Positions 1 to 64,000 of a DNA stretch of 64,000 nt are shown here, piece after piece; the stretch's first letter is position 1, and each line of letters starts with the position of its first letter. Source of the stretch: Mesorhizobium sp. CAU 1732 (GTDB lineage Bacteria; Pseudomonadota; Alphaproteobacteria; Rhizobiales; Rhizobiaceae); the NCBI RefSeq assembly GCF_039888675.1, contig NZ_JBDQQR010000005.1, positions 78,304-142,303 of the forward strand. Direction: 5' to 3'. A model generated the notes under the pieces. That model did no database searches and was not told the origin of the DNA. It saw only the letters and a list, made by a program, of their open reading frames with translations. A program made the position numbers and the translations under genes.

Positions 1-2
1 GC

Positions 3-287
3 ACGGGCGGGGGATGGTCGCCGTCGACCGAGGCTGCGATCCGCCATCTTGCGATGCAGGATGGCGCAGAGCTTGTCGCCGCCACCGACAATAATGAGCA
101 GGGCGATCGATATGCGGAAAGGCTGGAGGCAGTCGCGACTGAATCCGGTTGCAAATTCGCGCGCCTGCGTCCGGTCGAAGACGACTGGAACGCAGAACTG
201 AAGGCAAAGGTAAAAAGAGAAAAAGGGGGAAGGGAAGAGGAGGAGGAATCCCGGCTGCCGCATGCCCGCCGTCCGCCTCAAGGGTAA
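3..287 (+). CDS. Toprim-domain protein, C-terminal fragment (cut by window edge)
   Basis: The reading frame is open from the left edge and ends at TAA 285-287, giving the last 94 residues of a longer protein. The visible part contains ATDNNEQGDRYAERL, which fits the acidic D-x-D-like region of a Toprim fold (the metal-binding fold of primases and topoisomerases). Proteins with a DUF3991 plus Toprim layout are common beside the methylase-helicase genes of rhizobial plasmids, so a role in plasmid DNA processing or priming is inferred. The last 30 residues are low-complexity, lysine/glutamate-rich and poorly conserved in character; they coincide with a purine-rich stretch near 207-246. The N-terminus lies outside the window, so domain composition upstream is unknown. 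Confidence 0.6.
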   Translation, partial: TGGGWSPSTEAAIRHLAMQDGAELVAATDNNEQGDRYAERLEAVATESGCKFARLRPVEDDWNAELKAKVKREKGGREEEEESRLPHARRPPQG

Positions 288-426
288 AGCTTCGCCCGGC
301 TGCGCCGGCCCTTGACCCGGCCGGACGGAGAGGCGGCCGCGGGGAGGGGTCAGGAAGGCCGAAGAGGATGGTGATCCGCATGGGATGAACCGCGCTCCGG
401 CCTGACGAGGCTGAAGGAGCCCGCCA

Positions 427-1029
427 ATGACCCTCACCGCCATCCGCAAAGTCTATCAGGGCGTCGCCGATCGCCGGCAGACGTTCCGCATGTTCGATCG
501 CCATGCCCAGAGGCCTGACCGCTGGCAGAATGACGACAGCGCACTCTTCATCGGAGAGTGGTTCGAACATCGCCAGAGCGAGCACGACTACATGCTCAAC
601 ATCCTGCAGCCGCTCTGGATGCGGCATGATATGTTCGCCATGCGCGAGTTTCTGACGGGCAGCGTGACCAGCGTATTCTTCTCGCTCGCGATCGACGGAG
701 CCGTTCGTCATTTCCACGGCTATTGCGATCTTGCCGACAATGGCTCGCCCGAGCGCATGAAAGCCGCGATCATCGAGCGGGAAACCCGGCCGGTACGGGC
801 AATGACGCGCGACGAGCGGCTCGAGCATATCTGGAGCGCGACCGAGGACGGCTATCGCGGCTATGCCGATGAGCGTTTCCCGGTAACGCAGCGTGGCCAG
901 CGTGTCGTGATGATGTGTGCATCCCGGCAGGCGCGGACCTTCAGGCTGCTCGACCAGCTCACCGATGCCGAGGTGTCGACGAAGCTACCGGTGCATCTGC
1001 GCTACCTTCCCGAACAGATAGCGGCTTGA
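427..1029 (+). CDS. Hypothetical protein, 200 residues
   Basis: A complete 200-residue frame starts at ATG 427, a few bases after a GAAGGAG ribosome binding site, and runs on codons typical of its neighbours. I do not recognise a domain. The protein is soluble by composition, rich in Arg, His and Met, with no signal peptide or membrane segment. It has an aromatic-rich middle (SVFFSLAIDGAVRHFHGYCDL). The stop lies 14 bases before the next start, so it is probably cotranscribed with the DUF3085-like gene. Its position between a Toprim gene and the methylase-helicase suggests it belongs to the accessory block of the element. Confidence 0.75.
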   Translation: MTLTAIRKVYQGVADRRQTFRMFDRHAQRPDRWQNDDSALFIGEWFEHRQSEHDYMLNILQPLWMRHDMFAMREFLTGSVTSVFFSLAIDGAVRHFHGYCDLADNGSPERMKAAIIERETRPVRAMTRDERLEHIWSATEDGYRGYADERFPVTQRGQRVVMMCASRQARTFRLLDQLTDAEVSTKLPVHLRYLPEQIAA

Positions 1030-1043
1030 GCGGAGGCGGGACC

Positions 1044-1445
1044 ATGCTGACTTTCCCGATCTGCGATGTGCGCAAGGTCATAGCGCAGGGTATTGCCGAC
1101 GCTCTCGCCAATGGCGGCTTCAGCGACCCGCATCTGGGCCTGTCGGAACACGACAATTGCAAACCCGGCCTTTGGCTGGTTGGCGATCATGGGGTCTATC
1201 TGTGCTCGAACGGCAAACTGGCCGAGGGGCAGAAGCCTTTGGTCGCCTATGCCGAAGAGTGCAATCCCGATGTCAACGAGGACTGGTGGGACGTCAAACG
1301 CGCCACCTTCGGCAGTGACGACGGCGTGGACTTCCTCAGCGCGACCTCTCTTGAGGCGCTGTTTGCCGGTACGCCTGACGGCACGCATCTGCGCATAGCC
1401 TTCATGACGGAGTCGATGCAGCTCTTCATTGTCCGCAAGGACTGA
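1044..1445 (+). CDS. DUF3085-like protein
   Basis: The frame is open from further upstream, but ATG 1044 is chosen because GGAGGCGGG lies just before it and the preceding gene ends at 1029. The 133-residue product begins MLTFPICDVRKVI and contains PGLWLVGDHGVYLCSNG. This matches my recollection of DUF3085 proteins, small cytoplasmic proteins of unknown function found on alphaproteobacterial plasmids. No catalytic motif is evident. It is followed by 117 bases of non-coding sequence and then the methylase-helicase gene on the same strand. The family name is from memory, not from a search. Confidence 0.7.
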   Translation: MLTFPICDVRKVIAQGIADALANGGFSDPHLGLSEHDNCKPGLWLVGDHGVYLCSNGKLAEGQKPLVAYAEECNPDVNEDWWDVKRATFGSDDGVDFLSATSLEALFAGTPDGTHLRIAFMTESMQLFIVRKD

Positions 1446-1562
1446 TCCGCTTCGCCGCAAGGCGTAGCGCAATTCCACCCTTTCCAACTGATCGCGTTCA
1501 ACCAGCTTGCCGGCGCTCCGGCGGGAGGGTGACGCGCGCCTTCAACACAGGAGATATTTGAA

Positions 1563-4500
1563 ATGGCGCAAGACGATCCTTTCACGCTCGATATGTTCGG
1601 CAGCACCTCGCTGTCCTCCGGTCTTGGCCTTGGCGTGACCGCCTTTACCGACGACTTCGACCCGGATGACGATCCGGATTCCACCACGCCCGCACCGGCC
1701 ATTGCCGGTGTGGTGTGCTCGCCGAATCCGAAGACACAAAGCAATCCAGCTCGCGGCATGAACTTCCACCTCGCCGACAGCCGCGGTCTGGCGAAGGGCT
1801 GGAAGAAGCGTGCGCGCGACAGCATCGCAGCGATCCGGCTCGCCGCCGAAATCGAAGAGGAGGATCGTCCCGCCACAGGCGAGGAGCAGGAGCAGTTGAT
1901 CCGCTTCACAGGCTTCGGCGCATCGGAACTGGCCAATGGCGTGTTCCGCAAGCCCGGCGCGGTCGAATTCAGCAAGGGCTGGGAGGAGATCGGCGGCGAA
2001 TTGCAGGATGCCGTGGACGATACGGCCTATGCTTCGCTGTCACGCTGCACGCAATACGCCCATTTCACGCCAGAGTTCATCATTCGGGCGATCTGGTCAG
2101 GACTTCAGCGGCTTGGATGGCGTGGTGGCCGCATGCTCGAACCCGGTATCGGCACAGGTCTGTTTCCAGCGCTGATGCCCGAGGCGCTGCGCGACATCTC
2201 CCATCTGACAGGCATTGAGCTCGATCCAGTCACCGCCCGCATCGCCAGGCTGCTGCAGCCACGCGCCCGCATCATCACCGGCGATTTCGCGCACACCGAT
2301 CTGTCGGCCAGTTTTGATCTCGCCGTCGGCAATCCGCCATTCTCCAGCCGAACGGTCCGCTCCGACCGTGACTATCGCTCGATGAGTCTGGTGCTGCATG
2401 ACTATTTCATCGCGAGGTCGATCGACCTGCTGAAGCCGGGGGGCTTTGCCGCTTTCGTCACCAGCCATGGTACGATGGACAAGGCCGATTGCTCGGCGCG
2501 CGAGCATATTGCGAAGTCCGCCGACCTGATTGCCGCGATCCGTCTGCCCGAGGGCAGTTTCCGGGCCGAGGCCGGTACGGACGTCGTCGTCGACATCCTG
2601 TTCTTCCGCAAGCGCAAGACTGGAGAGCCTGAGGGCGATCAGGCCTGGCTCGATATTGATGAGGTGCGTCCAGCGACGGAGGACGAGGGGGCGATCCGCA
2701 TCAACAGATGGTTCGCCCGCCATCCCGACTTCGTGCTCGGCGAGCATGTCGTGCGCCACGGTATCTATGGCCCGAAGGAGACCTATTCCTGCCCGCCGCG
2801 CGACGGCGAGGATCTCGACGCGGCTCTTGCCGCCGCCATCTCCCTTCTTCCGGAAGCCCTTTATGACGGTGAGCCGACCGTCATCGATGCCGATCTGGAA
2901 GATATAGCCGATGGCGCCCCCGTCGATCTTCCGTCAGAGCGCCACGTTCGCGAAGGCAGCTTCTATTTCGAAAGGTCGCAGGGCCTGATGCAGATCATCG
3001 ACGGCGAGCCCGTTCCGGTGAAGGTTCGCAGGGGCCGCAGCAGCGACGGTATCCCGGAGAAGCATGTCGGCATCATCCGCAAGCTGATCCCGGTCCGCGA
3101 CGCCGTGCGCGAGGTGCTGAAGGCGCAGGAGCTCGACCGTCCCTGGAAGGATTTGCAGGTCAAGCTCAGGATCGCCTGGTCGAGCTTCGTGCGCGAGTTC
3201 GGCCCGATCAACCACACCACCGTCTCAATCACGGAGGATGAGGAGAGCGGCGAGGTTCGCGAAACTCATCGGCGTCCGAACCTCCAACCTTTCCTGGACG
3301 ACCCTGATTGCTGGCTGGTAGCGTCGATCGAGGATTATGATCTCGATACCGATACATCCCGCCCAGGCCCGATCTTCTCGGAGCGGGTGATCTCGCCGCC
3401 GGCGCCGCCTGTGATCACCAGTGCGGCCGACGCGCTCGCCGTGGTGTTGAACGAACGCGGCCATGTCGATCTCGACCACATCGCCGAGCTTCTGCACCGT
3501 GATGCGGATTCGGTCGTGGAGGAACTTGGGAGCGCGATCTTCCGTGATCCCGCAGATGGCTCGTGGCAGACCGCCGATGCCTATCTGTCCGGCCATGTTC
3601 GCGACAGACTGAGGGTGGCGGAAGCAGCAAGCGCGCTCGATCCCGCCTATCAGCGCAATGTCGCCGCACTTGCCGCCGTGCAGCCGATCGATCTTGGCCC
3701 TTCGGACATTACCGCTCGGCTCGGCGCGCCGTGGATACCGGCCGCCGATATCGTCGCCTTCATCAAGGAGACGATGGATGCCGACATAAAGATCCATCAC
3801 ATGCCCGAACTCGCGTCATGGACGGTCGAGGCGCGGCAACTCGGCTGGCTCGCCGTCGGCACATCGGAATGGGGGACCAACCGCCGTCATGCCGGCGAAC
3901 TGCTTGCCGATGCCCTCAACAGCCGCGTTCCACAAATCTTCGACACCGTGCGAGAGGGCTCCAGCGAACGGCGGGTGTTGAATGTCGTCGACACCGAGGC
4001 GGCAAAGACCAAGCTGCAGAAGATCAAGGATGCGTTCCAGCGCTGGATCTGGTCGGACGCCGATCGCACCGACCGGCTGGCGCGCGACTATAATGATCGC
4101 TTCAACAACATAGCGCCGCGCCGTTTCGACGGTTCGCATCTCCATCTTCCAGGCGCCTGTGCGGCCTTCACCCTCTATCCGCACCAGAAGCGTGGGATAT
4201 GGCGGATCATATCGTCGGGCGCGACCTATCTGGCGCATGCCGTGGGGGCCGGCAAGACGATGACCATGGCAGCCGGTATCATGGAACAGCGTCGTCTCGG
4301 CCTGATCGCCAAGGCGATGCTGACCGTCCCGGGCCATTGCCTCGCTCAGGTCGCGCGTGAGTTCCTGGCGCTCTACCCGAATGCCCGCATTCTCGTGGCC
4401 GACGAGACCAATTTTACCAAGGACAAGCGGGCCAGGTTCCTGTCGCGCGCGGCGACTGCGACATGGGACGCGATCATCATCACGCATTCGGCATTCAGGT

Positions 4501-6668
4501 TCATCGGCGTGCCCTCAGCCTTCGAGCAGCAGATGATCCATGATGAGCTGGAACTCTACGAGAAGCTGCTGCTCGACGTCGAGGACGACGACCGCGTCTC
4601 GCGCAAGCGGCTTGAGCGCCTGAAGGAAGGCTTGCAGGAACGGCTCGAAGGTCTCGCCACCCGCAAGGACGATCTGCTGACTATCTCCGAGATCGGCGTT
4701 GACCAGATCATTGTCGACGAGGCGCAGGAGTTCAGAAAACTCAGCTTCGCGACCAACATGTCCACGCTCAAGGGCGTCGATCCAAACGGTTCGCAGCGCG
4801 CCTGGGACCTCTATGTCAAATCCCGCTTCATCGAGGTGAAGAACCCGGGCAGGGCGCTCGTACTGGCGTCGGGAACCCCGATCACCAACACATTGGGCGA
4901 GATGTTCAGCGTGCAGCGGTTGATGGGCCATGCGGCGCTGATGGAACGCGGACTGCACGAGTTCGATGCCTGGGCGAGCACGTTCGGAGAAATGACGACC
5001 GAGCTCGAACTTCAGCCATCCGGCAAATACAAGCCGGTGTCACGCTTTGCCAGCTTTGTGAATGTCCCGGAACTGATCGCCATGTACCGGTCCTTCGCCG
5101 ATGTGGTGATGCCGGATGACCTGGCGCGCTATGTGAAGGTGCCGGCGATCTCTACCGGCCGACGCCAGATCGTCACGTCGAAGCCGACTTTAGCTTTCAA
5201 GCGCTACCAGATGATCCTGGCCGAGCGCATCAGGAAGATCGAGCTTCGCGAGCGGCCGCCAGAGCCCGGTGACGACATCCTGCTTTCCGTCATTACGGAT
5301 GGCCGGCATGCCGCGATCGATCTTCGCCTGGTCGATTGCGACAATGACAATGAGCCCGACAACAAGCTCAACAGTCTGATCTCCAACGCCTATCGCATTT
5401 GGCAGGAAACGGGAGCCAACAGCTACGTTCGCCCGGACGGCAAAGCCTATGAGCTTCCCGGCGCGGCGCAGATGATCTTCTCCGATCTCGGCACGATCAA
5501 TGTCGAGAAGACGCGCGGCTTCTCTGCCTATCGCTGGATCCGCGACGAACTGATCCGTATGGGCGTGCCCGCGTCCGAAATCGCCTACATGCAAGACTTC
5601 AAGAAGTCCGAAGCCAAACAGCGGCTGTTCGGCGATGTCCGTGCCGGCAAGGTACGTTTCCTTCTTGGAAGCTCCGAGACGATGGGCACCGGCGTCAATG
5701 CCCAGCTCAGGCTGAAGGCATTGCATCACCTCGACGTGCCATGGTTGCCATCGCAGATAGAGCAGCGCGAGGGCCGCATTGTCAGGCAGGGCAACCAGCA
5801 TGATGAGGTCGATATCTTCGCCTATGCCACCGAGGGTAGCCTCGACGCGACCATGTGGCAGAACAATGAGCGCAAGGCACGATTCATCGCCGCAGCATTG
5901 TCGGGCGACACCACCATCCGCAGGCTGGAGGATATGGGCGAAGGCCAGGCCAATCAGTTTGCGATGGCGAAAGCGATTGCTAGCGGCGATCAGCGCCTGA
6001 TGCAGAAGGCCGGTCTTGAAGCTGACATTGCTCGACTTGAACGGCTGCGCGCCGCCCATATCGACGATCAGCATGCCGTGCGCCGCAATATCCGTGATGC
6101 CGAGCGCGATATCGAGCAATCCACCCGCCGCATTGCCGAAATCGGCGAGGACATCGCGCGGCTCGTTCCAACCTCGGGCGAGGCCTTCTCGATGAAGGTG
6201 ACCGGCAAATCCTATGTCGACCGCAAGGATGCCGGTCGCGCCTTGCTCAAGGAAATCCTGACCCTGGTGCAGGTCCAGCAGGAAGGCGACACCATCATCG
6301 CCTCGATCGGCGGCTTCGATCTCGAATTCTCAGGCCAGCGCTTCGGCAATGACAGCTACCAATATGTCACTTCGCTTCTAATCACCGAGGCCGACGACGA
6401 GATCGACCTGCCGATCACGGTAACGCCGCTCGGCGCGATCTCCCGCCTCGAGCACGCGCTGTCAGGCTTCGACCATGACCAGGAGCGCTATCGCCAACGG
6501 CTTGCCGATGCCAACCGTCGGCTGGCGTCCTACCAGGCTCACGGCGACGGCGGAGACTTCGCGTTCGCCAACGAACTCGCCGACAAGCATCGGCAGCTTG
6601 CCGAGGTCGAGGCCGATCTGGCGCAGGATATCGATGGCATTGTCGACGTTGAGCCGCTCGCCGCCTGA
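1563..6668 (+). CDS. DNA methylase-helicase fusion protein (DarB-like architecture)
   Basis: This 1701-residue protein joins an adenine-type DNA methyltransferase to a superfamily 2 helicase. The methylase half shows a SAM-binding loop MLEPGIGTGLFPAL near residue 191 and the catalytic NPPF tetrad near 257. The helicase half has Walker A AVGAGKTMTMA near 895, a DEAQ Walker B near 1051 and motif VI EQREGRIVRQGN near 1402. A charged, coiled-coil-like segment follows at about 1480-1535. No nuclease motif is visible. This architecture is known from plasmids and ICEs and resembles phage P1 DarB, which protects incoming DNA from restriction; with ArdC downstream, an antirestriction role is inferred. 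The start is ATG 1563, preceded by AGGAGA. A strong hairpin follows the stop. Confidence 0.9.
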   Translation: MAQDDPFTLDMFGSTSLSSGLGLGVTAFTDDFDPDDDPDSTTPAPAIAGVVCSPNPKTQSNPARGMNFHLADSRGLAKGWKKRARDSIAAIRLAAEIEEEDRPATGEEQEQLIRFTGFGASELANGVFRKPGAVEFSKGWEEIGGELQDAVDDTAYASLSRCTQYAHFTPEFIIRAIWSGLQRLGWRGGRMLEPGIGTGLFPALMPEALRDISHLTGIELDPVTARIARLLQPRARIITGDFAHTDLSASFDLAVGNPPFSSRTVRSDRDYRSMSLVLHDYFIARSIDLLKPGGFAAFVTSHGTMDKADCSAREHIAKSADLIAAIRLPEGSFRAEAGTDVVVDILFFRKRKTGEPEGDQAWLDIDEVRPATEDEGAIRINRWFARHPDFVLGEHVVRHGIYGPKETYSCPPRDGEDLDAALAAAISLLPEALYDGEPTVIDADLEDIADGAPVDLPSERHVREGSFYFERSQGLMQIIDGEPVPVKVRRGRSSDGIPEKHVGIIRKLIPVRDAVREVLKAQELDRPWKDLQVKLRIAWSSFVREFGPINHTTVSITEDEESGEVRETHRRPNLQPFLDDPDCWLVASIEDYDLDTDTSRPGPIFSERVISPPAPPVITSAADALAVVLNERGHVDLDHIAELLHRDADSVVEELGSAIFRDPADGSWQTADAYLSGHVRDRLRVAEAASALDPAYQRNVAALAAVQPIDLGPSDITARLGAPWIPAADIVAFIKETMDADIKIHHMPELASWTVEARQLGWLAVGTSEWGTNRRHAGELLADALNSRVPQIFDTVREGSSERRVLNVVDTEAAKTKLQKIKDAFQRWIWSDADRTDRLARDYNDRFNNIAPRRFDGSHLHLPGACAAFTLYPHQKRGIWRIISSGATYLAHAVGAGKTMTMAAGIMEQRRLGLIAKAMLTVPGHCLAQVAREFLALYPNARILVADETNFTKDKRARFLSRAATATWDAIIITHSAFRFIGVPSAFEQQMIHDELELYEKLLLDVEDDDRVSRKRLERLKEGLQERLEGLATRKDDLLTISEIGVDQIIVDEAQEFRKLSFATNMSTLKGVDPNGSQRAWDLYVKSRFIEVKNPGRALVLASGTPITNTLGEMFSVQRLMGHAALMERGLHEFDAWASTFGEMTTELELQPSGKYKPVSRFASFVNVPELIAMYRSFADVVMPDDLARYVKVPAISTGRRQIVTSKPTLAFKRYQMILAERIRKIELRERPPEPGDDILLSVITDGRHAAIDLRLVDCDNDNEPDNKLNSLISNAYRIWQETGANSYVRPDGKAYELPGAAQMIFSDLGTINVEKTRGFSAYRWIRDELIRMGVPASEIAYMQDFKKSEAKQRLFGDVRAGKVRFLLGSSETMGTGVNAQLRLKALHHLDVPWLPSQIEQREGRIVRQGNQHDEVDIFAYATEGSLDATMWQNNERKARFIAAALSGDTTIRRLEDMGEGQANQFAMAKAIASGDQRLMQKAGLEADIARLERLRAAHIDDQHAVRRNIRDAERDIEQSTRRIAEIGEDIARLVPTSGEAFSMKVTGKSYVDRKDAGRALLKEILTLVQVQQEGDTIIASIGGFDLEFSGQRFGNDSYQYVTSLLITEADDEIDLPITVTPLGAISRLEHALSGFDHDQERYRQRLADANRRLASYQAHGDGGDFAFANELADKHRQLAEVEADLAQDIDGIVDVEPLAA

Positions 6669-6680
6669 ATGATCATGATG

Positions 6681-6708
6681 GCCCGCCATGTCCTCGGACG
6701 TGGCGGGC
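6681..6708 (+). terminator. Hairpin after the methylase-helicase gene
   Basis: Arms GCCCGCCATGTCC and GGACGTGGCGGGC pair over 13 positions with one G-T pair and a two-base spacer, 12 bases after the stop codon. The following bases (TATTCTCATG) give only a weak T-tract, so this could be a weak terminator or an mRNA-stabilising 3' end. Confidence 0.5.
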
Positions 6709-6994
6709 TATTCTCATGTCGTCGCCAGAAAAGATGGGGAGGGAAAAAGAAAAAGGGGAGGGAAAAGCCCGCTCGCAGATCGGGCGGTCAGGTGACGCTG
6801 GCGCTCAACCGCGCCGCTCGCGATCCCGGCCCGTCTTCCTCGCAAGGCGCTGACGCGCCCCGCTCGTCTGGCCGGGCAGGGATGCTCGGCCGCAGTTGCA
6901 CCAGGCCGTCCGCTCCGCGGGCCGGTGGGGGTCTTCGGGAAGAAGACAGGACCGGCAAGGCCCGGTTCTCCAACCCCCATGAAGGAGTAATTCC
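6709..6994. other. Intergenic region with purine-rich tract before the parB-like gene
   Basis: No gene is supported here. The stretch opens with a strongly purine-rich tract at about 6731-6771 (AAAGAAAAAGGGGAGGG) that resembles the tract at 207-246, and is then GC-rich. AAGGAG at 6982-6987 is the ribosome binding site of the next gene. Short frames on both strands look like chance openings in GC-rich DNA. Confidence 0.5.
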
Positions 6995-8656
6995 ATGCAT
7001 GTCATGAAGGTCGATCCGCGCGCGCTGAACGAGAATCCCGACCGTTCGCGCCAGACCAAGTCCACCCCGCAGGCAGACCTGTTGCTGCTTGCGACCATCA
7101 AGGCTGTCGGTATCGTTCAGCCCCCGGTGATCTTTCAGCAGACCGATGGCGGCAATGGCTATGTCATCGATTCCGGTCATCGCCGTGTCCGGCAGGCAAT
7201 CAAAGCCGGTCTTGAAGAGATCGACGTGATCGTTGTCGAGGCTTCCAACGACAATGGCGCAATGCGCTCGATCGTCGAGAACACGGCGCGCGATCCGCTC
7301 AACCCAGTCGATCTTTGGCGCGCAATCGAGCGCCTGGTTGCTCTGAGCTGGACCGAGGAGGCGATTGCGATTGCTCTGTCACTCACGGTTCGCCGTGTCC
7401 GTCAGCTCAGGCTAATGGCCAATGTGCTGCCGGCCATGCTCGATCACATGGCGAAGGGCGATATGCCCAACGAGCAGCAGCTACGCACGATCGCATCCGC
7501 CTCGCTCGATGAGCAGAAGGAGGTCTGGAAGGCCAACAAGCCGTCGAAGTCCGACCCCAGGGCGAACTGGTGGGGCATTGCCAATGCGCTGACGAAGACG
7601 CGCATGTTCGCCAAGGACGCCAGCTTCGATGACGAGCTTGCGCGCGCCTATGGCATCGAATGGGAGGAAGACCTGTTCGGTCCCGCCGACGAGGATGGCC
7701 GCTACACCACCAATGTGGAAGCCTATCTCGGCGCGCAGCAGGAATGGATGACCAACAACCTGCCCAAGCGCGGCATCGTTGCCGAAACCGGCGACTACGG
7801 CGAGGTCAAGCTGCCGAAGAAGGCAGAGCGCGTCTATGGCAAGCCGACGAAGTCGGATCACACCGCCATGTATATCGACCGACAGGGCAAGGTGCAGAGT
7901 GTCGTCTATCGCATGCCCGAGGAGAAGAAAGCGAAGGGCGACGCCGGTGATACGGATGTGGCTCCGACTGCACGACCCGACGTCACCCGCAAGGGGCTCG
8001 ACATGATCGGCGACCTGCGCACCGACGCCCTGCATGAGGCGCTTGCCCGAGCACCGATCGAGGACGACACGCTGATGGCGCTGCTCGTTCTGGCCTTTGC
8101 CGGCATGAACGTCTCGGTGACATCAGGGGCCAGCGGCGCATCGCCCTATGGGTCGGCCAATCTTGGCGAACATGCTGCACGGCTATTCAACCCCGAAGGC
8201 GCTTTCGCCTTCGACATGGACACGCTGCGCATCGCGGTTCGGTCCGTGTTGATCGAGGTGCTGTCATGCCGCTCGGGTCGGTCGAAGAGCGGCACTGTCG
8301 CGCTCGTTGCCGGCGATGCGGTCGGCGCTGACGGCTTCCTCGCCAATATGGGGACGGAGGAGTTCCTGTCGTGCCTGTCGCGTCCGGCTCTGGAGGCATC
8401 GTGCAAGGACACGCCGGTCCTGCCGTGCCGGAAGGTGAAGGACACGCGCGCCGCTCTGGTCGAGCATTACGCAGAGGGACGGTTCGTCCACGCTTCTGCG
8501 CTGTTCGAGCCGAACGCGATCAAGCTCGCAAACTGGCTCAAGGAGAACGAGCCAGTCGCCGAGGATCAGGACGAGGGTGACGACGATCAGGTCGATCACG
8601 CCGACGAGTCCGAAGGCGAAGAGTTCGACGAGCCATTCCGCGAAGCCGCCGAATAG
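6995..8656 (+). CDS. ParB/Spo0J-family protein with long acidic C-terminus
   Basis: The N-terminal 100 residues form a ParB nuclease-like domain: VDPRALNENPDRSR, then QPPVIFQQ and GHRRVRQAIKAG. A helix-turn-helix-like region follows (TEEAIAIALSLTVRRVRQLRLMANVLP, about residues 125-150). At 553 residues it is much longer than a canonical partition ParB (about 300), and it ends in a very acidic tail (EDQDEGDDDQVDHADESEG). No parA is adjacent, so this is probably not the partition protein of a replicon. ParB-like proteins of this type usually sit beside the methylase-helicase gene on rhizobial plasmids, which suggests a DNA-binding or CTP-binding partner role. ATG 6995 follows AAGGAG by seven bases. 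A rho-independent terminator ends the unit. Confidence 0.85.
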   Translation: MHVMKVDPRALNENPDRSRQTKSTPQADLLLLATIKAVGIVQPPVIFQQTDGGNGYVIDSGHRRVRQAIKAGLEEIDVIVVEASNDNGAMRSIVENTARDPLNPVDLWRAIERLVALSWTEEAIAIALSLTVRRVRQLRLMANVLPAMLDHMAKGDMPNEQQLRTIASASLDEQKEVWKANKPSKSDPRANWWGIANALTKTRMFAKDASFDDELARAYGIEWEEDLFGPADEDGRYTTNVEAYLGAQQEWMTNNLPKRGIVAETGDYGEVKLPKKAERVYGKPTKSDHTAMYIDRQGKVQSVVYRMPEEKKAKGDAGDTDVAPTARPDVTRKGLDMIGDLRTDALHEALARAPIEDDTLMALLVLAFAGMNVSVTSGASGASPYGSANLGEHAARLFNPEGAFAFDMDTLRIAVRSVLIEVLSCRSGRSKSGTVALVAGDAVGADGFLANMGTEEFLSCLSRPALEASCKDTPVLPCRKVKDTRAALVEHYAEGRFVHASALFEPNAIKLANWLKENEPVAEDQDEGDDDQVDHADESEGEEFDEPFREAAE

Positions 8657-8685
8657 GCCGTCCCTTCTCTTTCCGAATGCCATTC

Positions 8686-8713
8686 CGCCGCCGGGTCACA
8701 CCGGCGGCGTTTT
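8686..8713 (+). terminator. Rho-independent terminator after the parB-like gene
   Basis: Perfect 9-bp arms CGCCGCCGG and CCGGCGGCG flank a six-base loop (GTCACA) and run into TTTTCATTTT. It lies 30 bases after the stop of the parB-like gene and is one of the clearest terminators in the window. Confidence 0.85.
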
Positions 8714-8741
8714 CATTTTCAGCAACAGATAGGTTTGCACC

Positions 8742-9215
8742 ATGTCAGCATCGCTGATCTTCGACATTGCCCCGATAGGCTCGATCGTCTCCTGGTCGGA
8801 CAGGACCCCGCGTCCGCCCGAGCGCCACCGCAAGAAGCTATCGGCGTGGAAGGGCTCCAATAGCTTTGGACGCCTGATCCGCAAGCAGGGCCAGCGCATC
8901 ATGGGCAGTGTGATTCTGCCCGCCAGCTTCACCCTCCATGAAGGCGATCATGGCGCGCATGGCGTGGTCGTCATCCGCGTGCATCGCAGCTTCTCCGTCA
9001 ACACGAACCTGCGCTTCACCGTGCTCGAGCGCCCTGCCATCGGATCGGTGCGGATATTTGACCGCGCTGGCGACAATGCCGAGCTCGTGCATCTCGCCGG
9101 CAGCAGGCAGCAGGCCGAGGAATGGCTGTCGCGCCATGGCTATCCGCGCGCCGTCATGCAAACCGTGTCGGCCGACGAGGTTGCCGCCGACAGCGTTGAG
9201 GGGAGGGCGGCGTAA
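8742..9215 (+). CDS. Hypothetical protein, 157 residues
   Basis: This complete frame begins at ATG 8742, just after a terminator, so it probably has its own promoter in the AT-richer 8710-8735 stretch. The 157-residue product has no domain I recognise. It has a basic N-terminal third (PRPPERHRKKLSAWKGSNSFGRLIRKQ) followed by an alternating hydrophobic, beta-rich middle, which may suit nucleic-acid binding. Its TAA stop overlaps the ATG of the next gene (TAATG at 9213-9217), so the two are translationally coupled. Confidence 0.75.
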   Translation: MSASLIFDIAPIGSIVSWSDRTPRPPERHRKKLSAWKGSNSFGRLIRKQGQRIMGSVILPASFTLHEGDHGAHGVVVIRVHRSFSVNTNLRFTVLERPAIGSVRIFDRAGDNAELVHLAGSRQQAEEWLSRHGYPRAVMQTVSADEVAADSVEGRAA

Positions 9216-10102
9216 TGGCGAACTCCCCGCACACAACAACAACGGGCTCCACTTCCCGGTTTCCGGAGGTGGAGTTCGGCCACACGGCAGACGGCATGTT
9301 CGCCGCCCGTGTGGCCGACAACGCTTTTGCCATGGCGCCGTGCCGCGACGGTTCTCATTATCTCGTGACGGCCTGGCGGATCGGCAGGCCGATCACTGAG
9401 TGGAAACGCGCCGATTTCTATGGCCATTCCGGCTCGCTCGCCGACGAAGCCGGCTTCCGCGCCAGAGTTCTGGAAAATGCGGAGCATCAGCGTGAGAAGC
9501 TGGCGCTCGGTCGGCGCGAGATCCACTCGAGCGCCTCTACGCCATGGGGCCCGTCTCAGGGCGGCACTGTCTTTGCCGAGGGCATCACCTGCCACTCGAC
9601 CGCCGGCCATGGCGGTTTCCATCTGTCGGCCGATCGTAACCGCAAAGTCCATCCGTCGCTGCGCGCCAATCGCGGTTGGTATGAAGAAGATGAGTGCTGG
9701 GCGATCGTCGCGATCAGCTTCCCTCATCTCTTCACCAGCTTCGAACGGCGTTGCGCGGAATCTACGATGAAGGACAGTTGGCCCGACCAGTGGGAGGCCA
9801 TCACTGGCATAGTCCTTCAGCCGGGTGAATCCCGCACGAAGGACGAGCGCGCCTTCCTCGCAGAACATGCCGATGACTGGCTGGTGCAGTCGGCCATCAT
9901 GTCCGATCCGCATCCGGGCTTCACCGAGGTCATCGCGACCAGAGGCGGTTGCCGTGAGGATGGCGTCGAGCGCCGGCGTTTCCTCGTCCCTTCGTCCGAA
10001 TACAAGATGGGGCGCTTTGGCTTCGTCATCGATACCGGACGTCATGCCGAGTATAGCGATGCGTCGAGCTTTCCGGGCATCCACGGCAAGAGGGTCGCGT
10101 GA
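9215..10102 (+). CDS. DUF7007-like protein
   Basis: The 295-residue product contains GHGGFHLSADRNRKVHPSLR followed by GWYEEDECWAIVAISFP. I associate this signature with DUF7007, a family of unknown function on alphaproteobacterial plasmids; the assignment is from memory. Conserved His, Asp and Glu residues in that stretch could be functional, but no known catalytic motif is evident. There is no signal peptide or membrane segment. It overlaps the upstream gene by one base and the downstream gene by one base (TGATG), which makes a tight three-gene unit from 8742 to 10428. Confidence 0.75.
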   Translation: MANSPHTTTTGSTSRFPEVEFGHTADGMFAARVADNAFAMAPCRDGSHYLVTAWRIGRPITEWKRADFYGHSGSLADEAGFRARVLENAEHQREKLALGRREIHSSASTPWGPSQGGTVFAEGITCHSTAGHGGFHLSADRNRKVHPSLRANRGWYEEDECWAIVAISFPHLFTSFERRCAESTMKDSWPDQWEAITGIVLQPGESRTKDERAFLAEHADDWLVQSAIMSDPHPGFTEVIATRGGCREDGVERRRFLVPSSEYKMGRFGFVIDTGRHAEYSDASSFPGIHGKRVA

Positions 10103-10428
10103 TGGCCGCCCTCGATCCCCGCGCGCGTCTCTTCCGCATGGAGGAGGCACGTCGCCAGACCCAGCATCAGCTCAGCATGATTGAGCGCCAGATCACCCGG
10201 CGAATGACTGCGTTGATCCCGCAATTGCAGCCTAAGCGAAAAGCCTTCCATCGCGGCAGGCCACCCGATCCGGCATCGTTCCTCGAACGCTACCGGTCCA
10301 ATCTTGCCGCGATCACGGCTGAGCGTCAGCACGAGATCGATGCCCTGTCGCGCAAGCTGGCGCGGCAGGAGGACGCGATTGTGGTGTTTCGCAGGCGTTA
10401 TGCGCTCGGAGCTGCTCAAGCCGCTTAG
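10102..10428 (+). CDS. Small basic helical protein, 108 residues
   Basis: ATG 10102 overlaps the stop of the DUF7007-like gene by one base. The 108 residues are rich in Arg, Gln and Glu. Two helical stretches (EEARRQTQHQLSMIERQITRRM and ITAERQHEIDALSRKLARQE, quoted in part from longer runs) could form a coiled coil. I recognise no domain. The tight coupling makes it likely to act with, or be co-expressed with, the two proteins encoded upstream. Confidence 0.65.
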   Translation: MAALDPRARLFRMEEARRQTQHQLSMIERQITRRMTALIPQLQPKRKAFHRGRPPDPASFLERYRSNLAAITAERQHEIDALSRKLARQEDAIVVFRRRYALGAAQAA

Positions 10429-10793
10429 AGGCCTCGACTCTTACGGGTCGAACAAGGCGCTCAACCTCTTTTTTTGATGCCGGTGTCTGTGAGCAGCCCT
10501 TGGCCCTTCTTGCCGGCGGGTTTGCTGCGGTCTGAACCAGCGGCTTGCCGCTTCAAGGCCGCTATCGCGCCGCAGAGCGGCCGAAGCACAGCCGATCTCG
10601 GCAGGGTTACCCCGCGCACTGCGCAGGGACCAGTGAAGAACTGGCCCACGCTTGTCCGCAAGCCAGCCCCGCTCGCCTGTCTGGCTCCGGACCCTGAAGC
10701 GCCCAGCTTGCGCCGGTTCTGTTTGACCGCACCCGCAGGCAAGAAGGGCCGAGGGCCAATCACCTGAAGGGCATCGTCAGAAAGGTAAGCTCA
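10429..10793. other. Intergenic region bounded by a long-range inverted repeat
   Basis: No gene is supported. The stretch contains an imperfect inverted repeat: GGCCCTTCTTGCC at 10502-10514 recurs in reverse complement at about 10738-10750, and GCGGGT and GCGGTC blocks are also mirrored inward with a five-base gap in one arm. The roughly 190-bp space between the arms has short frames on both strands that are not convincing genes. Confidence 0.45.
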
Positions 10794-11381
10794 ATGTCCA
10801 GTTCAACCCGTCAACCCAAGTCCCGCGCCCGCGCTGCGCAGACCCGCAAGGGCACCACGTTGGAAATGGTCCGGCTCTGCTGCCCCGACAGCAACCAGGC
10901 ATCCCTCATCTCCGAAAGCTTCGGGCTCCCTGTCCTCGACAGCGGCGGCATCCGCGAGTTCCACGAGCGCAGTCTGATCGAAGGCGCCGACACCCTCTCC
11001 GAGGGGCTCTCCGACAAGGCGATGCAGATCCATCTCCAGAGGATAGTCGGATCCTATGTCGGCTCGGCCTACGGCGCAGGCCAGTTCTACTCGAAGGCCG
11101 TCTCCGAGGCGAAGGATGCCTCGGCAAGGCTGGCCAACGACGCCCGCGACGAGGATCTCGAAGGCCCCGTGGGCTTCGACAGCGCCGCCCAGCGCAAGCG
11201 CGAGTTCGCCGCTGACATGGGGCTCCAGTCCCACGCCCTGCGCATGGCTGCCGAAGGCGCGGTAGCCGCCTACGAGCACATCGTCGGCGAGGCGTGGAAG
11301 CCCTACGAGCGCCAGGTCGAGAACCCCGGCCAGAGCGTCAGCCGCAAAGCGGCCGAACTCCAGATGGCGGCTCTCGGCTGA
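10794..11381 (+). CDS. Hypothetical protein, 195 residues
   Basis: The frame starts at ATG 10794 after AGAAAGGTAAGCTCA. The product begins with a basic segment (SSSTRQPKSRARAAQTRKG) and continues as an Ala/Glu-rich, probably helical protein ending in SRKAAELQMAALG. I do not recognise a family. Codon use is like its neighbours, with strong preference for C or G in third positions, which supports a real gene. It is followed nine bases later by a stable hairpin. Its place between the DUF7007 unit and ArdC points to the accessory block of the element, but no function can be given. Confidence 0.75.
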   Translation: MSSSTRQPKSRARAAQTRKGTTLEMVRLCCPDSNQASLISESFGLPVLDSGGIREFHERSLIEGADTLSEGLSDKAMQIHLQRIVGSYVGSAYGAGQFYSKAVSEAKDASARLANDARDEDLEGPVGFDSAAQRKREFAADMGLQSHALRMAAEGAVAAYEHIVGEAWKPYERQVENPGQSVSRKAAELQMAALG

Positions 11382-11389
11382 GCCCTTTC

Positions 11390-11411
11390 GGGCGGAGCTT
11401 CGGCTCCGCCC
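11390..11411 (+). terminator. GC-rich hairpin with TTCG loop
   Basis: Perfect 9-bp arms GGGCGGAGC and GCTCCGCCC enclose a TTCG tetraloop, just after the stop at 11381. There is no T-tract, so it may act as an mRNA 3'-end stabiliser or rho-assisted terminator. Confidence 0.5.
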
Positions 11412-11709
11412 ATACATACCCCATCAAGGCCGGTTTCCTTCGGGACGCCGGCCTCTTCGCGTGTCCAGACTGGGATTCAGAATGAGCAGGGTCAACGTGA
11501 CCGCACCGATCGCGGCCGTCACGAAAGCTGGTCCTGCTCCGGTCCTCGTCCCGCGAAACGGCTGCGCCGTCCTTCACTGGCGTTGCGGCCCGCAGGCGAC
11601 ATCTCCCTTCCTTCCGATTGCTCATCGCGGGTTCGCGGACCTGCGGTCCTGCGCGGTCGGACCTCGTGACGGCCGCGATCGGCGCGGCCCCGAACTGGAG
11701 GTCCGGTAA
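11412..11709. other. Intergenic region upstream of ardC
   Basis: About 300 bases with no convincing gene. An 82-residue plus-strand frame ends at 11709, just before the ardC start, but it is Arg/Pro-rich and looks like chance. A second hairpin-like pair (GGCCGG / CCGGCC) sits near 11430-11455. Confidence 0.4.
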
Positions 11710-12636
11710 ATGGACAGGAAGAGCAATAAACCCCGCGTCGACATCTATGCGAAGATCACCGACCGGATCGTCGCGGATCTGGAGAAGGGCACGCGCCCCT
11801 GGGTGAAGCCATGGAGCGCGGCCAATACCGCCGAACGGATCACCCGCCCGCTTCGGCACAACGGATTGCCGTATCAGGGGATCAATACCCTGCTTTTGTG
11901 GTCGGAGACGGTCGCGCGGGGCTTCGTCTCGCCAACCTGGATGACCTACAAGCAAAGCGCCGAACTGGGCGGTCAGGTCCGCAAGGGCGAGACCGGCTCG
12001 ATGGTCGTCTATGCCAGCCGATTCACGCGTACCGAAACCGATGCGCGGGGCGAAGAGGTCGAGCGCGGAATTCCGTTCCTCAAGGCATACACCGTCTTCT
12101 GCGCCGATCAGATCGATGATCTGCCGGCGCAGTATTACGGCAATCCTGCGCCGGTGGCCGATGCTGTCGAACGTATCGCGCATGCCGATGCGTTCTTTGC
12201 CAATACCGGCGCGATCATCCGCCACGGTGGTAACCAGGCCTTCTTCAATCCGCTGCTCGACATCGTCCAGATGCCGCCCTTCGAGTGCTTCCGCGATGCT
12301 GCCGGATATTATGCGACCCTCGGTCACGAGATGACCCATTGGGCTGGGTCGGACAAGCGGCTCGATCGCAATCTCTCGCGCTATAGCAAGGATCGGTCGT
12401 TCCGTGCCCACGAAGAACTCGTGGCAGATCTTGGCGGTTGTTTCCTCGCCGCCGATCTCGGAATAGTGCCCGAGCTCGAACCACGCCCCGATCACGCCAG
12501 TTACCTCGCCAGTTGGCTGACGATACTCAAGAACGACAAGCGGTACATCTTCGCAGCCGCCGCCCATGCCCAGCGTGCCATCACCTATCTGCACGGACTT
12601 CAGCCGGACGCCGAGCAAATCGCGGAGGCGGCGTGA
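11710..12636 (+). CDS. ardC: ArdC-family antirestriction protein (ssDNA-binding plus metallopeptidase)
   Basis: The 308-residue protein has the ArdC layout. An N-terminal ssDNA-binding domain (about residues 8-130) carries the KGTRPWVKPW, YQGINTLLLW and GGQVRKGETG motifs. A C-terminal zincin-like metallopeptidase domain carries GHEMTHWAGSDKRLDR, with the zinc-binding HEMTH near residue 206 and a downstream EELVADLGG glutamate. ArdC proteins of conjugative plasmids protect transferred DNA from type I restriction and can bind single strands during entry. ATG 11710 follows GGAGGTCCGGTAA. Presence with a DarB-like methylase-helicase and traA suggests these genes act soon after transfer. The zinc site looks intact. 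Confidence 0.9.
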   Translation: MDRKSNKPRVDIYAKITDRIVADLEKGTRPWVKPWSAANTAERITRPLRHNGLPYQGINTLLLWSETVARGFVSPTWMTYKQSAELGGQVRKGETGSMVVYASRFTRTETDARGEEVERGIPFLKAYTVFCADQIDDLPAQYYGNPAPVADAVERIAHADAFFANTGAIIRHGGNQAFFNPLLDIVQMPPFECFRDAAGYYATLGHEMTHWAGSDKRLDRNLSRYSKDRSFRAHEELVADLGGCFLAADLGIVPELEPRPDHASYLASWLTILKNDKRYIFAAAAHAQRAITYLHGLQPDAEQIAEAA

Positions 12637-13300
12637 TCTGGCAGGCCGAAGGCCCCGCCTCACGACGGAGTGCTGTCGCAGCGCTCATCCCGTGTGGCGG
12701 AACCGGATCAACAGGCTGTATTGACCGTCACCACAGATGGGGTGGGCCATTCGAATGGCGAAGGCGGATGTCTCCGGCTTGCGAGGGGAAGGCGTTAAAC
12801 CTCATTGAGTTCTCCCGGCACGCCGGACGACATGCGACCGGCAGGCGGATGGTATCCCGGTCTGGTCGAGCGGGGGTCTCGCAGGCGCGCGTGGCAAGAT
12901 GCCGGGAGGCCGGGCTGGAAAGCGTCTGCCTAAGCTGTGTCGAAATGAACGTCCCGACAGGGTGGCCAGTCGTCTCGCCAGTGGTTTCCTGGAGAGGGCG
13001 CAACCAACTGCGTCCTCGATGTGGCTGGTCTGACCGAAGGCCGTCTTCGCTGCGCTGTGTCTCGTTCTAAAGCCCGCAACATCCGTTCGGTACTTTCTTC
13101 CCCTGCCGAAACCACCCCACGCGACAGGTCGCGCGGGGACCCCGGTTTTGCCGTCATTCCCCGCGGAACAAGAAAGACCCGCCCTGGCTGCCCTCCTCTG
13201 CGTTCCGGCCCCTGCGGGGTGCGAGCCGATCGCCTCCGGTCTGTCGACCGCCATCGAGGTCGCGATGGTCGCGGCCCGAGAAAAACACGGAGACGACATC
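12637..13300. other. 664-bp region without a supported gene
   Basis: Several frames open on both strands here (for example 12802-13479 on the minus strand), but all are rich in Arg, Pro and Ser, have no ribosome binding site worth the name and show no recognisable motif. The last 50 bases lead into the DUF736 gene and should hold its promoter. I see no tRNA, repeat array or IS end. Confidence 0.4.
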
Positions 13301-13609
13301 ATGGCTACCATCGGCACCTTCACCTCCACCGGCAACGGCTTCACCGGCGCCATCAAGACCCTCAACCTCAACGTCAAAGCCAAGCTGGTCCGCGTCGAGA
13401 ACCCCTCAGACAAGGGACCGCATTTCCGCATCTTCTCAGGCTCGGTTGAGCTCGGTGCGGCCTGGCAGAAGGTCTCCAACGAGGGCCGCGACTACCTCTC
13501 GGTCAAGCTGGACGATCCGAGCTTCCCTGCTCCGATCTACGCCACCCTGATCGAGGTGGAGGGCGAGGAAGGCCTGCAGCTGATCTGGTCTCGCCCCAAC
13601 CGGGACTGA
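13301..13609 (+). CDS. DUF736 family protein
   Basis: The 102-residue product begins [21 protein letters not shown], the hallmark of DUF736. It continues with the expected beta-rich body and an [25 protein letters not shown] core. DUF736 proteins are small cytoplasmic proteins of unknown function, nearly always encoded on conjugative plasmids and ICEs of Alphaproteobacteria, often near tra genes. The frame is open further upstream, but ATG 13301 gives the family's conserved N-terminus. A GC-rich hairpin (GGCTCCGCC / GGCGGGGCC) follows the stop at about 13625-13646 and may be a terminator. Confidence 0.9.
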
Positions 13610-13750
13610 TTGCCCCGAAAGAGGGCTCCGCCGCGAGGCGGGGCCTTCGGCCGTTCGAGGCCCGGTGGTCGATGCGTATCTCGGACCGCGTACGGATTGG
13701 CGGGTAATTCCCGCGCTCGATGCGGAGACACGTCAGCGTTTCCCGGCCGC

Positions 13751-14029
13751 TCAGCCGTTGAGAGCGTCCTTGATCGCCTTGGCCGGCGTGAAGATCAGCT
13801 TCTTAGCCGCGGCGATCTTGATCGTAGCGCCCGTCGAAGGATTGCGGCCCTCACGCTCCGGCGTTTCCTTCACCTTGAATTTGCCGAAAGCTGGGATACT
13901 GGTTTCTGCTCCGCTCTGAGCGGCATCCGCGATCTGCTTGAACACGCTCTCGACAACGGATTTGGCCTGAGCCTTGGTCAGACCCTGCTCGGCTGCGATC
14001 TTGTCGGCGATTTCATTGGTTGTGGTCAT
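13751..14029 (-). CDS. HU-family DNA-binding protein
   Basis: The 92-residue product (from ATG 14029) is a complete HU/IHF-type protein. It has TTTNEIADKIAAEQGLTKAQA and the helical dimerisation region. The beta-arm base IPAFGKFKVKETPEREGRNPSTG follows, and it closes with AAKKLIFTPAKAIKDALNG. It would bind and bend DNA without strong sequence specificity, as a homodimer in the nucleoid; plasmid-borne HU proteins can assist relaxosome assembly or reduce the fitness cost of the element. A longer frame to 14062 exists, but MTTTNEI matches the family start and AGAGG lies upstream. It is convergent with DUF736. Confidence 0.95.
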   Translation of the reverse strand: MTTTNEIADKIAAEQGLTKAQAKSVVESVFKQIADAAQSGAETSIPAFGKFKVKETPEREGRNPSTGATIKIAAAKKLIFTPAKAIKDALNG

Positions 14030-14174
14030 GTAAAGTGTGCCTCTGTCCTTAATAGCCCCCACAATCTATGCCGATGAAAGCAGGTTTGGGGAAGAGATTG
14101 CGCGTTCCATGGCAGAGGCAGAAACGGCAAAGTCACAGGCAATAGCCGTACCATCGTCTTGGTTCTGTGCCAGT

Positions 14175-14417
14175 TTATTCCCTATAGCCGCGCCGCCGCT
14201 TTGATCGTTCCAGCTTCGACAGGGCGAGAACGGCGTCGTCCGCTTCGTCGAATGTCTCCATCAAGGATTGACCATTCGTCCCGATACGTCCCCAGTTGCG
14301 GATGACGGAAGCGCCACCGAACAGCGTTGGCTGAATGGCAAGCGAGTAGAACCGCTGCATGTTCTGCTGCGGATCAATACGGCGCATATGAACTGGGCGA
14401 TCACCATCACTGGACAT
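14175..14417 (-). CDS. WGR-domain protein
   Basis: About 80 residues, almost entirely a WGR domain: MRRIDPQQNMQRFYSLAIQPTLFGGASVIRNWGRIGTNGQ with the diagnostic WGRIG, then a helix ending in KLERSKRRRGYRE (described in part). WGR domains occur in PARP enzymes and bind nucleic acid; single-domain bacterial versions are common on rhizobial plasmids, function unknown. The start is uncertain: ATG 14417 is used here, but TTG 14453 and ATG 14387 are in frame. It lies upstream of the HU gene on the same strand, separated by about 145 bases. Confidence 0.8.
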   Translation of the reverse strand: MSSDGDRPVHMRRIDPQQNMQRFYSLAIQPTLFGGASVIRNWGRIGTNGQSLMETFDEADDAVLALSKLERSKRRRGYRE

Positions 14418-14619
14418 ACCCGGAGTCTCGCTTCCTTCGGAAGCGGCGTCCAACGAGTTTCATGAATCGTACCGGCAGGTTCGATTCACGCCGTTGATGG
14501 GTCTTTCTCCGCTCTCTTTCCGGAAGCTCCTCACGCCAGCGTACGAACTATGTCCGGCAATTTGGGATTCCATACTTGTCGATTTCGCATAGATTGGAAC
14601 TCGTGCGAAAGGACTGATC

Positions 14620-15011
14620 ATGACAGAGCATGGTGATAACGACGCCGCTGCGACGGGTCCTCATGGGACACTGCGCGCCATGCCTTTGCTTAAGGTCTCC
14701 CGTTCAGCGCTCTGGAGGCAATCGGCCGCGCCGGTTTCTACGGCGCATGGCATCTTCTCTACTTCGCTGCATGTGCGTTTCGTGCCTTCACCGCCTTCAT
14801 GGTTCTCGCCGCCATCGTCATGCTGCCAATGGCACTTTGCGTATTCGTCAATCCGAACGCCGCCCCCATGCCGTGGTGGACCTTCCTGATGATGTCGCTC
14901 GGCATGATCGCCTTCGCCATCTTCTATTGCAGGTTCCTCGACTGGTTCACGCCGCCCGGGGCGACGGACCCCTTTGGCCGATACCGGCCATCGGTCAGGC
15001 GGAAGTCTTGA
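14620..15011 (+). pseudogene. Small membrane protein gene, apparently frameshifted
   Basis: ATG 14620 follows an AAAGGA ribosome binding site and opens a frame beginning MTEHGDNDAAATG. After about 14690 the convincing coding signal moves to another frame, which after TAA 14691-14693 reads SALEAIGRAGFYGAWHLLYF. It goes on to two membrane segments (AFMVLAAIVMLPMALCVFV and WWTFLMMSLGMIAFAIFY) and stops at 15011. That frame has no ATG, GTG or TTG before ATG 14799. The simplest reading is a one-base indel near 14660-14710 in a gene for a small inner-membrane protein of about 125 residues. If 14799 is the true start, a 70-residue protein remains. The 3' end overlaps traG, transcribed convergently, by 17 bases. 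Confidence 0.4.
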
Positions 15012-16914
15012 CGAAGCGATTCGGACTGGCGGCCGCGTCCATGTCCTTTCTCCGGAAGTAGATCGCCCGTCCGCAGCGGATAGGATCGTGGCCCTGCACG
15101 ATGATGATCTGCTCATCCTTGCGCATCTGCTGGGTGATCTCATGCGGCATGATCAGCGGTCGGCGTTGCAGGTTGAGGCTTTCGGAGCGGCGCGAGCCGC
15201 TGTTCGAATTGCTCCAGCCGACATTGCGCGATTTGCCCTGCACCTCGACGGTCATCTCCCCACATTGCGCTGACACGTTGCGCGCCGTGTCGAGCGCCTT
15301 GATCGCGGCATAGGATGCAAAGGCGCATCCGTCGATCCAGGACGTCGCGCCGTCTTTCCCGAAATGCCGTTTGAGCTGCCCGACCGATTGATACATCAGC
15401 ATCAGCGTGATGCCGTATTTGCGGCCGCGGTCTCGCGCCTCTTCGAGAACGCGCATATAGCCGAGCAGGTCGACCTCATCGAGCATGAACAGAGCGCGCC
15501 GCTCGAACGCGCCATCGGCCTGCGTCATCGCATTGATCAGCGATCCGATGATGACCCGGCCGATGCCGGGATAGGATCGCAGGATCGCGGCGGGGATGTT
15601 GAGGAAAACATCCTTGCCGCCTGCGACGATGTCGGCCGAGCGGAAGGTGCGGCCGCAGACCAGTGCGGCATAGTTTTCCAGCGACAGCCATTGCGTATCC
15701 TTCGATGCGGTCGAATAGACGCCGGAAAATGTCTGCTCGGTCATGTTGGTGAAGACGCCGAGCGTTTCGCGGATAAAGGCGGACTCCGACGTCTCCTGAA
15801 TGTCGCGCAGCATGGCCAGAACCGAGGGCTCCGGCTCGGAGACGATCTGGCGGAGGCTGCGCAAGTTTCGCCGACCGGCATATTCGGGCGAGAGCACGAC
15901 ATGGGCGAGCAGGCCGGTCAGGAGATTGTGCGCCTGGTTCTGGAAGTAGCTGCCGGTCGAGGATTCGAAGCGGGCGCTTTCCGACAAAAGTATATGGGCG
16001 ACAGCAACGATATCCTCTTCCTTGTGCCGGGAGGTTTCGATCCAGTCGAGCACATTGAAGCCCGTCACCGGATTGGCCGGATCGAGCACCATGCAGTCAC
16101 GGCCGAGTTTTACGCGGCGATGCTCGACGACCATCGGCGCAACCTCTGTCGATGGATCGAGGCAAATCAGTGGGCCGGTATAGCGCAGCGCGGTCGGCAC
16201 AACATTGCTCGTGGTCTTGAAGCCGCCCGAGCCGGCAAAGAACAGCATGTGCGTGGAGTCGAAATCCTGCCGGTAGGTCAGAAGCGGGGCCGTGCCGCCG
16301 CTGCCCCATGTCTCCCGGTCGGCCGGATCGAAGGGAATGTCGCGGATGGTTTCCCGGTCGACGCGATAGCGCTCGCCAACGACGATCTCGCCATCGGGCG
16401 GAAACAGCTTTCCCGCCGCCGGCATGGTCAGCCAGTCCGCATCGCCGAAGGTCGCGCGGCGCGCGCGTTTGACGGAATCGGAAACGACGACAGAGAGGCG
16501 GGCCGCGATCGCCACGATGACGAAACCGACAGCGGCAGCAATGACGGCGAAGAAGTCGAGATAGGACAGCACTTCGTCCCATGTCACCGCGCCGCTTTCG
16601 ACAGAGGGCGACAGCCGGGCATATTCGCGCAGGCCGTAAAAGCCGGCGACGCCGAGAAAGCAGAGCAGGCTCATCATCGCCACCGGCCGCCGGCGATGCA
16701 GCGGCAGGGCGAGAACCGTGACCAGCCCCGCAATCGGGCCGAAAAGCAGATTGGGGATCGGCGCGGACCGCAGGAACCAATATGCGTTCGCCGGCGAAAA
16801 CCCGCTCGCCATGATCTGCCAGCGGTATGATGTGATCGTCAGCGTGATCGCCGTGACGGCAATCGGCACGACAGCCCATATCACCGACCGGCTGACTTTG
16901 CTTCGCGACACCAT
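14995..16914 (-). CDS. traG: Type IV coupling protein TraG (VirD4-like)
   Basis: The 639-residue protein has N-terminal membrane segments within about residues 10-140. A VirD4/TraG ATPase domain follows, with Walker A GSGGFKTTS near residue 230 and Walker B RALFMLDEVDLLG near 478. The typical GITLMLMYQSVGQL region follows Walker B. It would sit in the inner membrane and link the relaxosome to the mating channel, using ATP to pump the TraA-bound strand. Gene order (traC, traD, traG transcribed away from traA) matches the Ti-plasmid tra region. ATG 16914 has GGGGGAGA upstream and lies 23 bases after traD. Length is normal for TraG of rhizobial plasmids. Confidence 0.95.
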   Translation of the reverse strand: MVSRSKVSRSVIWAVVPIAVTAITLTITSYRWQIMASGFSPANAYWFLRSAPIPNLLFGPIAGLVTVLALPLHRRRPVAMMSLLCFLGVAGFYGLREYARLSPSVESGAVTWDEVLSYLDFFAVIAAAVGFVIVAIAARLSVVVSDSVKRARRATFGDADWLTMPAAGKLFPPDGEIVVGERYRVDRETIRDIPFDPADRETWGSGGTAPLLTYRQDFDSTHMLFFAGSGGFKTTSNVVPTALRYTGPLICLDPSTEVAPMVVEHRRVKLGRDCMVLDPANPVTGFNVLDWIETSRHKEEDIVAVAHILLSESARFESSTGSYFQNQAHNLLTGLLAHVVLSPEYAGRRNLRSLRQIVSEPEPSVLAMLRDIQETSESAFIRETLGVFTNMTEQTFSGVYSTASKDTQWLSLENYAALVCGRTFRSADIVAGGKDVFLNIPAAILRSYPGIGRVIIGSLINAMTQADGAFERRALFMLDEVDLLGYMRVLEEARDRGRKYGITLMLMYQSVGQLKRHFGKDGATSWIDGCAFASYAAIKALDTARNVSAQCGEMTVEVQGKSRNVGWSNSNSGSRRSESLNLQRRPLIMPHEITQQMRKDEQIIIVQGHDPIRCGRAIYFRRKDMDAAASPNRFVKTSA

Positions 16915-16937
16915 ACCCGGTCTCCCCCTTCCGGCAC

Positions 16938-17201
16938 TCAGCCGTCTGCTATCTTTCCGGAAGCCGGCTCTGACGATGGTTGCTGATCCGGCGCTCCGGC
17001 TCTCGCTGCGCGGTCACTTCGAAATGCCATTGCACCCTTGGCTTTCAGCCTGTGGTGCTCATTCGAGTCCGTGCGGATTGATGCCGCCTCCAGAAGCACG
17101 CCGAGCAGAAAAGCACGGTCTGCCTGTCGCAGACCGGCCTTCACCACCAGACCACCCAGGGTGATCTTTTCCCGTGCGTCCTTCTTCCGGTCATTGGTCA
17201 T
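16938..17201 (-). CDS. traD: Conjugal transfer protein TraD
   Basis: The 87-residue product contains DAREKITLGGLVVKAGL followed by RAFLLGVLLEAASI, the conserved core of the small TraD proteins encoded between traC and traG on Ti-like plasmids. These are thought to be relaxosome accessory proteins that help TraA act at oriT; this protein is unrelated to the F-plasmid TraD ATPase. The start ATG 17201 is chosen because the frame further upstream has no standard start codon after the traC stop (17251). The C-terminal 25 residues are Ala/Pro/Ser-rich. It is tightly packed between traC and traG in one operon. Confidence 0.8.
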   Translation of the reverse strand: MTNDRKKDAREKITLGGLVVKAGLRQADRAFLLGVLLEAASIRTDSNEHHRLKAKGAMAFRSDRAARAGAPDQQPSSEPASGKIADG

Positions 17202-17250
17202 GTCTTTGCGCCGCCTCCGCTCCAGAACGAGAATGCGCTGATCGACCCGC

Positions 17251-17475
17251 CTAAGCAGAAGCGCCTGACGGCTTCTTCGCTCCGATCCGAAATCGGCCGG
17301 CGATCTCCTCGAAAATGGCGTCGAGCTCATTGTCGGGAATATCGAGTTCGGCCAGCCCAGCCTTGGCGGCAGCACGCGCAAAGCGCTCATTGGCCTTTGC
17401 CAGAATAGAGCGGCGCTTTTCGCGCAGTTTCTCTATCTGGGCATCAATCTCTGAAATCGACGATTTCGCGCGCAT
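17251..17475 (-). CDS. traC: Conjugal transfer protein TraC
   Basis: The 74-residue product has an N-terminal helix (SEIDAQIEKLREKRRSILAK) and the LAELDIPDNELDAIFEEIAGRF segment typical of TraC in rhizobial tra operons. It is a small cytoplasmic relaxosome accessory protein likely to act with TraD at oriT. The frame is open to 17559, but ATG 17475 follows a strong GGAAGGA site and gives the family's usual length. It is the first gene of the traC-traD-traG operon, and its promoter should lie in the 17476-17695 region shared with traA and oriT. Confidence 0.85.
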   Translation of the reverse strand: MRAKSSISEIDAQIEKLREKRRSILAKANERFARAAAKAGLAELDIPDNELDAIFEEIAGRFRIGAKKPSGASA

Positions 17476-17639
17476 ATGCTGTTTTCCTTCCGGTCGCAAT
17501 GGCATCAATGCAGCGATTATACCGTGTAGAAACGCATAGTAAAAGATGCTAGTTTTCACCGAGCCGAATGGCTCGTTTCAGGTCTGCGCCCGTTCGGGCG
17601 CATCCCGAGAGACGGCATCGGCCCTTCGGTCCGATCTGT

Positions 17640-17675
17640 TCGAGGGCGCAATATACGTCGCTGAAGCGACATGCT
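17640..17675. other. oriT: Candidate origin of transfer (oriT) nic region
   Basis: Between the divergent traC and traA genes lies GGGCGCAATATACGTCGCTG (from 17644). It overlaps a perfect hairpin GTCGCT-GA-AGCGAC at 17657-17670. On the complementary strand the core reads TGCGCCCT, the core found at nic sites of Ti-type and RSF1010-type oriTs. The position relative to traC and traA also matches Ti plasmids. The exact nick position is not determined from sequence alone. Confidence 0.7.
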
Positions 17676-17695
17676 TGGGAGGCTTAGGCGATCGC

Positions 17696-20600
17696 ATGGC
17701 GATCATGTTCGTGCGGGCACAGGTGATCAGCCGGGGAGCGGGACGCAGCGTCGTCTCTGCCGCTGCCTATCGCCATCGCACAAGCATGGAGGAAGAGCTG
17801 ACCGGCGAGAGCTTCCGCTACGAGGCGGGGAGGGCGGAGCTTGTTCATGAGGAGCTAGCTTTGCCCGATGACACGCCGGCCTGGTTACGCACCATGATTG
17901 ACGGCAGGACGGTCGCCGGCGCCAGCGAGGTGCTGTGGAATGCCGTCGACACGTTCGAGAGAAGGCTGGACGGTCAGCTTGCGCGCGAGATGATCTTCGC
18001 GCTGCCCGAGGAATTGTCGCGGGCGGAGAATATCGAGTTGGTTCGGGAGTTCGTGCGCGACAACCTCACCTCGAAAGGCATGGTCGCCGACTGCGTATAT
18101 CACGACAAGGACGGCAATCCGCATATCCACCTGATGACCACTTTGCGGCCTTTGACCGATGACGGGTTCGGCAAGAAAAAGGTGGCGGTGCTCGGCGCGG
18201 ACGGAAAACCGCTGCGCGTCGTTACACCGGATCGCCCGAAGGGCAAGATCGTCTATCGGCTCTGGGCGGGCGACAAGGATACGATGAAGGCGTGGAAAAT
18301 CGCCTGGGCCGAAACCGCCAACCGGCATCTCGCCCTTGCAGGTCACGATATTCGCCTCGATGGCCGCTCCTATGCCGAGCAGGGTCTCGACGGCATTGCG
18401 CAGAGTCATCTTGGACCCGCGCGGGCGGCTCTCGCCCGAAGAGGCCAGGAGCGGTATTTCGCGCCGGCCGCTTTGGCGAAACGCCAGGAAATGGCCGACC
18501 GTCTCAGCGACGAACCTGGACTTCTGCTGAAGCAGCTTTCCGCCGAAAGATCGACTTTCGACGAGCGCGAGATCGCCAAGGCGCTGCATCGCTATGTCAA
18601 CGATCCCACGATCTTCGGCAATATCCGCGCCCAGCTGATGGCGTCATCGGATCTGGTCGTGCTGAAGCCGCAGCAGATCGATCCGGAGACGGGCAAGGCG
18701 ACCGATCCCGCCGTCTTCACCACGCGCGCCATGCTGCGCACCGAATATGACATGGCGCAGTCGGCGGCTGTTCTTGCCGGGCGGTCAGGCTTCAAAGTCG
18801 CAGCCGAGAAGGTCGATGCAGCCATCCACGAGGTCGGGCAGCGTGACCCCGAGAACCCGTTCCGGCTGGATGCCGAGCAGGTCGATGCCGTCATGCATGT
18901 CACGGCTGACACGGGTATTGCCGCGGTCGTCGGTCTCGCCGGTGCGGGCAAATCCACCCTGCTCGATGCGGCGCGGATCGCATGGCAGGCGGATGGCCGG
19001 CGCGTCATCGGCGCCGCCCTTTCCGGCAAGGCGGCCGAGGGACTGGAAGAAAGCTCCGGCATATGGTCGCGCACCCTGGCCGCGTGGGAACTGGCCTGGG
19101 CCGACGGAAAGGATCAGCTTGCAAAAGGCGATGTTCTGGTTATCGACGAGGCTGGCATGGTGTCCTCGGAGCAGCTCGCCCGCATCCTGAAAATTGTCGA
19201 GGATGCCGGCGCAAAAGCCGTATTGGTCGGCGATCCGATGCAGCTTCAGCCGATCCAGGCGGGCGCGGCGTTCCGCGCGATTGTCGAGCGGATCGGCTTT
19301 GCCGAACTGACAGGCGTGCGCCGGCAGCGTCAGCAATGGGCGCGCGATGCCTCGCGGCTGTTTGCGCGCGGAAAGGTCGGTGAGGCGCTCGATGCTTATG
19401 CTCAGCATGACTGCATTCTCCAGCTCGAAACCCGTAAGGCGGCGATCGAGAAGATCGTCTTCGACTGGGGACAGGCGAGGCAGCAATATCGGGCTGCGGC
19501 CGAAGCCGAAGATCGCTCTCTCGACGGTTCCGAGCTTCTGGTTCTGGCGCAGACCAATGATGACGTGCGCCAGCTCAACGAGGCGATCCGCACCATCATG
19601 GCCGCACAGGGCGCGCTCGACTACAGCCGCGCCTTCCAGACCGAACGGGGCGAACGCGAGTTTGCCATTGGCGACCGTCTGATATTTCTTGAAAATGCCC
19701 GCTTCTTCGAACAGCGAGCCGAGCACCTTTCCGTCCAGCATGTGAAGAACGGCATGCTGGGAACCGTGATCGGCACCACGACCGAAAGCGGCGAGACGCT
19801 TTTGACCGTCAGGCTCGATGCCGGCCGCGAGGTCGTATTCTCTCAGGACACCTGTCGCAATATCGATCACGGCTATGCGGCGACGGTGCATAAATCTCAA
19901 GGGTCGACGGTCGACCGGACTTTCGTTCTCGCCACCGGCATGATGGATCAGCATCTCGCCTATGTCGCCATGTCCCGGCATCGCGATCGTGCCGACCTCT
20001 ATATGGCGACGGAGGATTTCGAGCAGCGTGGGCCTTGGGGCAGGGTCGCCCGGGTCGATCATGCCGCCGGCGTCACCGGCGAATTGGTCGAAACAGGCGA
20101 AGCCCACTATCGCGGTGACACCGATGCCAAGAAAACGCCCTATGCCGATATCCGCACCGATGACGGCGAGGTGCATCGTGTCTGGGGCGTCAGCCTGCCG
20201 AAGGCCATCGAGGCAGGCGGTGTTGCCGTTGGCGACACCCTTACCTTCCGCAAGGATGGTGTCGAACAGATCACCATCAAAGTTCCCGTCACCGATCCCG
20301 AAACCGGCAAGAAGACATTCGAGGAGCGCGAGGTCGACCGCAATGTCTGGACCGCCAAACAGGACGAGACGGCCGCAGCCCGTCAGGACCGCATCGTGCA
20401 GGAAAGCCATCGCCCGGCTTTGTTCAACCGGCTGGTCGAGAGATTGTCGCGTTCCGGCGCCAAGACCACGACACTCGATTACGAAAGCCAGGCGGGCTAC
20501 CAGGCTCAGATTGTCGACTTCGCCCGCCGCCGCAACATGGATCACGCCGCCGAGATTGCGGCCGGAATGGAAGAGGGGGTGGAGCGGCATCTGTCGTGGA

Positions 20601-22333
20601 TTGCCGCGCAGCGCGATCGCGTGGCGAGGCTGTGGGAGCGAGCCAGCGTCGCGCTCGGCCTGACGATCGAGAAGGAGCGTAGCGTCTCCTATGACGACGA
20701 TGTGTGCGTCCGTACCAATGTGCCGGTGCAGGTTCCGGTCGAGCTGGACAGGGCGCATTCCCTGCTTGCCAGCGCGGAGCGGTTCGCGCGGTCGTTGGAG
20801 GAGAGTGCCCGCGTCGAGCAGCTTGCCTCCGCCAGATGGACGGAGCGCGAGGCAATCCTGCTGCCGGTCCTCGGACGCATCTATCGCGATCCGGAATCCG
20901 CACTTGCTGCCCTTAACGAGCGAGCATCGGCCTTCGACGGAGATCCGCGCCGGTTTGGCGAAGAGATTGTGCGGGATCCGTCCATACTCGGCGCGCTGCA
21001 TGTTAGTGCCAGCCTGGTCGACAGTCAGGCTATCCGCAAGGAGTGGGCGGTGGTGGTAAAGGCCGTATCCGAACTTGCCCCGCTTGCCCGTAACCATGCC
21101 GAGAATTTTGCCCGCGACCGCGGCGCGTTCGAGAAGCGCGAGCAGACCCGCCGTGCGGCCATGTCGATATCGGTGCCTGCTCTCTCTCCGCATGCCATGG
21201 CCCGGCTTGCCGAGATCGAGGCGGTGCGCGAACGGGGCGGGGAGGGCGCATACAAGACAGCGTTTTCCTATGCCACCGAAGCGCGTTCGGTCGTTCAGGA
21301 GATGAAGGCAGTCGGCGAGGCGCTGACGGCTCGCTTCGGTTGGAGCGCCTTCACCGACAGGGCAGACGACTATGTGCGGAAGCAGATGCAGGATCGCATG
21401 CCGGAAGGCATGACGCCGGAACGCGGTCAGGAACTGGCGGTTCTGTTCTCGCAGGTGCGGCGCTTCAACGAGCTCGAGCATCACTCCGAAAGGCGCGATC
21501 CTTCTCGCATCGTCGCGCCTGCGGCGCATGATCCGTCCAGCGCTCCGGAGAGTTCGATACCGCCCACGCTGCCGATGCTCGCCGCTGTCACCGAGTTTAC
21601 GGTTTCCATCGATGACGAGGCCCGTCGTCGTGCCATAGATGTTGCAAGCTACCGGCAGAGCCGCGCCAGTCTCGCCGATACTGCGCAGCGGATCTGGCGC
21701 GATCCGGCCGTGGCGCTGTCGATGATCGAGGATCTGATCGGCAAGGGTGTCGATCCCGAACGGATAGGCCGCGCGATAACCAACGATCCTTCCGCCTATG
21801 GCGCGCTACGCGGCTCCGATCGCATGATGGATCGGCTGCTCGCGCCCGGACGGGAGCGCAAGGCGGCCGAGCGGGCGCTGAAGAGCATCCCCGCCTTGGC
21901 GCGCGGTATGGGTCAGGCCTGGCGCAAAGCATTCGATGCCGAAAAGGCTGCGGTCGAGGCTGACCGCAACCGCATGGCTGTGTCCATCCCCGCTCTGTCG
22001 CAGCGCGCCGAGGCCGAGCTTGCGCGCCTCAGCGCTGCGATCGCCAAATCGCCGAACGAGACCACGGTGCTGGTGCGCTCCGTCGACGCCACGGCGCGCG
22101 CGGAATTTGCCAGGGTCAGCAAGGCGCTCGATGCGCGGTTCGGGCCGAACGCCGTTGCCCGCAGCGACCCGGGTGTGATCGACCGCGTGCCGGCGGCGCA
22201 GCGCAACGTGTTCGAGGCTATGCAGCCGAGGCTGAAGGTCCTGCAGCAGGCCGTGCGTGTCGACCGATCACAGGAGATCGTCGCTGAGCGCCAGATGCGG
22301 GCGCTGCGACAGGCCAAGGGCGTTACGCGATAG
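17696..22333 (+). CDS. traA: TraA relaxase-helicase with C-terminal BID-like repeats
   Basis: From ATG 17696 (GGGAGG upstream) the product is 1545 residues and begins MAIMFVRAQVISRGAGRS, the conserved TraA start. The N-terminal MobA/MobL relaxase domain has the metal-binding DGNPHIHLMTTLRPL near residue 139. A TrwC/RecD-type helicase follows: Walker A GLAGAGKST near 413, Walker B VIDEAGMV near 482 and the C-terminal motif ATVHKSQGST near 733. The last third carries two related segments (about residues 1060-1175 and 1331-1447) that resemble BID secretion-signal domains. TraA would nick oriT, stay bound to the strand and unwind it for export. The frame is open to 17546, but that extension would run through oriT. 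Confidence 0.95.
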   Translation: MAIMFVRAQVISRGAGRSVVSAAAYRHRTSMEEELTGESFRYEAGRAELVHEELALPDDTPAWLRTMIDGRTVAGASEVLWNAVDTFERRLDGQLAREMIFALPEELSRAENIELVREFVRDNLTSKGMVADCVYHDKDGNPHIHLMTTLRPLTDDGFGKKKVAVLGADGKPLRVVTPDRPKGKIVYRLWAGDKDTMKAWKIAWAETANRHLALAGHDIRLDGRSYAEQGLDGIAQSHLGPARAALARRGQERYFAPAALAKRQEMADRLSDEPGLLLKQLSAERSTFDEREIAKALHRYVNDPTIFGNIRAQLMASSDLVVLKPQQIDPETGKATDPAVFTTRAMLRTEYDMAQSAAVLAGRSGFKVAAEKVDAAIHEVGQRDPENPFRLDAEQVDAVMHVTADTGIAAVVGLAGAGKSTLLDAARIAWQADGRRVIGAALSGKAAEGLEESSGIWSRTLAAWELAWADGKDQLAKGDVLVIDEAGMVSSEQLARILKIVEDAGAKAVLVGDPMQLQPIQAGAAFRAIVERIGFAELTGVRRQRQQWARDASRLFARGKVGEALDAYAQHDCILQLETRKAAIEKIVFDWGQARQQYRAAAEAEDRSLDGSELLVLAQTNDDVRQLNEAIRTIMAAQGALDYSRAFQTERGEREFAIGDRLIFLENARFFEQRAEHLSVQHVKNGMLGTVIGTTTESGETLLTVRLDAGREVVFSQDTCRNIDHGYAATVHKSQGSTVDRTFVLATGMMDQHLAYVAMSRHRDRADLYMATEDFEQRGPWGRVARVDHAAGVTGELVETGEAHYRGDTDAKKTPYADIRTDDGEVHRVWGVSLPKAIEAGGVAVGDTLTFRKDGVEQITIKVPVTDPETGKKTFEEREVDRNVWTAKQDETAAARQDRIVQESHRPALFNRLVERLSRSGAKTTTLDYESQAGYQAQIVDFARRRNMDHAAEIAAGMEEGVERHLSWIAAQRDRVARLWERASVALGLTIEKERSVSYDDDVCVRTNVPVQVPVELDRAHSLLASAERFARSLEESARVEQLASARWTEREAILLPVLGRIYRDPESALAALNERASAFDGDPRRFGEEIVRDPSILGALHVSASLVDSQAIRKEWAVVVKAVSELAPLARNHAENFARDRGAFEKREQTRRAAMSISVPALSPHAMARLAEIEAVRERGGEGAYKTAFSYATEARSVVQEMKAVGEALTARFGWSAFTDRADDYVRKQMQDRMPEGMTPERGQELAVLFSQVRRFNELEHHSERRDPSRIVAPAAHDPSSAPESSIPPTLPMLAAVTEFTVSIDDEARRRAIDVASYRQSRASLADTAQRIWRDPAVALSMIEDLIGKGVDPERIGRAITNDPSAYGALRGSDRMMDRLLAPGRERKAAERALKSIPALARGMGQAWRKAFDAEKAAVEADRNRMAVSIPALSQRAEAELARLSAAIAKSPNETTVLVRSVDATARAEFARVSKALDARFGPNAVARSDPGVIDRVPAAQRNVFEAMQPRLKVLQQAVRVDRSQEIVAERQMRALRQAKGVTR

Positions 22334-22352
22334 GCAGGGAGGGAAGGTCATC

Positions 22353-22862
22353 ATGGACAGACTGGAATCCGCAGCGGAACTGAGAGCATCTATCGATGCC
22401 GAGATGGCGATGTTCAGGCGCGATGCCGAGAAGTCATCTCAAGGTGAGCCGCAATCGGCGGATGCGAAACGCCGCCGCCTGTCCAATGAGATGGTCGAGG
22501 ATATCGCCGGCCGTTGGGAGAAGGTTCTCGCGCTGATGAAGGAGAGTGGCGCGTCCGCCGCGATGCTGGATGAAGCACGCGCGCGATCGAGCGAAGATAT
22601 CGCGTGGCTGATGGCGGAGCGCAAACGCCGGGAAGCGCCCGCGGGAGACGAAGGCACACGCGGGCTGGATCGCGGCGTGACCGGCCTAGTGCTTGCCGGC
22701 GCGTTGCTCGTATCGGCACGCGACCTGCCTGCCCTGCGCGAGGACGAAATTCAGGCCTGGCTCCAACAATCCATCCCGCTCGCCAAAAGAAACTGTGCGC
22801 AATGGCGGGGTCGGACCTCTCGCCGGTCAAGCAGGAGGGTTCCTGCCCGCGGAGAGCACTGA
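22353..22862 (+). CDS. Hypothetical protein downstream of traA (possibly 5' part of a frameshifted gene)
   Basis: ATG 22353 follows GGGAGGGAAGG and lies 19 bases after the traA stop, so the two are probably cotranscribed. The first 145 residues have good coding character, with a helical charged N-terminal half and one hydrophobic stretch (GVTGLVLAGALLVSA, about residues 108-122) that could be a membrane segment. The last 20 residues (QWRGRTSRRSSRRVPARGEH) lose coding character just where another frame becomes convincing. Either this gene ends at 22862 and overlaps a second gene, or one original gene of about 275 residues has been split by a frameshift near 22780-22800. Confidence 0.6.
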   Translation: MDRLESAAELRASIDAEMAMFRRDAEKSSQGEPQSADAKRRRLSNEMVEDIAGRWEKVLALMKESGASAAMLDEARARSSEDIAWLMAERKRREAPAGDEGTRGLDRGVTGLVLAGALLVSARDLPALREDEIQAWLQQSIPLAKRNCAQWRGRTSRRSSRRVPARGEH

Positions 22863-23187
22863 GCACCAGACCGCCAAAGCCAATATTACTCTGCTCGCCG
22901 CCGCGCTCGAGGATTATGGCCGGTCGGTCGAGTTCGAGCGCCACCAAGTCGAGAACCAACATCGCGAGGAACAGCATCGACACCGACAGGAAATCCTAGC
23001 GTCGTCGCAAGGTCTGGCCGCGATCCTCAATGCGCCGGCGCATGAGCGAAGCGCGCGATTGAACAACGTTCGGCAGTTCCGGCGCGAGCTCGACAGCATG
23101 GTGAGCGACATCAGTCGGCGGCTGACGTCCGCGGATCGGGCAGCCTTAAAGGCCGGCAATGCTGGTCGATTGTCGGACGGCATTTGA
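22795..23187 (+). CDS. Coiled-coil protein overlapping the previous gene
   Basis: The frame is open from 22693 to TGA 23187; GTG 22795 is the likeliest start if this is a separate gene, which gives 130 residues. The body is strongly helical and charged (FERHQVENQHREEQHRHRQE, then ARLNNVRQFRRELDSMVSDI), suggesting a coiled coil. No domain is recognised and no clear ribosome binding site precedes 22795, which favours the reading that it is the 3' half of the gene starting at 22353. The overlap zone includes CCAAAAGAAA. It is the last gene of the tra region. Confidence 0.5.
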   Translation: MRNGGVGPLAGQAGGFLPAESTEHQTAKANITLLAAALEDYGRSVEFERHQVENQHREEQHRHRQEILASSQGLAAILNAPAHERSARLNNVRQFRRELDSMVSDISRRLTSADRAALKAGNAGRLSDGI

Positions 23188-23391
23188 ATATACCTAGATC
23201 AGGCGCAGGTTCAGCGTCAGCAGATGGGCCGCGCACGCGGGGCGGCGATTTCGATCAAGCGGTAGGCTCACAACTTTCAAGCGAACTAGGCAGCCGCCGG
23301 CATAATTGGGCGAAATATTCTCGCCAGATTCGAGATGCCCTGCTGCGTAACTGTATCTTCAGGCCGCATCCTCGTGCTTGACGAGCTCACG
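23188..23391. other. Junction between conjugation genes and the following segment
   Basis: No gene is seen in this 204-bp stretch. Downstream of it the base composition becomes more AT-rich up to about 24.3 kb, marking the border between the tra block and the catabolic segment. No tRNA gene or obvious direct repeat that could mark an attachment site was found. Confidence 0.4.
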
Positions 23392-23736
23392 CTAAAAATC
23401 GTTTTTTGCGGCGTTGCGAGAGACAATTGCGTCGAATGGCTCGTCCGACCCCGCAACCCAAAGGAGATTCGCCGGCATGCATTTGGCGTGCTTGTGGATG
23501 TGGCTTACAATCAGCGCCTTGGAGCCCTCGTTGTCGACAACTACTTCCGCGAGCACCCGGATCAACAAGCTTCCATCCTCCACGCGGATCGTCGCCGTCG
23601 CGGTCTCGAAATCGAGCTCATAGTGGCCCTCGTATCTGGTAATGCCTCTGCAGTACCGTTCGAGGTCTCCTATCGCACTTTCAATCACGGCACCTGCGTC
23701 CCTCAATAATACGATAGCTTCATAAGCATGCGGCAT
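23392..23736 (-). CDS. Small protein, possibly DUF2218-like
   Basis: A 114-residue minus-strand frame begins MPHAYEAIVLLRDAGAVIESAIGD. The middle (FETATATIRVEDGSLLIRVLAEVV) and the SHIHKHAK segment loosely resemble DUF2218 proteins, which have a short beta sheet and a conserved His near the end. The match is from memory and weak. It stands alone: the nearest genes are the helical tra-region protein on the other strand and, 580 bases away, the enoyl-CoA hydratase gene. Base composition is lower in GC than in the flanking blocks, so this may be a remnant from a different source. Confidence 0.45.
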   Translation of the reverse strand: MPHAYEAIVLLRDAGAVIESAIGDLERYCRGITRYEGHYELDFETATATIRVEDGSLLIRVLAEVVVDNEGSKALIVSHIHKHAKCMPANLLWVAGSDEPFDAIVSRNAAKNDF

Positions 23737-24315
23737 ACAGACAGTCCTCGTCGTGATGCGCCCGAGATTGCCCCCTTATACTGACGCTGCTTCTGTTGTT
23801 CTGCTCCCCGGAGATATCGTTCACAGTATGTGTTACGGTCTAATCCCTTGCCGGTAATACACAGACTGAACAAAGCACGGCGATAACTTCCAAAGTAGCT
23901 TTTATAAATTCGACAGAGACGCCGATCTGGTTCTATGACGCAGTCTTGAACCCAACTACTGCTAACCTGAGAAGTGACCGCCCCAGACATCCAGACGGGA
24001 AAAACTGATTGAGATGCTGGGCTGGCTTCGATTGACATCCATGAGTGTCATGGAGTGACCCCGAAAAATCTCTTTGGTTGGAACGACTCCTTGCCCGCCG
24101 GCGGTCGCACAAAGGGCTGAAGTGACTCCTTCAACTGTTCCTGGGTAATCGCAAAACTTATGTGCTGGATCTGACTTGCGGTCATTGCCGGTTCTCGAGA
24201 CAGCTCACCGTCTGAGCGCACCTTGAGCAACATGAACCACACAGCGTATAGGCTCCCACCCAAGAGGATTGCACGAACGCCGTGTGTCTCCAAGCGCATG
24301 GCTGCGGAGTGCGTG
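23737..24315. other. AT-richer spacer with one weak candidate frame
   Basis: This 579-bp stretch has lower GC than its surroundings and no firm gene. The best candidate is a minus-strand 83-residue frame at 24048-24299. It starts 17 bases after the hydratase stop and carries one hydrophobic segment (AILLGGSLYAVWFMLLKV), but it lacks a ribosome binding site. The 111-residue minus frame at 23703-24038 is Ser/Arg-rich and looks like chance. Confidence 0.35.
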
Positions 24316-25110
24316 TCATTGGTTCGGTTCTAAGTTGGCCGATTCGCTTGAATGTCTGAAGTTTGGCTTTCTGCGTTCGCGAAATGCTGAAAAAGCTTCC
24401 GCAAAGTCGGGACCTTTCAGGAGGTGATTAAAGGACGTCTGCTCAAGTTCCATCTGACGATTTACCGTGTCAGATAGTCCGTATGTCATAAGGCGCTTCG
24501 TTGCCTGGATCGCTGTCGCCGGCTTATCGGCGATCTGCTTCGCCTTTTTCATAACCTGTGGCAGAAAGTCTTCGACCGAATAGATGTCGTTTAGCAGGCC
24601 AAAGGAGAATGCTTCCTCAGCGGTGAACGGCTCGCCCGTGAAGAGAAGATTGCCGGCGATCTTTCGTCCGACGAGCAGCGGCAAAAGGATAGAGGATGCG
24701 GCTTCCGGCACCAGACCCAGACTGACGAAGGGAAGCTGGAATCGCGCGTTCGGAGTTGCGTAGGCGAGATCGCAGTGCAGTAGCATCGTCGTGCCAATGC
24801 CAATGGCGAGACCGTCCACAGCAGCGATTACTGGCTTTGGATGCGTGCTGAGCGCCTCAAGGAAACGCCACGCAGCAGTTGCCTTGTCATCTTCCGGCCA
24901 TTCAGCGAAGTTCGCTAGATCGTTGCCGACAGTAAAGGCTGCCTGCTTACCTGCAATAACCACCACGAACACGTCGGTCCGCTCGGCCGCGTCCCGCAAC
25001 GCTCCGATCAACGCCTCGTACATCTCGAAGGTGATGGCATTCTTCTTTTCGGGACGGTTGATCGTGATCTGCAAAACGCCGTCTTCTGCAGAGAAATGTT
25101 TCTCGATCAT
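24316..25110 (-). CDS. Enoyl-CoA hydratase/isomerase family protein
   Basis: The 264-residue product (ATG 25110, AGGAGAG upstream) is a full-length crotonase. It has ITINRPEKKNAIT at the N-terminus, the first oxyanion-hole region KQAAFTVGNDLANF near residue 62 and the second, VDGLAIGIGTTMLLHCDLAYA, around residues 100-120. The QLPFVSLGLVPEAASS motif that carries the usual catalytic glutamate follows. It would hydrate or isomerise an enoyl-CoA, completing beta-oxidation with the acyl-CoA dehydrogenase and thiolase of the divergent operon. A small membrane-protein gene (25200-25379) precedes it on the same strand, and the MarR gene diverges, so the group is probably controlled from one regulatory region. 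Confidence 0.9.
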   Translation of the reverse strand: MIEKHFSAEDGVLQITINRPEKKNAITFEMYEALIGALRDAAERTDVFVVVIAGKQAAFTVGNDLANFAEWPEDDKATAAWRFLEALSTHPKPVIAAVDGLAIGIGTTMLLHCDLAYATPNARFQLPFVSLGLVPEAASSILLPLLVGRKIAGNLLFTGEPFTAEEAFSFGLLNDIYSVEDFLPQVMKKAKQIADKPATAIQATKRLMTYGLSDTVNRQMELEQTSFNHLLKGPDFAEAFSAFRERRKPNFRHSSESANLEPNQ

Positions 25111-25199
25111 TGCTTGTCTCTCCTGACTATCCGCCTGCACGGGCGGCAACACATCTACAACTCTTCCGGGCTCGGCCGATGGACAGATTCCTGTCGTGT

Positions 25200-25379
25200 C
25201 TACCGCACGAGCCAGAGAAGGGGGACGATCAGCAGCAACAGGACGCCGAGGATGGCGAACTGGCCTATCGCGACCTCGTTCTGCGCCTTTTCCCGTTCAC
25301 GGTCCTCTTGGCCAACGACCGAAACAACACCACAGCATTCAAGATAGGTTACCCTCACTACTGGGCTCTCGTTCTTCAT
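25200..25379 (-). CDS. 59-residue single-pass membrane protein
   Basis: ATG 25379 follows a very strong ribosome binding site (GGAGGAGAG, five bases before the start when read on the minus strand). The product starts MKNESPVVRVTYLECCGVVS, has a charged middle (GQEDREREKAQNEVAIG) and ends in one transmembrane helix (QFAILGVLLLLIVPLLWLV) with a final Arg. The predicted topology is N-terminal domain on one face and helix at the C-terminal end. It lies 89 bases upstream of the enoyl-CoA hydratase gene, on the same strand, as the first gene of that transcript. I do not recognise the family. Its short length means it would be missed by common length cut-offs. Confidence 0.7.
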   Translation of the reverse strand: MKNESPVVRVTYLECCGVVSVVGQEDREREKAQNEVAIGQFAILGVLLLLIVPLLWLVR

Positions 25380-25448
25380 AGCTCTCCTCCGTGGGATCGG
25401 TCGCTTGGGAGAATTTCATTCCACTGCGCTTGCAAATCCCGAGATGAT

Positions 25449-25458
25449 TGTATATGCA
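25449..25458. promoter_or_regulatory. Candidate MarR operator, TGTATATGCA
   Basis: A nearly perfect palindrome (TGTATATGCA) lies between the divergent small-ORF/hydratase unit and the MarR gene. A perfect version (TGTATATACA) is found before the binding-protein gene at 26740-26749. MarR proteins often autoregulate from such sites. Its position also argues that MarR starts at 25522 and not at the upstream in-frame ATG 25444. Confidence 0.5.
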
Positions 25459-25521
25459 AACGATGCCCGGTTGTCCATCGGGCTTGAAGCGGCGAGACAT
25501 CAACGACAGGCGGATTTCGTT

Positions 25522-26025
25522 ATGAGGCAGGTGCACCCTGTATTCGAAGCACTGCGCACATCGGTCGATGCGTGCACATGCGCCTCGATGAGGAAGGCCA
25601 CGAGGATCACGGCGCAACTGTATGATCGGCTGCTCGAACCCTCCGGTCTGACGACTGCGCAATTCTCGCTGCTTGCGGCGCTCTATTATGCCGACGCGGT
25701 ACCAATGACCCGGCTTGCCGAAAAGCTTGTGCTTGACCGGTCCACGCTGACCCGGACGCTGGCGCCGCTTGAGCGTGAGGGACTGGTGGAGGTGCGGCCG
25801 GGAGCAGACAGGCGCGTCCGCGTTGTCGCGATTTCGGTTCGCGGTCTCGAACGGCTGATCGGCGCTTTGCCTTATTGGCAGGAAGCACAGGAGAGGTTGC
25901 AGTCCAATCTCGGCGATACGGAATGGGCGGCCCTGCGGCGTTCGCTGCAGTTCGTTACGTCTGCTTCGCGCAAGTCGGTCGCGGAGCTTCCGTCTTCGAG
26001 ATCAGCTCATTTCCAGGAGGGATAA
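25522..26025 (+). CDS. MarR-family transcriptional regulator
   Basis: From ATG 25522 the product is 167 residues with a winged helix: CASMRKATRITAQLYDRLL dimer helix, LTTAQFSLLAALYYADAVPMTRLAEKL, then the recognition helix LDRSTLTRTLAPLEREGLV and the DRRVRVVAIS wing. MarR proteins are cytoplasmic dimers released from DNA by small aromatic acids or CoA thioesters. The neighbours (acyl-CoA ligase and beta-oxidation genes) suggest the inducer is the cluster's substrate or its CoA ester. The frame is open from 25405; the 25522 start is preferred because a palindrome at 25449-25458 would otherwise be inside the gene and because AGGCGGA precedes it. Its stop is seven bases before the next start. 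Confidence 0.85.
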   Translation: MRQVHPVFEALRTSVDACTCASMRKATRITAQLYDRLLEPSGLTTAQFSLLAALYYADAVPMTRLAEKLVLDRSTLTRTLAPLEREGLVEVRPGADRRVRVVAISVRGLERLIGALPYWQEAQERLQSNLGDTEWAALRRSLQFVTSASRKSVAELPSSRSAHFQEG

Positions 26026-26032
26026 GTCTACT

Positions 26033-26653
26033 ATGTCAAAAAGCGTCGAGTTCTTTTTCGACTATGGAAGCCCGGCAACCTATCTTGCCTACAAGCGGCT
26101 GCCTGATATCGCGCGCGCCCACGGTGCTGAAGTCAAGTATCGCCCGTTTTTGCTGGGTGGCCTGTTGAAAGCGGTAGGGAATTCCGCGCCCACCGACTTG
26201 CCGGCGAAACGGGAGTGGATGTGGCAGGATCTTGCGCGGATCGCCAAGCGGTACGACATTCCATTCAAGGTCAATTCGGCCTTTCCGGTCAACACGCTGG
26301 TGCTGATGCGTGCTGCAACCGCGGTCGAGCCCACCGGCCGGCTGCTCGAATTCTCGGACGCCATCTTCGGCGCGTTGTGGGAGAAGGACCGCAACCTGGG
26401 CGACCTGCATGTCCTCAGGGAGGTGGTTACCGGGGCGGGTTTCGACTTCGAGCAGATCGCAGCCGACAGCCAAAAGGCCGACGTCAAGGACCGTCTCCGT
26501 GTCTCGACGGAGGAAGCCGCCGACCGCGGCGCGTTTGGTGCCCCGACGTTCTTCGTCGCGGGCGAGATGCATTTCGGGCAAGATCGCCTTGAATATGTGC
26601 AACTTGCGCTAGCCGGAGCTGCGAAACAAAACGTGTCGCAGGGGGCCGTCTAG
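26033..26653 (+). CDS. DsbA-fold protein, 2-hydroxychromene-2-carboxylate isomerase family
   Basis: The 206-residue product starts VEFFFDYGSPATYLAYKRLP, with the Ser-Pro motif where the HCCA isomerase/kappa-class glutathione transferase family has its catalytic Ser. It ends with the family's GAFGAPTFFVAGEMHFGQDRLEYV. There is no CxxC, so it is not a thiol oxidase. Family members isomerise 2-hydroxychromene-2-carboxylate with glutathione in naphthalene breakdown, but many homologues sit in other catabolic clusters with unknown substrates. It follows marR by seven bases with AGGAGGG as ribosome binding site. A second member lies at 46242-46862, so glutathione-dependent steps may occur in both clusters. 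Confidence 0.85.
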   Translation: MSKSVEFFFDYGSPATYLAYKRLPDIARAHGAEVKYRPFLLGGLLKAVGNSAPTDLPAKREWMWQDLARIAKRYDIPFKVNSAFPVNTLVLMRAATAVEPTGRLLEFSDAIFGALWEKDRNLGDLHVLREVVTGAGFDFEQIAADSQKADVKDRLRVSTEEAADRGAFGAPTFFVAGEMHFGQDRLEYVQLALAGAAKQNVSQGAV

Positions 26654-26739
26654 GAACGGCCATCCGAGTCCTGCCACTTAGTTTCGACACCGTGGGTATC
26701 GCAAGCCAACGAGAACGTGCAGAGGCGTATCTAATTACT

Positions 26740-26749
26740 TGTATATACA
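26740..26749. promoter_or_regulatory. Candidate MarR operator, TGTATATACA
   Basis: A perfect 10-bp palindrome lies 36 bases before the start of the binding-protein gene. It shares TGTATATRCA and a following AAACG with the site at 25449. This spacing would let a bound repressor block transcription of the long 26.8-37.6 kb operon. Confidence 0.5.
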
Positions 26750-26784
26750 CGTAAACGCATGAAATCATCGGGAGGAGAAAATCG

Positions 26785-28011
26785 ATGACATCGAAGCAAA
26801 AGGCATTTCTGACGACGGCAATGGCTGCGGTTCTCGGTGCGCTTGCGCCGGCAGCTTACGCCCAGACCGTTTCGGGCGACGTGGTCAGGCTCGGCGTGCT
26901 GACCGACATGTCCGGCATCTATTCCGACATATCGGGGACGGGTGCCGTGGAGGCGGCACGGATGGCCATCGAGGATCATGGCGACGCTGTTCTCGGCAAG
27001 CCGATCGAGCTCGTCTCGGCGGATCACCAGAACAAGGGCGACGTGGGCTCGGCGAGGGCGCGCGAATGGTATGACGGGGGGGTCGACGCCATCTTCGAGA
27101 TGATGGCGTCGTCGGTCGCCCTGGCGGTGTTCGAAGTAGCGACGGAAAAGGAAAAGGTCGCAATCGCTGCAGGCGCGGCGAGCTCGGCCTTGACCAACGA
27201 GAACTGCTCGCCCTTCGGCGCGCACTGGGTCTACGACACCCATGCTCTGGCCGCGGGCACGGCGCGCACGCTTGCGACCCAGCCGGATTCGAACTCCTGG
27301 TACTTTATCACGGTCGACTACGCCTTCGGTCATGCGCTTGAATCCGACTCGTCGGCCTTCGTAACGTCTGCAGGAGGTCAGGTGGCCGGCTCGGTGCGGC
27401 ATCCGATCGGTGCTCCCGACTTCGGCTCGTATCTGTTGCAGGCGCAGTCTTCCGGGGCGCAGGTCGTGGCGCTCGCCAATGGCGGGGCCGATATGGTCAA
27501 CTCGCTTCGGCAGGCGGGCGAGTTCGGTATCGTGCAGAGCGGGCAGAAGCTGGTCGCGCTGCTGCCGCACCTTACCGACATCAACGCCGTTGGCTTGGAG
27601 ACCGCCCAGGGCCTTCTTCTGACCGAGGGCTTCTACTGGGACCGCACCGATGAAACCCGCGAATGGTCCCGGCGCTTCTTCGAGCGGCACGGCGCGATGC
27701 CAACCATGGTGCAGGCAGGTGTCTATTCGTCGGTCCTCCACTACCTGAAGGCGATCGATGCGGCGGGCACGGACGAGGCCGCGGCCGTGATGGAGAAGAT
27801 GCGCGAGCTTCCCATCAACGACATGTTCGCTACGAACGGACTGCTGCGGATCGATGGCCGGATGGTCCACGACATGTATGTCGTTCAGGTGAAGAGCCCG
27901 CAGGATGCGCAGTATCCGTGGGACTACTACGAGATTCTGCACACGATCCCCGGCGACGAGGCCTTCCGCCCGCTCGAAGAGAGCGCCTGTCGCCTGGTCG
28001 AAGGCAATTGA
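26785..28011 (+). CDS. ABC transporter substrate-binding protein, branched-chain amino acid type
   Basis: The 408-residue product has a signal peptide (MTSKQKAFLTTAMAAVLGAL with cleavage after AYA-QT near residue 27) and a type 1 periplasmic binding fold. It starts VRLGVLTDMSGIYSDISGTG, with the DHQNKGDVGSARAREW ligand-pocket region and a C-terminal lobe. It would capture the substrate in the periplasm and deliver it to the LivH/LivM permease encoded about 8 kb downstream. Homologues with this N-terminus in catabolic operons often bind aromatic or aliphatic acids rather than amino acids, which fits the CoA-ligase neighbours (inference). GGGAGGAG precedes the ATG. Confidence 0.9.
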   Translation: MTSKQKAFLTTAMAAVLGALAPAAYAQTVSGDVVRLGVLTDMSGIYSDISGTGAVEAARMAIEDHGDAVLGKPIELVSADHQNKGDVGSARAREWYDGGVDAIFEMMASSVALAVFEVATEKEKVAIAAGAASSALTNENCSPFGAHWVYDTHALAAGTARTLATQPDSNSWYFITVDYAFGHALESDSSAFVTSAGGQVAGSVRHPIGAPDFGSYLLQAQSSGAQVVALANGGADMVNSLRQAGEFGIVQSGQKLVALLPHLTDINAVGLETAQGLLLTEGFYWDRTDETREWSRRFFERHGAMPTMVQAGVYSSVLHYLKAIDAAGTDEAAAVMEKMRELPINDMFATNGLLRIDGRMVHDMYVVQVKSPQDAQYPWDYYEILHTIPGDEAFRPLEESACRLVEGN

Positions 28012-28047
28012 ACGCAACGCATCACAGCAATTGAAGTGGAGAAGTAA

Positions 28048-28800
28048 TTGTCCGCAGATCAGAAAAAAGCAGACGAGCGCAGTCCTGTTGCGCTCGTCGT
28101 CGGCGCTGGCGATGCCCTTGGCAGCGCGATTGCCAAGCGGTTCGCTCGTGAAGGCTTTACCGCGTGCGTCGTCAGGCGTTCGGAAGACAAGCTCCAGCCG
28201 CTTGTGGACGACATCAAGGCGGCCGGCGGCAAGGTGGTCGCCATCGGAGCCGACGCGCGAAAGGAGGATCAGGTTGTCGAACTTGTCGACCGGATCGAAC
28301 GCGACATCGGGCCCATCGAAGTCATGGTCTTCAACATCGGCGCGAACGTGCAGTTCGACATCGTCGAGACGACCGCACAGAAATACTACAAGGTCTGGGA
28401 GATGGCCTGTTTCGCCGGCTTCCTGTCAGGCCGCGAGACGGCCAGGGTCATGAAGTCTCGCAAGCGCGGCACGATCCTCTTCACGGGCGCCACCGCGGCG
28501 GTGCGCGGCGCCCGCGGCTTCGCAGCCTTCTCGGGAGCCAAGCACGGCCTTCGGGCTCTTGCGCAGAGCATGGCGCGCGAGCTCGGACCGCAGAACATCC
28601 ATGTCGCCCATATCGTCATCGACGGTGCGATCGACACCGATTTCATCCGCGACCGCTTTCCGGAGCGCTACGCATTGAAGGATGTGGACGGGATTCTCAA
28701 CCCCGACCACATCGCGGAGACCTACTGGTTCCTGCACACGCAGAAGCGCACCGCCTGGACCTTCGAACTGGACGTGCGGCCATACATGGAGCCCTGGTGA
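28048..28800 (+). CDS. Short-chain dehydrogenase-like protein lacking the catalytic Tyr
   Basis: This 250-residue protein has a Rossmann fold with a variant glycine motif (VVGAGDALGSAIA). At the active site, where classical SDRs have YxxxK, it reads AAFSGAKHGLRALAQ: Phe replaces Tyr while Lys is kept, and the usual Ser region reads FTGATAAV. This matches the SDR subgroup known to have Phe instead of Tyr and an incomplete glycine motif. It may be catalytically different or a binding protein. The start is TTG 28048 with GGAGAAG upstream. It is the second gene of the ABC/beta-oxidation operon, 36 bases after the binding-protein gene. Confidence 0.85.
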   Translation: MSADQKKADERSPVALVVGAGDALGSAIAKRFAREGFTACVVRRSEDKLQPLVDDIKAAGGKVVAIGADARKEDQVVELVDRIERDIGPIEVMVFNIGANVQFDIVETTAQKYYKVWEMACFAGFLSGRETARVMKSRKRGTILFTGATAAVRGARGFAAFSGAKHGLRALAQSMARELGPQNIHVAHIVIDGAIDTDFIRDRFPERYALKDVDGILNPDHIAETYWFLHTQKRTAWTFELDVRPYMEPW

Positions 28801-28810
28801 GGAGGCGGAC

Positions 28811-29530
28811 ATGAAAGCACTTATCGTACACGCCCATCCCGAGCCGCAATCCTTCACGACATCGATGAAGGATACCGCGCGGCGGGTACTCGAGGCGCAA
28901 GGCTACGACACCGTGGTCAGCGATCTCTATGCGCAGCAGTTCAATCCGGTCGCGTCCGCGTCCGACTTCGGCTCCCGCAAGCGGGACGACTATCTGGTCT
29001 ATGCCCTTGAACAGCGCAACGGCTTCGAGACGTCGAGCCTAGCGCCGGATATCGCGGAGGAAGTCGACAAGCTTCTCGCCGCCGACCTGCTGGTCCTGAA
29101 CTTCCCGTTCTACTGGTTCTCAATGCCCGCGATCCTGAAGGGCTGGATCGACCGCGTCTTCCTGTCCGGGCCGCTCTATGGTGGCGTGCGCTTCTACGAC
29201 AAGGGCGGTCTGCGCGGGCGCAAGGCGTTCGTGACCGCGACGCTTGGGGGCCGCCCGCACATGTTCGGGCCGAAAGCCATCCATGGCGAGATCAACGACA
29301 TGCTTCGCCATCTGCTGCGCGGGACGCTAGGCTATGTCGGCTACGACGTTCTCGAGCCCTTTTATGCTTATCATGTGCCGTATTTGCCGGAAGACGAGCG
29401 GCGGAAGATCATGGACGATTTCGAGACGGCGCTTCGTGGGCTCGATACCCGTCCTGCCCTCAGTTTCCCGAGCCTTGACAATTTCGATGGTGAGCTCTTT
29501 CCGCTTGACCACCTCGCCGTGGCGAAATGA
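28811..29530 (+). CDS. NAD(P)H-dependent quinone oxidoreductase, flavodoxin fold
   Basis: The 239-residue product starts MKALIVHAHPEPQSFTTSMK and has LLVLNFPFYWFSMPAILKGWIDRVF, typical of the NQO1/MdaB/KefF flavodoxin-like family that binds FAD or FMN. The ATLGGRPHMFGP segment forms the second flavin-binding loop. These enzymes transfer two electrons from NAD(P)H to quinones or nitro groups. In this operon it may protect against quinones or reduce a pathway intermediate; the substrate is unknown. ATG 28811 follows GGAGGCGG and lies ten bases after the SDR stop. The frame is open to 28682 inside the SDR gene. Confidence 0.85.
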   Translation: MKALIVHAHPEPQSFTTSMKDTARRVLEAQGYDTVVSDLYAQQFNPVASASDFGSRKRDDYLVYALEQRNGFETSSLAPDIAEEVDKLLAADLLVLNFPFYWFSMPAILKGWIDRVFLSGPLYGGVRFYDKGGLRGRKAFVTATLGGRPHMFGPKAIHGEINDMLRHLLRGTLGYVGYDVLEPFYAYHVPYLPEDERRKIMDDFETALRGLDTRPALSFPSLDNFDGELFPLDHLAVAK

Positions 29531-29545
29531 GACAGGAGGGCGAAG

Positions 29546-31309
29546 ATGTATAAGGCACCCGTCGGGGACTACCTGTTTCTGATCAACGAACTTACCGCTG
29601 TGGAGGGAACGTCCTCGGTGCGCCAGCAGGTGGACGCGGCGACCGTGGAAGCGATCATCAGTCACGCGGCAACCTTCTACGAGGAGGTTCTGGCGCCGAC
29701 GAATGCAGTGTCCGACAGGGAAGGCGCGCAACTCTCCAATGGGACGGTCAAGGTGCCGGGCGCGCTGGCCAGCGCGTATCGGGCCTACGCGGAGGCAGGC
29801 TGGGGCGGCCTGCGTTTCCCGACCGAATGGGGAGGGCAGGGTCTTCCGCGGGTGCTCGCCGCTGCCTCCGTCGAAATGCTCAATGGCGCCAACCTGACTT
29901 TCGGGTCGGGGATGCTGCTTTGCGACGGCGCGATAGAGGCGCTGCTGGCCTGTGGCACCGACGAACAGAAGCAGACCTATCTTCCGAAGCTGCTGTCGGG
30001 GGAATGGACGGGCTCGATGAACCTGACCGAGCCGCAGGCGGGTTCCGACCTGTCGCAGATCAGGACCACGGCTGTTCGCGACGGCGACCGCTACCGGATT
30101 AGCGGCAGCAAGGTGTTCATCACCTTCGGCGATCACGACATGGCCGACAACATCGTCCATCTCGTGCTGGCGCGGATCAAGGATGCGCCGACCGGTATCA
30201 GGGGGCTTTCGCTGTTCCTCGTGCCGAAGTTTTTACCCGGTGAGGACGGCAAGTCGAGCGTCGCTAACGACATAAAGGTGGTGTCGATCGAACACAAGCT
30301 TGGCCTGAAGGCGAGCCCGACCTGTCTGCTCGCGTTCGGTGATGGCGAAGGTGCCGAGGGATGGCTCGTCGGCGAGGAGAATCGGGGCCTCGAGCACATG
30401 TTCGTCATGATGAGCGCCGCCCGGTTCACGGTGGGCATGCAGGGGATCGGTATCTCCGAGGCCGCATATCAGCTCGCAGCCGCCTATGCGAACGAACGCG
30501 TGCAGAGCCGGACGCTACTCGGCGGCGAAGGCGCCCCGATCGTCCACCATCCCGACATCCGCCGCATCCTGATGACTATGTCGTCGCAGGTCGAGGCCAA
30601 CAGGGCGCTTGCCGTCCAGCTCGCCGAATGGCTGGACCTCGCCGAGGAGGCGGAGGATCGGGATCGATACCTTGCGTGGGCAGAGTTCTTGGTTCCGATC
30701 CACAAGGGTCACGCGACAGAATGCGCTGTCGAGATCGCATCGGCCGGCATTCAGGTGCATGGCGGGATCGGCTTCACGGAAGACCGCGAAGCCGCCCAGT
30801 TCTACAGGGATGCGCGTATCCTTCCGATCTATGAAGGAACGACCGCCATCCAGGCGAACGACCTGATCGGGCGCAAGATAGTGCGGGACGGCGGCGCGGT
30901 GGCACGCGACCTGCTCGGCATGGTCGCCAAAACTCTGCCCGCCCTGCGAGTGAGCCGCGATGGTCGGCTGGAGGCACTTGCCAATCCGCTGGAAAGACTG
31001 GTCGAGACCGCCGAAGGGCTTGTCGACTTTATCGTGACGACAGCGCCGACTGATCCGGCTCGCGTCTATGCGGGGGCCGTCCCGACTCTGAGAGCGCTTG
31101 GGCGTCTGTTCTCGGGCTGGATGCTCTGCAGGAGCGCGATTGCGGCAGCCGACGCGATCTCCGAAGGAGCGAGCGACGACTTTTACGATCGCAAGCTGAC
31201 GACATCGCGCTTCTTCATGGACTGGATCGCCCCTGTCGCCACTGCCGAGATGCGCTCGGTGATGGCGTCGGACGATCAATATTTGCGCACCACTACCAAG
31301 GCTGTTTGA
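29546..31309 (+). CDS. Acyl-CoA dehydrogenase, long (about 590-residue) type
   Basis: The 587-residue flavoenzyme has the extra N-terminal segment and C-terminal domain of the DmdC/long acyl-CoA dehydrogenase group. Motifs include GGLRFPTEWGGQGLP, MNLTEPQAGSDLSQI, the FGDGEGAEGWLVGEEN region and ILPIYEGTTAIQANDLIGRK. The last carries the likely catalytic Glu near residue 430. It would introduce a 2,3-double bond into an acyl-CoA, passing electrons to electron-transfer flavoprotein. With the ligase that follows and the divergent hydratase, the gene set resembles a DmdB-DmdC-DmdD trio (methylmercaptopropionate breakdown), but the dimethylsulfoniopropionate demethylase gene is absent, so the substrate is open. 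Confidence 0.9.
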   Translation: MYKAPVGDYLFLINELTAVEGTSSVRQQVDAATVEAIISHAATFYEEVLAPTNAVSDREGAQLSNGTVKVPGALASAYRAYAEAGWGGLRFPTEWGGQGLPRVLAAASVEMLNGANLTFGSGMLLCDGAIEALLACGTDEQKQTYLPKLLSGEWTGSMNLTEPQAGSDLSQIRTTAVRDGDRYRISGSKVFITFGDHDMADNIVHLVLARIKDAPTGIRGLSLFLVPKFLPGEDGKSSVANDIKVVSIEHKLGLKASPTCLLAFGDGEGAEGWLVGEENRGLEHMFVMMSAARFTVGMQGIGISEAAYQLAAAYANERVQSRTLLGGEGAPIVHHPDIRRILMTMSSQVEANRALAVQLAEWLDLAEEAEDRDRYLAWAEFLVPIHKGHATECAVEIASAGIQVHGGIGFTEDREAAQFYRDARILPIYEGTTAIQANDLIGRKIVRDGGAVARDLLGMVAKTLPALRVSRDGRLEALANPLERLVETAEGLVDFIVTTAPTDPARVYAGAVPTLRALGRLFSGWMLCRSAIAAADAISEGASDDFYDRKLTTSRFFMDWIAPVATAEMRSVMASDDQYLRTTTKAV

Positions 31310-31354
31310 GCGCTAACCGGATGCGCGGGCTGTACATCGATCAGGAGGACTTAC

Positions 31355-32974
31355 ATGCGAGGGCTGATACAGGATCGTCAATTGTCGCTTACGGGGGCGC
31401 TTCTCCACGCGGCCGCCAATCATGGCGACACCCCGCTCTTCTCGGTGGACAGGGAAGGCCTTATCCAATCGTCCACATGGGCTGGTATGGAAGGGCGTGT
31501 CCGTCTTCTGGCCAGCGCGCTCTCTGCCCGCGGCATAGGAGAAGGAGACCGTGTCGCCACCCTCGGGTGGAACAACCTCCGTCATCTGGAAATCTACTAC
31601 GCCGTCACTGCGATCGGCGCCATCTGCCACCCGATCAACCCCCGCCTGTTCACCGACCAAGCCGTCTATATCGCGCTCCATGCGCAAGACCGGGCGCTGT
31701 TCTTCGACGTCGACTACGCGCAACTGGCGTCAGAGATCGTGAAGGCCTCCCCACATCTGGAATTCTCTGTACACCTGGACGATGCGGCCCCCGCGCCCGA
31801 ATGCATCGAAAAGGCGATTTGGTACGAAGATCTCCTGCTGGAAGGGAACGACACCTTCGCCTGGCGGGAGTTCGACGAGAGGACAGGGGCATCGCTCTGC
31901 TACACGTCCGGAACCACTGGCAATCCCAAGGGCGTGCTGGCCAGCCATCGCTCTCTGGTGTTGCATGCCATGGCGGCGCGCACCGACGACCTCTTTGCAC
32001 TGTCGGCCCAGTCCACCGCCTGCTGCATCGTACCACTCTACCATGCGCATGCGAGTTGGGGACTTCCCTTCGCGGCCGCCATGTCTGGCTCCGCGCTCGT
32101 CATGCCTGGAACCAGGCTCGATCCCGCCAGTCTGCTGGAGACGTTTGACAACACCGGCACCACGGTCGCAAACGGCGTCCCCACCATATGGCACTCCTTC
32201 GCGGCCCATCTCGATGCGACGGGCCTGTCCACGACTTTGGGCAGGGTGGTGATCGCAGGTTCCGCGCCCGCCGAGGGCCTGATCAACAGGCTCGAGAACG
32301 TGCATGGAGTGAAGGTCTGCCATATCTGGGGTATGACGGAGACCGGTCCGTGCGGCACTGCCGGAGGCATGCCGTCGCGCACGAAATCATATAGAAGCGA
32401 GGAACTGGCGTCGCTGAAGGCCAGGCAGGGGCATTCGCTCTTCCCGCTGGAGCTACGCGTCGTCAACGACAACGGCACGCCGTTGCCGCGCGAGGAAAGC
32501 AATATCGGCCAGTTGCAGGCGCGGGGACCTTTCGTGATCTCGGGCTACTATCGCGGGGAAGGCGCGGGGGCCGTCGACGCGGACGGATGGTTCACCACCG
32601 GCGACATCGCGTGCATCGACAGGCACGGCGCGGTCAAGCTTGTCGATCGCGCCAAAGACCTCGTGAAATCCGGCGGGGAATGGATTTCGTCAATCGACGT
32701 CGAGAACGCCGCCCTTGAGCATCCGGATATCAAGGAGGCGGCCGTTATCGCCGTGCCTCATCCCACCTGGATGGAGCGCCCGCTGCTGCTAGTCGTGCCC
32801 TATCCCGATCGCGAGATCGATGAAGGCGCGATCAGGGATTTTCTCTCCCAACGGATAGCGAAGTGGTGGCTGCCCGACCGCATTGTGTTCGTGTCCGAAC
32901 TTCCGCGCACGGCCACCGGAAAGGTGATGAAGGCGGAACTCAGGAAGACCTATTCAAGCGAATCGGCCGCATAG
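31355..32974 (+). CDS. Acyl-CoA synthetase (AMP-forming)
   Basis: The 539-residue enzyme has the adenylate-forming motifs: the P-loop-like YTSGTTGNPKG near residue 184, GVPTIW and HIWGMTETGP near 327, TTGDIACID near 414 and the C-terminal lysine motif TATGKVMKAELRK near 522. It activates a carboxylic acid to its CoA thioester using ATP, the entry step of the beta-oxidation genes around it. Length and motifs fit the medium-chain AlkK/DmdB group. ATG 31355 follows AGGAGGAC. The in-operon position between the dehydrogenase and the thiolase supports action on an imported acid. Substrate chain or ring type cannot be read from sequence. Confidence 0.92.
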   Translation: MRGLIQDRQLSLTGALLHAAANHGDTPLFSVDREGLIQSSTWAGMEGRVRLLASALSARGIGEGDRVATLGWNNLRHLEIYYAVTAIGAICHPINPRLFTDQAVYIALHAQDRALFFDVDYAQLASEIVKASPHLEFSVHLDDAAPAPECIEKAIWYEDLLLEGNDTFAWREFDERTGASLCYTSGTTGNPKGVLASHRSLVLHAMAARTDDLFALSAQSTACCIVPLYHAHASWGLPFAAAMSGSALVMPGTRLDPASLLETFDNTGTTVANGVPTIWHSFAAHLDATGLSTTLGRVVIAGSAPAEGLINRLENVHGVKVCHIWGMTETGPCGTAGGMPSRTKSYRSEELASLKARQGHSLFPLELRVVNDNGTPLPREESNIGQLQARGPFVISGYYRGEGAGAVDADGWFTTGDIACIDRHGAVKLVDRAKDLVKSGGEWISSIDVENAALEHPDIKEAAVIAVPHPTWMERPLLLVVPYPDREIDEGAIRDFLSQRIAKWWLPDRIVFVSELPRTATGKVMKAELRKTYSSESAA

Positions 32975-32991
32975 GCGACGGGAGACAGGCA

Positions 32992-34182
32992 GTGGAAACG
33001 GTATTCATCGTCGACGGCGTCCGTAGTGCAATCGGAACATTCGGCGGATCGCTTAAGGACGTCGCGCCGACAACACTTGCAGCGAAATGCATCGAGGCGG
33101 TGGTTCAGCGCTCGGGCATCGACGCGGATGAGGTCGGACATGTGGTGATGGGCAACGTCATCCATACGCAGCCCTCGGACATGTACCTATCGCGCGTTGC
33201 TGCGATCGAGGCGGGAATTCCGAAAGAGGCTCCTGCCTTCACCCTGAATCGCCTTTGCGGCTCTGGTGTGCAGGCCGTCGTCTCCGCGGCGCAGACTATC
33301 ATGCTCGGCGACACTGATTGCGCGATCGCCGGCGGTGCCGAATCCATGTCCCGTGCGCCGCATTCGACGCAGGCCGCTCGGTGGGGAACGCGGTTTGGCG
33401 ACCAATCCGTGACGGACATGCTCATCGGCGCACTGACCGATCCGTTTGGAAACGGGCATATGGGCGTGACGGCCGAAAATGTGGCGGATCGCTGGGACGT
33501 GTCGCGCGAGGCCCAGGATCGCTTCGCTCTTAAGAGCCAGCGGCGTGCGGCCGCAGCCATCGACGAAGGCCGGTTCCGGACCCAGATCCTTCCCCTTGAA
33601 GTCAAAGCCAAAGGCAAGGTCGTCACCTTCGACACGGACGAGCATGTCAAGCGTGACACCACGCTCGATGGCCTCGGAGGACTGAAGCCAGCTTTCAAGG
33701 CCGGTGGCTCGGTTACAGCGGGAAACTCCTCCGGCGTCAACGACGGCGGCGCGGCGCTTCTGCTCATGGGCGAAGGCAAGGTCAAAAGCGCCAATGTGAA
33801 ACCGATGGCGCGCATAATCGGCTATGCGCATGCGGGGGTCGATCCTTCGGAGATGGGCGTCGGCCCGATCCCGGCGGTGAAGGCGTTGCTGGCCAGGACG
33901 GGGATGAAGGCCTTCGAATTCTCGGTCATCGAGTGCAATGAAGCTTTTGCGTCGCAGTCCTGTGCGGTCGCCAGGGAACTCGAGCTCGACCCGGAAACGC
34001 TCAATCCAAACGGCGGGGCCATCGCACTCGGGCACCCGATCGGGGCGACCGGCTCCATCATCATCGTGAAAACTCTGTACGAACTTCAGCGCACCGGAGG
34101 GCGCTATGGGCTCGTGACGATGTGCATCGGGGGAGGCCAGGGCATCGCGCTGGCTATCGAGAACCTGAGCACCGCGTCCTGA
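32992..34182 (+). CDS. Thiolase (acetyl-CoA acetyltransferase family)
   Basis: From GTG 32992 (GGGAGA upstream) the product is 396 residues, the normal thiolase length. It begins ETVFIVDGVRSAIGTFGG and has the nucleophilic Cys in LNRLCGSGVQAVVSAAQ near residue 89. The His in GGAIALGHPIGATGS (near 348) and the second Cys in MCIGGGQGIA (near 378) are also present. It cleaves a 3-ketoacyl-CoA to acetyl-CoA and a shortened acyl-CoA. The frame is open further upstream into the ligase gene, but only the GTG start gives the conserved N-terminus. No 3-hydroxyacyl-CoA dehydrogenase is present in the operon; the SDR at 28048 might fill that step, or a chromosomal enzyme does. Confidence 0.92.
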   Translation: METVFIVDGVRSAIGTFGGSLKDVAPTTLAAKCIEAVVQRSGIDADEVGHVVMGNVIHTQPSDMYLSRVAAIEAGIPKEAPAFTLNRLCGSGVQAVVSAAQTIMLGDTDCAIAGGAESMSRAPHSTQAARWGTRFGDQSVTDMLIGALTDPFGNGHMGVTAENVADRWDVSREAQDRFALKSQRRAAAAIDEGRFRTQILPLEVKAKGKVVTFDTDEHVKRDTTLDGLGGLKPAFKAGGSVTAGNSSGVNDGGAALLLMGEGKVKSANVKPMARIIGYAHAGVDPSEMGVGPIPAVKALLARTGMKAFEFSVIECNEAFASQSCAVARELELDPETLNPNGGAIALGHPIGATGSIIIVKTLYELQRTGGRYGLVTMCIGGGQGIALAIENLSTAS

Positions 34183-34240
34183 GCGGCGAGGAAAAGCGGG
34201 ATCGTCGCTCCAGGCGACCAACGTGAAGTGGGAGGAGAGA

Positions 34241-34999
34241 ATGGAAGACGAGCCGATCATACTGGAGGCAAGGGGGCTGACGAAGGAGTTTAAGGGCTTC
34301 TTTGCGGTAGAAGGCGTTGACCTGAACGTGCGTCGCGGAACGATTCATGCACTTATTGGTCCAAACGGAGCCGGCAAGACGACCTGCTTCAACCTGCTCA
34401 CGAAATTCCTGCCGCCGACACGCGGCACGATCACCTACAAGGGCGAGGACATCACCGCGCTGTCGCCCGCCGACATCGCGCGGCAGGGGCTGGTGCGCTC
34501 GTTCCAGATCTCGGCAGTGTTTCCGCACCTCACGGCGCTGGAGAACGTGCGCATCGCCCTTCAGCGCAAGCGCGGCGACTCATTCGACTTCTGGCGGTCG
34601 CAGAAGGTACTTTCGTCTTTTGACGACGAGGCACGCCACCTTCTCGGTGATGTCGGCCTTTCCCGTTTCGAGAACATCAACGCCTCCGACCTCTCCTACG
34701 GTCGCAAGCGGGCGCTGGAAATTGCGACGACGCTGGCGCTAGACCCTGAAATGCTGCTGCTCGACGAACCTATGGCCGGCATGGGCCATGAGGATGTCGA
34801 TCGAATCGCCGCGCTGATCCGGCGCATCTCCGCCGACCGCACGATCCTGATGGTCGAGCACAATCTTTCGGTCGTGGCGAGTCTGTCGGACACCATCACC
34901 GTGCTTGCACGGGGCAAGGTACTGGCTGAAGGCAACTACGCCACCGTGTCGAAGGACCCGCGTGTCGTCGAGGCCTATATCGGAGCGGGACATGGCTGA
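34241..34999 (+). CDS. livG: ABC transporter ATPase, LivG type
   Basis: The 252-residue ATPase has Walker A IGPNGAGKTTCFNLL, a Q-loop in LVRSFQISAVFP, a variant signature ASDLSYGRKRALEIA and Walker B MLLLDEPMAGMG, with the H-loop in MVEHNLSVV. The LSYG signature in place of LSGG is usual in LivG proteins. It pairs with LivF to power import through LivH/LivM. ATG 34241 follows GGAGGAGAG; the frame is open for six more codons. Its stop overlaps livF by eight bases. Substrate specificity comes from the binding protein at 26785. Confidence 0.9.
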   Translation: MEDEPIILEARGLTKEFKGFFAVEGVDLNVRRGTIHALIGPNGAGKTTCFNLLTKFLPPTRGTITYKGEDITALSPADIARQGLVRSFQISAVFPHLTALENVRIALQRKRGDSFDFWRSQKVLSSFDDEARHLLGDVGLSRFENINASDLSYGRKRALEIATTLALDPEMLLLDEPMAGMGHEDVDRIAALIRRISADRTILMVEHNLSVVASLSDTITVLARGKVLAEGNYATVSKDPRVVEAYIGAGHG

Positions 35000-35738
35000 G
35001 GCGGTTTTTACAAGCGACGCGCGCGACGTGTCCGTGGACTCACCGCTGCTGGCGGCTAAGAATCTCGAGGCATGGTACGGGGAAAGCCATGTACTGCACG
35101 GCGTGACGTTCGACGTGAGGCCGGGGGAGGTGATCACGCTGCTGGGCCGCAACGGCGCGGGAAAAACTACCACCCTCAAGGCGATCATGGGCATTCTGCC
35201 TAAGCGTAAAGGCTCGGTACTTTTTCAGGGCAAGGAACTGATGCATACGCCGTCCCGCCACGTGGCGCGTGAGGGCATCGCCTTTTGCCCTGAGGAGCGC
35301 GGCATCTTCGCCTCGCTGTCGGTCGAAGAGAACCTGATGCTGCCGCCGCAGGTCAGGCCGGGCGGCATGAGCGTCGATCGCATCTTCGAGCTGTTCCCGA
35401 ACCTCAAGGAGCGGCTGTCGAGCCAGGGTACGAAGCTGTCGGGCGGTGAGCAGCAGATGCTCGCCATTGCGCGCATCCTACGCACTGGGGCGAAGATGTT
35501 GCTGTTGGACGAGCCGACGGAAGGCCTGGCCCCCGTCATTATCCAGCAGATCGGCAAGACCATCGCACGGCTGAAGCAAGAGGGCTTCACCATCGTGCTG
35601 GTCGAGCAGAACTTCCGCTTTGCCTCCACCGTCGCTGATCGACACTATGTCGTCGAGCAGGGCAGGGTCGTCGACATGATCGAAAACGACCAGCTCAATG
35701 CGAACGTGGCGAAGATCGAAGCCTATCTTGGGGTATGA
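34992..35738 (+). CDS. livF: ABC transporter ATPase, LivF type
   Basis: The 248-residue ATPase begins with a variable stretch and then KNLEAWYGESHVLHGVTFDV. It carries Walker A LGRNGAGKTTTLKAI, the Q-loop neighbourhood CPEERGIFASLSVEEN, the signature KLSGGEQQMLAIAR and Walker B MLLLDEPTEGLAP. The final EAYLGV end is typical of LivF. It is translated from ATG 34992 inside the last codons of livG and followed four bases later by livH. It forms the second ATPase of the heteromeric importer. Confidence 0.9.
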   Translation: MAEAVFTSDARDVSVDSPLLAAKNLEAWYGESHVLHGVTFDVRPGEVITLLGRNGAGKTTTLKAIMGILPKRKGSVLFQGKELMHTPSRHVAREGIAFCPEERGIFASLSVEENLMLPPQVRPGGMSVDRIFELFPNLKERLSSQGTKLSGGEQQMLAIARILRTGAKMLLLDEPTEGLAPVIIQQIGKTIARLKQEGFTIVLVEQNFRFASTVADRHYVVEQGRVVDMIENDQLNANVAKIEAYLGV

Positions 35739-35742
35739 GACC

Positions 35743-36630
35743 ATGTTCGAGCTAATAGGAATCCCGCCGCAGGCTCTGTTTGGGCAATTGCTTCTCGGTC
35801 TGATCAACGGGTCGTTCTACGCGATCCTGTCTCTCGGGCTTGCGGTAATCTTTGGCCTTCTGAACATCATCAACTTTGCACATGGCGCGCAATACATGCT
35901 GGGTGCGTTAGTGGCGTGGATGCTGCTGAACTATCTCGGCATCGGCTATTGGTGGGCGCTTCTGCTGGTACCGCTGATCGTCGGGGTGTTCGGCATCGTG
36001 CTGGAGCGTCTCATGATCTCGCGATTGTATCATCTCGATCATCTCTACGGCCTGCTGCTGACCTTCGGGCTGGCGCTGATCATGCAAGGCCTTTTGCGCA
36101 ACCAGTACGGCATATCGGGGCTGCCCTACAGCATTCCGCCGCAGCTTTCCGGCGGACAGAATCTCGGTTTCATGTTTCTGCCGAACTATCGCGGCTGGGT
36201 CGTCGCCGCCTCGCTGGTCGTGTGTCTCGGGACGTGGTTCGTGATCGAAAAAACGCGGCTCGGGGCCTACCTGCGCGCCGCCACGGAAAACCCGACGCTG
36301 GTGAGCGCCTTCGGCATCAACGTGCCGCTGATGATCACGCTGACCTACGGCTTCGGGGTGGCCCTGGCGGGGCTCGCCGGCGTGCTGGCCGCGCCGATCT
36401 ACTCGGTCAACCCAAACATGGGCGCGGACCTCATCATAATCGTCTTCGCCGTCGTCGTCATCGGCGGCATGGGTTCCATACTCGGCTCCATCCTCACCGG
36501 CTTCGGGCTCGGGCTCGTCGAGGGGCTGACAAGGGTGTTCTATCCGGAGGCTTCATCCGTGGTCATCTTCGTCATCATGGCGATCGTGCTCATGGTCAAG
36601 CCGGCCGGCCTGTTCGGGAGGACCGCGTAA
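35743..36630 (+). CDS. livH: ABC transporter permease, LivH type
   Basis: The 295-residue inner-membrane protein has about eight hydrophobic segments and the LivH-type N-terminal signature LINGSFYAILSLGLAVIFGL followed by NFAHGAQYMLGA. It ends with the GMGSILGSILTGFGLGLVEG loop that contacts the ATPase and a final transmembrane helix. It forms the translocation path together with LivM. ATG 35743 is chosen over the longer frame because it is four bases after the livF stop and gives the usual N-terminus. Its stop overlaps the livM start (TAATG). Confidence 0.9.
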   Translation: MFELIGIPPQALFGQLLLGLINGSFYAILSLGLAVIFGLLNIINFAHGAQYMLGALVAWMLLNYLGIGYWWALLLVPLIVGVFGIVLERLMISRLYHLDHLYGLLLTFGLALIMQGLLRNQYGISGLPYSIPPQLSGGQNLGFMFLPNYRGWVVAASLVVCLGTWFVIEKTRLGAYLRAATENPTLVSAFGINVPLMITLTYGFGVALAGLAGVLAAPIYSVNPNMGADLIIIVFAVVVIGGMGSILGSILTGFGLGLVEGLTRVFYPEASSVVIFVIMAIVLMVKPAGLFGRTA

Positions 36631-37613
36631 TGTCGGTAGCCAGTGAAACCGAAACCACGGGCATTGCCATTCAGCAGGCGAAGGCAGGTCTGCCTCGCCA
36701 CCACTCGGCGATCTTAATCGCGCTGCTGGCCGTGGGGCTTGTCGCGCCCTTTTTCCTCTATCCCGTCTTCCTGATGAAGGTGATGTGCTTCGCGCTGTTC
36801 GCCTGCGCCTTCAATCTGTTGCTGGGCTATGGTGGGCTGCTGTCCTTCGGCCACGCGGCGTATTTCGGCGGGGCGAGCTATATTGCCGCCCACGCGGCGA
36901 AAGTGTGGGGCATGTCGCCCGAGCTAGCCATCCTTTCCGGCACGCTCGCCGCGTCCGTCCTCGGGCTCGCCATCGGTGCACTCGCCATACGTCGGCAAGG
37001 CATCTACTTCGCCATGGTCACGCTGGCCTTCGCGCAGATGGTTTTCTTCTTCGCCATTCAGGCACCCTTCACGGGCGGGGAGGATGGAATCCAGGCCGTG
37101 CCGCGTGGCAGTCTATTCGGCCTGTACAGTCTTCGTTCGGACATGTCGCTCTACTGGGTCGTACTAGCAATTACCTTCGCTGGGCTGCTGCTGATCTACA
37201 GGATCGTCCATTCGCCGTTCGGCCAAGTGCTCAAGGCGATCCGCGAGAACGAGCCCCGCGCGATCTCGCTCGGCTACCGAGTCAATCGCTACAAGCTCGC
37301 CGTCTTTGTTCTCTCGGCGACCCTCGCAGGACTTGCAGGGGCAACGAAATCCCTGGTTTTCCAGCTCGCCTCGCTCACCGACGTGCACTGGACGATGTCC
37401 GGCGAGGTCGTGCTGATGACGCTGATCGGCGGCATGGGAACCGTGTTTGGACCGATTTTAGGGGCAGCGATAATCGTCACTATGCAAAACTATCTTGCGT
37501 CGTTTGGCGCATGGGTAACAGTCATTCAGGGAGTAACGTTCGTTGTTTGTGTTATGTTGTTTCGTGAAGGGATAATCGGTGTTGTAGGCAAACGTTTCGG
37601 GAAGCCTCTTTGA
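36630..37613 (+). CDS. livM: ABC transporter permease, LivM type
   Basis: The 327-residue inner-membrane protein has a 25-residue cytoplasmic lead, then multiple hydrophobic segments. It has the LivM signature FNLLLGYGGLLSFGHAAYFG and the ATPase-contact region GEVVLMTLIGGMGTVFGPILGA. ATG 36630 overlaps the livH stop by one base. It is the last gene of the operon that started at 26785. The final 40 codons are less GC-rich than the rest. No clear terminator follows, although a T-rich stretch (TTTTTTGCGG) occurs near 37690. Confidence 0.9.
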   Translation: MSVASETETTGIAIQQAKAGLPRHHSAILIALLAVGLVAPFFLYPVFLMKVMCFALFACAFNLLLGYGGLLSFGHAAYFGGASYIAAHAAKVWGMSPELAILSGTLAASVLGLAIGALAIRRQGIYFAMVTLAFAQMVFFFAIQAPFTGGEDGIQAVPRGSLFGLYSLRSDMSLYWVVLAITFAGLLLIYRIVHSPFGQVLKAIRENEPRAISLGYRVNRYKLAVFVLSATLAGLAGATKSLVFQLASLTDVHWTMSGEVVLMTLIGGMGTVFGPILGAAIIVTMQNYLASFGAWVTVIQGVTFVVCVMLFREGIIGVVGKRFGKPL

Positions 37614-38190
37614 TTTGAATCCTCAGCCCATATCAGCCTTATTGCGCTGTTCTCCTGATTTGTTGTTAGCAGGTTGATTTTTGAGCGTTTTTTTGCGGTT
37701 AGGTGACCAATTTTCCGCGGTGTGTAGTTTTCTGGTTGGTGTTAGCGGGCTGTGCTGAAAAGTTCTCTAATCTCGTTAGTCAAGCTGGCTGCTAGAAGTC
37801 TGCGGACACGCCGGATTAACGGTTGTCTAAGCGGTCGACATGAGTGGATCGACGCATGGTGGAGTTAGATGGTCGGATTGACCGAAGTGGTCCTCGCAAC
37901 TGCCGAGGCGGTGCATTTCCAGAAACAGTCATATCTCGCGCCAAACATCCCAGCAGGGACGCGCCGGTTGAGGTCAATCGGACTTCACGCGTCCGATGAA
38001 CCTTAACGGAATTGGATGTTGATCTGCCATATCGCATGGGAATGAATACGAGATTGCGAGCCACCGTGATCCTGGATTTCTTGGAAACTCCATACCATCG
38101 CCACCTTCAGACTAATGCCTTGAGCGTTGAGCGAGAAGGTTGGGTATTGGGGAGGTGTCGTTGCTGTCTCGAAACGCAAGGCACTTGAAG
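37614..38190. other. AT-richer spacer before the IS3-family element
   Basis: This 577-bp stretch has no convincing gene. An 82-residue minus-strand frame at 37816-38064 is basic and Ser/Thr-rich, without a ribosome binding site or recognisable domain. Composition is lower in GC than the flanking operon. It may be leftover sequence from an earlier insertion or deletion. Confidence 0.4.
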
Positions 38191-38217
38191 TGAATAGCCC
38201 CGAGTTTCGTGGACGCC
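38191..38217. repeat. IS3-family terminal inverted repeat (left in window)
   Basis: It reads TGAATAGCCCCGAGTTTCGT and continues to 38217. It matches the reverse complement of 39386-39412 with three mismatches. Confidence 0.88.
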
Positions 38218-38223
38218 CTCGGG

Positions 38224-39084
38224 TTACATTTCCTGCTGCCGTTCGAACTCTACGGGTGACAGCATCCCGTTCCTGACGTGCTTGCGCTTCGGGTTGTAGA
38301 ACATCTCGATGTAGTCGAACACGTCCTGCCTGGCCTCCTCGCGTGTTCGGTAGATCCTGCGACGTATCCGCTCGCGCTTGAGGAGATTGAAGAAGCTCTC
38401 CGCCACGGCATTGTCATGGCAGTTGCCGCGACGGCTCATCGAGTGCTCAAGATTGTGGTGCTTCAGGAACGCCGCCCAGTCCATGCTGGTGAATTGCGAG
38501 CCTTGATCGGAATGGACCAAGACCTTGCTCTTCGGCTTTCGACGCCACATCGCCATGAGCAAAGCATGCAGCACGACATCAGTAGTCTGCCGTCTCTGCA
38601 GCGACCAGCCGATCACGCGGCGCGAGAATAGGTCGATCACAACGGCCAGATAGGCAAAGCCCTCCTGGGTTCTGATGTAGGTGATACCTGTCACCCACGC
38701 CCTGTCCGGCGCATCGACATCGAACTGCCGGGCAAGCGTGTTGTCGACCACGACCGACGGCTTGCCACCATTGGAGCCGGGCCGACGCTTATAGCCGATC
38801 TGTGCCTTGATCCCAGCCAGCCTGGCGAGACGAGCGATGCGGTTGGCGCAACTGGTCTCTCCCTGATCGAGGAGATCGTCATGCAGCTTGCGATAGCCGT
38901 AGACCCTGCCGCTTTCCTTCCAGGCCTTGTTGAGAAGCTCGGTCTGACGTGCATCTTCTCGAGCCCGCTTGCTCAAAGGATTCTTCAGCTAAGCATAAAA
39001 GCCACTAGGCCGGATGCGCAGGCAGCGACACATCTCCCGCACCTTGAACTGCTGGCGATGCTGGGCAACGAACGCGTATCTCAC
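38224..39084 (-). pseudogene. IS3-family transposase orfB, disrupted
   Basis: The orfB frame runs from GTG 39084 (VRYAFVAQHRQQFKVREMCR) to 38224, but codon 38991-38989 is TAG where relatives have Trp (GFYA-stop-LKNP). A second open part starts at TTG 38976 and gives 250 residues with an integrase core. The DDE triad is incomplete: the first Asp, expected in WVTDITYIR, is Gly (WVTGITYIR, codon GGT), while HSDQGSQF and NAVAESFFNLLKRE are kept. Both changes are single-base transitions compatible with GAT to GGT and TGG to TAG. The element can no longer move itself, although the ends might be mobilised by a related transposase. Confidence 0.88.
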
Positions 39085-39353
39085 CTTGCATCCTTGGCGA
39101 AATACGCGGTGGCTTTTTTTAGGATGTCGCGCTCCTCGGTAACGCGCGCCAACTCCTTCTTCAGGCGTCGGATCTCAGCTGCCTGATTGTCATCTGTCGA
39201 GACGGACGGCTTCGAGAACTTCCTGCGCCACGCATAAAGTGAATGCTGACTGACCCCGAGCCGCTTCGAAACCTCTGCAACGGGATAGCCCCGCTCGGTG
39301 ATCTGCGCGACAGCATCGCGCTTGAACTCATCAGTGAAATTGCCTGACAGCAT
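39081..39353 (-). CDS. IS3-family transposase orfA (helix-turn-helix)
   Basis: The 90-residue product carries an HTH_Tnp_1-type domain (YPVAEVSKRLGVSQHSLYAW) and the leucine-zipper-like helix AAEIRRLKKELARVTEERDI that mediates multimerisation with OrfAB. An A7G run near its end (T-run at about 39113-39119 on the plus strand) is the expected site for the -1 ribosomal shift that fuses OrfA to OrfB. The gene appears intact, but its partner is not, so it could at most act as an inhibitor or DNA-binding fragment. Confidence 0.9.
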   Translation of the reverse strand: MLSGNFTDEFKRDAVAQITERGYPVAEVSKRLGVSQHSLYAWRRKFSKPSVSTDDNQAAEIRRLKKELARVTEERDILKKATAYFAKDAR

Positions 39354-39385
39354 CAGGGCCTCCTTACCTCAAATTTAGGGAAGAA

Positions 39386-39412
39386 GGCGTCCACAAATCT
39401 AGGGGCTATTCA
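39386..39412. repeat. IS3-family terminal inverted repeat (right in window)
   Basis: Reverse complement of 38191-38217 with three mismatches; followed by AAG, matching the AAG before the left end. Confidence 0.88.
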
Positions 39413-39589
39413 AAGCACACTTAGGCGCTTCGCCAGCGTAGTGGTGGTTTTGATCGGACCGCGTCATGTGTTGAGATAAGATGCTCAACGGCTTCTCCTG
39501 AACAATGACCCTCACGAACTCGAAAAACCCATGCGCGCCACTCGTAGCGGCGACACAACTAACCTCACGCAGAACGCCAGAATCGCTAC

Positions 39590-41005
39590 TCAGGTATCTT
39601 TCTCCAGCATCTTCCCAGGGTTCATGATTGTCTGCGGATCGACCGCCCGCTTTATGACGCGCATCAGTTCGAGCGTCGCATTGCCGTGCTCGTGGCGCAG
39701 ATATTTTTGCTTTTCCTGACCGACGCCGTGCTCACCGGAGCAGGTCCCGTCCATCGAAATCGCACGCTCGACCATGCGCGCGATAAACGCCTTCACGGTT
39801 TCGATCTCGTCCGGATCATTCATGTCGACCAGAGGCTGCACATGGAAATTGCCATCGCCGACATGACCGACGATGGGAGCGATCAGATTAAGCTCGGCAA
39901 TTTCGCGCTTTGTTTCCTCGACGCAGTCCGCAAGCCGGGAGATCGGCACGCATACATCCGTGGGTATCGGGCGGGCTCCCGGTCGCAGAGCAAGGCAAGC
40001 CCAGTAGGCGTCATGTCGTGCTTTCCAGAGTTCGGTGCGTTCCTCAAGTTTTTCGGACCATGCAAAGGGTCCACCGCCATAGGCTTCGACGATCTCCCCG
40101 AAGCGCTGAGCCTGCTCTGCAACGCCTGCCGGCGTGCCATGGAATTCGACCAGAAGCAGAGGGGTTTCTGCAAGGCCCAATCCCGAATAGCGATTGACGG
40201 CCTGAACCGACAATTCGTCCAGCAACTCAATGCGCGCGATGGGAATGGCAGTCTGGATGGTGGCGATCACTGCGTCGCAGGCCGCCCGGACGGTCGGAAA
40301 TGCACAGCTGCCGCCAACCACGGCTTCCGGAATCGGCGACAGGCGAAGAACCAGTTCGGTGATGATGCCGAGCGTCCCTTCCGACCCGACGAGCAGTCGT
40401 GTCAGGTCGTAGCCTGCGGATGATTTGCGTGCGCGCCGCGCCGTGTGCACGATTTTGCCGTTCGGAAGCACCGCGGTCACTGCAACGACGTTGTCGCGCA
40501 TCGTGCCATAGCGCACCGCGTTGGTTCCCGAGGCCCGCGTCGCCGCCATACCGCCCAGAGATGCGTCAGCGCCGGGATCGATCGGGAAGAACAGGCCGGT
40601 GTCCCGGAGATGCTCGTTGAGCGTCAAACGCGTCACGCCCGGCTGTACCCGGCAATCCATGTCCTCGGAATTGACCTCCAGAATGGCGTTCATCCGGGAG
40701 AGATCAATCGATACCCCGCCGTACGGCGCGTTGACGTGACCTTCAAAGGATGAGCCTGCGCCAAATGGAATCATCGGGACAAGATGCGCGTTGCAGACCC
40801 GGGCAATCATGGCGACCTCGTCGGTCGATTCCGGGAAGACAACGGCATCGGGGAGTTGGCTCTCCAGCCATGTCAACTGGCTCGAATGCTGTCGGCGCAT
40901 GGCCTCGGCTGTCGACAACCGGTCCCCGAAGGCGGTCGTCAACTCAGCGATCGCGTCTTCATATCGATGATCGGGGCGTTGCGCTTGATGTTGCGTCGTC
41001 TGCAC
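39590..41005 (-). CDS. FAD-linked D-2-hydroxyacid dehydrogenase (D-lactate dehydrogenase/GlcD type)
   Basis: The 471-residue flavoprotein has the PCMH-type FAD domain (PFGAGSSFEGHV, DPGADASLGGMAATRASGTNAVRYGTM) and the C-terminal FAD-oxidase domain. The metal or active-site motifs are HVGDGNFHV and GTCSGEHGVGQEKQKYL. It would oxidise D-lactate, glycolate or a similar D-2-hydroxy acid and pass electrons to cytochrome or quinone. GTG 41005 is preferred over TTG 41020 because GGAGGAG lies seven bases before it. It is divergent from the FAH-SDR pair at 41327, whose predicted cleavage would release a hydroxy acid, so it may act on that product. Confidence 0.9.
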   Translation of the reverse strand: MQTTQHQAQRPDHRYEDAIAELTTAFGDRLSTAEAMRRQHSSQLTWLESQLPDAVVFPESTDEVAMIARVCNAHLVPMIPFGAGSSFEGHVNAPYGGVSIDLSRMNAILEVNSEDMDCRVQPGVTRLTLNEHLRDTGLFFPIDPGADASLGGMAATRASGTNAVRYGTMRDNVVAVTAVLPNGKIVHTARRARKSSAGYDLTRLLVGSEGTLGIITELVLRLSPIPEAVVGGSCAFPTVRAACDAVIATIQTAIPIARIELLDELSVQAVNRYSGLGLAETPLLLVEFHGTPAGVAEQAQRFGEIVEAYGGGPFAWSEKLEERTELWKARHDAYWACLALRPGARPIPTDVCVPISRLADCVEETKREIAELNLIAPIVGHVGDGNFHVQPLVDMNDPDEIETVKAFIARMVERAISMDGTCSGEHGVGQEKQKYLRHEHGNATLELMRVIKRAVDPQTIMNPGKMLEKDT

Positions 41006-41326
41006 TGGGTGCTCCTCCAAACACGCCGTCCGCGGCGTCTGATTACTGGTAAATCAAGTGTCAACGGCGATCGGAATCAAAGCCAGCCTGGCTGAGCGGT
41101 TCGGGGCAAGCTGCTGCAAATCGATGCGGTTTCCACATGCACATATCTCCGCGCTTGACAGGGATTGAAACTTAGGTGCATTTTTAAATGAATGATATAT
41201 TTTTTTCTTTTTTGGAAGCTCCGACAGCACTTTGATGCGTAAACGTCCGCAGGAGGGGCGCACCAAAACTTCGCGCGCATTCCATCCTCAATCCAGACCA
41301 AACGACAAAGGGAAGAGCGACCACAG
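41006..41326. promoter_or_regulatory. Divergent promoter region between FAD dehydrogenase and FAH genes
   Basis: This 321-bp AT-rich region separates two divergent units. CCGCGCTTGACA at 41149-41160 contains a consensus -35 hexamer reading toward the FAH gene and recurs exactly at 47061-47072 before the first TRAP operon. A long AT-tract (41185-41215) may include operator or UP elements. No gene is seen. Confidence 0.45.
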
Positions 41327-42187
41327 ATGAAGCTTATGCGTATATCCAACTTCCAGGGCCAGGTTGTTCCTTGCGTTCTGGACGAGACAGGAACCGCAAG
41401 GGACGTATCGTCGATTGTGACGGACTTTACGCCCGAGACGCTTTCTCCGAAGCTTCTCGCAGACCTTGCAAATATCGACCTGCAGACGCTTCCCGCCACT
41501 CCCTTTGAGGAGAACCAGATCGCGCCGCCGGTTTCCCGGCCTCGGAATATCTGGTGCATTGGGCTGAACTATTCCGATCACGCCGCAGAATCGAACCTGC
41601 CAATTCCCGTTGAACCCATCGTCTTCAACAAGGCTTCCTCGTCCTTTTGCGGCCCGAATGAACCGATCCATCACGCGCCGACCATGACCAAGCTAGACTG
41701 GGAAGTGGAACTGGGAATTGTGATCGGGAAGCCCACGCTTTCCGTCACCGCTGCCGAAGCCTTGTCGCACATTGCCGGTTTCGTGGTCGTCAACGATGTC
41801 TCAGAACGGGCTTGGCAGGTCGAGCGCGGCGGCCAGTGGGTAAAAGGGAAAAGCTTCCCCAGCTTCTGCCCCACAGGCCCCTGGCTTGTCACCACCGATG
41901 AGATTGATGACGTACAGGATCTGGTAGCCTGGCTTGAAGTCAACGGTGAGCGGCGGCAGTCGGGAAATACGTCGAACATGATCTTCAGCGTTGCGGAGAT
42001 CGTGGCTCATTTGAGCCAATTCATCCTTCTCGAGCCCGGCGACCTGATTTGCACGGGCACGCCGGCGGGAGTCGGGGCCGGCCTGACGCCGCCCCAATGG
42101 TTGCAGCCTGGCGATGTCGTTTCGCTCGGCATCGATCGACTCGGCAGCCAGCGCCAGGTTGTGACTTCGTTTAACGGGAGGGTGTAA
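41327..42187 (+). CDS. Fumarylacetoacetate hydrolase-family protein, likely 2,4-diketo-3-deoxy sugar-acid hydrolase
   Basis: The 286-residue product has a short N-terminal domain and the FAH fold. Motifs include IGLNYSDHAAESNLPIPVEP, the metal-binding acidic set in KLDWEVELGIVIGK, VNDVSERAWQVERGGQWVKGKSF and LEPGDLICTGTPAGVG. Its closest resemblance, from memory, is to 2,4-diketo-3-deoxy-L-fuconate/rhamnonate hydrolases, which cleave a diketo acid to pyruvate and a 2-hydroxy acid. The SDR directly downstream (TAATG overlap) resembles the enzyme making that diketo acid, and the L-lactate-type dehydrogenase after it would use the product. The substrate is an inference from this trio. ATG 41327 follows AAGGGAAGAG. 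Confidence 0.85.
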   Translation: MKLMRISNFQGQVVPCVLDETGTARDVSSIVTDFTPETLSPKLLADLANIDLQTLPATPFEENQIAPPVSRPRNIWCIGLNYSDHAAESNLPIPVEPIVFNKASSSFCGPNEPIHHAPTMTKLDWEVELGIVIGKPTLSVTAAEALSHIAGFVVVNDVSERAWQVERGGQWVKGKSFPSFCPTGPWLVTTDEIDDVQDLVAWLEVNGERRQSGNTSNMIFSVAEIVAHLSQFILLEPGDLICTGTPAGVGAGLTPPQWLQPGDVVSLGIDRLGSQRQVVTSFNGRV

Positions 42188-42936
42188 TGAACAGCTATGA
42201 TTTCGCCGGACAACATGCCGTCGTCACAGGCGGTGCAAGCGGGATTGGCGCAGCCGTAGCCTATCGGCTGGCTCTGTCGGGCGCGCGCGTCGCCATCTGG
42301 GATATGAACACGCAGAAGCTCGACAGCAAACTGGGAGAGATACCGGACGAGCAACTGCTCGTCGTTCAGGTGGATGTCAGCAACCCGGACGCCGTCGCCA
42401 AAGCCACGCAACAGACCTCCAATGCCTTCGGCAAGGTGGATGTCCTTATCAACAGCGCGGGTGTCCCCGGACCGGCTGCCAAGTTGGTCGACTATAAATA
42501 TGTCGACTGGCGCAAAGTTCATGACGTCAATCTCGACGGCACGTTCCTGCCGTGCCAGGCGATCGTGCCTTTAATGGTCGAGCGCAATTACGGGCGAATC
42601 GTGAACATTGCGTCCGTTGCCGGCAAGGAAGGCAATCCGAACGCCTCGGGTTATTCCTCGTCGAAGGCCGCCGTTATCGGAATGACGAAGGCGCTGGGCA
42701 AGGAACTCGCTGGCCACGACATCGCAGTCAACGCGGTCACACCTGCCACCGCCGACACGCCCATACTCGAGCGGGTGCCGCAGGAGTTCATCGACTATAT
42801 GCTGTCAAAGATACCGCGCGGACGTTTCGTGACCGTCGAGGAAATCGCGAGTATGGTGCTGTGGATTGCCTCGCGGGAGAACAGCTTCACGACAAGCGCG
42901 ATCTTCGATCTATCCGGCGGTCGTGCCACCTACTGA
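42187..42936 (+). CDS. SDR dehydrogenase, likely 2-keto-3-deoxy sugar-acid 4-dehydrogenase
   Basis: The 249-residue enzyme is a classical SDR with TGGASGIGAAVA for NAD(P) binding, the NSAG motif and an intact catalytic set (NIASVAGKEGNPNASGYSSSKAAV with Ser, Tyr and Lys). An Asp follows the second beta strand (AIWDMN), suggesting preference for NAD. The C-terminal DLSGGRATY is shared with SDRs that oxidise 2-keto-3-deoxy-L-fuconate or rhamnonate at C4. Its start overlaps the FAH gene stop by one base, and a rho-independent terminator follows. Product and substrate assignments are inferred from family resemblance and coupling to the FAH hydrolase. Confidence 0.87.
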   Translation: MNSYDFAGQHAVVTGGASGIGAAVAYRLALSGARVAIWDMNTQKLDSKLGEIPDEQLLVVQVDVSNPDAVAKATQQTSNAFGKVDVLINSAGVPGPAAKLVDYKYVDWRKVHDVNLDGTFLPCQAIVPLMVERNYGRIVNIASVAGKEGNPNASGYSSSKAAVIGMTKALGKELAGHDIAVNAVTPATADTPILERVPQEFIDYMLSKIPRGRFVTVEEIASMVLWIASRENSFTTSAIFDLSGGRATY

Positions 42937-43021
42937 GTCAGGGTATCGATCCGGACAACGCGCGGCGCTTTCCGGACAGACGGGTGTCTTCGTCCGAATG
43001 CGGGGATGATCCATTAATCGA

Positions 43022-43053
43022 GGAGCGGCGATCTGTTTCGCCGCTCCCTTTTT
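43022..43053 (+). terminator. Rho-independent terminator after the FAH-SDR pair
   Basis: Perfect 9-bp arms GGAGCGGCG and CGCCGCTCC with an eight-base loop are followed by CTTTTT. It separates the FAH-SDR unit from the FMN dehydrogenase gene, which therefore probably has its own promoter. Confidence 0.85.
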
Positions 43054-43131
43054 AGAGGTGCCTGCACGTGGGAACGATGGGCAGGTTGAATAATCCTCCG
43101 GCAAGTCATCGAAATTCCTAGGGAGACCCGC

Positions 43132-44280
43132 ATGCAGGATCGCCACAATATCATGGACATCCGCCGAGCCGCATCGCGCGCGCTCCCACGGCCGGTCTTC
43201 GACTATCTCGACGGCGGCTCGGAAGACGAAATCGCGTTGCGCCGGTCGACGAGCGCATATGACGACATCGAACTGCTACCACAGGCGCTGAAAGACCTGT
43301 CGAAATCGAACCATCAGACGGAGATTTTCGGGAGGAGCATTCCGTTCCCGCTGATGCTGGCGCCAACGGGCTTGACCCGGCTGTTCCACAAGGATGCGGA
43401 GATCGCGGTCGCCGAAGCCTCGAACAGGTTCGGGTTGCCCTACAGCCTGTCGACCCTTGGCACCACGACAATGGAGGATTTCGCGCTTGTGACCACGGGC
43501 CCACGTCTGTTCCAGATATACATATTCAAGGACCGGGGCCTGACGGAAGAATTCATCGCCCGCGCACACGAGGGCGGATATGACGGCCTCATCCTTACCG
43601 TCGACACGCTGGTTGCGGGCAAGCGGGAGCGTGACCTGTTCAACGACCTCAGCCTGCCGCCGCGCCTCAACCCGCGTACCTTCCTGCAATTCGCAGCCAA
43701 GCCGAAATGGTCGCTTCCCGCGCTCTTCGGAAGGAAGTTCGATTTCGTCAACGTTGCTCACCGCGTCGAGGCAATGTCCGATCGTCAGACGCCTCTTCAT
43801 GTCTACGTCGCCGGACAGTTCGATGTCTCCGTCACATGGAAGGATGTCGAGTGGCTGGCGGATCGCTGGAAAGGTCCCCTGGCCGTAAAGGGAATTATGA
43901 CTGCCGAAGACGCCGTTCTCGCGCGCGAGTGCGGAGCTGATACCGTTATGATTTCCAACCATGGGGGGCGCCAGCTCGAAAGCGCTGCTGCACCGATCGA
44001 CCAGATCGCCTCTGTCGCCGATGCGGTGGGTGGAACCGTCAAGATCATCTGCGATGGCGGTATCAGGCGCGGTACCCATATCGTGAAGGCATTGGCGATG
44101 GGAGCCGACGCCTGCTCGATCGGCCGTCCGTATCTCTACGGCCTCGCCGCAGGCGGGGCACCCGGTGTCGCTCGTGCCCTCGAAATCCTGCTCGACGAAT
44201 ACAAGAGAACTATGGCGCTGATGGGCGCCGCCACGCCTCGGCATCTTGATGCCTCCATGGTGCGCAGACTTACCAATTGA
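43132..44280 (+). CDS. FMN-dependent alpha-hydroxyacid dehydrogenase (L-lactate dehydrogenase type)
   Basis: The 382-residue TIM-barrel flavoprotein has the LldD-type N-terminus (PVFDYLDGGSEDEIALRRS) and the substrate Tyr/Arg regions. The catalytic His is in SNHGGRQLESAA near residue 281, with FMN-binding CDGGIRRG and IGRPYLYGLAAGG. It would oxidise an L-2-hydroxy acid such as L-lactate to the 2-keto acid and pass electrons to the respiratory chain or oxygen. It follows a terminator but is on the same strand as the FAH-SDR pair, whose predicted product is pyruvate plus an L-hydroxy acid. ATG 43132 follows AGGGAGA. A hairpin and the convergent GntR gene follow. Confidence 0.9.
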   Translation: MQDRHNIMDIRRAASRALPRPVFDYLDGGSEDEIALRRSTSAYDDIELLPQALKDLSKSNHQTEIFGRSIPFPLMLAPTGLTRLFHKDAEIAVAEASNRFGLPYSLSTLGTTTMEDFALVTTGPRLFQIYIFKDRGLTEEFIARAHEGGYDGLILTVDTLVAGKRERDLFNDLSLPPRLNPRTFLQFAAKPKWSLPALFGRKFDFVNVAHRVEAMSDRQTPLHVYVAGQFDVSVTWKDVEWLADRWKGPLAVKGIMTAEDAVLARECGADTVMISNHGGRQLESAAAPIDQIASVADAVGGTVKIICDGGIRRGTHIVKALAMGADACSIGRPYLYGLAAGGAPGVARALEILLDEYKRTMALMGAATPRHLDASMVRRLTN

Positions 44281-44298
44281 CGGCGGGTGGTCCCGCCG
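44281..44298. terminator. Hairpin between convergent genes
   Basis: CGGCGGG-TGGT-CCCGCCG forms a perfect 7-bp stem directly after the FMN dehydrogenase stop and before the GntR stop at 44319. Without a T-tract on either side it is a possible bidirectional 3' end only. Confidence 0.45.
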
Positions 44299-44318
44299 CG
44301 CCGGACCCGAACGGCAGA

Positions 44319-45050
44319 CTACCGGATTTCTTCGGTTGCAAGCTGGGCAAGACGATTGCCGGCAGGGCCGGATTCTGTCGGCTGTGCCCGTAAGAACTCG
44401 GATACGCTTTCGCTGGTTCGCCGAAGATGCTCATCCATGAGGGCACAGGCACGATCAGTGTTGCGGTCCAGTGTCGCCTCCATGATCGTCCGATGCTCTT
44501 CCAGAACGTCGCGCTCGACCCTCGAGGTGAAGGTGGCGAGCCTGCGATACCGATCCGCCTGATCGAAAAGCATCGCGCGCAGGCGCAATTGCCAGGGACT
44601 GCTGCACGAGGAAACCAGTGCGAGATGAAAGATTTCATGCGCCGACCCCCAGCTTTCGATATCCTTGGCCTTTGTGAGTGTTAGAACATCGGGCAATCGC
44701 GAAAGTCGGTGAAAGGAAGCGACGATCCCGGTTTCCCATTCGACGCCACCTTCCTGTATCGCGCTCCGAAGGCATAGATCTTCGATGATGCAACGTGTGT
44801 TAGTCAGATCTTCCAGATCGGCCGCCGATACCGGCGTCACTCGGAAACCTTTCTGCGCGGTGGCCTGAATGAGACCTTCTGCTGCAAGGCGCGACAACGC
44901 CTCGCGCACGGCGCCGAGGCTGGCACCCAATTGTTCGCATAGGGCATTGATGAGCAATCGTTCACCTGGCAGGTGACGGCAGGACAGAATGTCCGCTCTG
45001 ATGCTTAGAAAGGTCTGCTCGGTTCTGCTCTTAGCGGCTTTTTCTATCAT
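44319..45050 (-). CDS. GntR-family regulator with FCD domain
   Basis: The 243-residue product (ATG 45050, GGAGAG upstream) has an N-terminal winged helix (PGERLLINALCEQLGASLGAVREALSRLAAEGLIQ) and a helical FCD effector domain. Acidic and His residues of the metal/ligand pocket are in NTRCIIEDLCLRSAI and AHEIFHLALVSSC. FCD regulators respond to small carboxylic acids such as lactate, glycolate or sugar acids, which fits the surrounding genes. It is convergent with the FMN dehydrogenase. Two upstream in-frame starts (45083, 45170) have weaker ribosome sites. Its targets are probably the 39.6-44.3 kb and 45.2-46.9 kb units. Confidence 0.88.
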   Translation of the reverse strand: MIEKAAKSRTEQTFLSIRADILSCRHLPGERLLINALCEQLGASLGAVREALSRLAAEGLIQATAQKGFRVTPVSAADLEDLTNTRCIIEDLCLRSAIQEGGVEWETGIVASFHRLSRLPDVLTLTKAKDIESWGSAHEIFHLALVSSCSSPWQLRLRAMLFDQADRYRRLATFTSRVERDVLEEHRTIMEATLDRNTDRACALMDEHLRRTSESVSEFLRAQPTESGPAGNRLAQLATEEIR

Positions 45051-45251
45051 TTTTGAGCTCTCCGAGATGCTGGATCGCTGCATCGACCAGCATTTCAATA
45101 TATTTCCTCTCCCATCATAGATCAAATGTCTGAGCAGAGGTATAGTCCGTGCCCCATGGCACGAAGGCATAAAACTCTTGTTTGCTTCCGGATCTATCCG
45201 GCCACCCTGCCGTAACGTTCGGACGGCGTTACGCGCCTACAAACGCCCGCT

Positions 45252-46139
45252 CTATTTCAAGCCAGCATTCCCCATGAGCTTGTCCTCGGTCCTAGTTTCG
45301 AAATCACCGGCATCGTGGCGTTCGCGAAGTTGTTCGGTCGGCAGTCCCTTGACCCGGTTGACCATGCGACCCCGCACCACGGCCGGTCGTTCGAACATCT
45401 GGTCGGCCCAACGCAGCACGTTCTTGTATTCGTGCACGGACAGGAATTCGGCCGCATCATACTGCCAGCCCTTGACGGTGCCGCCGTACCACGGCCAGAT
45501 TGCCATGTCGGCAACGGTATACACGGCTCCGCCGACGAACTCATTTTCAGCCAGCCGCCGGTCGAGGACGTCCAACTGGCGCTTCGTTTCCATGGCATAG
45601 CGGTCGATGGCATATTCGATCTTGCTGGGCGCGTAAGCGTAAAAGTGGCCGAAGCCGCCGCCGAGAAACGGCGCGGACCCGACCTGCCAGAACAACCAGG
45701 ACAGCGCCTCTGCGCGTGCGGCCGGTTCCTTCGGCAGAAAGGCACCGTCAAATTTCTCCGACAGATACAGGAGGATTGCAGCCGATTCGAAAACGCGAAC
45801 GGGCGTAGGACCGCTTCGGTCCACGAGTGCGGGGATTTTCGAGTTCGGATTGATTTCCACGAAACCCGATCCAAACTGATCGCCCTTGCCGATGTCGATC
45901 AGCCAAGCGTCGTACTCTGCGCCGGAATGACCGGCAGCCAGAAGCTCCTCCAGCATGATGGTGACCTTTTGGCCATTGGGCGTGCCCTGCGAGTAGAGCT
46001 GGTATGGGTGACGACCGACAGGAAGTTCGGTTTCATGCGTGGAGCCGGCGATAGGCCGGTTGATCCTGGAAAAGTACGTGTCGTCGCCCTTGGTCCAACT
46101 CCAAACCTTTGGCGGCACGTAAGCGGCGTCTTGCGTCAT
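45252..46139 (-). CDS. Glutathione S-transferase, YghU/nu class
   Basis: The 295-residue product starts YVPPKVWSWTKGDDTYFSRINRPIAGSTHE, the long N-terminal segment of YghU-type (nu-class) glutathione transferases. A thioredoxin-like domain (HPYQLYSQGTPNGQKVTIMLEEL, INPNSKIPALVDRSG, VFESAAILLYLSEKF) and a helical C-terminal domain follow. YghU uses two glutathiones and reduces disulfides or peroxides. It is downstream of the chromene-carboxylate-isomerase-like gene on the same strand (about 100 bases away), another glutathione-linked family, so the pair may work on one glutathione-dependent step. Length is normal for YghU. Confidence 0.88.
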   Translation of the reverse strand: MTQDAAYVPPKVWSWTKGDDTYFSRINRPIAGSTHETELPVGRHPYQLYSQGTPNGQKVTIMLEELLAAGHSGAEYDAWLIDIGKGDQFGSGFVEINPNSKIPALVDRSGPTPVRVFESAAILLYLSEKFDGAFLPKEPAARAEALSWLFWQVGSAPFLGGGFGHFYAYAPSKIEYAIDRYAMETKRQLDVLDRRLAENEFVGGAVYTVADMAIWPWYGGTVKGWQYDAAEFLSVHEYKNVLRWADQMFERPAVVRGRMVNRVKGLPTEQLRERHDAGDFETRTEDKLMGNAGLK

Positions 46140-46241
46140 GATTGCGGCTCCTGGCTTGGCTGACGGAGACGGCGGGCAGCTGACAGAACACGTCGCCTTC
46201 CTGATCCCCGCGACTTACCGATTAAATTCATCGGACGGTCT

Positions 46242-46862
46242 TCAGGCGTCTGGAGAGTAAGGCTGCCGGCCTATGGTCAAAGCACGATCAAGCATTTCAA
46301 GACGGTCCTGCCCCCAGAACGGTTCGCCGTTGAGAACGTAAACTGGAACACCAATCGCATCAGCCGCGATCGCGTCGGCGGTGTTCTGCTCGCGGATCGC
46401 TATGATCCGCGGATCGCTGGCGTTCTTGATCGTCGTGGCTGAATCATGGCCGGATTCTTCCAGCAGCTTCGCCAGGACCTCGACGTTCGCGATGTCCCTG
46501 TCTCCGGCCCTGTATGCAGCGAACAGGCGCTGCATGAAGGGCAGCGGATCAGCACCGGCATCCACGAGTGCGGCTACGACATGGTCTGCCAGGGCGGGGT
46601 CGAGCGGGAAATGGTCGAGATGCAGCTTGATGGGCAAAGAGCGCATCTCGGCATAGCGCTGAAGCTCGATGATCCGGTAACGCTGGCGCACGGGAGGTCG
46701 ATTGGCAGGCGCGACGCCGCCCGAAATGGCCCAGACCCCCAAAAGATTGACGGGCTTCACATTGATTGTGGCACCATGACGCGTTGCGATATCGCACAGA
46801 AGCTTATGGCCCAGATAGACCCACGGCGACGCCGACGTGAAATAGTAATCGATCTCAGCCAA
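46242..46862 (-). CDS. 2-hydroxychromene-2-carboxylate isomerase family protein (second copy)
   Basis: The 206-residue product starts with IDYYFTSASPWVYLGHKLL, with the Ser-Pro motif of the family, and ends IGVPVYVLNGEPFWGQDRLEMLDRAL. It differs clearly from the 26033 protein but has the same length and fold. The start is TTG 46862 with GGGAGGTCAG five bases upstream. It heads a two-gene unit with the YghU-like transferase. Its true substrate is unknown; glutathione-dependent isomerisation is the family chemistry. A palindromic AT-rich element lies just upstream at 46901-46919. Confidence 0.85.
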   Translation of the reverse strand: MAEIDYYFTSASPWVYLGHKLLCDIATRHGATINVKPVNLLGVWAISGGVAPANRPPVRQRYRIIELQRYAEMRSLPIKLHLDHFPLDPALADHVVAALVDAGADPLPFMQRLFAAYRAGDRDIANVEVLAKLLEESGHDSATTIKNASDPRIIAIREQNTADAIAADAIGVPVYVLNGEPFWGQDRLEMLDRALTIGRQPYSPDA

Positions 46863-46900
46863 GCTGACCTCCCTCGCCTCGGAATACGAAATAGTCTTTA

Positions 46901-46919
46901 TGTGAAAAAATATATCACA
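46901..46919. promoter_or_regulatory. Palindromic element TGTGA-N9-TCACA
   Basis: TGTGAAAAAATATATCACA lies 39 bases before the chromene-carboxylate-isomerase-like gene. The arms resemble Crp half-sites, but the nine-base spacer is longer than the six of a Crp site, so another regulator (for example the GntR protein) is equally possible. Confidence 0.4.
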
Positions 46920-47556
46920 TCGGTATGTGGCGCAACTTGCTCGCGGATGTCAAGGCACCCGGCAGCGACCAGCTTTTTACCTGGCGACGGATGGTCGGTC
47001 GCATGATGGGTTTCCAGTTTCAAGGGGTAATCAAACCATCGTTTCGGACAGCCCGTGCATCCGCGCTTGACACCCGGCGGCAATGGTACAATACATCAAA
47101 GCTGAAAAATGTTATCAACGCGGAAAAATAGATTTTCTGGGGAGGGATCTTGTAAGGTCGAGAAGGTGGTTCCGGCTCAAGCATCCTTGAACGTTGTCAG
47201 ACATTGCGTTCACAGAGCTGTCCAACCTCTTTCCTTATGGATTGGGAGGAGTCAATCATGATGCATTTGTGCGCATTTCTTGCGCGACCGGCACGTGCTC
47301 AGGGCTTAGGTGCGACCGTGAAACGTCGTACTGGCGCCTCCTTGCTCTGGCCTGCACGGGGCACGCTGCTTTGAGCCTGCGCACCAAGGGCTCGATCAAT
47401 TTCCGTTGACGGCTTTTCCCCGCGCTCGGTCGACGAGCCAAGGATGACCGCCGGGGCTAAGGTCCTGAGATATAACCGGAGCCTGGATTCACACTCGAAC
47501 GACATTCCGTAGACTCTACGGCTATGACTTTCGGCGACACAAGGGAGGGTACTGAA
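46920..47556. other. Regulatory region upstream of the first TRAP operon, with one tiny frame
   Basis: No firm gene. A promoter-like CCGCGCTTGACA at 47061-47072 is followed 17 bases later by AATACA. A 38-codon frame at 47258-47374 begins MMHLCAFLARPARAQGLG after a very good GGGAGGAG site. It could encode a leader peptide, or could be the remains of a gene start, since the spacing is ideal. Downstream of it nothing convincing appears until the TRAP binding protein. Confidence 0.4.
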
Positions 47557-48591
47557 ATGATGAAGCTTTCTGTAGTTTGTGGTTTGATTGCGGCCGTCGG
47601 GATGTCGACGGTTGCGAATGCTCAGGAGCGTGTGCGCTGGCGGATGCATTCATCCTATAGCCAGTCATTGCCGATTCCCGGGGCATTCGATGTCTTCAGC
47701 GATTCGATCAAGCTTTTGTCGAATGATACGTTCGACATCCGTGTGTTCGAACCTGGCGCGCTTGTTTCGGGCGCGCAGTATTACGACGCGGTTTCGGAAG
47801 GCGCTCTGGACGCGGCTTATGGATCGCCCGGCTACAATGTCGGCAAAAATTCCGCATACGCTTTCTTCGCGGCGATTCCGTTCGGTCCCGGTGCCGGCGA
47901 GATGCTTGCATGGTTGCGCTATGGCGGCGGCACGAAGCTGGCGCAGGAATATTATGCACGCGACAACATCCATATGCTGCCTTGCGGGCTGCTGGCTCCT
48001 GAGACAAGCGGTTGGTTCCGCAAGGAGGTCGACACAATCGAGGATCTTCGCGGCTTGAAGATGCGCTTCCTTGGCCTTGGAGCCAAGGTGATGGAGAAGT
48101 TTGGCGTCTCCACCCAGTTGCTGGCCTCCGGTGAAGTCTATCAGGCGTTGGAACTGGGCGTTCTCGACGCCGCCGAGCAGTCGAACCCTGTCTTTGATCG
48201 CAGCCTGGGTCTCTATCAGATCGCAAAATTCAACTACTTTCCGGGCTGGCATCAGCAGTCGACCGTTCAGGAACTGTTGGTCAACATGGACAGCTGGAAC
48301 AAGCTGAGCGATGCGCATAAGGAACTGATCGAAATTTCATGCGATCGCCTGATCGTCATGCAGTTTGCAGACGGCGAAGGTAGCCAGTACCAGGTGATGA
48401 AGCAGAACGAAGCCGACGGCGTGGTCAATAAGACGTGGCCGCCCGAAATGCTCGACGCATTCGAGGCCGCGTGGGGCGATGTCGTTCAGGACGAGGTGAA
48501 TCAGAATCCCGACTCGGCGCGTGTCTGGGAAAGCCTGTCCAAGTTCCGCGAAGACTACAAGATCTGGGGTGATCGCGCTTATTTGAAGTAG
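47557..48591 (+). CDS. dctP: TRAP transporter substrate-binding protein DctP (system 1)
   Basis: From ATG 47557 (GGGAGGG upstream) the 344-residue product has a signal peptide (MMKLSVVCGLIAAVGMSTVA, cleavage near NA-QE) and the DctP fold. Motifs include SSYSQSLPIPGAFDVFSDSIKLLSNDTFDIRVFEPG (N-terminal lobe), the ligand-anchoring Arg region EDLRGLKMRFLG and EVYQALELGVLDAAEQSNP. TRAP binding proteins collect organic acids in the periplasm and drive sodium- or proton-coupled uptake via DctQM. The protein resembles the system 2 binding protein at 54667, so they are paralogues likely to bind related acids. A stable hairpin follows the stop. Confidence 0.92.
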   Translation: MMKLSVVCGLIAAVGMSTVANAQERVRWRMHSSYSQSLPIPGAFDVFSDSIKLLSNDTFDIRVFEPGALVSGAQYYDAVSEGALDAAYGSPGYNVGKNSAYAFFAAIPFGPGAGEMLAWLRYGGGTKLAQEYYARDNIHMLPCGLLAPETSGWFRKEVDTIEDLRGLKMRFLGLGAKVMEKFGVSTQLLASGEVYQALELGVLDAAEQSNPVFDRSLGLYQIAKFNYFPGWHQQSTVQELLVNMDSWNKLSDAHKELIEISCDRLIVMQFADGEGSQYQVMKQNEADGVVNKTWPPEMLDAFEAAWGDVVQDEVNQNPDSARVWESLSKFREDYKIWGDRAYLK

Positions 48592-48603
48592 GCGATCAAT
48601 TAC

Positions 48604-48629
48604 GGCAGCGCCCTGAACAGGGCGCTGCC
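48604..48629 (+). terminator. Intercistronic hairpin between dctP and dctQ
   Basis: GGCAGCGCCCT-GAAC-AGGGCGCTGCC is a perfect 11-bp stem, 12 bases after the dctP stop, with no long T-tract. Such hairpins commonly give higher expression of the binding protein than of the permease by partial termination or mRNA stabilisation. Confidence 0.7.
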
Positions 48630-48700
48630 GCTCCTGTCTGATCGGCACAAGCACCTTCAGCCATCTCATTTCATCGTCATTACAGTATCGGTGCCTGCCC

Positions 48701-49333
48701 ATGCGCACACTGCTTGCAATTTCCGATGTGCTGGCGAAAGTCAGCGAAACGGTCGCACGCCTTGGATCGTGGCTCGTCCTGCCCTTGATATTCGTGATCG
48801 TCTACGACGTCCTCGGACGTAAAATTCCGTTTCTCCAGCAGTTCGTGATGGAAAGCTGGTTATATGACTTCATCTCTCCCACCAAACTGCAGGAAATGGA
48901 GTGGCATCTACATGCCGCAATTTTCCTTCTGGCCTACGCGTTGGCCTACCTGAACGGGACCCATGTGCGCGTTGACCTGTGGCGTGAGAATCGAACTGAG
49001 AGGACGCGTGGCTGGATCGAGTTGCTCGCGATCCTCGTTTTCGCTCTGCCCTTTTGCGGCGTGCTCGTCTACCAGTCCTGGTTCTTCGTCATGAAATCTT
49101 ACGTTCAGGGCGAGGGTTCAGCTTCTTTGACGGGCTTACCGCATCGCTGGGTCATCAAGTCCTTTCTGCTGATAGGAACCGGCCTGCTTTTCTCCGCTCT
49201 CATCGCAACATTGCTACGTCTTCTCGTTTACCTCTTCGGGCCCGAAGAATTGCGCTCAGCCGCACTCGGCCGCCTTGAGATGGTTCAACTGAAAAGCTCG
49301 GTACGCGAAACTAACGTGTCGGCACCCAAATGA
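48701..49333 (+). CDS. dctQ: TRAP transporter small permease DctQ (system 1)
   Basis: The 210-residue protein has four hydrophobic segments (about 22-40, 68-88, 107-128, 152-172) and the DctQ signature QEMEWHLHAAIFLLAYALAYLNGTHVRVD. It associates with DctM in the inner membrane. The final 35 residues are a cytoplasmic tail. The weak ribosome site before ATG 48701 fits lower expression than dctP. The gene overlaps dctM by four bases (ATGA). Confidence 0.9.
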   Translation: MRTLLAISDVLAKVSETVARLGSWLVLPLIFVIVYDVLGRKIPFLQQFVMESWLYDFISPTKLQEMEWHLHAAIFLLAYALAYLNGTHVRVDLWRENRTERTRGWIELLAILVFALPFCGVLVYQSWFFVMKSYVQGEGSASLTGLPHRWVIKSFLLIGTGLLFSALIATLLRLLVYLFGPEELRSAALGRLEMVQLKSSVRETNVSAPK

Positions 49334-50730
49334 ACGCGATCTTCGATCACCTTTACGACTATCTTGGCGGCTACATGTTCATCGCGCTGGCGCTGTTCCT
49401 GTTTTCCGGCTTCCCGGTGGCACTGGTCCTTGGTGGGCTCGCGCTGCTCTTCAGTCTGGGCGGTATCACCCTTGGCGTCATGCATGCGTCCGAGCTCTAT
49501 CTGTTCGTCGACCGGCTCTGGCAAAGCGCGGCAGTGAATCAGATTCTGGTCGTCGTGCCGTGCTTCGTTTTCATGGGGCTGATGCTGGAGAAAAGCCAGA
49601 TTGCAGCAAATCTTCTGCGTATTCTTCAAATCATGCTTCGCCGGGTTCCCGGCAGTCTTGCGCTGACAGTGACGATCCTGGGGACCATTCTTTCCGCTAC
49701 TACGGGGATTATTGGTGCTACTGTCGTCATGCTCACCATGATGGCGCTTCCTGCGATGATAGCGCAAAAATACGATATCCGGCTCGGTACAGGCACGATC
49801 GCCGCCAGCGCTACGCTCGGTGCGCTGCTGCCGCCATCCGTCATGCTGGTCATGATGGCCGACCTTATGTCTCTGTCGGTGGGAAATCTGTTCATCGCGG
49901 CGATCCTGCCGGGCCTGATGCTCGCGTCGTTCTACTGCATCTACGTCGTCGCTATTTCGGTATTGAAGCCTCAGGTTGCTCCGCCAGTCGCTCGGTCAGA
50001 TGAGGAAATCGGTCTTGGCAATGTCCTGATGATGATCCTGACTGGGTTCGTTCCGATCGTGTTCCTGATCGTGCTGGTCTTGGGGAGTATCTTTGCCGGA
50101 TGGGCTACGCCGACGGAAGCGTCCGGCATTGGTGCTTTCGGAGCGCTGCTTCTGGCATGGTTTAATGGAAAGCTGACACGGAAGACACTCGACAGCGTCT
50201 GCATTCAGACGGCTCTTACATCAGCTATGATCTTCTTAGTATTCGGCGGTGCCGTTGCATTTTCTTATGTGTTCAGAGCTCTATACGGAGAGGATCTTAT
50301 CCATGACTTCATAAAATGGATGGGACTGACCCATTGGGGTCTTCTGTTCTTGCTCATGGTCGTGGTCTTCGTCCTCGGCTTCTTCTTTGACTGGCTTGAA
50401 ATCACGCTTATCATTCTACCAGTCTTCACTCCGGTATTCGCAACCTTTGCGCCTGACTTCGCAGTTTCGCTTGGCATTGAACACCTCAGCCCTTCCGATC
50501 AGCAGTCGATGGTGCTTCTCTGGTTCGCCATTCTAATGGCGGTCATTCTGCAGACGTCATTCTTGACGCCACCCTTTGGGTTTGCACTCTTCTTCCTCAA
50601 GGGAGCTGCGCCAAGCTGGGTAGCCATACAGGACATTTACAAGGGCATCGTGCCGTTCGTGATCCTGCAGCTTATCGGTGTCATAGCCATCATGTTTTTC
50701 CCAGCAATCGTCTTCTACCTGGTCATGTAG
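49330..50730 (+). CDS. dctM: TRAP transporter large permease DctM (system 1)
   Basis: The 466-residue inner-membrane protein has about 12 hydrophobic segments and DctM motifs FPVALVLGG, VVPCFVFMGLMLEKSQIA, TGIIGATVVMLTMMALPAM and ATPTEASGIGAFGALLLA near residue 263. It also has GFFFDWLEITLIILPVFTPV and QTSFLTPPFGFALFFLKG near the C-terminus. It is the transport subunit, coupling ion gradient to uptake of the acid delivered by DctP. It is translationally coupled to dctQ. RraA follows after about 120 bases, probably in the same transcript. Confidence 0.92.
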   Translation: MNAIFDHLYDYLGGYMFIALALFLFSGFPVALVLGGLALLFSLGGITLGVMHASELYLFVDRLWQSAAVNQILVVVPCFVFMGLMLEKSQIAANLLRILQIMLRRVPGSLALTVTILGTILSATTGIIGATVVMLTMMALPAMIAQKYDIRLGTGTIAASATLGALLPPSVMLVMMADLMSLSVGNLFIAAILPGLMLASFYCIYVVAISVLKPQVAPPVARSDEEIGLGNVLMMILTGFVPIVFLIVLVLGSIFAGWATPTEASGIGAFGALLLAWFNGKLTRKTLDSVCIQTALTSAMIFLVFGGAVAFSYVFRALYGEDLIHDFIKWMGLTHWGLLFLLMVVVFVLGFFFDWLEITLIILPVFTPVFATFAPDFAVSLGIEHLSPSDQQSMVLLWFAILMAVILQTSFLTPPFGFALFFLKGAAPSWVAIQDIYKGIVPFVILQLIGVIAIMFFPAIVFYLVM

Positions 50731-50850
50731 ACGCGTGACGATTTTACCAACCGGATGGACAGGGCCAGAGCCGCGGCTTTCACGCAGCAAGAGCGATTTA
50801 CAGCGAGACGTCTGAAAGTCGCAAGATCTTTTGTTCCTGAGGAGGAAACT

Positions 50851-51546
50851 ATGAGTGAGCATGTCTTCGATGTAGAAGATCTGGAACGTCTGAAGCAGTG
50901 GGATACACCCACGATCTGCAACGGGCTCGAACTGATCGTGCCGCAGCGGCAGTCAGTCGGCTTTACCGTCGAGCAGATGGTGGCGGCCCATCGTTCGCTG
51001 CCGCCAATCGTCGGTCTGGCCCGCGTCGGAACAGTAAGATCGAGCAAGGCGGCCGGCGCGAAGGTCGCGAATTTGCTCGACTGGGTTCGCTACGTCGCCG
51101 ATGCGGAAATGCCGACCGTAGTCGTTCTCGAGGACATTGATGACAATCCTGGATACGGAGCGTTCTGGGGCGAGGTGAATTCGCTCGTCCACCGCTCATT
51201 GGGTGCGCAAGGCTGCGTCACGAACGGTTCCTTTCGCGATTGCGACATGCTCGCCCCCGGGTTTCAGATTCTCGGCGGTCGCATCGGTCCCAGCCACGCG
51301 CATGTACACCTGGTGGATCTGGGCCAACCGGTCAACGTGTTCGGCATGCAGGCGGGTCATAACGACGTTATTCATGCAGACTATCATGGGGCAGTGGTCA
51401 TTCCGGCAGAGGCAGTACGGAAACTGCCGGACGCGATTCAACTTGTCGCTCGGCGCGAGAAGGTGATTCTCGATGTCTGCAACGACCCGACATTCACCGT
51501 GGACATGCTGGTGTCCGCGATCAGGAGTTCGGCCCAGATTCATTGA
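50851..51546 (+). CDS. RraA-family aldolase/decarboxylase-like protein
   Basis: The 231-residue product (ATG 50851, GAGGAGGAAA upstream) has the RraA fold. The active-site motif is GCVTNGSFRDCDML, with Arg and Asp at the positions used by 4-hydroxy-4-methyl-2-oxoglutarate/4-carboxy-4-hydroxy-2-oxoadipate aldolases and by related oxaloacetate decarboxylases; HADYHGAVVIP is the second signature. Those enzymes release pyruvate from 4-hydroxy-2-keto acids with a divalent metal. In this cluster it could cleave the keto acid made by one of the IlvD/Edd dehydratases. The name RraA (RNase E regulator) is unlikely to reflect its role here. It is convergent with ilvD. Confidence 0.88.
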   Translation: MSEHVFDVEDLERLKQWDTPTICNGLELIVPQRQSVGFTVEQMVAAHRSLPPIVGLARVGTVRSSKAAGAKVANLLDWVRYVADAEMPTVVVLEDIDDNPGYGAFWGEVNSLVHRSLGAQGCVTNGSFRDCDMLAPGFQILGGRIGPSHAHVHLVDLGQPVNVFGMQAGHNDVIHADYHGAVVIPAEAVRKLPDAIQLVARREKVILDVCNDPTFTVDMLVSAIRSSAQIH

Positions 51547-51700
51547 CGAGAGGCCGGGCCGGAGCTTCGGCCTCTTATGCGGAGGGGATGGGGCAGAACG
51601 GCCGCTTACCTTTTCCGGCAAGTGCTCTGTGGTTTGGTCGGCTCAGTGAGAGCACCCATCGATAGAAGCGCACTGCCGCACGAGGGCGTTTTCCGGCGAC

Positions 51701-53545
51701 CTACGGAATGTCTCTGATTCCGCCCCGGTCGGCGCTGCTTGCGAACGCTGCATAGCTGCGCAGCGCCTTGGTGACCTGGCGCGTTCGCTTGGTGAGCGGT
51801 AGCCAGGCTTCGTCATGAGGACGCGCGTCCATCGTTTCGCGCCGAAGTTTCAACTCCTCCTCGCTGATCCTCAGATGAATCGTGCGCGCGGGGATATCGA
51901 TTTCGATTTCGTCGCCGTCCTCGACAAGCGCCAGAGCTCCCTTGTTTGCGGCTTCGGGAGAAATGTGGCCGATCGACAACCCTGCGGACGCCCCGGAGTA
52001 TCGGCCATCCGTGATAAGTGCGCAGCTGCTGTCGAGCTTCTTGGCTTTCAATGTCATGGTTGGTTTCAGCATTTCCTGCATTCCGGGCCCGCCTTTCGGC
52101 CCTTCGTACCGAATGACAATGGCCGTATTCGGTTCTATCTCGTTGCCCTCGATAGCTTTGAGAGCCGTTTCCTGCTGATCGAAAACGCGCGCCCTGCCCG
52201 TGTATTTCAGCATGTGCGGATATACCGCCGCAGTTTTCACAACGCAGCCGTTTTCCGAGATATTGCCATAGAGAACCGCAAGCCCTCCTTCCGGGGAATA
52301 TGCGTGGGAGATGCTTCGTATGCACCCCGTCTCCCGGTCCAGATCCATGTCCTCCCACCGCGCTTCCTGCGAGTAAGGTTTGATGGTCCGGATTCCGCCG
52401 GGAGCAGCGCGGTAGAAGTGATTGACCTCCGGGTCCCGACTGCGCAGATAGTCCCATTTGTCCAGAACATGGCCAAGGGTTTCCCCCGCGACGGACTTTA
52501 CTGAGCGGTCGATCATCTGCGCCCGATCAAGTTCGCCCATAATGCCCATTATGCCGCCTGCCCGATGAACGTCTTCCATGTAATAGCGATTGTTCGCGGG
52601 AGAGACCTTGCACAGATGCGGCACCTGCCTTGACAGAATGTCCATGTCTTTCAGCGTGAAGTCGACTTCGGCCTCCGCCGCCAAGGCAAGAAGGTGCAAG
52701 ATCGTGTTGGTTGACCCGCCCATGGCGAGATCGACCTTCATCGCATTTTCGAATGCCGAGCGCGTTGCTATACTGCGTGGCAATACGCTGTCGTCCTCCT
52801 GCTCGTAATAGCGCCTGGTCATCTCGACGATCGTCTGCGCGGCACGGCTGAACAGTGCCTTGCGGTCGACATGGGTAGCCAGTACGGATCCATTACCAGG
52901 CAGGGCAAGGCCGATCGCCTCGGCCAGACAGTTCATCGAGTTCGCGGTGAACATACCCGAGCACGATCCACAGGTCGGACAAGCGCTCTCGACAAGCTTT
53001 GTGACGTCTTTGGCCGAGTAAGTCGGATCGAACGCCGCGACGTAGGTTTCGATCGGATCGGCACGCTTGAAGGATAGGCCCCTGCCGATGCGCCCCGCTT
53101 CCATCGGTCCTCCCGAGACGAAGATGACCGGAATATTGAGCCGCAAGCCTGCCATCAACATGCCAGGTGTGATCTTGTCACAGTTGGACAGGCAAATCAG
53201 CGCGTCGACGCAATGAGCTTGGCACATATACTCGATGCTGTCCGCAATGAGGTCGCGGCTGGGAAGGCTATACAGCATTCCGTCATGCCCCATCGCGATG
53301 CCGTCATCGACCGCTATCGTATTGAACTCTCGTGGGATTCCGCCGGCTTTCCAGATTTCGTCGCATACGTGGCGCCCTACTTCCTGCAGATGGACGTGGC
53401 CCGGGACGAATTCGGTGAAGGAATTGGCGACGGCAATGATGGGCTTGCCAAAATCTTTCGAATTTACTCCGCTGGCAATCCAGAGCGACCGGGCCGCAGA
53501 AGCTGTTTTTCCTTCAGTCACTCTTGCAGATCTATATGCGCGCAT
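51701..53545 (-). CDS. ilvD: IlvD/Edd-family dehydratase, dihydroxy-acid dehydratase type
   Basis: The 614-residue product has the complete set of dihydroxy-acid dehydratase motifs: the iron-sulfur Cys in [17 protein letters not shown] and in [17 protein letters not shown], and the C-terminal [12 protein letters not shown] and [20 protein letters not shown]. Length equals E. coli IlvD (616). It dehydrates 2,3-dihydroxy acids to 2-keto acids; in this context it may act on a sugar acid or branched dihydroxy acid imported by the TRAP systems, or be an extra copy of the valine/isoleucine enzyme. A Crp/Fnr-like operator (53601-53616) lies about 56 bases upstream, next to the regulator gene. Confidence 0.9.
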
Positions 53546-53600
53546 CTCTCTCTCTCCCCGAATTTTGGGAAAGAAATTGCCATTTCTACGCTAGCTCAAC

Positions 53601-53616
53601 CGCAACATATGTTCCA
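53601..53616. promoter_or_regulatory. Candidate operator for the Crp/Fnr-like regulator (ilvD side)
   Basis: CGCAACATATGTTCCA is an interrupted palindrome similar to TGCAACATTTGTTGCA at 54587-54602 (shared core GCAAC-N4-GTT). It lies upstream of ilvD and downstream of the regulator gene. Confidence 0.55.
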
Positions 53617-53654
53617 ATCGGGAAAATATCGGACAAGGAAGGTCATGAAGGAAA

Positions 53655-54398
53655 TCAGGTTGTGACGAAGCCGAACTGGTCGCTCATAATGGGTTCGTAG
53701 TCGACGACGGAGCCGAACATACTTGCCATGGCCGCGAAATTCTGCACCACCATATTGGCATAATTGATGCGGATCAGGCCCAGTGCTTCCATTCTTTTCA
53801 GTTCTCTGCCGACACTTTGCCTTGCGGCCCCAACCATCAACCCCAGTTTCTCCTGGGAGCAATTTTGCAGGATGATGGGCTCCGGCGGCGGTGTGCCGTT
53901 CTGGAATAGTGCCAGGCGGACTATCGTTCGGCCCAGCCGATGGTATAGCGGCAAGAGATAGGCATCCTGAGCAAGCGCGAAAAGAGACTGATATCGATAG
54001 CCGAGCATCTCCGCCACTTTCCTCGAAATTTCCGGATGCTTGCATATCAGGGACTGATAGTCTGATCGCGATAGAATGCTGACCTTGCTGTCGATCAACG
54101 CGACGGCGTTGTTGAATCTCAGCCCGCCATTGACCAGGCCGATGTCGCCCAGGGTGTCGCCCGGATAAAGCGAGCCGACGACATATTCGCGTCCATCGGC
54201 GGTGTAGCAGTTGATCTCGACGTGACCGGAGAGGATCTGATAGCCGCAAGTCGCTTCTTCACCGAACCGGTACAGCATCTCGCCGGCCCGAACGCGCCGT
54301 TCGCGAAGATAGATCTGAAGATCGGAATTTGCCTGCGGCGAGAGCATGTCCCGCCACGTGTGAATCTTTATGGAGGCTGGCGTTACCGGATCGGTCAT
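53655..54398 (-). CDS. Crp/Fnr-family transcriptional regulator
   Basis: The 247-residue product has an N-terminal cyclic-nucleotide-binding-like barrel (AGEMLYRFGEEATCGYQILSG, SLYPGDTLGDIGLVNGG) and a C-terminal Crp-type helix-turn-helix (CSQEKLGLMVGAARQSVGRELKRMEALGLI). The conserved RxS of cAMP-binding phosphate cassettes is not obvious, and the Cys set of Fnr is absent, so the signal is unknown. It is flanked by ilvD (same strand, downstream) and TRAP system 2 (divergent), and each of their upstream regions holds a GCAAC-N4-GTT palindrome. It probably controls both. Confidence 0.88.
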   Translation of the reverse strand: MTDPVTPASIKIHTWRDMLSPQANSDLQIYLRERRVRAGEMLYRFGEEATCGYQILSGHVEINCYTADGREYVVGSLYPGDTLGDIGLVNGGLRFNNAVALIDSKVSILSRSDYQSLICKHPEISRKVAEMLGYRYQSLFALAQDAYLLPLYHRLGRTIVRLALFQNGTPPPEPIILQNCSQEKLGLMVGAARQSVGRELKRMEALGLIRINYANMVVQNFAAMASMFGSVVDYEPIMSDQFGFVTT

Positions 54399-54586
54399 CT
54401 TCGCTGGCGTTCCAAGAAGTCTCTTAAAGGGCTGGTTCCATCCCGACCCTGAATGGGGCTGATTACTTCGGCAACCGCTCCAGAAACTTCATTCTGCCGA
54501 AAATCGATCCAAAGTCCAGAAGCCTGACGACGCTTCGTCCGCATGCATGGGAAGCGGAAGCCGGCACGTTTCAAACATCTCCGGTT

Positions 54587-54602
54587 TGCAACATTTGTTG
54601 CA
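54587..54602. promoter_or_regulatory. Candidate operator for the Crp/Fnr-like regulator (TRAP 2 side)
   Basis: TGCAACATTTGTTGCA has perfect 6-bp arms (TGCAAC / GTTGCA) about a four-base centre, the geometry of Crp/Fnr operators. It lies 64 bases upstream of the system 2 dctP start, a place suited to activation. Confidence 0.6.
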
Positions 54603-54666
54603 GTCCCGTCGCGGTTCCGGGTGTTAGCCGTACAGTGGGAGAAAAGGACTATCTGGGAGGAAGTCA

Positions 54667-55701
54667 ATGAAGATCGCTACCGTAACTCTTTCGACACTTG
54701 CAGCTTGTGTCGCCTTTACAGGTTTTGCCCAAGCAACCGAACGGTGGCGTGTTCCGCTTGCCATATCATCGAATCTTCCCGGCGTGGGGTCGGGGTATAT
54801 CGACTGGGCCGAAACCCTCAATGCGATCGGCGGGGATCATATTCAGGTGCGGATTTACGATCCCGGCGAAATCGTCCCTGCTTTCGGCGTGTTCGACGCC
54901 GTCCGCGACAACCGCGTGCCCGCTGGTCTTGCCGTGATGAACTACAGCGCCGGCACCATTCCCGCCGGTAACCTGCTGACGGGAGTTCCGTTCGGTCTGG
55001 GCCCGTCGGAATATGCCGGCTGGTATTACACAGGCGGCGGCAAGGAACTGACCCAGGATCTTTTCAACAAGCATGGCGTCCACGGAATGCTCTGCCTCAT
55101 GACCGGCCCGGAAACGGGGGGCTGGTTCAGAAACGAAGTCAGTGTGCCCGATGACATCCGCGGTCTGAAATTCCGTACCGCAGGGCCGGGTGCGAAAGTA
55201 TATGAAAAGCTGGGTGCTTCGGTTACGGCCCTTTCCTATGGCGAGACATTCTCGGCGCTCGAAAGAGGGTTGATGGATGCGGTCGAGGCGTCGATCCCAT
55301 CGGTGGATATCGCCCTTGGTCTGCACAAGGTCACCAAACATGCGTATTTTCCAGGTTGGCAACAGCCGGTCGGCGCGGGTCATCTTGTAGTGAATCTGGG
55401 TGTGTGGAACGGGTTGACGGACATCCAGAAAGCCCTGGTGGAAGCGGCCTGCGATGCCGCCGCCATCAAGAACATCCCGATTAGTGACGCCGTGCAGGCG
55501 GCTGCGATCCATACTGCGGTCGAGGCGGGCGTCCAGGTGCATCACTTCAGCGAAGAACTGCTTGTTGCTTTCGAGGCTGCAAGTAATGAGGTGCTGGCTG
55601 AAGAGGCGGCTGCGGACGCCGATTTCAAGGCCATCTATGAATCCATGGAAGCCTACAAGGCGCATATGAGCGAGTTGGGGCCTCTAACGGGCGGCAACTG
55701 A
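54667..55701 (+). CDS. dctP: TRAP transporter substrate-binding protein DctP (system 2)
   Basis: The 344-residue product has a signal peptide (MKIATVTLSTLAACVAFTGF, cleavage near QA-TE) and the same fold and length as the system 1 protein. It shares PDDIRGLKFRTAGPGAKVYEKLG (ligand Arg region) and ETFSALERGLMDAVEASIPSVD. Sequence divergence within the pocket region (Arg-Thr-Ala versus Arg-Phe-Leu) suggests a different but related ligand. GGGAGG precedes ATG 54667. A Crp/Fnr-like palindrome stands upstream. The gene is the first of a dctPQM set followed by dehalogenase, dehydrogenase and dehydratase genes, so the transported acid is probably their substrate. Confidence 0.92.
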   Translation: MKIATVTLSTLAACVAFTGFAQATERWRVPLAISSNLPGVGSGYIDWAETLNAIGGDHIQVRIYDPGEIVPAFGVFDAVRDNRVPAGLAVMNYSAGTIPAGNLLTGVPFGLGPSEYAGWYYTGGGKELTQDLFNKHGVHGMLCLMTGPETGGWFRNEVSVPDDIRGLKFRTAGPGAKVYEKLGASVTALSYGETFSALERGLMDAVEASIPSVDIALGLHKVTKHAYFPGWQQPVGAGHLVVNLGVWNGLTDIQKALVEAACDAAAIKNIPISDAVQAAAIHTAVEAGVQVHHFSEELLVAFEAASNEVLAEEAAADADFKAIYESMEAYKAHMSELGPLTGGN

Positions 55702-55767
55702 AACGCATTCTCCACAAGTTTCGATTGGAATGGAGCGTCCCCGGCCGGGGGGCGCGGAGGAGTCGCG

Positions 55768-56364
55768 ATGAGTGTTCCGCAAACGCACGGCAGCACGGTG
55801 ACATCGAGTGCGCACGGCATTCCGTTGCCGCTGCCGGAGACATGGATTTCTCGAACGATAGACGGAAGCGTTCGTGCGCTTGGAGGGTTGTTCTCCGCCG
55901 TATGGGTGCTTTTGACACTGAACATCGTCGTCAGCGTGTTTTTACGCTACGGCATGAACAGTGGCTCGATGTTCCTAGAAGAACTTCAGTGGCATTTCTT
56001 TGCCACAGGTATTGCGCTGAGCATACCCTATGCATTGTCCCACGACCGTCACATTCGGGTCGACATCCTAAGTGCGAAATTTCGCCCGCGTACGACATCC
56101 TGGATCGAATTCTACGGAATTCTGTTTCTTCTGCTTCCGTATTGCGTCTTCGTTCTCTGGTTCAGCTACGCGTTCGTTCGAAACAGCTTCGTGATGTCCG
56201 AAATTTCCCTGGCGCCGGGCGGGATTCCCTACCGCTGGATCATCAAGATGTTTCTTCCCCTATCGTTCTTACTATTGGCGCTTGCAGGCATAGCGCGTTT
56301 GTCGCGCTGCGTTGCGCATCTGCGGCTGTCAATCCGAAAGAGTAGAGAAGAAAATGTATTTTGA
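55768..56364 (+). CDS. dctQ: TRAP transporter small permease DctQ (system 2)
   Basis: The 198-residue protein has four hydrophobic segments (about 42-62, 70-90, 108-130, 148-170). Its DctQ signature EELQWHFFATGIALSIPYALSHDRHIRVD parallels system 1. An unusual 30-residue hydrophilic N-terminus precedes the first helix. GGAGTCGCG precedes ATG 55768. Its last 11 bases overlap the dctM start, so the two are translationally coupled. Confidence 0.88.
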   Translation: MSVPQTHGSTVTSSAHGIPLPLPETWISRTIDGSVRALGGLFSAVWVLLTLNIVVSVFLRYGMNSGSMFLEELQWHFFATGIALSIPYALSHDRHIRVDILSAKFRPRTTSWIEFYGILFLLLPYCVFVLWFSYAFVRNSFVMSEISLAPGGIPYRWIIKMFLPLSFLLLALAGIARLSRCVAHLRLSIRKSREENVF

Positions 56365-57721
56365 ATTCACGGATTACATCGCGATCTCGATGTTCGTAAC
56401 TTTCATCGGGTTGATATTTACCGGCTATCCCGTTGCATGGTGCCTCGCGGGTACAGCTATATTCTATACGGCTCTGTCCGTTGCGGTAGGTGAGTGGACG
56501 ACGCTTGTCGAGAATTCGTTCTACCTGATTGACTGGAATTATTCGGCCTCGATTGTGGACCGAAACTGGGCAGTCATGGAGAACTGGGTCCTTATTTCCC
56601 TGCCGATGTTTATTTTCATGGGCTTGTTTCTGGACAAGTCGGGCGTGGCGCATGATCTGATGGTCAGCTTCGCAAGGCTTCTTGCCGGCGTTCGGGGAGG
56701 GCTGGCCATCTCGGTGGCCCTGCTCGGCATCCTTCTTGCTGCGTCAACGGGCATTATCGGCGCTTCCGTCGTTCTGCTGACCTTGCTGGGTGTCCCGGCT
56801 ATGCTGAAGGCAGGCTATGACCGATCGTTTGCCGTCGGCACGGTGTGTGCGGTCGGGACATTGGGTATTCTGCTGCCGCCATCGATCATGCTCGTGCTGA
56901 TGGCTGACCGGCTTGCGGTGTCCGTAGGCGACTTGTTCATGGGAGCGGTGATCCCCGGATTGATGCTGGGTCTGATTTATGTCGCATACATCCTGATCTG
57001 GTCGCGGTTCAGCAGCAAGGCGGCCCCGCCTCCGAGCGATGTCTCGCCGCTCGGACTTTGGGACGTCATCGAATTGCTCAAGTCGATGCTGCCGCCGATT
57101 TTCCTGATCCTTGCGGTTCTGGGCAGTATTTTTCTGGGCGTCGCCACCCCGACTGAAGCGTCAGGTATGGGAGCCGCCGCTGCCATGGCGCTTGCCGCGG
57201 CAAGAGGACGACTGACCTGGTCCATCTTGAGGGACGTTTCGCTCAGCACGATGTCCACGACAGGGTTCATTTTCGCGCTCATACTTGCAGCTACGGCCTT
57301 TTCGCTGGTGTTCCGTGGGCTGGGCGGCGACGAACTCTTCGAACGCGCCCTAGAGGCTGTCCCGCTGTCTCCGATCGGGCTCGTCGTTGCAATCCTCGCG
57401 GTGACGTTGCTGTTGGGCTTCGTTCTAGACTGGCTCGAGATCACCTTGATAATCTTGCCGCTCGTCGGACCCGTCGTGGCGAACATGGGCTTCGATCTGA
57501 CCTGGTTCGCCATCCTGTTCGCGCTCACATTGCAGACATCGTTCATCACTCCGCCGGTAGGCCCTGCGATTTTCTACGCGCAGGGCGTCGCACCCAAGTC
57601 GATAACGCTGCCCGAATTCTATCGAGGTGCAATTCCGTTCGTCATATTGCAGGTGATCGCAGTTATACTTGTGTTCAGAATTCCTTCTCTGGCAACTTAT
57701 CTTCCAAGCATTGCGTATTGA
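56354..57721 (+). CDS. dctM: TRAP transporter large permease DctM (system 2)
   Basis: The 455-residue membrane protein has about 12 hydrophobic segments with DctM motifs YPVAWCLAGTAIFY, FIFMGLFLDKSGVAHDL, STGIIGASVVLLTLLGVPAM, ATPTEASGMGAAAAMALA and DWLEITLIILPLVGPVV, and QTSFITPPVGPAIFY near the end. An extra loop (NSFYLIDWNYSASIVDRNW) after the second helix is longer than in system 1 and is seen in some TRAP-T families. ATG 56354 is chosen over the longer frame because of AGAGAAGAAA just before it and its overlap with dctQ. The HAD gene follows nine bases after the stop. Confidence 0.9.
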   Translation: MYFEFTDYIAISMFVTFIGLIFTGYPVAWCLAGTAIFYTALSVAVGEWTTLVENSFYLIDWNYSASIVDRNWAVMENWVLISLPMFIFMGLFLDKSGVAHDLMVSFARLLAGVRGGLAISVALLGILLAASTGIIGASVVLLTLLGVPAMLKAGYDRSFAVGTVCAVGTLGILLPPSIMLVLMADRLAVSVGDLFMGAVIPGLMLGLIYVAYILIWSRFSSKAAPPPSDVSPLGLWDVIELLKSMLPPIFLILAVLGSIFLGVATPTEASGMGAAAAMALAAARGRLTWSILRDVSLSTMSTTGFIFALILAATAFSLVFRGLGGDELFERALEAVPLSPIGLVVAILAVTLLLGFVLDWLEITLIILPLVGPVVANMGFDLTWFAILFALTLQTSFITPPVGPAIFYAQGVAPKSITLPEFYRGAIPFVILQVIAVILVFRIPSLATYLPSIAY

Positions 57722-57730
57722 TTGGCCGTC

Positions 57731-58444
57731 ATGAGTAATTCATCCTCGATCAAAGTTCTGTTTTTCGATGTATTCGGCACCGTGGTGGACTGGTACTCGC
57801 AGGTCGTGCGTGAAGGGCACGCGCTGTCCAAAAAGACGGGTGTGGCGGTGGAGTGGGGTGAATTTGCAAGGAAATGGCGGGTCGACGGCTATCTGTCATC
57901 ATTGCTGAAAATCTCCTCCGGCGAAATGGACCTGATCCCCACCGAGCAGATTCATCGCATCAAGCTGGACGCGCTCTTGGCCGAGTACGGGATTGCCGAT
58001 CTCGACGAGAAGGAAATAGCGAACTTCAACAGAGTCTGGGATCGGCTTCCGCCCTGGCCGGACGTGCATGAGGGCTTGCATCTGTTGAGGCCGAACTATC
58101 GGCTTGTGCCGTTCTCCAATGGCGACCTGCACTGCATGATCGAGCTTGCCAGGCACGGGGGGCTGCAATGGGACGCAATCGTCTCGGCCGACTTTTTCCG
58201 GAAGGTCAAACCCGATCCCACCATCTATCACGATGCGGCGAACCTCATGCGCCTGTCGCCGGATGAGATCATGATGGTTGCCTGCCATGCGCAGGACCTT
58301 GTGGGCGCTCGCCGTGCAGGCATGCGGACCGCTTATGTGACGCGGCCATTGGAATATGGCCCAGGCTCGAAGCCGGAACTGAAGCCGGAAGACTTCGACT
58401 ACGAGGTCAAGGACTTCATCGAGCTGGCAAAAAAAATAGCCTGA
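57731..58444 (+). CDS. HAD-superfamily hydrolase, haloacid dehalogenase type II-like
   Basis: The 237-residue product has the HAD core: nucleophile Asp in LFFDVFGTVVDWYSQVV, the Ser/Asn motif in LVPFSNGDLHCM, Lys in FFRKVKPDPTIYHDA and the acidic MMVACHAQDLVGARRAGM. FDVFGTVVDW and the SNG motif are typical of L-2-haloacid dehalogenases, which turn L-2-haloacids into D-2-hydroxy acids in the cytoplasm. The gene is nine bases after TRAP 2 and before a D-2-hydroxyacid dehydrogenase, an order that fits a haloacid to hydroxyacid to ketoacid route. Many HADs of this group act on other phosphate or halide substrates, so dehalogenation is an inference. ATG 57731 is the second start in the frame. Confidence 0.85.
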   Translation: MSNSSSIKVLFFDVFGTVVDWYSQVVREGHALSKKTGVAVEWGEFARKWRVDGYLSSLLKISSGEMDLIPTEQIHRIKLDALLAEYGIADLDEKEIANFNRVWDRLPPWPDVHEGLHLLRPNYRLVPFSNGDLHCMIELARHGGLQWDAIVSADFFRKVKPDPTIYHDAANLMRLSPDEIMMVACHAQDLVGARRAGMRTAYVTRPLEYGPGSKPELKPEDFDYEVKDFIELAKKIA

Positions 58445-58508
58445 AAAATCTTTCGCGATCTCCTTAGGGCGAGATCAATCCGCATCATCGATCTGGGACA
58501 TCAAATAT

Positions 58509-59471
58509 ATGGAGAAAGCGAACATAGCTGTACTGACTCCGATCCTGCCGGACCAGATGGCTGAACTCGAGCGCGCTTTCACGCTGCATCGCGTGGATCA
58601 GGCGGTTGATGCGGAAAGGCTTGTAAACGCGTGCGCGGATCTCGTTCGCGGTGTGGTCACGTCTCCGGTCGTGGGTATCGATCGAAAGACGATCGCGTGC
58701 TTTCCTCATCTCGAAATCGTTTCCTCGGTGGGGGTTGGCTATGACAGCATCGATCTGGAGGCCTGCGGCTCGCGAGGCATCATCGTCACGAATACTCCAG
58801 ATGTTCTCAATGACGACGTCGCGGATATGGCGCTCGGCCTGATCCTGATGACGCGGCGGCGGATGGTCGAAGGGCATATGCTTGTGGCGTCCGGCGAATG
58901 GCAAAAAAGGCTCATGGGACTGACGTCCGGTCTCAAAGGGAAGCGTGTGGGCATTTTGGGCCTCGGCCGGATCGGCATGGCGATTGCCGCGCGCTGCGAA
59001 CCGATCGGGATGGTGATCGGCTATTCGTCCCGGTCCAGGAAAGCCGTGCCGTATTCATTTATTCCTGATGCGCGCTCACTTGCCGAGTGGTCGGATATTC
59101 TCGTGGTGGCTGTGCCCGGAGGAGCCGAAACACTCGGCATGGTCGATGCGGCCGTGCTGGATGCGTTGGGTTCCAGCGGGACGCTCATCAATATCGCGCG
59201 TGGTAGCGCCGTCGATGAAGCGGCGCTGATCGACGCGCTGCAATCCGGCCGGATTTCCAGCGCAGGGCTCGACGTCTACCGGAGCGAACCGGATCCCGAT
59301 CCAAGGCTCACTTCGCTGGCGAACGTCACGCTCTCGCCGCATCATGCCAGCGGCACTGTGGAAACGCGCAATGCCATGGCCCAACTTGTGGTCGACAATC
59401 TGGTCGCCCATTTCGAAGGACGGTCGGTGCTGACGCCGGTGCCTCCGGTTCCTTCCGTGGTGCGTCCGTAA
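58509..59471 (+). CDS. D-isomer-specific 2-hydroxyacid dehydrogenase (NAD(P)-dependent)
   Basis: The 320-residue enzyme has the D-2-hydroxyacid dehydrogenase layout. The substrate domain contains SSVGVGYDSIDLEAC and TPDVLNDDVADMALGLIL, the Rossmann motif is VGILGLGRIGMAIA and the Arg-Glu-His set lies in NIARGSAVDE, DVYRSEPDPDP and SPHHASGTVET. The SSRSRKAVPYSF segment after the second strand (Arg/Ser) suggests NADPH, as in glyoxylate/hydroxypyruvate reductases. It interconverts a D-2-hydroxy acid and a 2-keto acid. Placed after the HAD and before the FMN oxidase, it may help balance D- and L-hydroxy acids. ATG 58509 has no strong ribosome site. Confidence 0.9.
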   Translation: MEKANIAVLTPILPDQMAELERAFTLHRVDQAVDAERLVNACADLVRGVVTSPVVGIDRKTIACFPHLEIVSSVGVGYDSIDLEACGSRGIIVTNTPDVLNDDVADMALGLILMTRRRMVEGHMLVASGEWQKRLMGLTSGLKGKRVGILGLGRIGMAIAARCEPIGMVIGYSSRSRKAVPYSFIPDARSLAEWSDILVVAVPGGAETLGMVDAAVLDALGSSGTLINIARGSAVDEAALIDALQSGRISSAGLDVYRSEPDPDPRLTSLANVTLSPHHASGTVETRNAMAQLVVDNLVAHFEGRSVLTPVPPVPSVVRP

Positions 59472-59529
59472 GCGCGGACGATCCGCGATCGTCATCGGAC
59501 CTTTCGCCGTTCCAAAGGGAGAAACAAGC

Positions 59530-60663
59530 ATGAAACTGGACAGCCGCTATCCGTCTTTCGCCTATCTCAGTAAGAAGGCCAAGGCACGGGTGCCGCATTT
59601 TGCGTGGGAATATCTGGACAGCGGCACAGGCCTTGAAGAACTGGTTTCTCGAAACATGCAGAAAATGGACGAGATCCGGTTGACGCCGACCGTTCTCATG
59701 GGATCGTTCGAACCCGACACTAGGGCCACTTTGTTCGGCACGGAGTATTCCGTACCTTTCGGGGCTGCTCCGGTCGGGATGTCGAGCCTGATCTGGCCAG
59801 GGGCGGAACTGGCCCTTGCACGAGCGGCAGCATCCAGGCGTATGCCATATGTGCTCAGCACGATGGCGAACGAGACCCCGGAAAAAATCGGCGAGATTGC
59901 GGGCGATGCCGCCTGGTTTCAGCTCTACCCGCCAAAAAACGACGAAGTGCGATCCGACATTTTGCGGCGTGTCAGAAACGCAGGCATGAAGACCCTGGTT
60001 CTGACGGTGGACACCCCTGTAGGCAGCAGGCGTGAGCGGCAGTTGAGGGCCGGCCTGACCGTTCCTGCCTCGCTGTCGTTAGCCATGCTGCGCGACATCG
60101 CAGTCCGGCCGAACTGGGCTCTGGCCACGCTGAAAAATCGCGCTCCCCGTTTCAAGGTAATCGAGAAATATTACCCGGCTTCATCGACTGCCAAGGGCGC
60201 TGCAGCCGTCGGCCAGGTGATCGGCGGACGACCGCTGTGGGAGGACGTGGCGCGTCTGCGCGACGAGTGGGGCGGCACGCTTGTGCTCAAGGGTATTCTC
60301 GATCCCGCAGATGCAAGCCGCGCTGTCGAGGCAGGTGCCGATGGTATCGTGGTTTCAAATCACGGGGGCCGACAGATCGATGCCGCACCGGCGTCGATCG
60401 AGGCGCTGCCAGCGATTGCGGCGGAGGTCAAGGGACGGATCCCGATCCTGTTCGATAGTGGACTTCGCGGCGGTCTCGACATTCTTCGCGCATTGTCGCT
60501 GGGAGCTGACTTCTGCTTCCTCGGTCGCGGCTTTCTGTTCTCCATCGCCGCATTGGGAGAGCGCGGAGCCGTTCATGCTTACGAGATTCTGAAGACAGAC
60601 CTTGCAAACAACATGGCCCAGTTGGGCGTTCGAAATCTCGCTGAGGTTTCTCGCACGACATAG
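59530..60663 (+). CDS. FMN-dependent alpha-hydroxyacid oxidase/dehydrogenase (second copy)
   Basis: The 377-residue TIM-barrel flavoprotein has the LldD/glycolate oxidase features: HFAWEYLDSGTGLEELVSRN, PFGAAPVGMSSLIWPGAE, LTVDTPVGSRRERQLRAG, the catalytic His in SNHGGRQIDAAPAS near residue 278, and FDSGLRGGLDILRALSLGAD for FMN. It oxidises L-2-hydroxy acids to 2-keto acids. It is a distant paralogue of the 43132 enzyme, so the two clusters each carry one. GGGAGAAAC precedes ATG 59530. It lies between the NAD(P)-dependent D-specific enzyme and the sugar-acid dehydratase, all on one strand. Confidence 0.9.
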   Translation: MKLDSRYPSFAYLSKKAKARVPHFAWEYLDSGTGLEELVSRNMQKMDEIRLTPTVLMGSFEPDTRATLFGTEYSVPFGAAPVGMSSLIWPGAELALARAAASRRMPYVLSTMANETPEKIGEIAGDAAWFQLYPPKNDEVRSDILRRVRNAGMKTLVLTVDTPVGSRRERQLRAGLTVPASLSLAMLRDIAVRPNWALATLKNRAPRFKVIEKYYPASSTAKGAAAVGQVIGGRPLWEDVARLRDEWGGTLVLKGILDPADASRAVEAGADGIVVSNHGGRQIDAAPASIEALPAIAAEVKGRIPILFDSGLRGGLDILRALSLGADFCFLGRGFLFSIAALGERGAVHAYEILKTDLANNMAQLGVRNLAEVSRTT

Positions 60664-60734
60664 AACGACCTTTCATGTGTGAAGATCAGCCACTCTCCGT
60701 CGAGCAAGCAGATTGACTTCGAAAGCGACATCGA

Positions 60735-62477
60735 ATGACAAAAACCCCAAAAGAAACGCAACGGAACCTGCGAAGCGCCCGCTGGTTCGCGCCGGATGAC
60801 GCGCGCAGTTTCGATCACCGCTCACGCATGATGCAGGCAGGCCACGATGAAGACGACCTGCGCGGCAAACCGATCATCGGCATTTTGAACACCTGGTCCG
60901 AGATCAACCCCTGTCACAGCCATTTGCGCGAACGCGCCCATGATGTGAAACGCGGCATTGCTCAAGCTGGCGGCATAGGTCTCGAAATGCCGGCTCTGTC
61001 CGTAGACGAGACTTTTACGAAGCCGACCTCGATGCTCTACCGCAATCTGCTTGCCATGGAAACGGAGGAGATGATCCGTTCCCACCCGTTCGACGGGGTG
61101 GTCCTCATGGGCGGCTGCGACAAGACCACACCCGGTCTGGTCATGGGTGCCCTGACGGCGGGCGTTCCCATGATATATCTTCCCGCAGGCCCGATGCTGC
61201 GCGGCAATTATGCCGGCAAGATTCTCGGCTCCGGCTCGGACGTTTTCAAATATTGGGATGAGCGCCGTGCCGGGCGACTGTCAGAGGCGGACTGGCTCGG
61301 CCTTCAGGGCGGCATCGCCCGCTCGGCGGGAACCTGCATGACGATGGGAACAGCGTCCACGATGACGGCGATCACCGAAGCGTTGGGGTTGAGCCTCCCG
61401 GGCGCATCCTCGATCCCGGCCGCGGACGCCAGCCACCAGCGCATGTCCGCAGCCAGCGGTCGTCGCATCGTGGATATGGTGTGGGAGGACCTTACCCCCG
61501 ACAAGATCGTCACCGACGCTGCGATCAGGAACGCAGCGGTGACCGCGATGGCAACTGGCTGCTCGACCAACGCCGTCATTCACCTCATCGCCATCGCGCG
61601 CCGGGCCGGGATCGAACTGACGCTCGATGATCTGGACAAACTCGGTCGCTCCACGCCTCTCATCGCGAATATACGCCCCTCGGGAAGCGACTACCTGATG
61701 GAGGATTTCTTTTACGCCGGCGGGCTAGTCGCGCTGATGAAGCAGCTTGAGGAACGGCTTGACACGTCCTGCGTCACCGTCAACGGCATGACGCTGGGCG
61801 AGAATATCCAGAACGCAAAAGTCTATAATGACGATGTCATAAGGCCGCTGTCGAACCCGGTCTATCATGAAGGCTCGCTGGCGGTACTGCGCGGCAATCT
61901 CGCACCGGACGGCGCGGTTATGAAGCCCGCCGCATGCGATCCGAAATTCTACAATCACGAAGGTCCTGCGCTGGTTTTCGACAGCTATCCCGAACTGAAG
62001 AAGGCGATCGAGGACGAGATGCTGGATGTGACTGTCGATCACGTGCTGGTTTTACGAAATGCAGGTCCGAAGGGAGGACCCGGGATGCCGGAATGGGGCA
62101 TGCTGCCTATGCCCAAGGCGCTTCTCAAACAGGGCCATCGAGATATGCTGCGTATTTCCGACGCACGCATGTCGGGCACATCCTATGGCGCTTGTGTCCT
62201 GCACGTCGCTCCCGAGAGTTATGTCGGCGGTCCGCTCGCATTGTTGCGGACAGGCGATATCGTAAGGCTGGACCTCCCCAACCGCCGGCTGGACATGCTC
62301 GTCGACGATGCGGAACTCGAACATCGCCGCAAGACATTGAAACAGTCCGAACTGCGGTACGAACGCGGTTACGGATACATGTTCTCCAACTTTGTGGGAC
62401 AGGCGGATACCGGATGCGATTTCGAGTATCTTGAACGAAACTTCGGAAAAGCCGTTGCAGAACCGGAGATCAATTAG
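60735..62477 (+). CDS. IlvD/Edd-family sugar-acid dehydratase, L-arabinonate dehydratase type
   Basis: The 580-residue enzyme begins RSARWFAPDDARSFDHRSRMM, like L-arabinonate dehydratases of Azospirillum and Rhizobium. It has the iron-sulfur Cys in LMGGCDKTTPGLVMGAL, GTCMTMGTASTMTAITEALG in place of the CPTCGSCSG of IlvD, and the C-terminal [16 protein letters not shown] and DARMSGTSYGACVLHVAPES. The family dehydrates aldonic acids to 2-keto-3-deoxy acids. This gives the substrate for an SDR/FAH-type route such as that encoded at 41.3-42.9 kb. Exact sugar specificity cannot be read from sequence. It is the last gene of the cluster; an IS630-family element starts 229 bases later. Confidence 0.9.
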   Translation: MTKTPKETQRNLRSARWFAPDDARSFDHRSRMMQAGHDEDDLRGKPIIGILNTWSEINPCHSHLRERAHDVKRGIAQAGGIGLEMPALSVDETFTKPTSMLYRNLLAMETEEMIRSHPFDGVVLMGGCDKTTPGLVMGALTAGVPMIYLPAGPMLRGNYAGKILGSGSDVFKYWDERRAGRLSEADWLGLQGGIARSAGTCMTMGTASTMTAITEALGLSLPGASSIPAADASHQRMSAASGRRIVDMVWEDLTPDKIVTDAAIRNAAVTAMATGCSTNAVIHLIAIARRAGIELTLDDLDKLGRSTPLIANIRPSGSDYLMEDFFYAGGLVALMKQLEERLDTSCVTVNGMTLGENIQNAKVYNDDVIRPLSNPVYHEGSLAVLRGNLAPDGAVMKPAACDPKFYNHEGPALVFDSYPELKKAIEDEMLDVTVDHVLVLRNAGPKGGPGMPEWGMLPMPKALLKQGHRDMLRISDARMSGTSYGACVLHVAPESYVGGPLALLRTGDIVRLDLPNRRLDMLVDDAELEHRRKTLKQSELRYERGYGYMFSNFVGQADTGCDFEYLERNFGKAVAEPEIN

Positions 62478-62705
62478 CGCCGGAGGCAGGCTCAACGCTG
62501 TCGGCCCGCATCATTACGAGCAGATGGTTGGCTCGTCGCGCCCGCGATGATGTTCCGTAAATCGAACCGCAACGGGAACTCATCAGAAGCATTTTGGAGA
62601 CGCACCATATGAAAGGCCAAGCCTCTCACATGGTGCGCGTTCAATAACGCGAGAGCTTGCCATATAAGCGGCAAGCCGCTGTTTTACCCCGAACGAAGTC
62701 GATTA

Positions 62706-62728
62706 GAGCGTGATGATCTCATGTTGAA
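62706..62728. repeat. IS630-family terminal inverted repeat (left in window)
   Basis: GAGCGTGATGATCTCATGTT and three more bases; pairs with 63734-63756 at 19 of 23 positions. It overlaps the last codons of the transposase gene. Confidence 0.85.
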
Positions 62729-63664
62729 GCATATCCTGCATTGACGAGGTAGTTTCGGCATTCGTGTGGTGGGAAGCGCCGGAGCAGAGTGCCTGCCGCC
62801 TTCCATGTCGCCTCGACGGTTCGTTCTGCTGCGGTTCGCATGAGTTGTTTGAGCTTGGCGAAGACCTGCTCGATCGGGTTCAGGTCCGGACTGTAAGGCG
62901 GCAGGAAGAACAGCTTGGCTCCTGCCTTGCGGATAGCCTCTCGTACCGGTTGACCCTTGTGAGAGCCGAGGTTGTCCATGACGACGATGTCTCCGGGCGC
63001 AAGCGTCGGCACGAGAACCTGCTCGACATAGGCTGCGAAGCTTCGCCCGTTGATCGGGCCGTCGAAGACGCACGGTGCGTTGATGCGGTCGCAGCGCAAC
63101 GCCGCAATCAGGGTCAGCGTCTTCCAGTGGCCATGAGTAACCCGAGCCTGCAGTCGGTGGCCGCGCGGCGCCCAGCCCCGGATCGGCGCCATGTTGGTCT
63201 TGGCCCAGGTCTCGTCGATGAAGACCAGCCGTCGTGGATCGAGGCGGCCTTGGTATTTCTTCCACTGCGCCCGTCGACGCGCGATGTCAGCACGACCCTG
63301 CTCGCTTGGCAGAACGGTTTTTTTTGAAGCTCAGTCCCTCGCCATGGACGAAGTTCCAGACCGTTCGGTAGTCGACCTTCGTCCCACGCTCGGCGAGTTC
63401 GGCCTGAAGTCCGCGCAAGGTGACGTGCTCGCCGCTGCCGATCCGCTCCAGAAGCCATGCTCGGTGCGGCGCAAGGAGCGACGGGCGAGGCCGACCGACA
63501 TTCCTTCCCGGAGCCGCACTCCCCGTCGGCCGGTAGCGCTGAGACCACTTCACGACGCTCGAAACGCTTACCTTTAGAACCGCCGCAACCGAACGAACGC
63601 TCTCGCCGGCCAGGACGCGCGACACTGCTCGTTCGCGAAGATCAAAGGAATAGGGCTTCGGCAT
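62719..63664 (-). CDS. IS630-family transposase, two frames joined at an A8 run
   Basis: The first frame starts at ATG 63664 ([20 protein letters not shown]) and carries the helix-turn-helix DNA-binding region, reading into the A8 run (T8 on the plus strand at 63318-63325), then stopping at 63287. The second frame continues from the run with [20 protein letters not shown] to the stop at 62719. Its DDE domain looks intact: [22 protein letters not shown] and [15 protein letters not shown]. The same frame change at a homopolymer is common in this family and is usually a programmed shift or transcriptional slippage, so I consider the element possibly active. Confidence 0.87.
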
Positions 63665-63733
63665 CAGATGCTGGCCTCCAATCCAGCCAGCATCTTGAAT
63701 CACAAACACCAAGCCTTGGGAATCCGACTTCGA

Positions 63734-63756
63734 TTCAACCCAAGATCATCCCGCTC
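63734..63756. repeat. IS630-family terminal inverted repeat (right in window)
   Basis: Reverse complement of the left end with four mismatches; its last base forms the third base of the stop codon of the adjacent oxidoreductase gene. Confidence 0.85.
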
Positions 63757-64000
63757 TAGCTTGCCAACTCCGCCGCAACAGGCCGCTTGCCAGAGCTTGG
63801 CGCATTGAAAAACTCTAGCGCCACGCCGGTAACCTTATCTTCATAGGAAGCTGCCGCTGCTTCCTTCACGGGCCCGTACCCGCGGACCATATCGGCCAAG
63901 GAAAGCAGTTTCACGGCTGCGGCATGATTGTCTGCGGTCAGCCTTTCCAGCACCTCGTCGACAAGCTTTTCGTAGCCGACGATCAGGCGGCGTTCCATCT
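63756..64000 (-). CDS. C-terminal end of an indolepyruvate ferredoxin oxidoreductase-like protein (cut by window edge)
   Basis: The frame enters from the right edge and ends at TAG 63758-63756. The 80 or so visible residues (ERRLIVGYEKLVDEVLERLT, DNHAAAVKLLSLADMVRGYGPVKE) match, from memory, the C-terminal DUF6537 domain of the fused two-subunit indolepyruvate ferredoxin oxidoreductases of Alphaproteobacteria, which convert aryl-pyruvates to aryl-acetyl-CoA. The stop codon is formed by the TA target site plus the last base of the IS630 element, so the native C-terminus has been lost or altered by the insertion. The expected final helix continues only a short way past the VKE motif, so loss may be small. 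Confidence 0.7.
   Translation of the reverse strand, partial: MERRLIVGYEKLVDEVLERLTADNHAAAVKLLSLADMVRGYGPVKEAAAASYEDKVTGVALEFFNAPSSGKRPVAAELAS

Follow-up and report, generated by a model that had tools for sequence, protein, structure and literature searches.

Plasmid leading regions carry anti-defence islands in which antirestriction genes lie near oriT and take the T-strand as template; darB is named in one such island, and in F-type plasmids Frpo precedes ssb (Samuel et al. 2024, PMC11541004, main-text account). ArdC of plasmid R388 is required in the recipient and not in the donor (PMC7213743, available text), and DUF3085, a domain whose function is not known, was enriched more than any other factor in the broad-host-range plasmids of an Enterobacterales study (PMC12826799, available text). 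The locus described here resembles the leading-region islands in having antirestriction genes near oriT, on its leading side and with the T-strand as template, but a Ti-type backbone of the form DarB-ParB-DUF7007-195aa-ArdC-DUF736, together with its leaders, does not appear in the parts consulted of PMC11541004. A literature search on the methylase-helicase and ArdC of Rhizobium plasmids returned no paper.

The window is a stretch of 64,000 nucleotides from Mesorhizobium sp. CAU 1732 (contig NZ_JBDQQR010000005.1, positions 78,304 to 142,303). A sequence-only reading had proposed that a methylase-helicase, a long ParB-like protein, a DUF7007-like gene and ArdC form an entry-protection module within it. 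Its open reading frames were recovered at the positions given in Table 1, and Pfam confirmed both the DUF7007 gene and ArdC. The block extends beyond that list to DUF3085, DUF736 and the 3' end of a DUF3991/toprim gene, and 427-1029, previously unnamed, is a DUF1419 gene. Homologues of the gene ending at 287 are annotated as DUF3991 or DUF3991/toprim in the related loci L006 and L007.

Table 1. Features of the block and its surroundings in window coordinates, with the number of eligible loci holding each gene in the survey of 80 DarB loci
Feature	Position	Strand	Eligible loci with gene	Remarks
DUF3991/toprim-domain gene, 3' end	1..287	+	71/72	opens the block; ORF runs past the window edge, with its start upstream
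DUF1419 gene	427..1029	+	77/77	Pfam PF07215, 192 bits
DUF3085 gene	1044..1445	+	58/80	Pfam PF11284, 125 bits
DarB-like N6-adenine methylase/SNF2 helicase fusion	1563..6668	+		1701 aa; Pfam and PHROG
ParB operon leader	6669..6994	-		structure read on T-strand
Long ParB	6995..8656	+		NCBIfam PRK13832 'plasmid partitioning protein', 914 bits vs cut-off 640
157-aa gene	8742..9215	+	57/68	no family above curated cut-off
DUF7007 gene	9215..10102	+	56/67	Pfam, 165 bits
109-aa gene	10099..10428	+	50/66	start overlaps preceding gene in most loci (spacing -4 to -1 nt)
195-aa gene leader	10429..10793	-		T-strand fold
195-aa gene	10794..11381	+	58/66	predicted all-helical
ArdC leader	11382..11709	-		T-strand fold
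ArdC gene	11710..12636	+	52/64	ArdcN 142.5 bits, MPTase-PolyVal 154.6 bits
DUF736 leader	12977..13300	-		module in common with ArdC leader
Core element R1	13090..13185	-		variant copy, long apical hairpin; covariance model 47.7 bits, E 1.2e-8
DUF736 gene	13301..13609	+	33/62	Pfam 115 bits, scored for ORF 13148-13609
TraG	14995..16914	-		89% identity to annotated TraG of L006
Ti/IncQ-type oriT	17635..17680	-		predicted nick TTGCG/CCCTC between 17647 and 17646
TraA relaxase	17696..22333	+		78% identity to annotated TraA of L006; lagging side

The description of the 1701-residue protein as a methylase-helicase fusion without a nuclease motif was borne out by Pfam and PHROG. N6_Mtase matches residues 217-354 and Helicase_C residues 1340-1410, so that an N6-adenine methylase is followed by a SWI2/SNF2 helicase in a single chain, as in the DarB-like class, and PHROG 10089 'DarB-like antirestriction' matches residues 63-1689 with 1633 bits. 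No nuclease domain was detected in the chain with Pfam at E<=0.1, which does not fit a type I/ISP-like restriction enzyme; only ResIII scores weakly, on the helicase part (19.4 bits vs a cut-off of 22.5). The blocks NPPF, GAGKT, DExQ and QREGRIxRQG are invariant across five DarB sequences, the other four being 53-83% identical to the block protein. DarB of phage P1 is likewise an N6-methylase followed by an SNF2-type helicase, with 32% identity to the block protein in the methylase and 23% and 26% in the helicase parts. However, P1 DarB has 2255 residues and reads NVPF in place of NPPF, and the block DarB is plasmid-borne, with no virion. Weak matches to the DrmD and mad2 models could indicate a BREX/DISARM-like defence enzyme that guards the resident plasmid from others. 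Since these scores fall far under the curated cut-offs (52.9 vs 610 bits) and the DarB family itself matches across nearly the whole length, we consider such a role highly improbable.

The 553-residue ParB-like protein reported beside the methylase-helicase is a PRK13832 member with a ParB N-terminal domain. Its GxRR and ENxxR, presumably the CTP-binding blocks, are invariant in five sequences, and it adjoins DarB in 68 of the 69 loci long enough to show ParB. ArdC of the block combines ArdcN with a zincin metallopeptidase domain, the two features of ArdC proteins, and thus resembles R388 ArdC with its N-terminal ssDNA-binding and C-terminal metalloprotease domains (PMC7213743, available text). 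It differs in lying within a multi-gene block and in having its own structured leader. The genes at 8742-9215, 10099-10428 and 10794-11381 had no family above curated cut-off in Pfam and NCBIfam, and their PHROG matches were all weak (best E 0.004). Predicted structures of the DUF7007 protein (pLDDT 87) and the 195-aa protein (pLDDT 81) gave zero matches at E<=0.001 in a fold search against the PDB.

The position of the block relative to oriT, on which the sequence-only reading did not draw, strengthens the case for an entry role. If nicking has the polarity of RSF1010/pTi, the T-strand is predicted to be the minus strand, and it passes leftwards through the block. Transfer from oriT (~17647) is predicted to bring in TraC/D/G first and the block next, and the 11 backbone genes take the predicted T-strand as template. 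One position check took in 49 of 85 loci. The survey of oriT and TraA counted 71 DarB copies, 74 rows having been reduced by 3 in which a split DarB gene appeared a second time, and 35 of these copies share a contig with oriT or TraA. DarB takes the predicted T-strand as template in 35/35 (reference: oriT in 28, TraA alone in 7) and is on the leading side in 33/35 by linear coordinates, at 10.8-37.2 kb (median 16.7 kb). In the remaining two (G353 and G350), DarB and the reference are near opposite contig ends, which fits wrap-around; the separation in G353 is 15.4 kb should its contig of 164,396 bases be circular. The oriT pattern gave 42 matches across 49 genomes or records, 41 with TraA immediately downstream, and its reversed form gave zero matches in the same set. 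As in leading-region islands, then, oriT separates the block, on its leading side, from the relaxase, and on the presumed polarity the block has the T-strand as template. Since this is its location, the label of an entry module is supported and this part of the earlier proposal stands; the genes may also have a joint antirestriction function, perhaps working as a single machine.

Ti-type plasmids share the block as a conserved backbone: its order holds in 79 of 80 DarB loci (DarB 75-83% identical), the genes present lying on the DarB strand. The earlier expectation that its genes co-occur more often than by chance held for DarB and the long ParB, found in 15 and 6, respectively, of 327 Rhizobiales genomes and together in 5 (Fisher p 5.8e-7; p 1.1e-5 with the window's own genome removed). 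Gene order kept at 75-83% DarB identity can also be compatible with shared descent, and the block might be an ordinary plasmid backbone with ParB serving partition and no joint entry function; in Acetobacter, a ParA gene does adjoin DarB-ParB. Nevertheless, DarB and ParB remain close down to 53-59% DarB identity, and the block outlasts insertions, with up to 7.2 kb from DarB to ParB. Its placement relative to oriT is retained, and the plasmid brings repB and repC of its own, a ParB_N gene lying elsewhere immediately before repC. We therefore regard an ordinary backbone as unlikely. No ParA partner is found next to the long ParB among the block genes. Inserted ORFs show no T-strand bias, 98/173 lying on the DarB strand inside the block vs 177/316 outside.

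ParB, the 195-aa gene, ArdC and DUF736 are each preceded by a conserved structured leader, in four transcription units; the sequence-only reading had missed these leaders. Folding z-scores were drawn from 17 loci, each leader being present in fewer. The 195-aa leader folds on the T-strand (mean z -5.9, 11/11 below -2, -7.6 in the window), with 47 pairs, 19 of them covarying, vs 0-12 pairs in column-shuffled controls. The ArdC leader also folds on the T-strand (mean z -4.2, 8/11 below -2, -4.7 in the window), and its consensus fold shows no strand preference, both strands being equal. For the ParB leader, the consensus fold gives -39.2 on the T-strand vs -11.6 on the gene strand and has 27 pairs vs 8-20 in column-shuffled controls; its z-scores are weaker (mean -2.0, -1.19 in the window). 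The DUF1419-DUF3085-DarB unit has a short leader whose folding is not above chance (z -0.2). Consensus folding without wobble left few pairs. Counted on the gene strand, A.C exceeds G.T by 5:1 in the 195-aa leader, 13:7 in the ArdC leader and 10-11:0 in the DUF736 leader; in the ParB leader the count is 26:8 or 2:4 depending on the strand folded, one of which leans the opposite way. A profile search among the four showed that the ArdC and DUF736 leaders have a module in common. A common origin of all four was not borne out: the ParB and 195-aa profiles recovered almost only their own kind. The available parts of the literature on DUF736, DUF1419, DUF3085, DUF7007 and DUF3991 contain no description of the leaders.

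With moderate confidence, we propose that Ti-type (MOBQ) plasmids carry in this block an establishment module of the leading region, with leaders that act at entry. The leaders would fold on the entering single strand, where host RNA polymerase could use them as promoters (or primers). ArdC, the ParB operon, the 195-aa protein and DUF736 would thereby be made before or during second-strand synthesis. ArdC may then protect the DNA against type I restriction, like R388 ArdC, DarB would travel along the new duplex and methylate it, and ParB and the uncharacterised proteins may act on the incoming DNA in some manner. The requirement for ArdC in the recipient agrees with this proposal. Against it speak the inserted ORFs without strand bias, the ArdC leader with its equal folds on both strands, the short leader of the DUF1419-DUF3085-DarB unit, and the HU and WGR genes on the opposite strand. 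The original guess about methylase, ParB and ArdC thereby becomes a testable map of entering strand, templated genes and candidate non-coding starters.

The best-defined element is a core with the architecture stem-CGCGAGGAAT-hairpin-AGGGG-stem. A covariance-model search covered 62 of the 80 DarB loci as well as the window and four parts of its contig; in 85 DarB loci, the core copies are on the DarB strand in 39/39. The exact pattern occurs in 50 of 327 Rhizobiales genomes. Genes downstream of the core include DUF736, SSB (as in Methylocella), SLOG and ArdC, and the core is also present in chromosomal loci and, among the matches listed, in phage contigs. Of 152 distinct pattern matches among those listed, 64 did not pass the stem test, of which 56 were viral, 7 from genomes and 1 from a plasmid. 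A curated set was derived from the 88 stem-bearing elements by removing 21 near-duplicates and 4 elements whose hairpins were very long. Manual exclusion of a further 14/63, for variant spacers or for long or weak hairpins, makes this set lean to the canonical form; one core pair count took all 88. Core covariation was strong (0.598 vs 0.187 when shuffled), and the wobble pairs, 41 favouring the T-/template strand and 5 the opposite, point to the T-strand as the folding strand. Two adjacent pairs account for 29 of the 41 cells; setting these aside leaves 12 vs 5. No wobble bias is seen in the apical hairpin (5 vs 3).

This polarity fits equally well a regulatory RNA that is transcribed from the minus strand and so lies antisense to the leader; such an RNA might, for instance, attenuate the gene that follows and be unrelated to ssDNA. 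The chromosomal and phage copies agree with such an RNA, and since phage DNA does not enter as a T-strand, the latter count against the T-strand reading. On the other hand, the core lies ~80-180 nt ahead of the gene start in most loci. With Rfam 15, positions 1-18000 of the window had no match at E<=0.5, and none was found at the core element in 14 loci or in L003. The plasmid copies also match T-strand polarity in 39/39, as follows from the core always preceding a block gene. We consider a minus-strand RNA the less probable reading.

The core is best read, by analogy, as a putative Frpo-like single-strand element for expression at entry. As with Frpo/ssi, a conserved secondary structure, placed on the T-strand with the reservations above, stands before early genes including ssb (PMC11541004, main-text account). 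It differs in its conserved CGCGAGGAAT and AGGGG loop sequences and its occurrence in phage contigs, and the two are likened by structure and position. Rather than promoters, the leaders might be single-strand initiation sites (ssi/sso) at which second-strand synthesis is primed by RNA polymerase or by a primase, the latter perhaps encoded by the toprim gene. The near-constant presence of that gene (Table 1), toprim (DUF7146) genes in the four chromosomal loci inspected and the branched T-strand folds are in keeping with this; however, a location directly ahead of each transcription unit better suits promoters, and Frpo is promoter and initiation site at once, so the readings overlap. We rate priming sites as rather doubtful.

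The virion RNA polymerase of phage N4 uses hairpin promoters in the template strand for early genes at entry. The core would resemble these as a putative template-strand hairpin for early genes. Our Frpo-like reading could tentatively be widened to an undescribed family of template-strand-folded single-strand promoters, common to alphaproteobacterial plasmids, chromosomal mobile elements and tailed phages, that would switch on ArdC, SSB, DUF736, SLOG and DarB-type genes together at DNA entry and mark unknown early anti-defence genes; the concentration of most wobble bias at two base pairs weakens this. If these are single-strand promoters, they could explain timely ArdC expression in recipients of Ti-type plasmids, and the core would be a sequence tag by which plasmids, mobile elements and phages could be searched for early genes not yet known. 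Among 20 chromosomal core loci, TraG is on the element's strand in 8/8 that hold TraG. In the window, HU and WGR genes sit between the block and TraG, on the opposite strand.

The sequence-only reading had placed a DarB-like methylase–helicase, a long ParB-like protein and ArdC in one candidate entry-protection module; the ORFs, coordinates and domains it claimed were all confirmed by ORF and family searches, and the block now comprises eleven plus-strand genes (table). We used five aligned DarB proteins as the query against genome contigs and analysed the best 80 of 531 relatives. The row members found share the DarB strand, and those present keep the gene order of the window in 79 of the 80 loci, with a single locus (L036) lacking any row gene past DarB. 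Since DarB identity across these loci is 75–83%, they are close relatives and shared descent therefore counts. At lower identity, Methylocella (DarB 58–59%) has ParB, DUF7007, the 195-aa gene, toprim and ArdC nearby in a different order, and in Acetobacter (53–54%) ParB directly follows DarB. The association of DarB with the long ParB exceeds chance: among 327 genomes drawn from the order, 15 carry DarB, 6 the long ParB and 5 both (Fisher P = 5.8e-7; 1.1e-5 without the window's own genome), and 47 of 48 DarB-bearing genomes or records have the long ParB.

Features of the block and its surroundings. Presence is counted over loci long enough to show the gene; leader columns refer to the non-coding DNA ahead of the gene (z, T-strand fold; pairs, with the range in five controls; wobble, A.C/G.T on the gene strand)
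Feature	Coordinates	Remark	Present	Mean z	z below -2	Window z	Pairs (controls)	Wobble
DUF3991/toprim gene	ends at 287	left limit of block	71/72
DUF1419 gene	427-1029	family added to the earlier reading	77/77
DUF3085 gene	1044-1445	added to the earlier list	58/80
DarB gene	1563-6668
ParB gene	6995-8656		68/69	-2.0	6/13	-1.2	27 (8-20)	69/22
157-aa gene			57/68
DUF7007 gene			56/67
109-aa gene			50/66
195-aa gene			58/66	-5.9	11/11	-7.6	47 (0-12)	113/84
ArdC gene			52/64	-4.2	8/11	-4.7	21 (0-8)	18/7
Core copy	13090-13185	covariance model, 47.7 bits
DUF736 gene	13301-13609	right limit of block	33/62	-2.7	6/8	-2.1	41 (8-17)	52/19
oriT, Ti/IncQ-type	17635-17680	between divergent TraC and TraA

Spacing suggests the operons DUF1419–DUF3085–DarB and ParB–157–DUF7007–109, with the 195-aa gene, ArdC and DUF736 each single; most large insertions fall between these operons and a few inside. 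ORFs inserted in the block showed no strand bias (98/173 on the DarB strand versus 177/316 outside).

Since the minus strand of oriT bears an inverted repeat followed by TTGCG|CCCTC, the transferred strand (T-strand) is predicted to run left through TraC/D/G and then the block, the nick polarity being presumably that of RSF1010 and pTi. By the same polarity, TraA would be on the lagging side. The position of DarB was compared in 48 genomes or records from 49 of 85 loci, giving 71 DarB copies after three fragment rows were dropped. For 35 of these the contig also carries an oriT match (28) or TraA alone (7), at a median distance of 16.7 kb; all 35 lie on the same strand as oriT or TraA, and 33 lie upstream in linear coordinates, the remaining two fitting a circular contig, whose length is known for G353 only. 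The oriT pattern, which misses the window's own oriT (shorter by one base), gave no match in its reversed control. Relaxases are described as typically lying on the lagging side (PMC11541004). Block genes may be expressed early from single-stranded DNA, and their proteins may act in antirestriction. ArdC of R388 is reported to be required in the recipient and to counter HsdRMS (PMC7213743), and methylation plus translocation by DarB-like proteins has been proposed by Iyer et al. (PMC5512222).

Non-coding DNA of ∼240–370 nt or more, with conserved blocks, precedes ParB, the 195-aa gene, ArdC and DUF736. Folding z-scores for the T-strand, computed on 17 loci, are shown in the table; for comparison, the DUF1419 leader gave −0.2 (1/17 below −2) and coding stretches −0.8 (3/16) and −1.25 (3/11). 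Under RNA energy rules, the T-strand gave far stronger consensus folds than the gene strand did in the leaders of the 195-aa gene (−43.2 versus −14.8), ParB (−39.2 versus −11.6) and DUF736 (−52.4 versus −29.6), whereas the ArdC leader folded equally on both strands (−28.0). Under a strand-neutral pairing rule, with column-shuffled controls, gene-strand A.C (that is, T-strand G.T) outnumbers gene-strand G.T in all four leaders, of which that of ParB is the weakest case. DarB has no long structured leader of its own (1441–1562).

Within the DUF736 leader lies a 60-nt core, which reads on the T-strand as stem, NNN, CGCGAGGAAT, hairpin, AGGGG, stem. The stem sequence differs by source (CTTTCTT, CTAATTT, GCGATTTT and others), the loops are constant, and the stem is missing in 7 of 32 distinct genome elements. 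Pairing holds in 90.4% of cells, with both sides changed in 147, and covariation is 0.598 versus 0.187 when shuffled (0/500 shuffles reach it) and at most 0.156 when slid. On the gene strand of 88 stem-bearing elements, A.C and G.T number 45 versus 4 in the stem and 5 versus 3 in the apical hairpin. A 49-row alignment, built in T-strand letters with element choice and pair scoring strand-symmetric, gave T-strand G.T as 41 versus 5 (plasmids 18:1, genomes 16:3, viral contigs 7:1), two adjacent pairs accounting for 29 of the 41 and the rest being 12 versus 5. These wobble counts lean to the T-strand and so favour folding of the strand from which the gene downstream is templated. The main rival reading is that the core elements are a minus-strand RNA; Rfam gave no match at the core elements searched.

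All 39 core copies found by pattern in 85 DarB loci, near-identical strains included, are on the DarB strand. Of the 327 genomes drawn from the order, 50 carry the exact pattern, which does not catch the window's variant copy; the matches listed number 72, versus 1 for the reversed pattern. Across 67 sources the covariance model placed 37 of 37 hits on the T-strand, partly by construction as some rows built the model, and it also detected second copies in chromosomal loci. Besides the DUF736 copy, many such loci in the order (among L263–L282) have a second same-strand core before a SLOG-like (YAcAr) gene.

Downstream of the core lie DUF736 genes; in 30 loci fetched from pattern-positive genomes, an ORF followed in 28 and a DUF736 start motif in 19. 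A SLOG-like gene follows 12 of 14 examined second copies (16 in all), the domain being confirmed by Pfam for L273, L280 and L282; the other two, which lie on opposite strands of L270, precede DUF736-like genes. L270 has four core hits in all, on both strands. In Methylocella the core precedes a 195-aa homologue and an SSB. Among IMG/VR contigs, ArdC lies downstream of the core in L233, DarB ∼1.9 kb beyond it in L249 and an ArdC-type protein ∼1.3 kb beyond it in L207, which holds terminase and head-tail genes; most of 30 viral elements tested had no such homologue within the fetched piece. Genes of the core-bearing viral contigs L207, L175, L159 and L262 include terminase, head-tail adaptor, tail fibre and RecE-like. 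Chromosomal locus L273 carries on one strand ArdC, ParB-like, toprim (DUF7146), SLOG, DUF736, a replication initiator, a DUF3363 relaxase and TraG, and in L282 a Strawberry-notch helicase adjoins ParB and toprim. The ParB–toprim–DUF736 association, with ArdC too in L273, thus extends past this plasmid type, and perhaps other helicases take the place of DarB in chromosomal relatives.

The window is the end (78304–142303) of contig C5 (142,303 bases), which carries two repC genes (at 49996 and 54762), suggesting a composite replicon. Since a ParB_N gene immediately precedes one repC, repABC partition of the plasmid is probably served by a protein other than the long ParB. Solved structures matched a five-DarB profile in the methylase part only (TaqI, StySJI M). 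PDB fold searches at E ≤ 0.001 gave no match for DUF7007 (model pLDDT 87) or the 195-aa protein (pLDDT 81, modelled as all helices). Just outside the block, on the minus strand ∼2.2–4.1 kb left of the window (L025:15860–17802), is a Thoeris pair (PADLOC models; ThsA 495 bits, ThsB 201 bits). The right part of the window (24316–44280) looks catabolic, with enoyl-CoA hydratase, acyl-CoA dehydrogenase, AMP-binding, FAA hydrolase and branched-chain amino-acid transport genes. Many DarB homologues in plasmid records (PLSDB rows H61–H63 and others) are annotated 'lactate dehydrogenase', which looks like propagated misannotation. A human-faecal 'Bacteriophage sp.' record, MT836168.1, holds a DarB with 70% identity to that of the window and may be a plasmid fragment.
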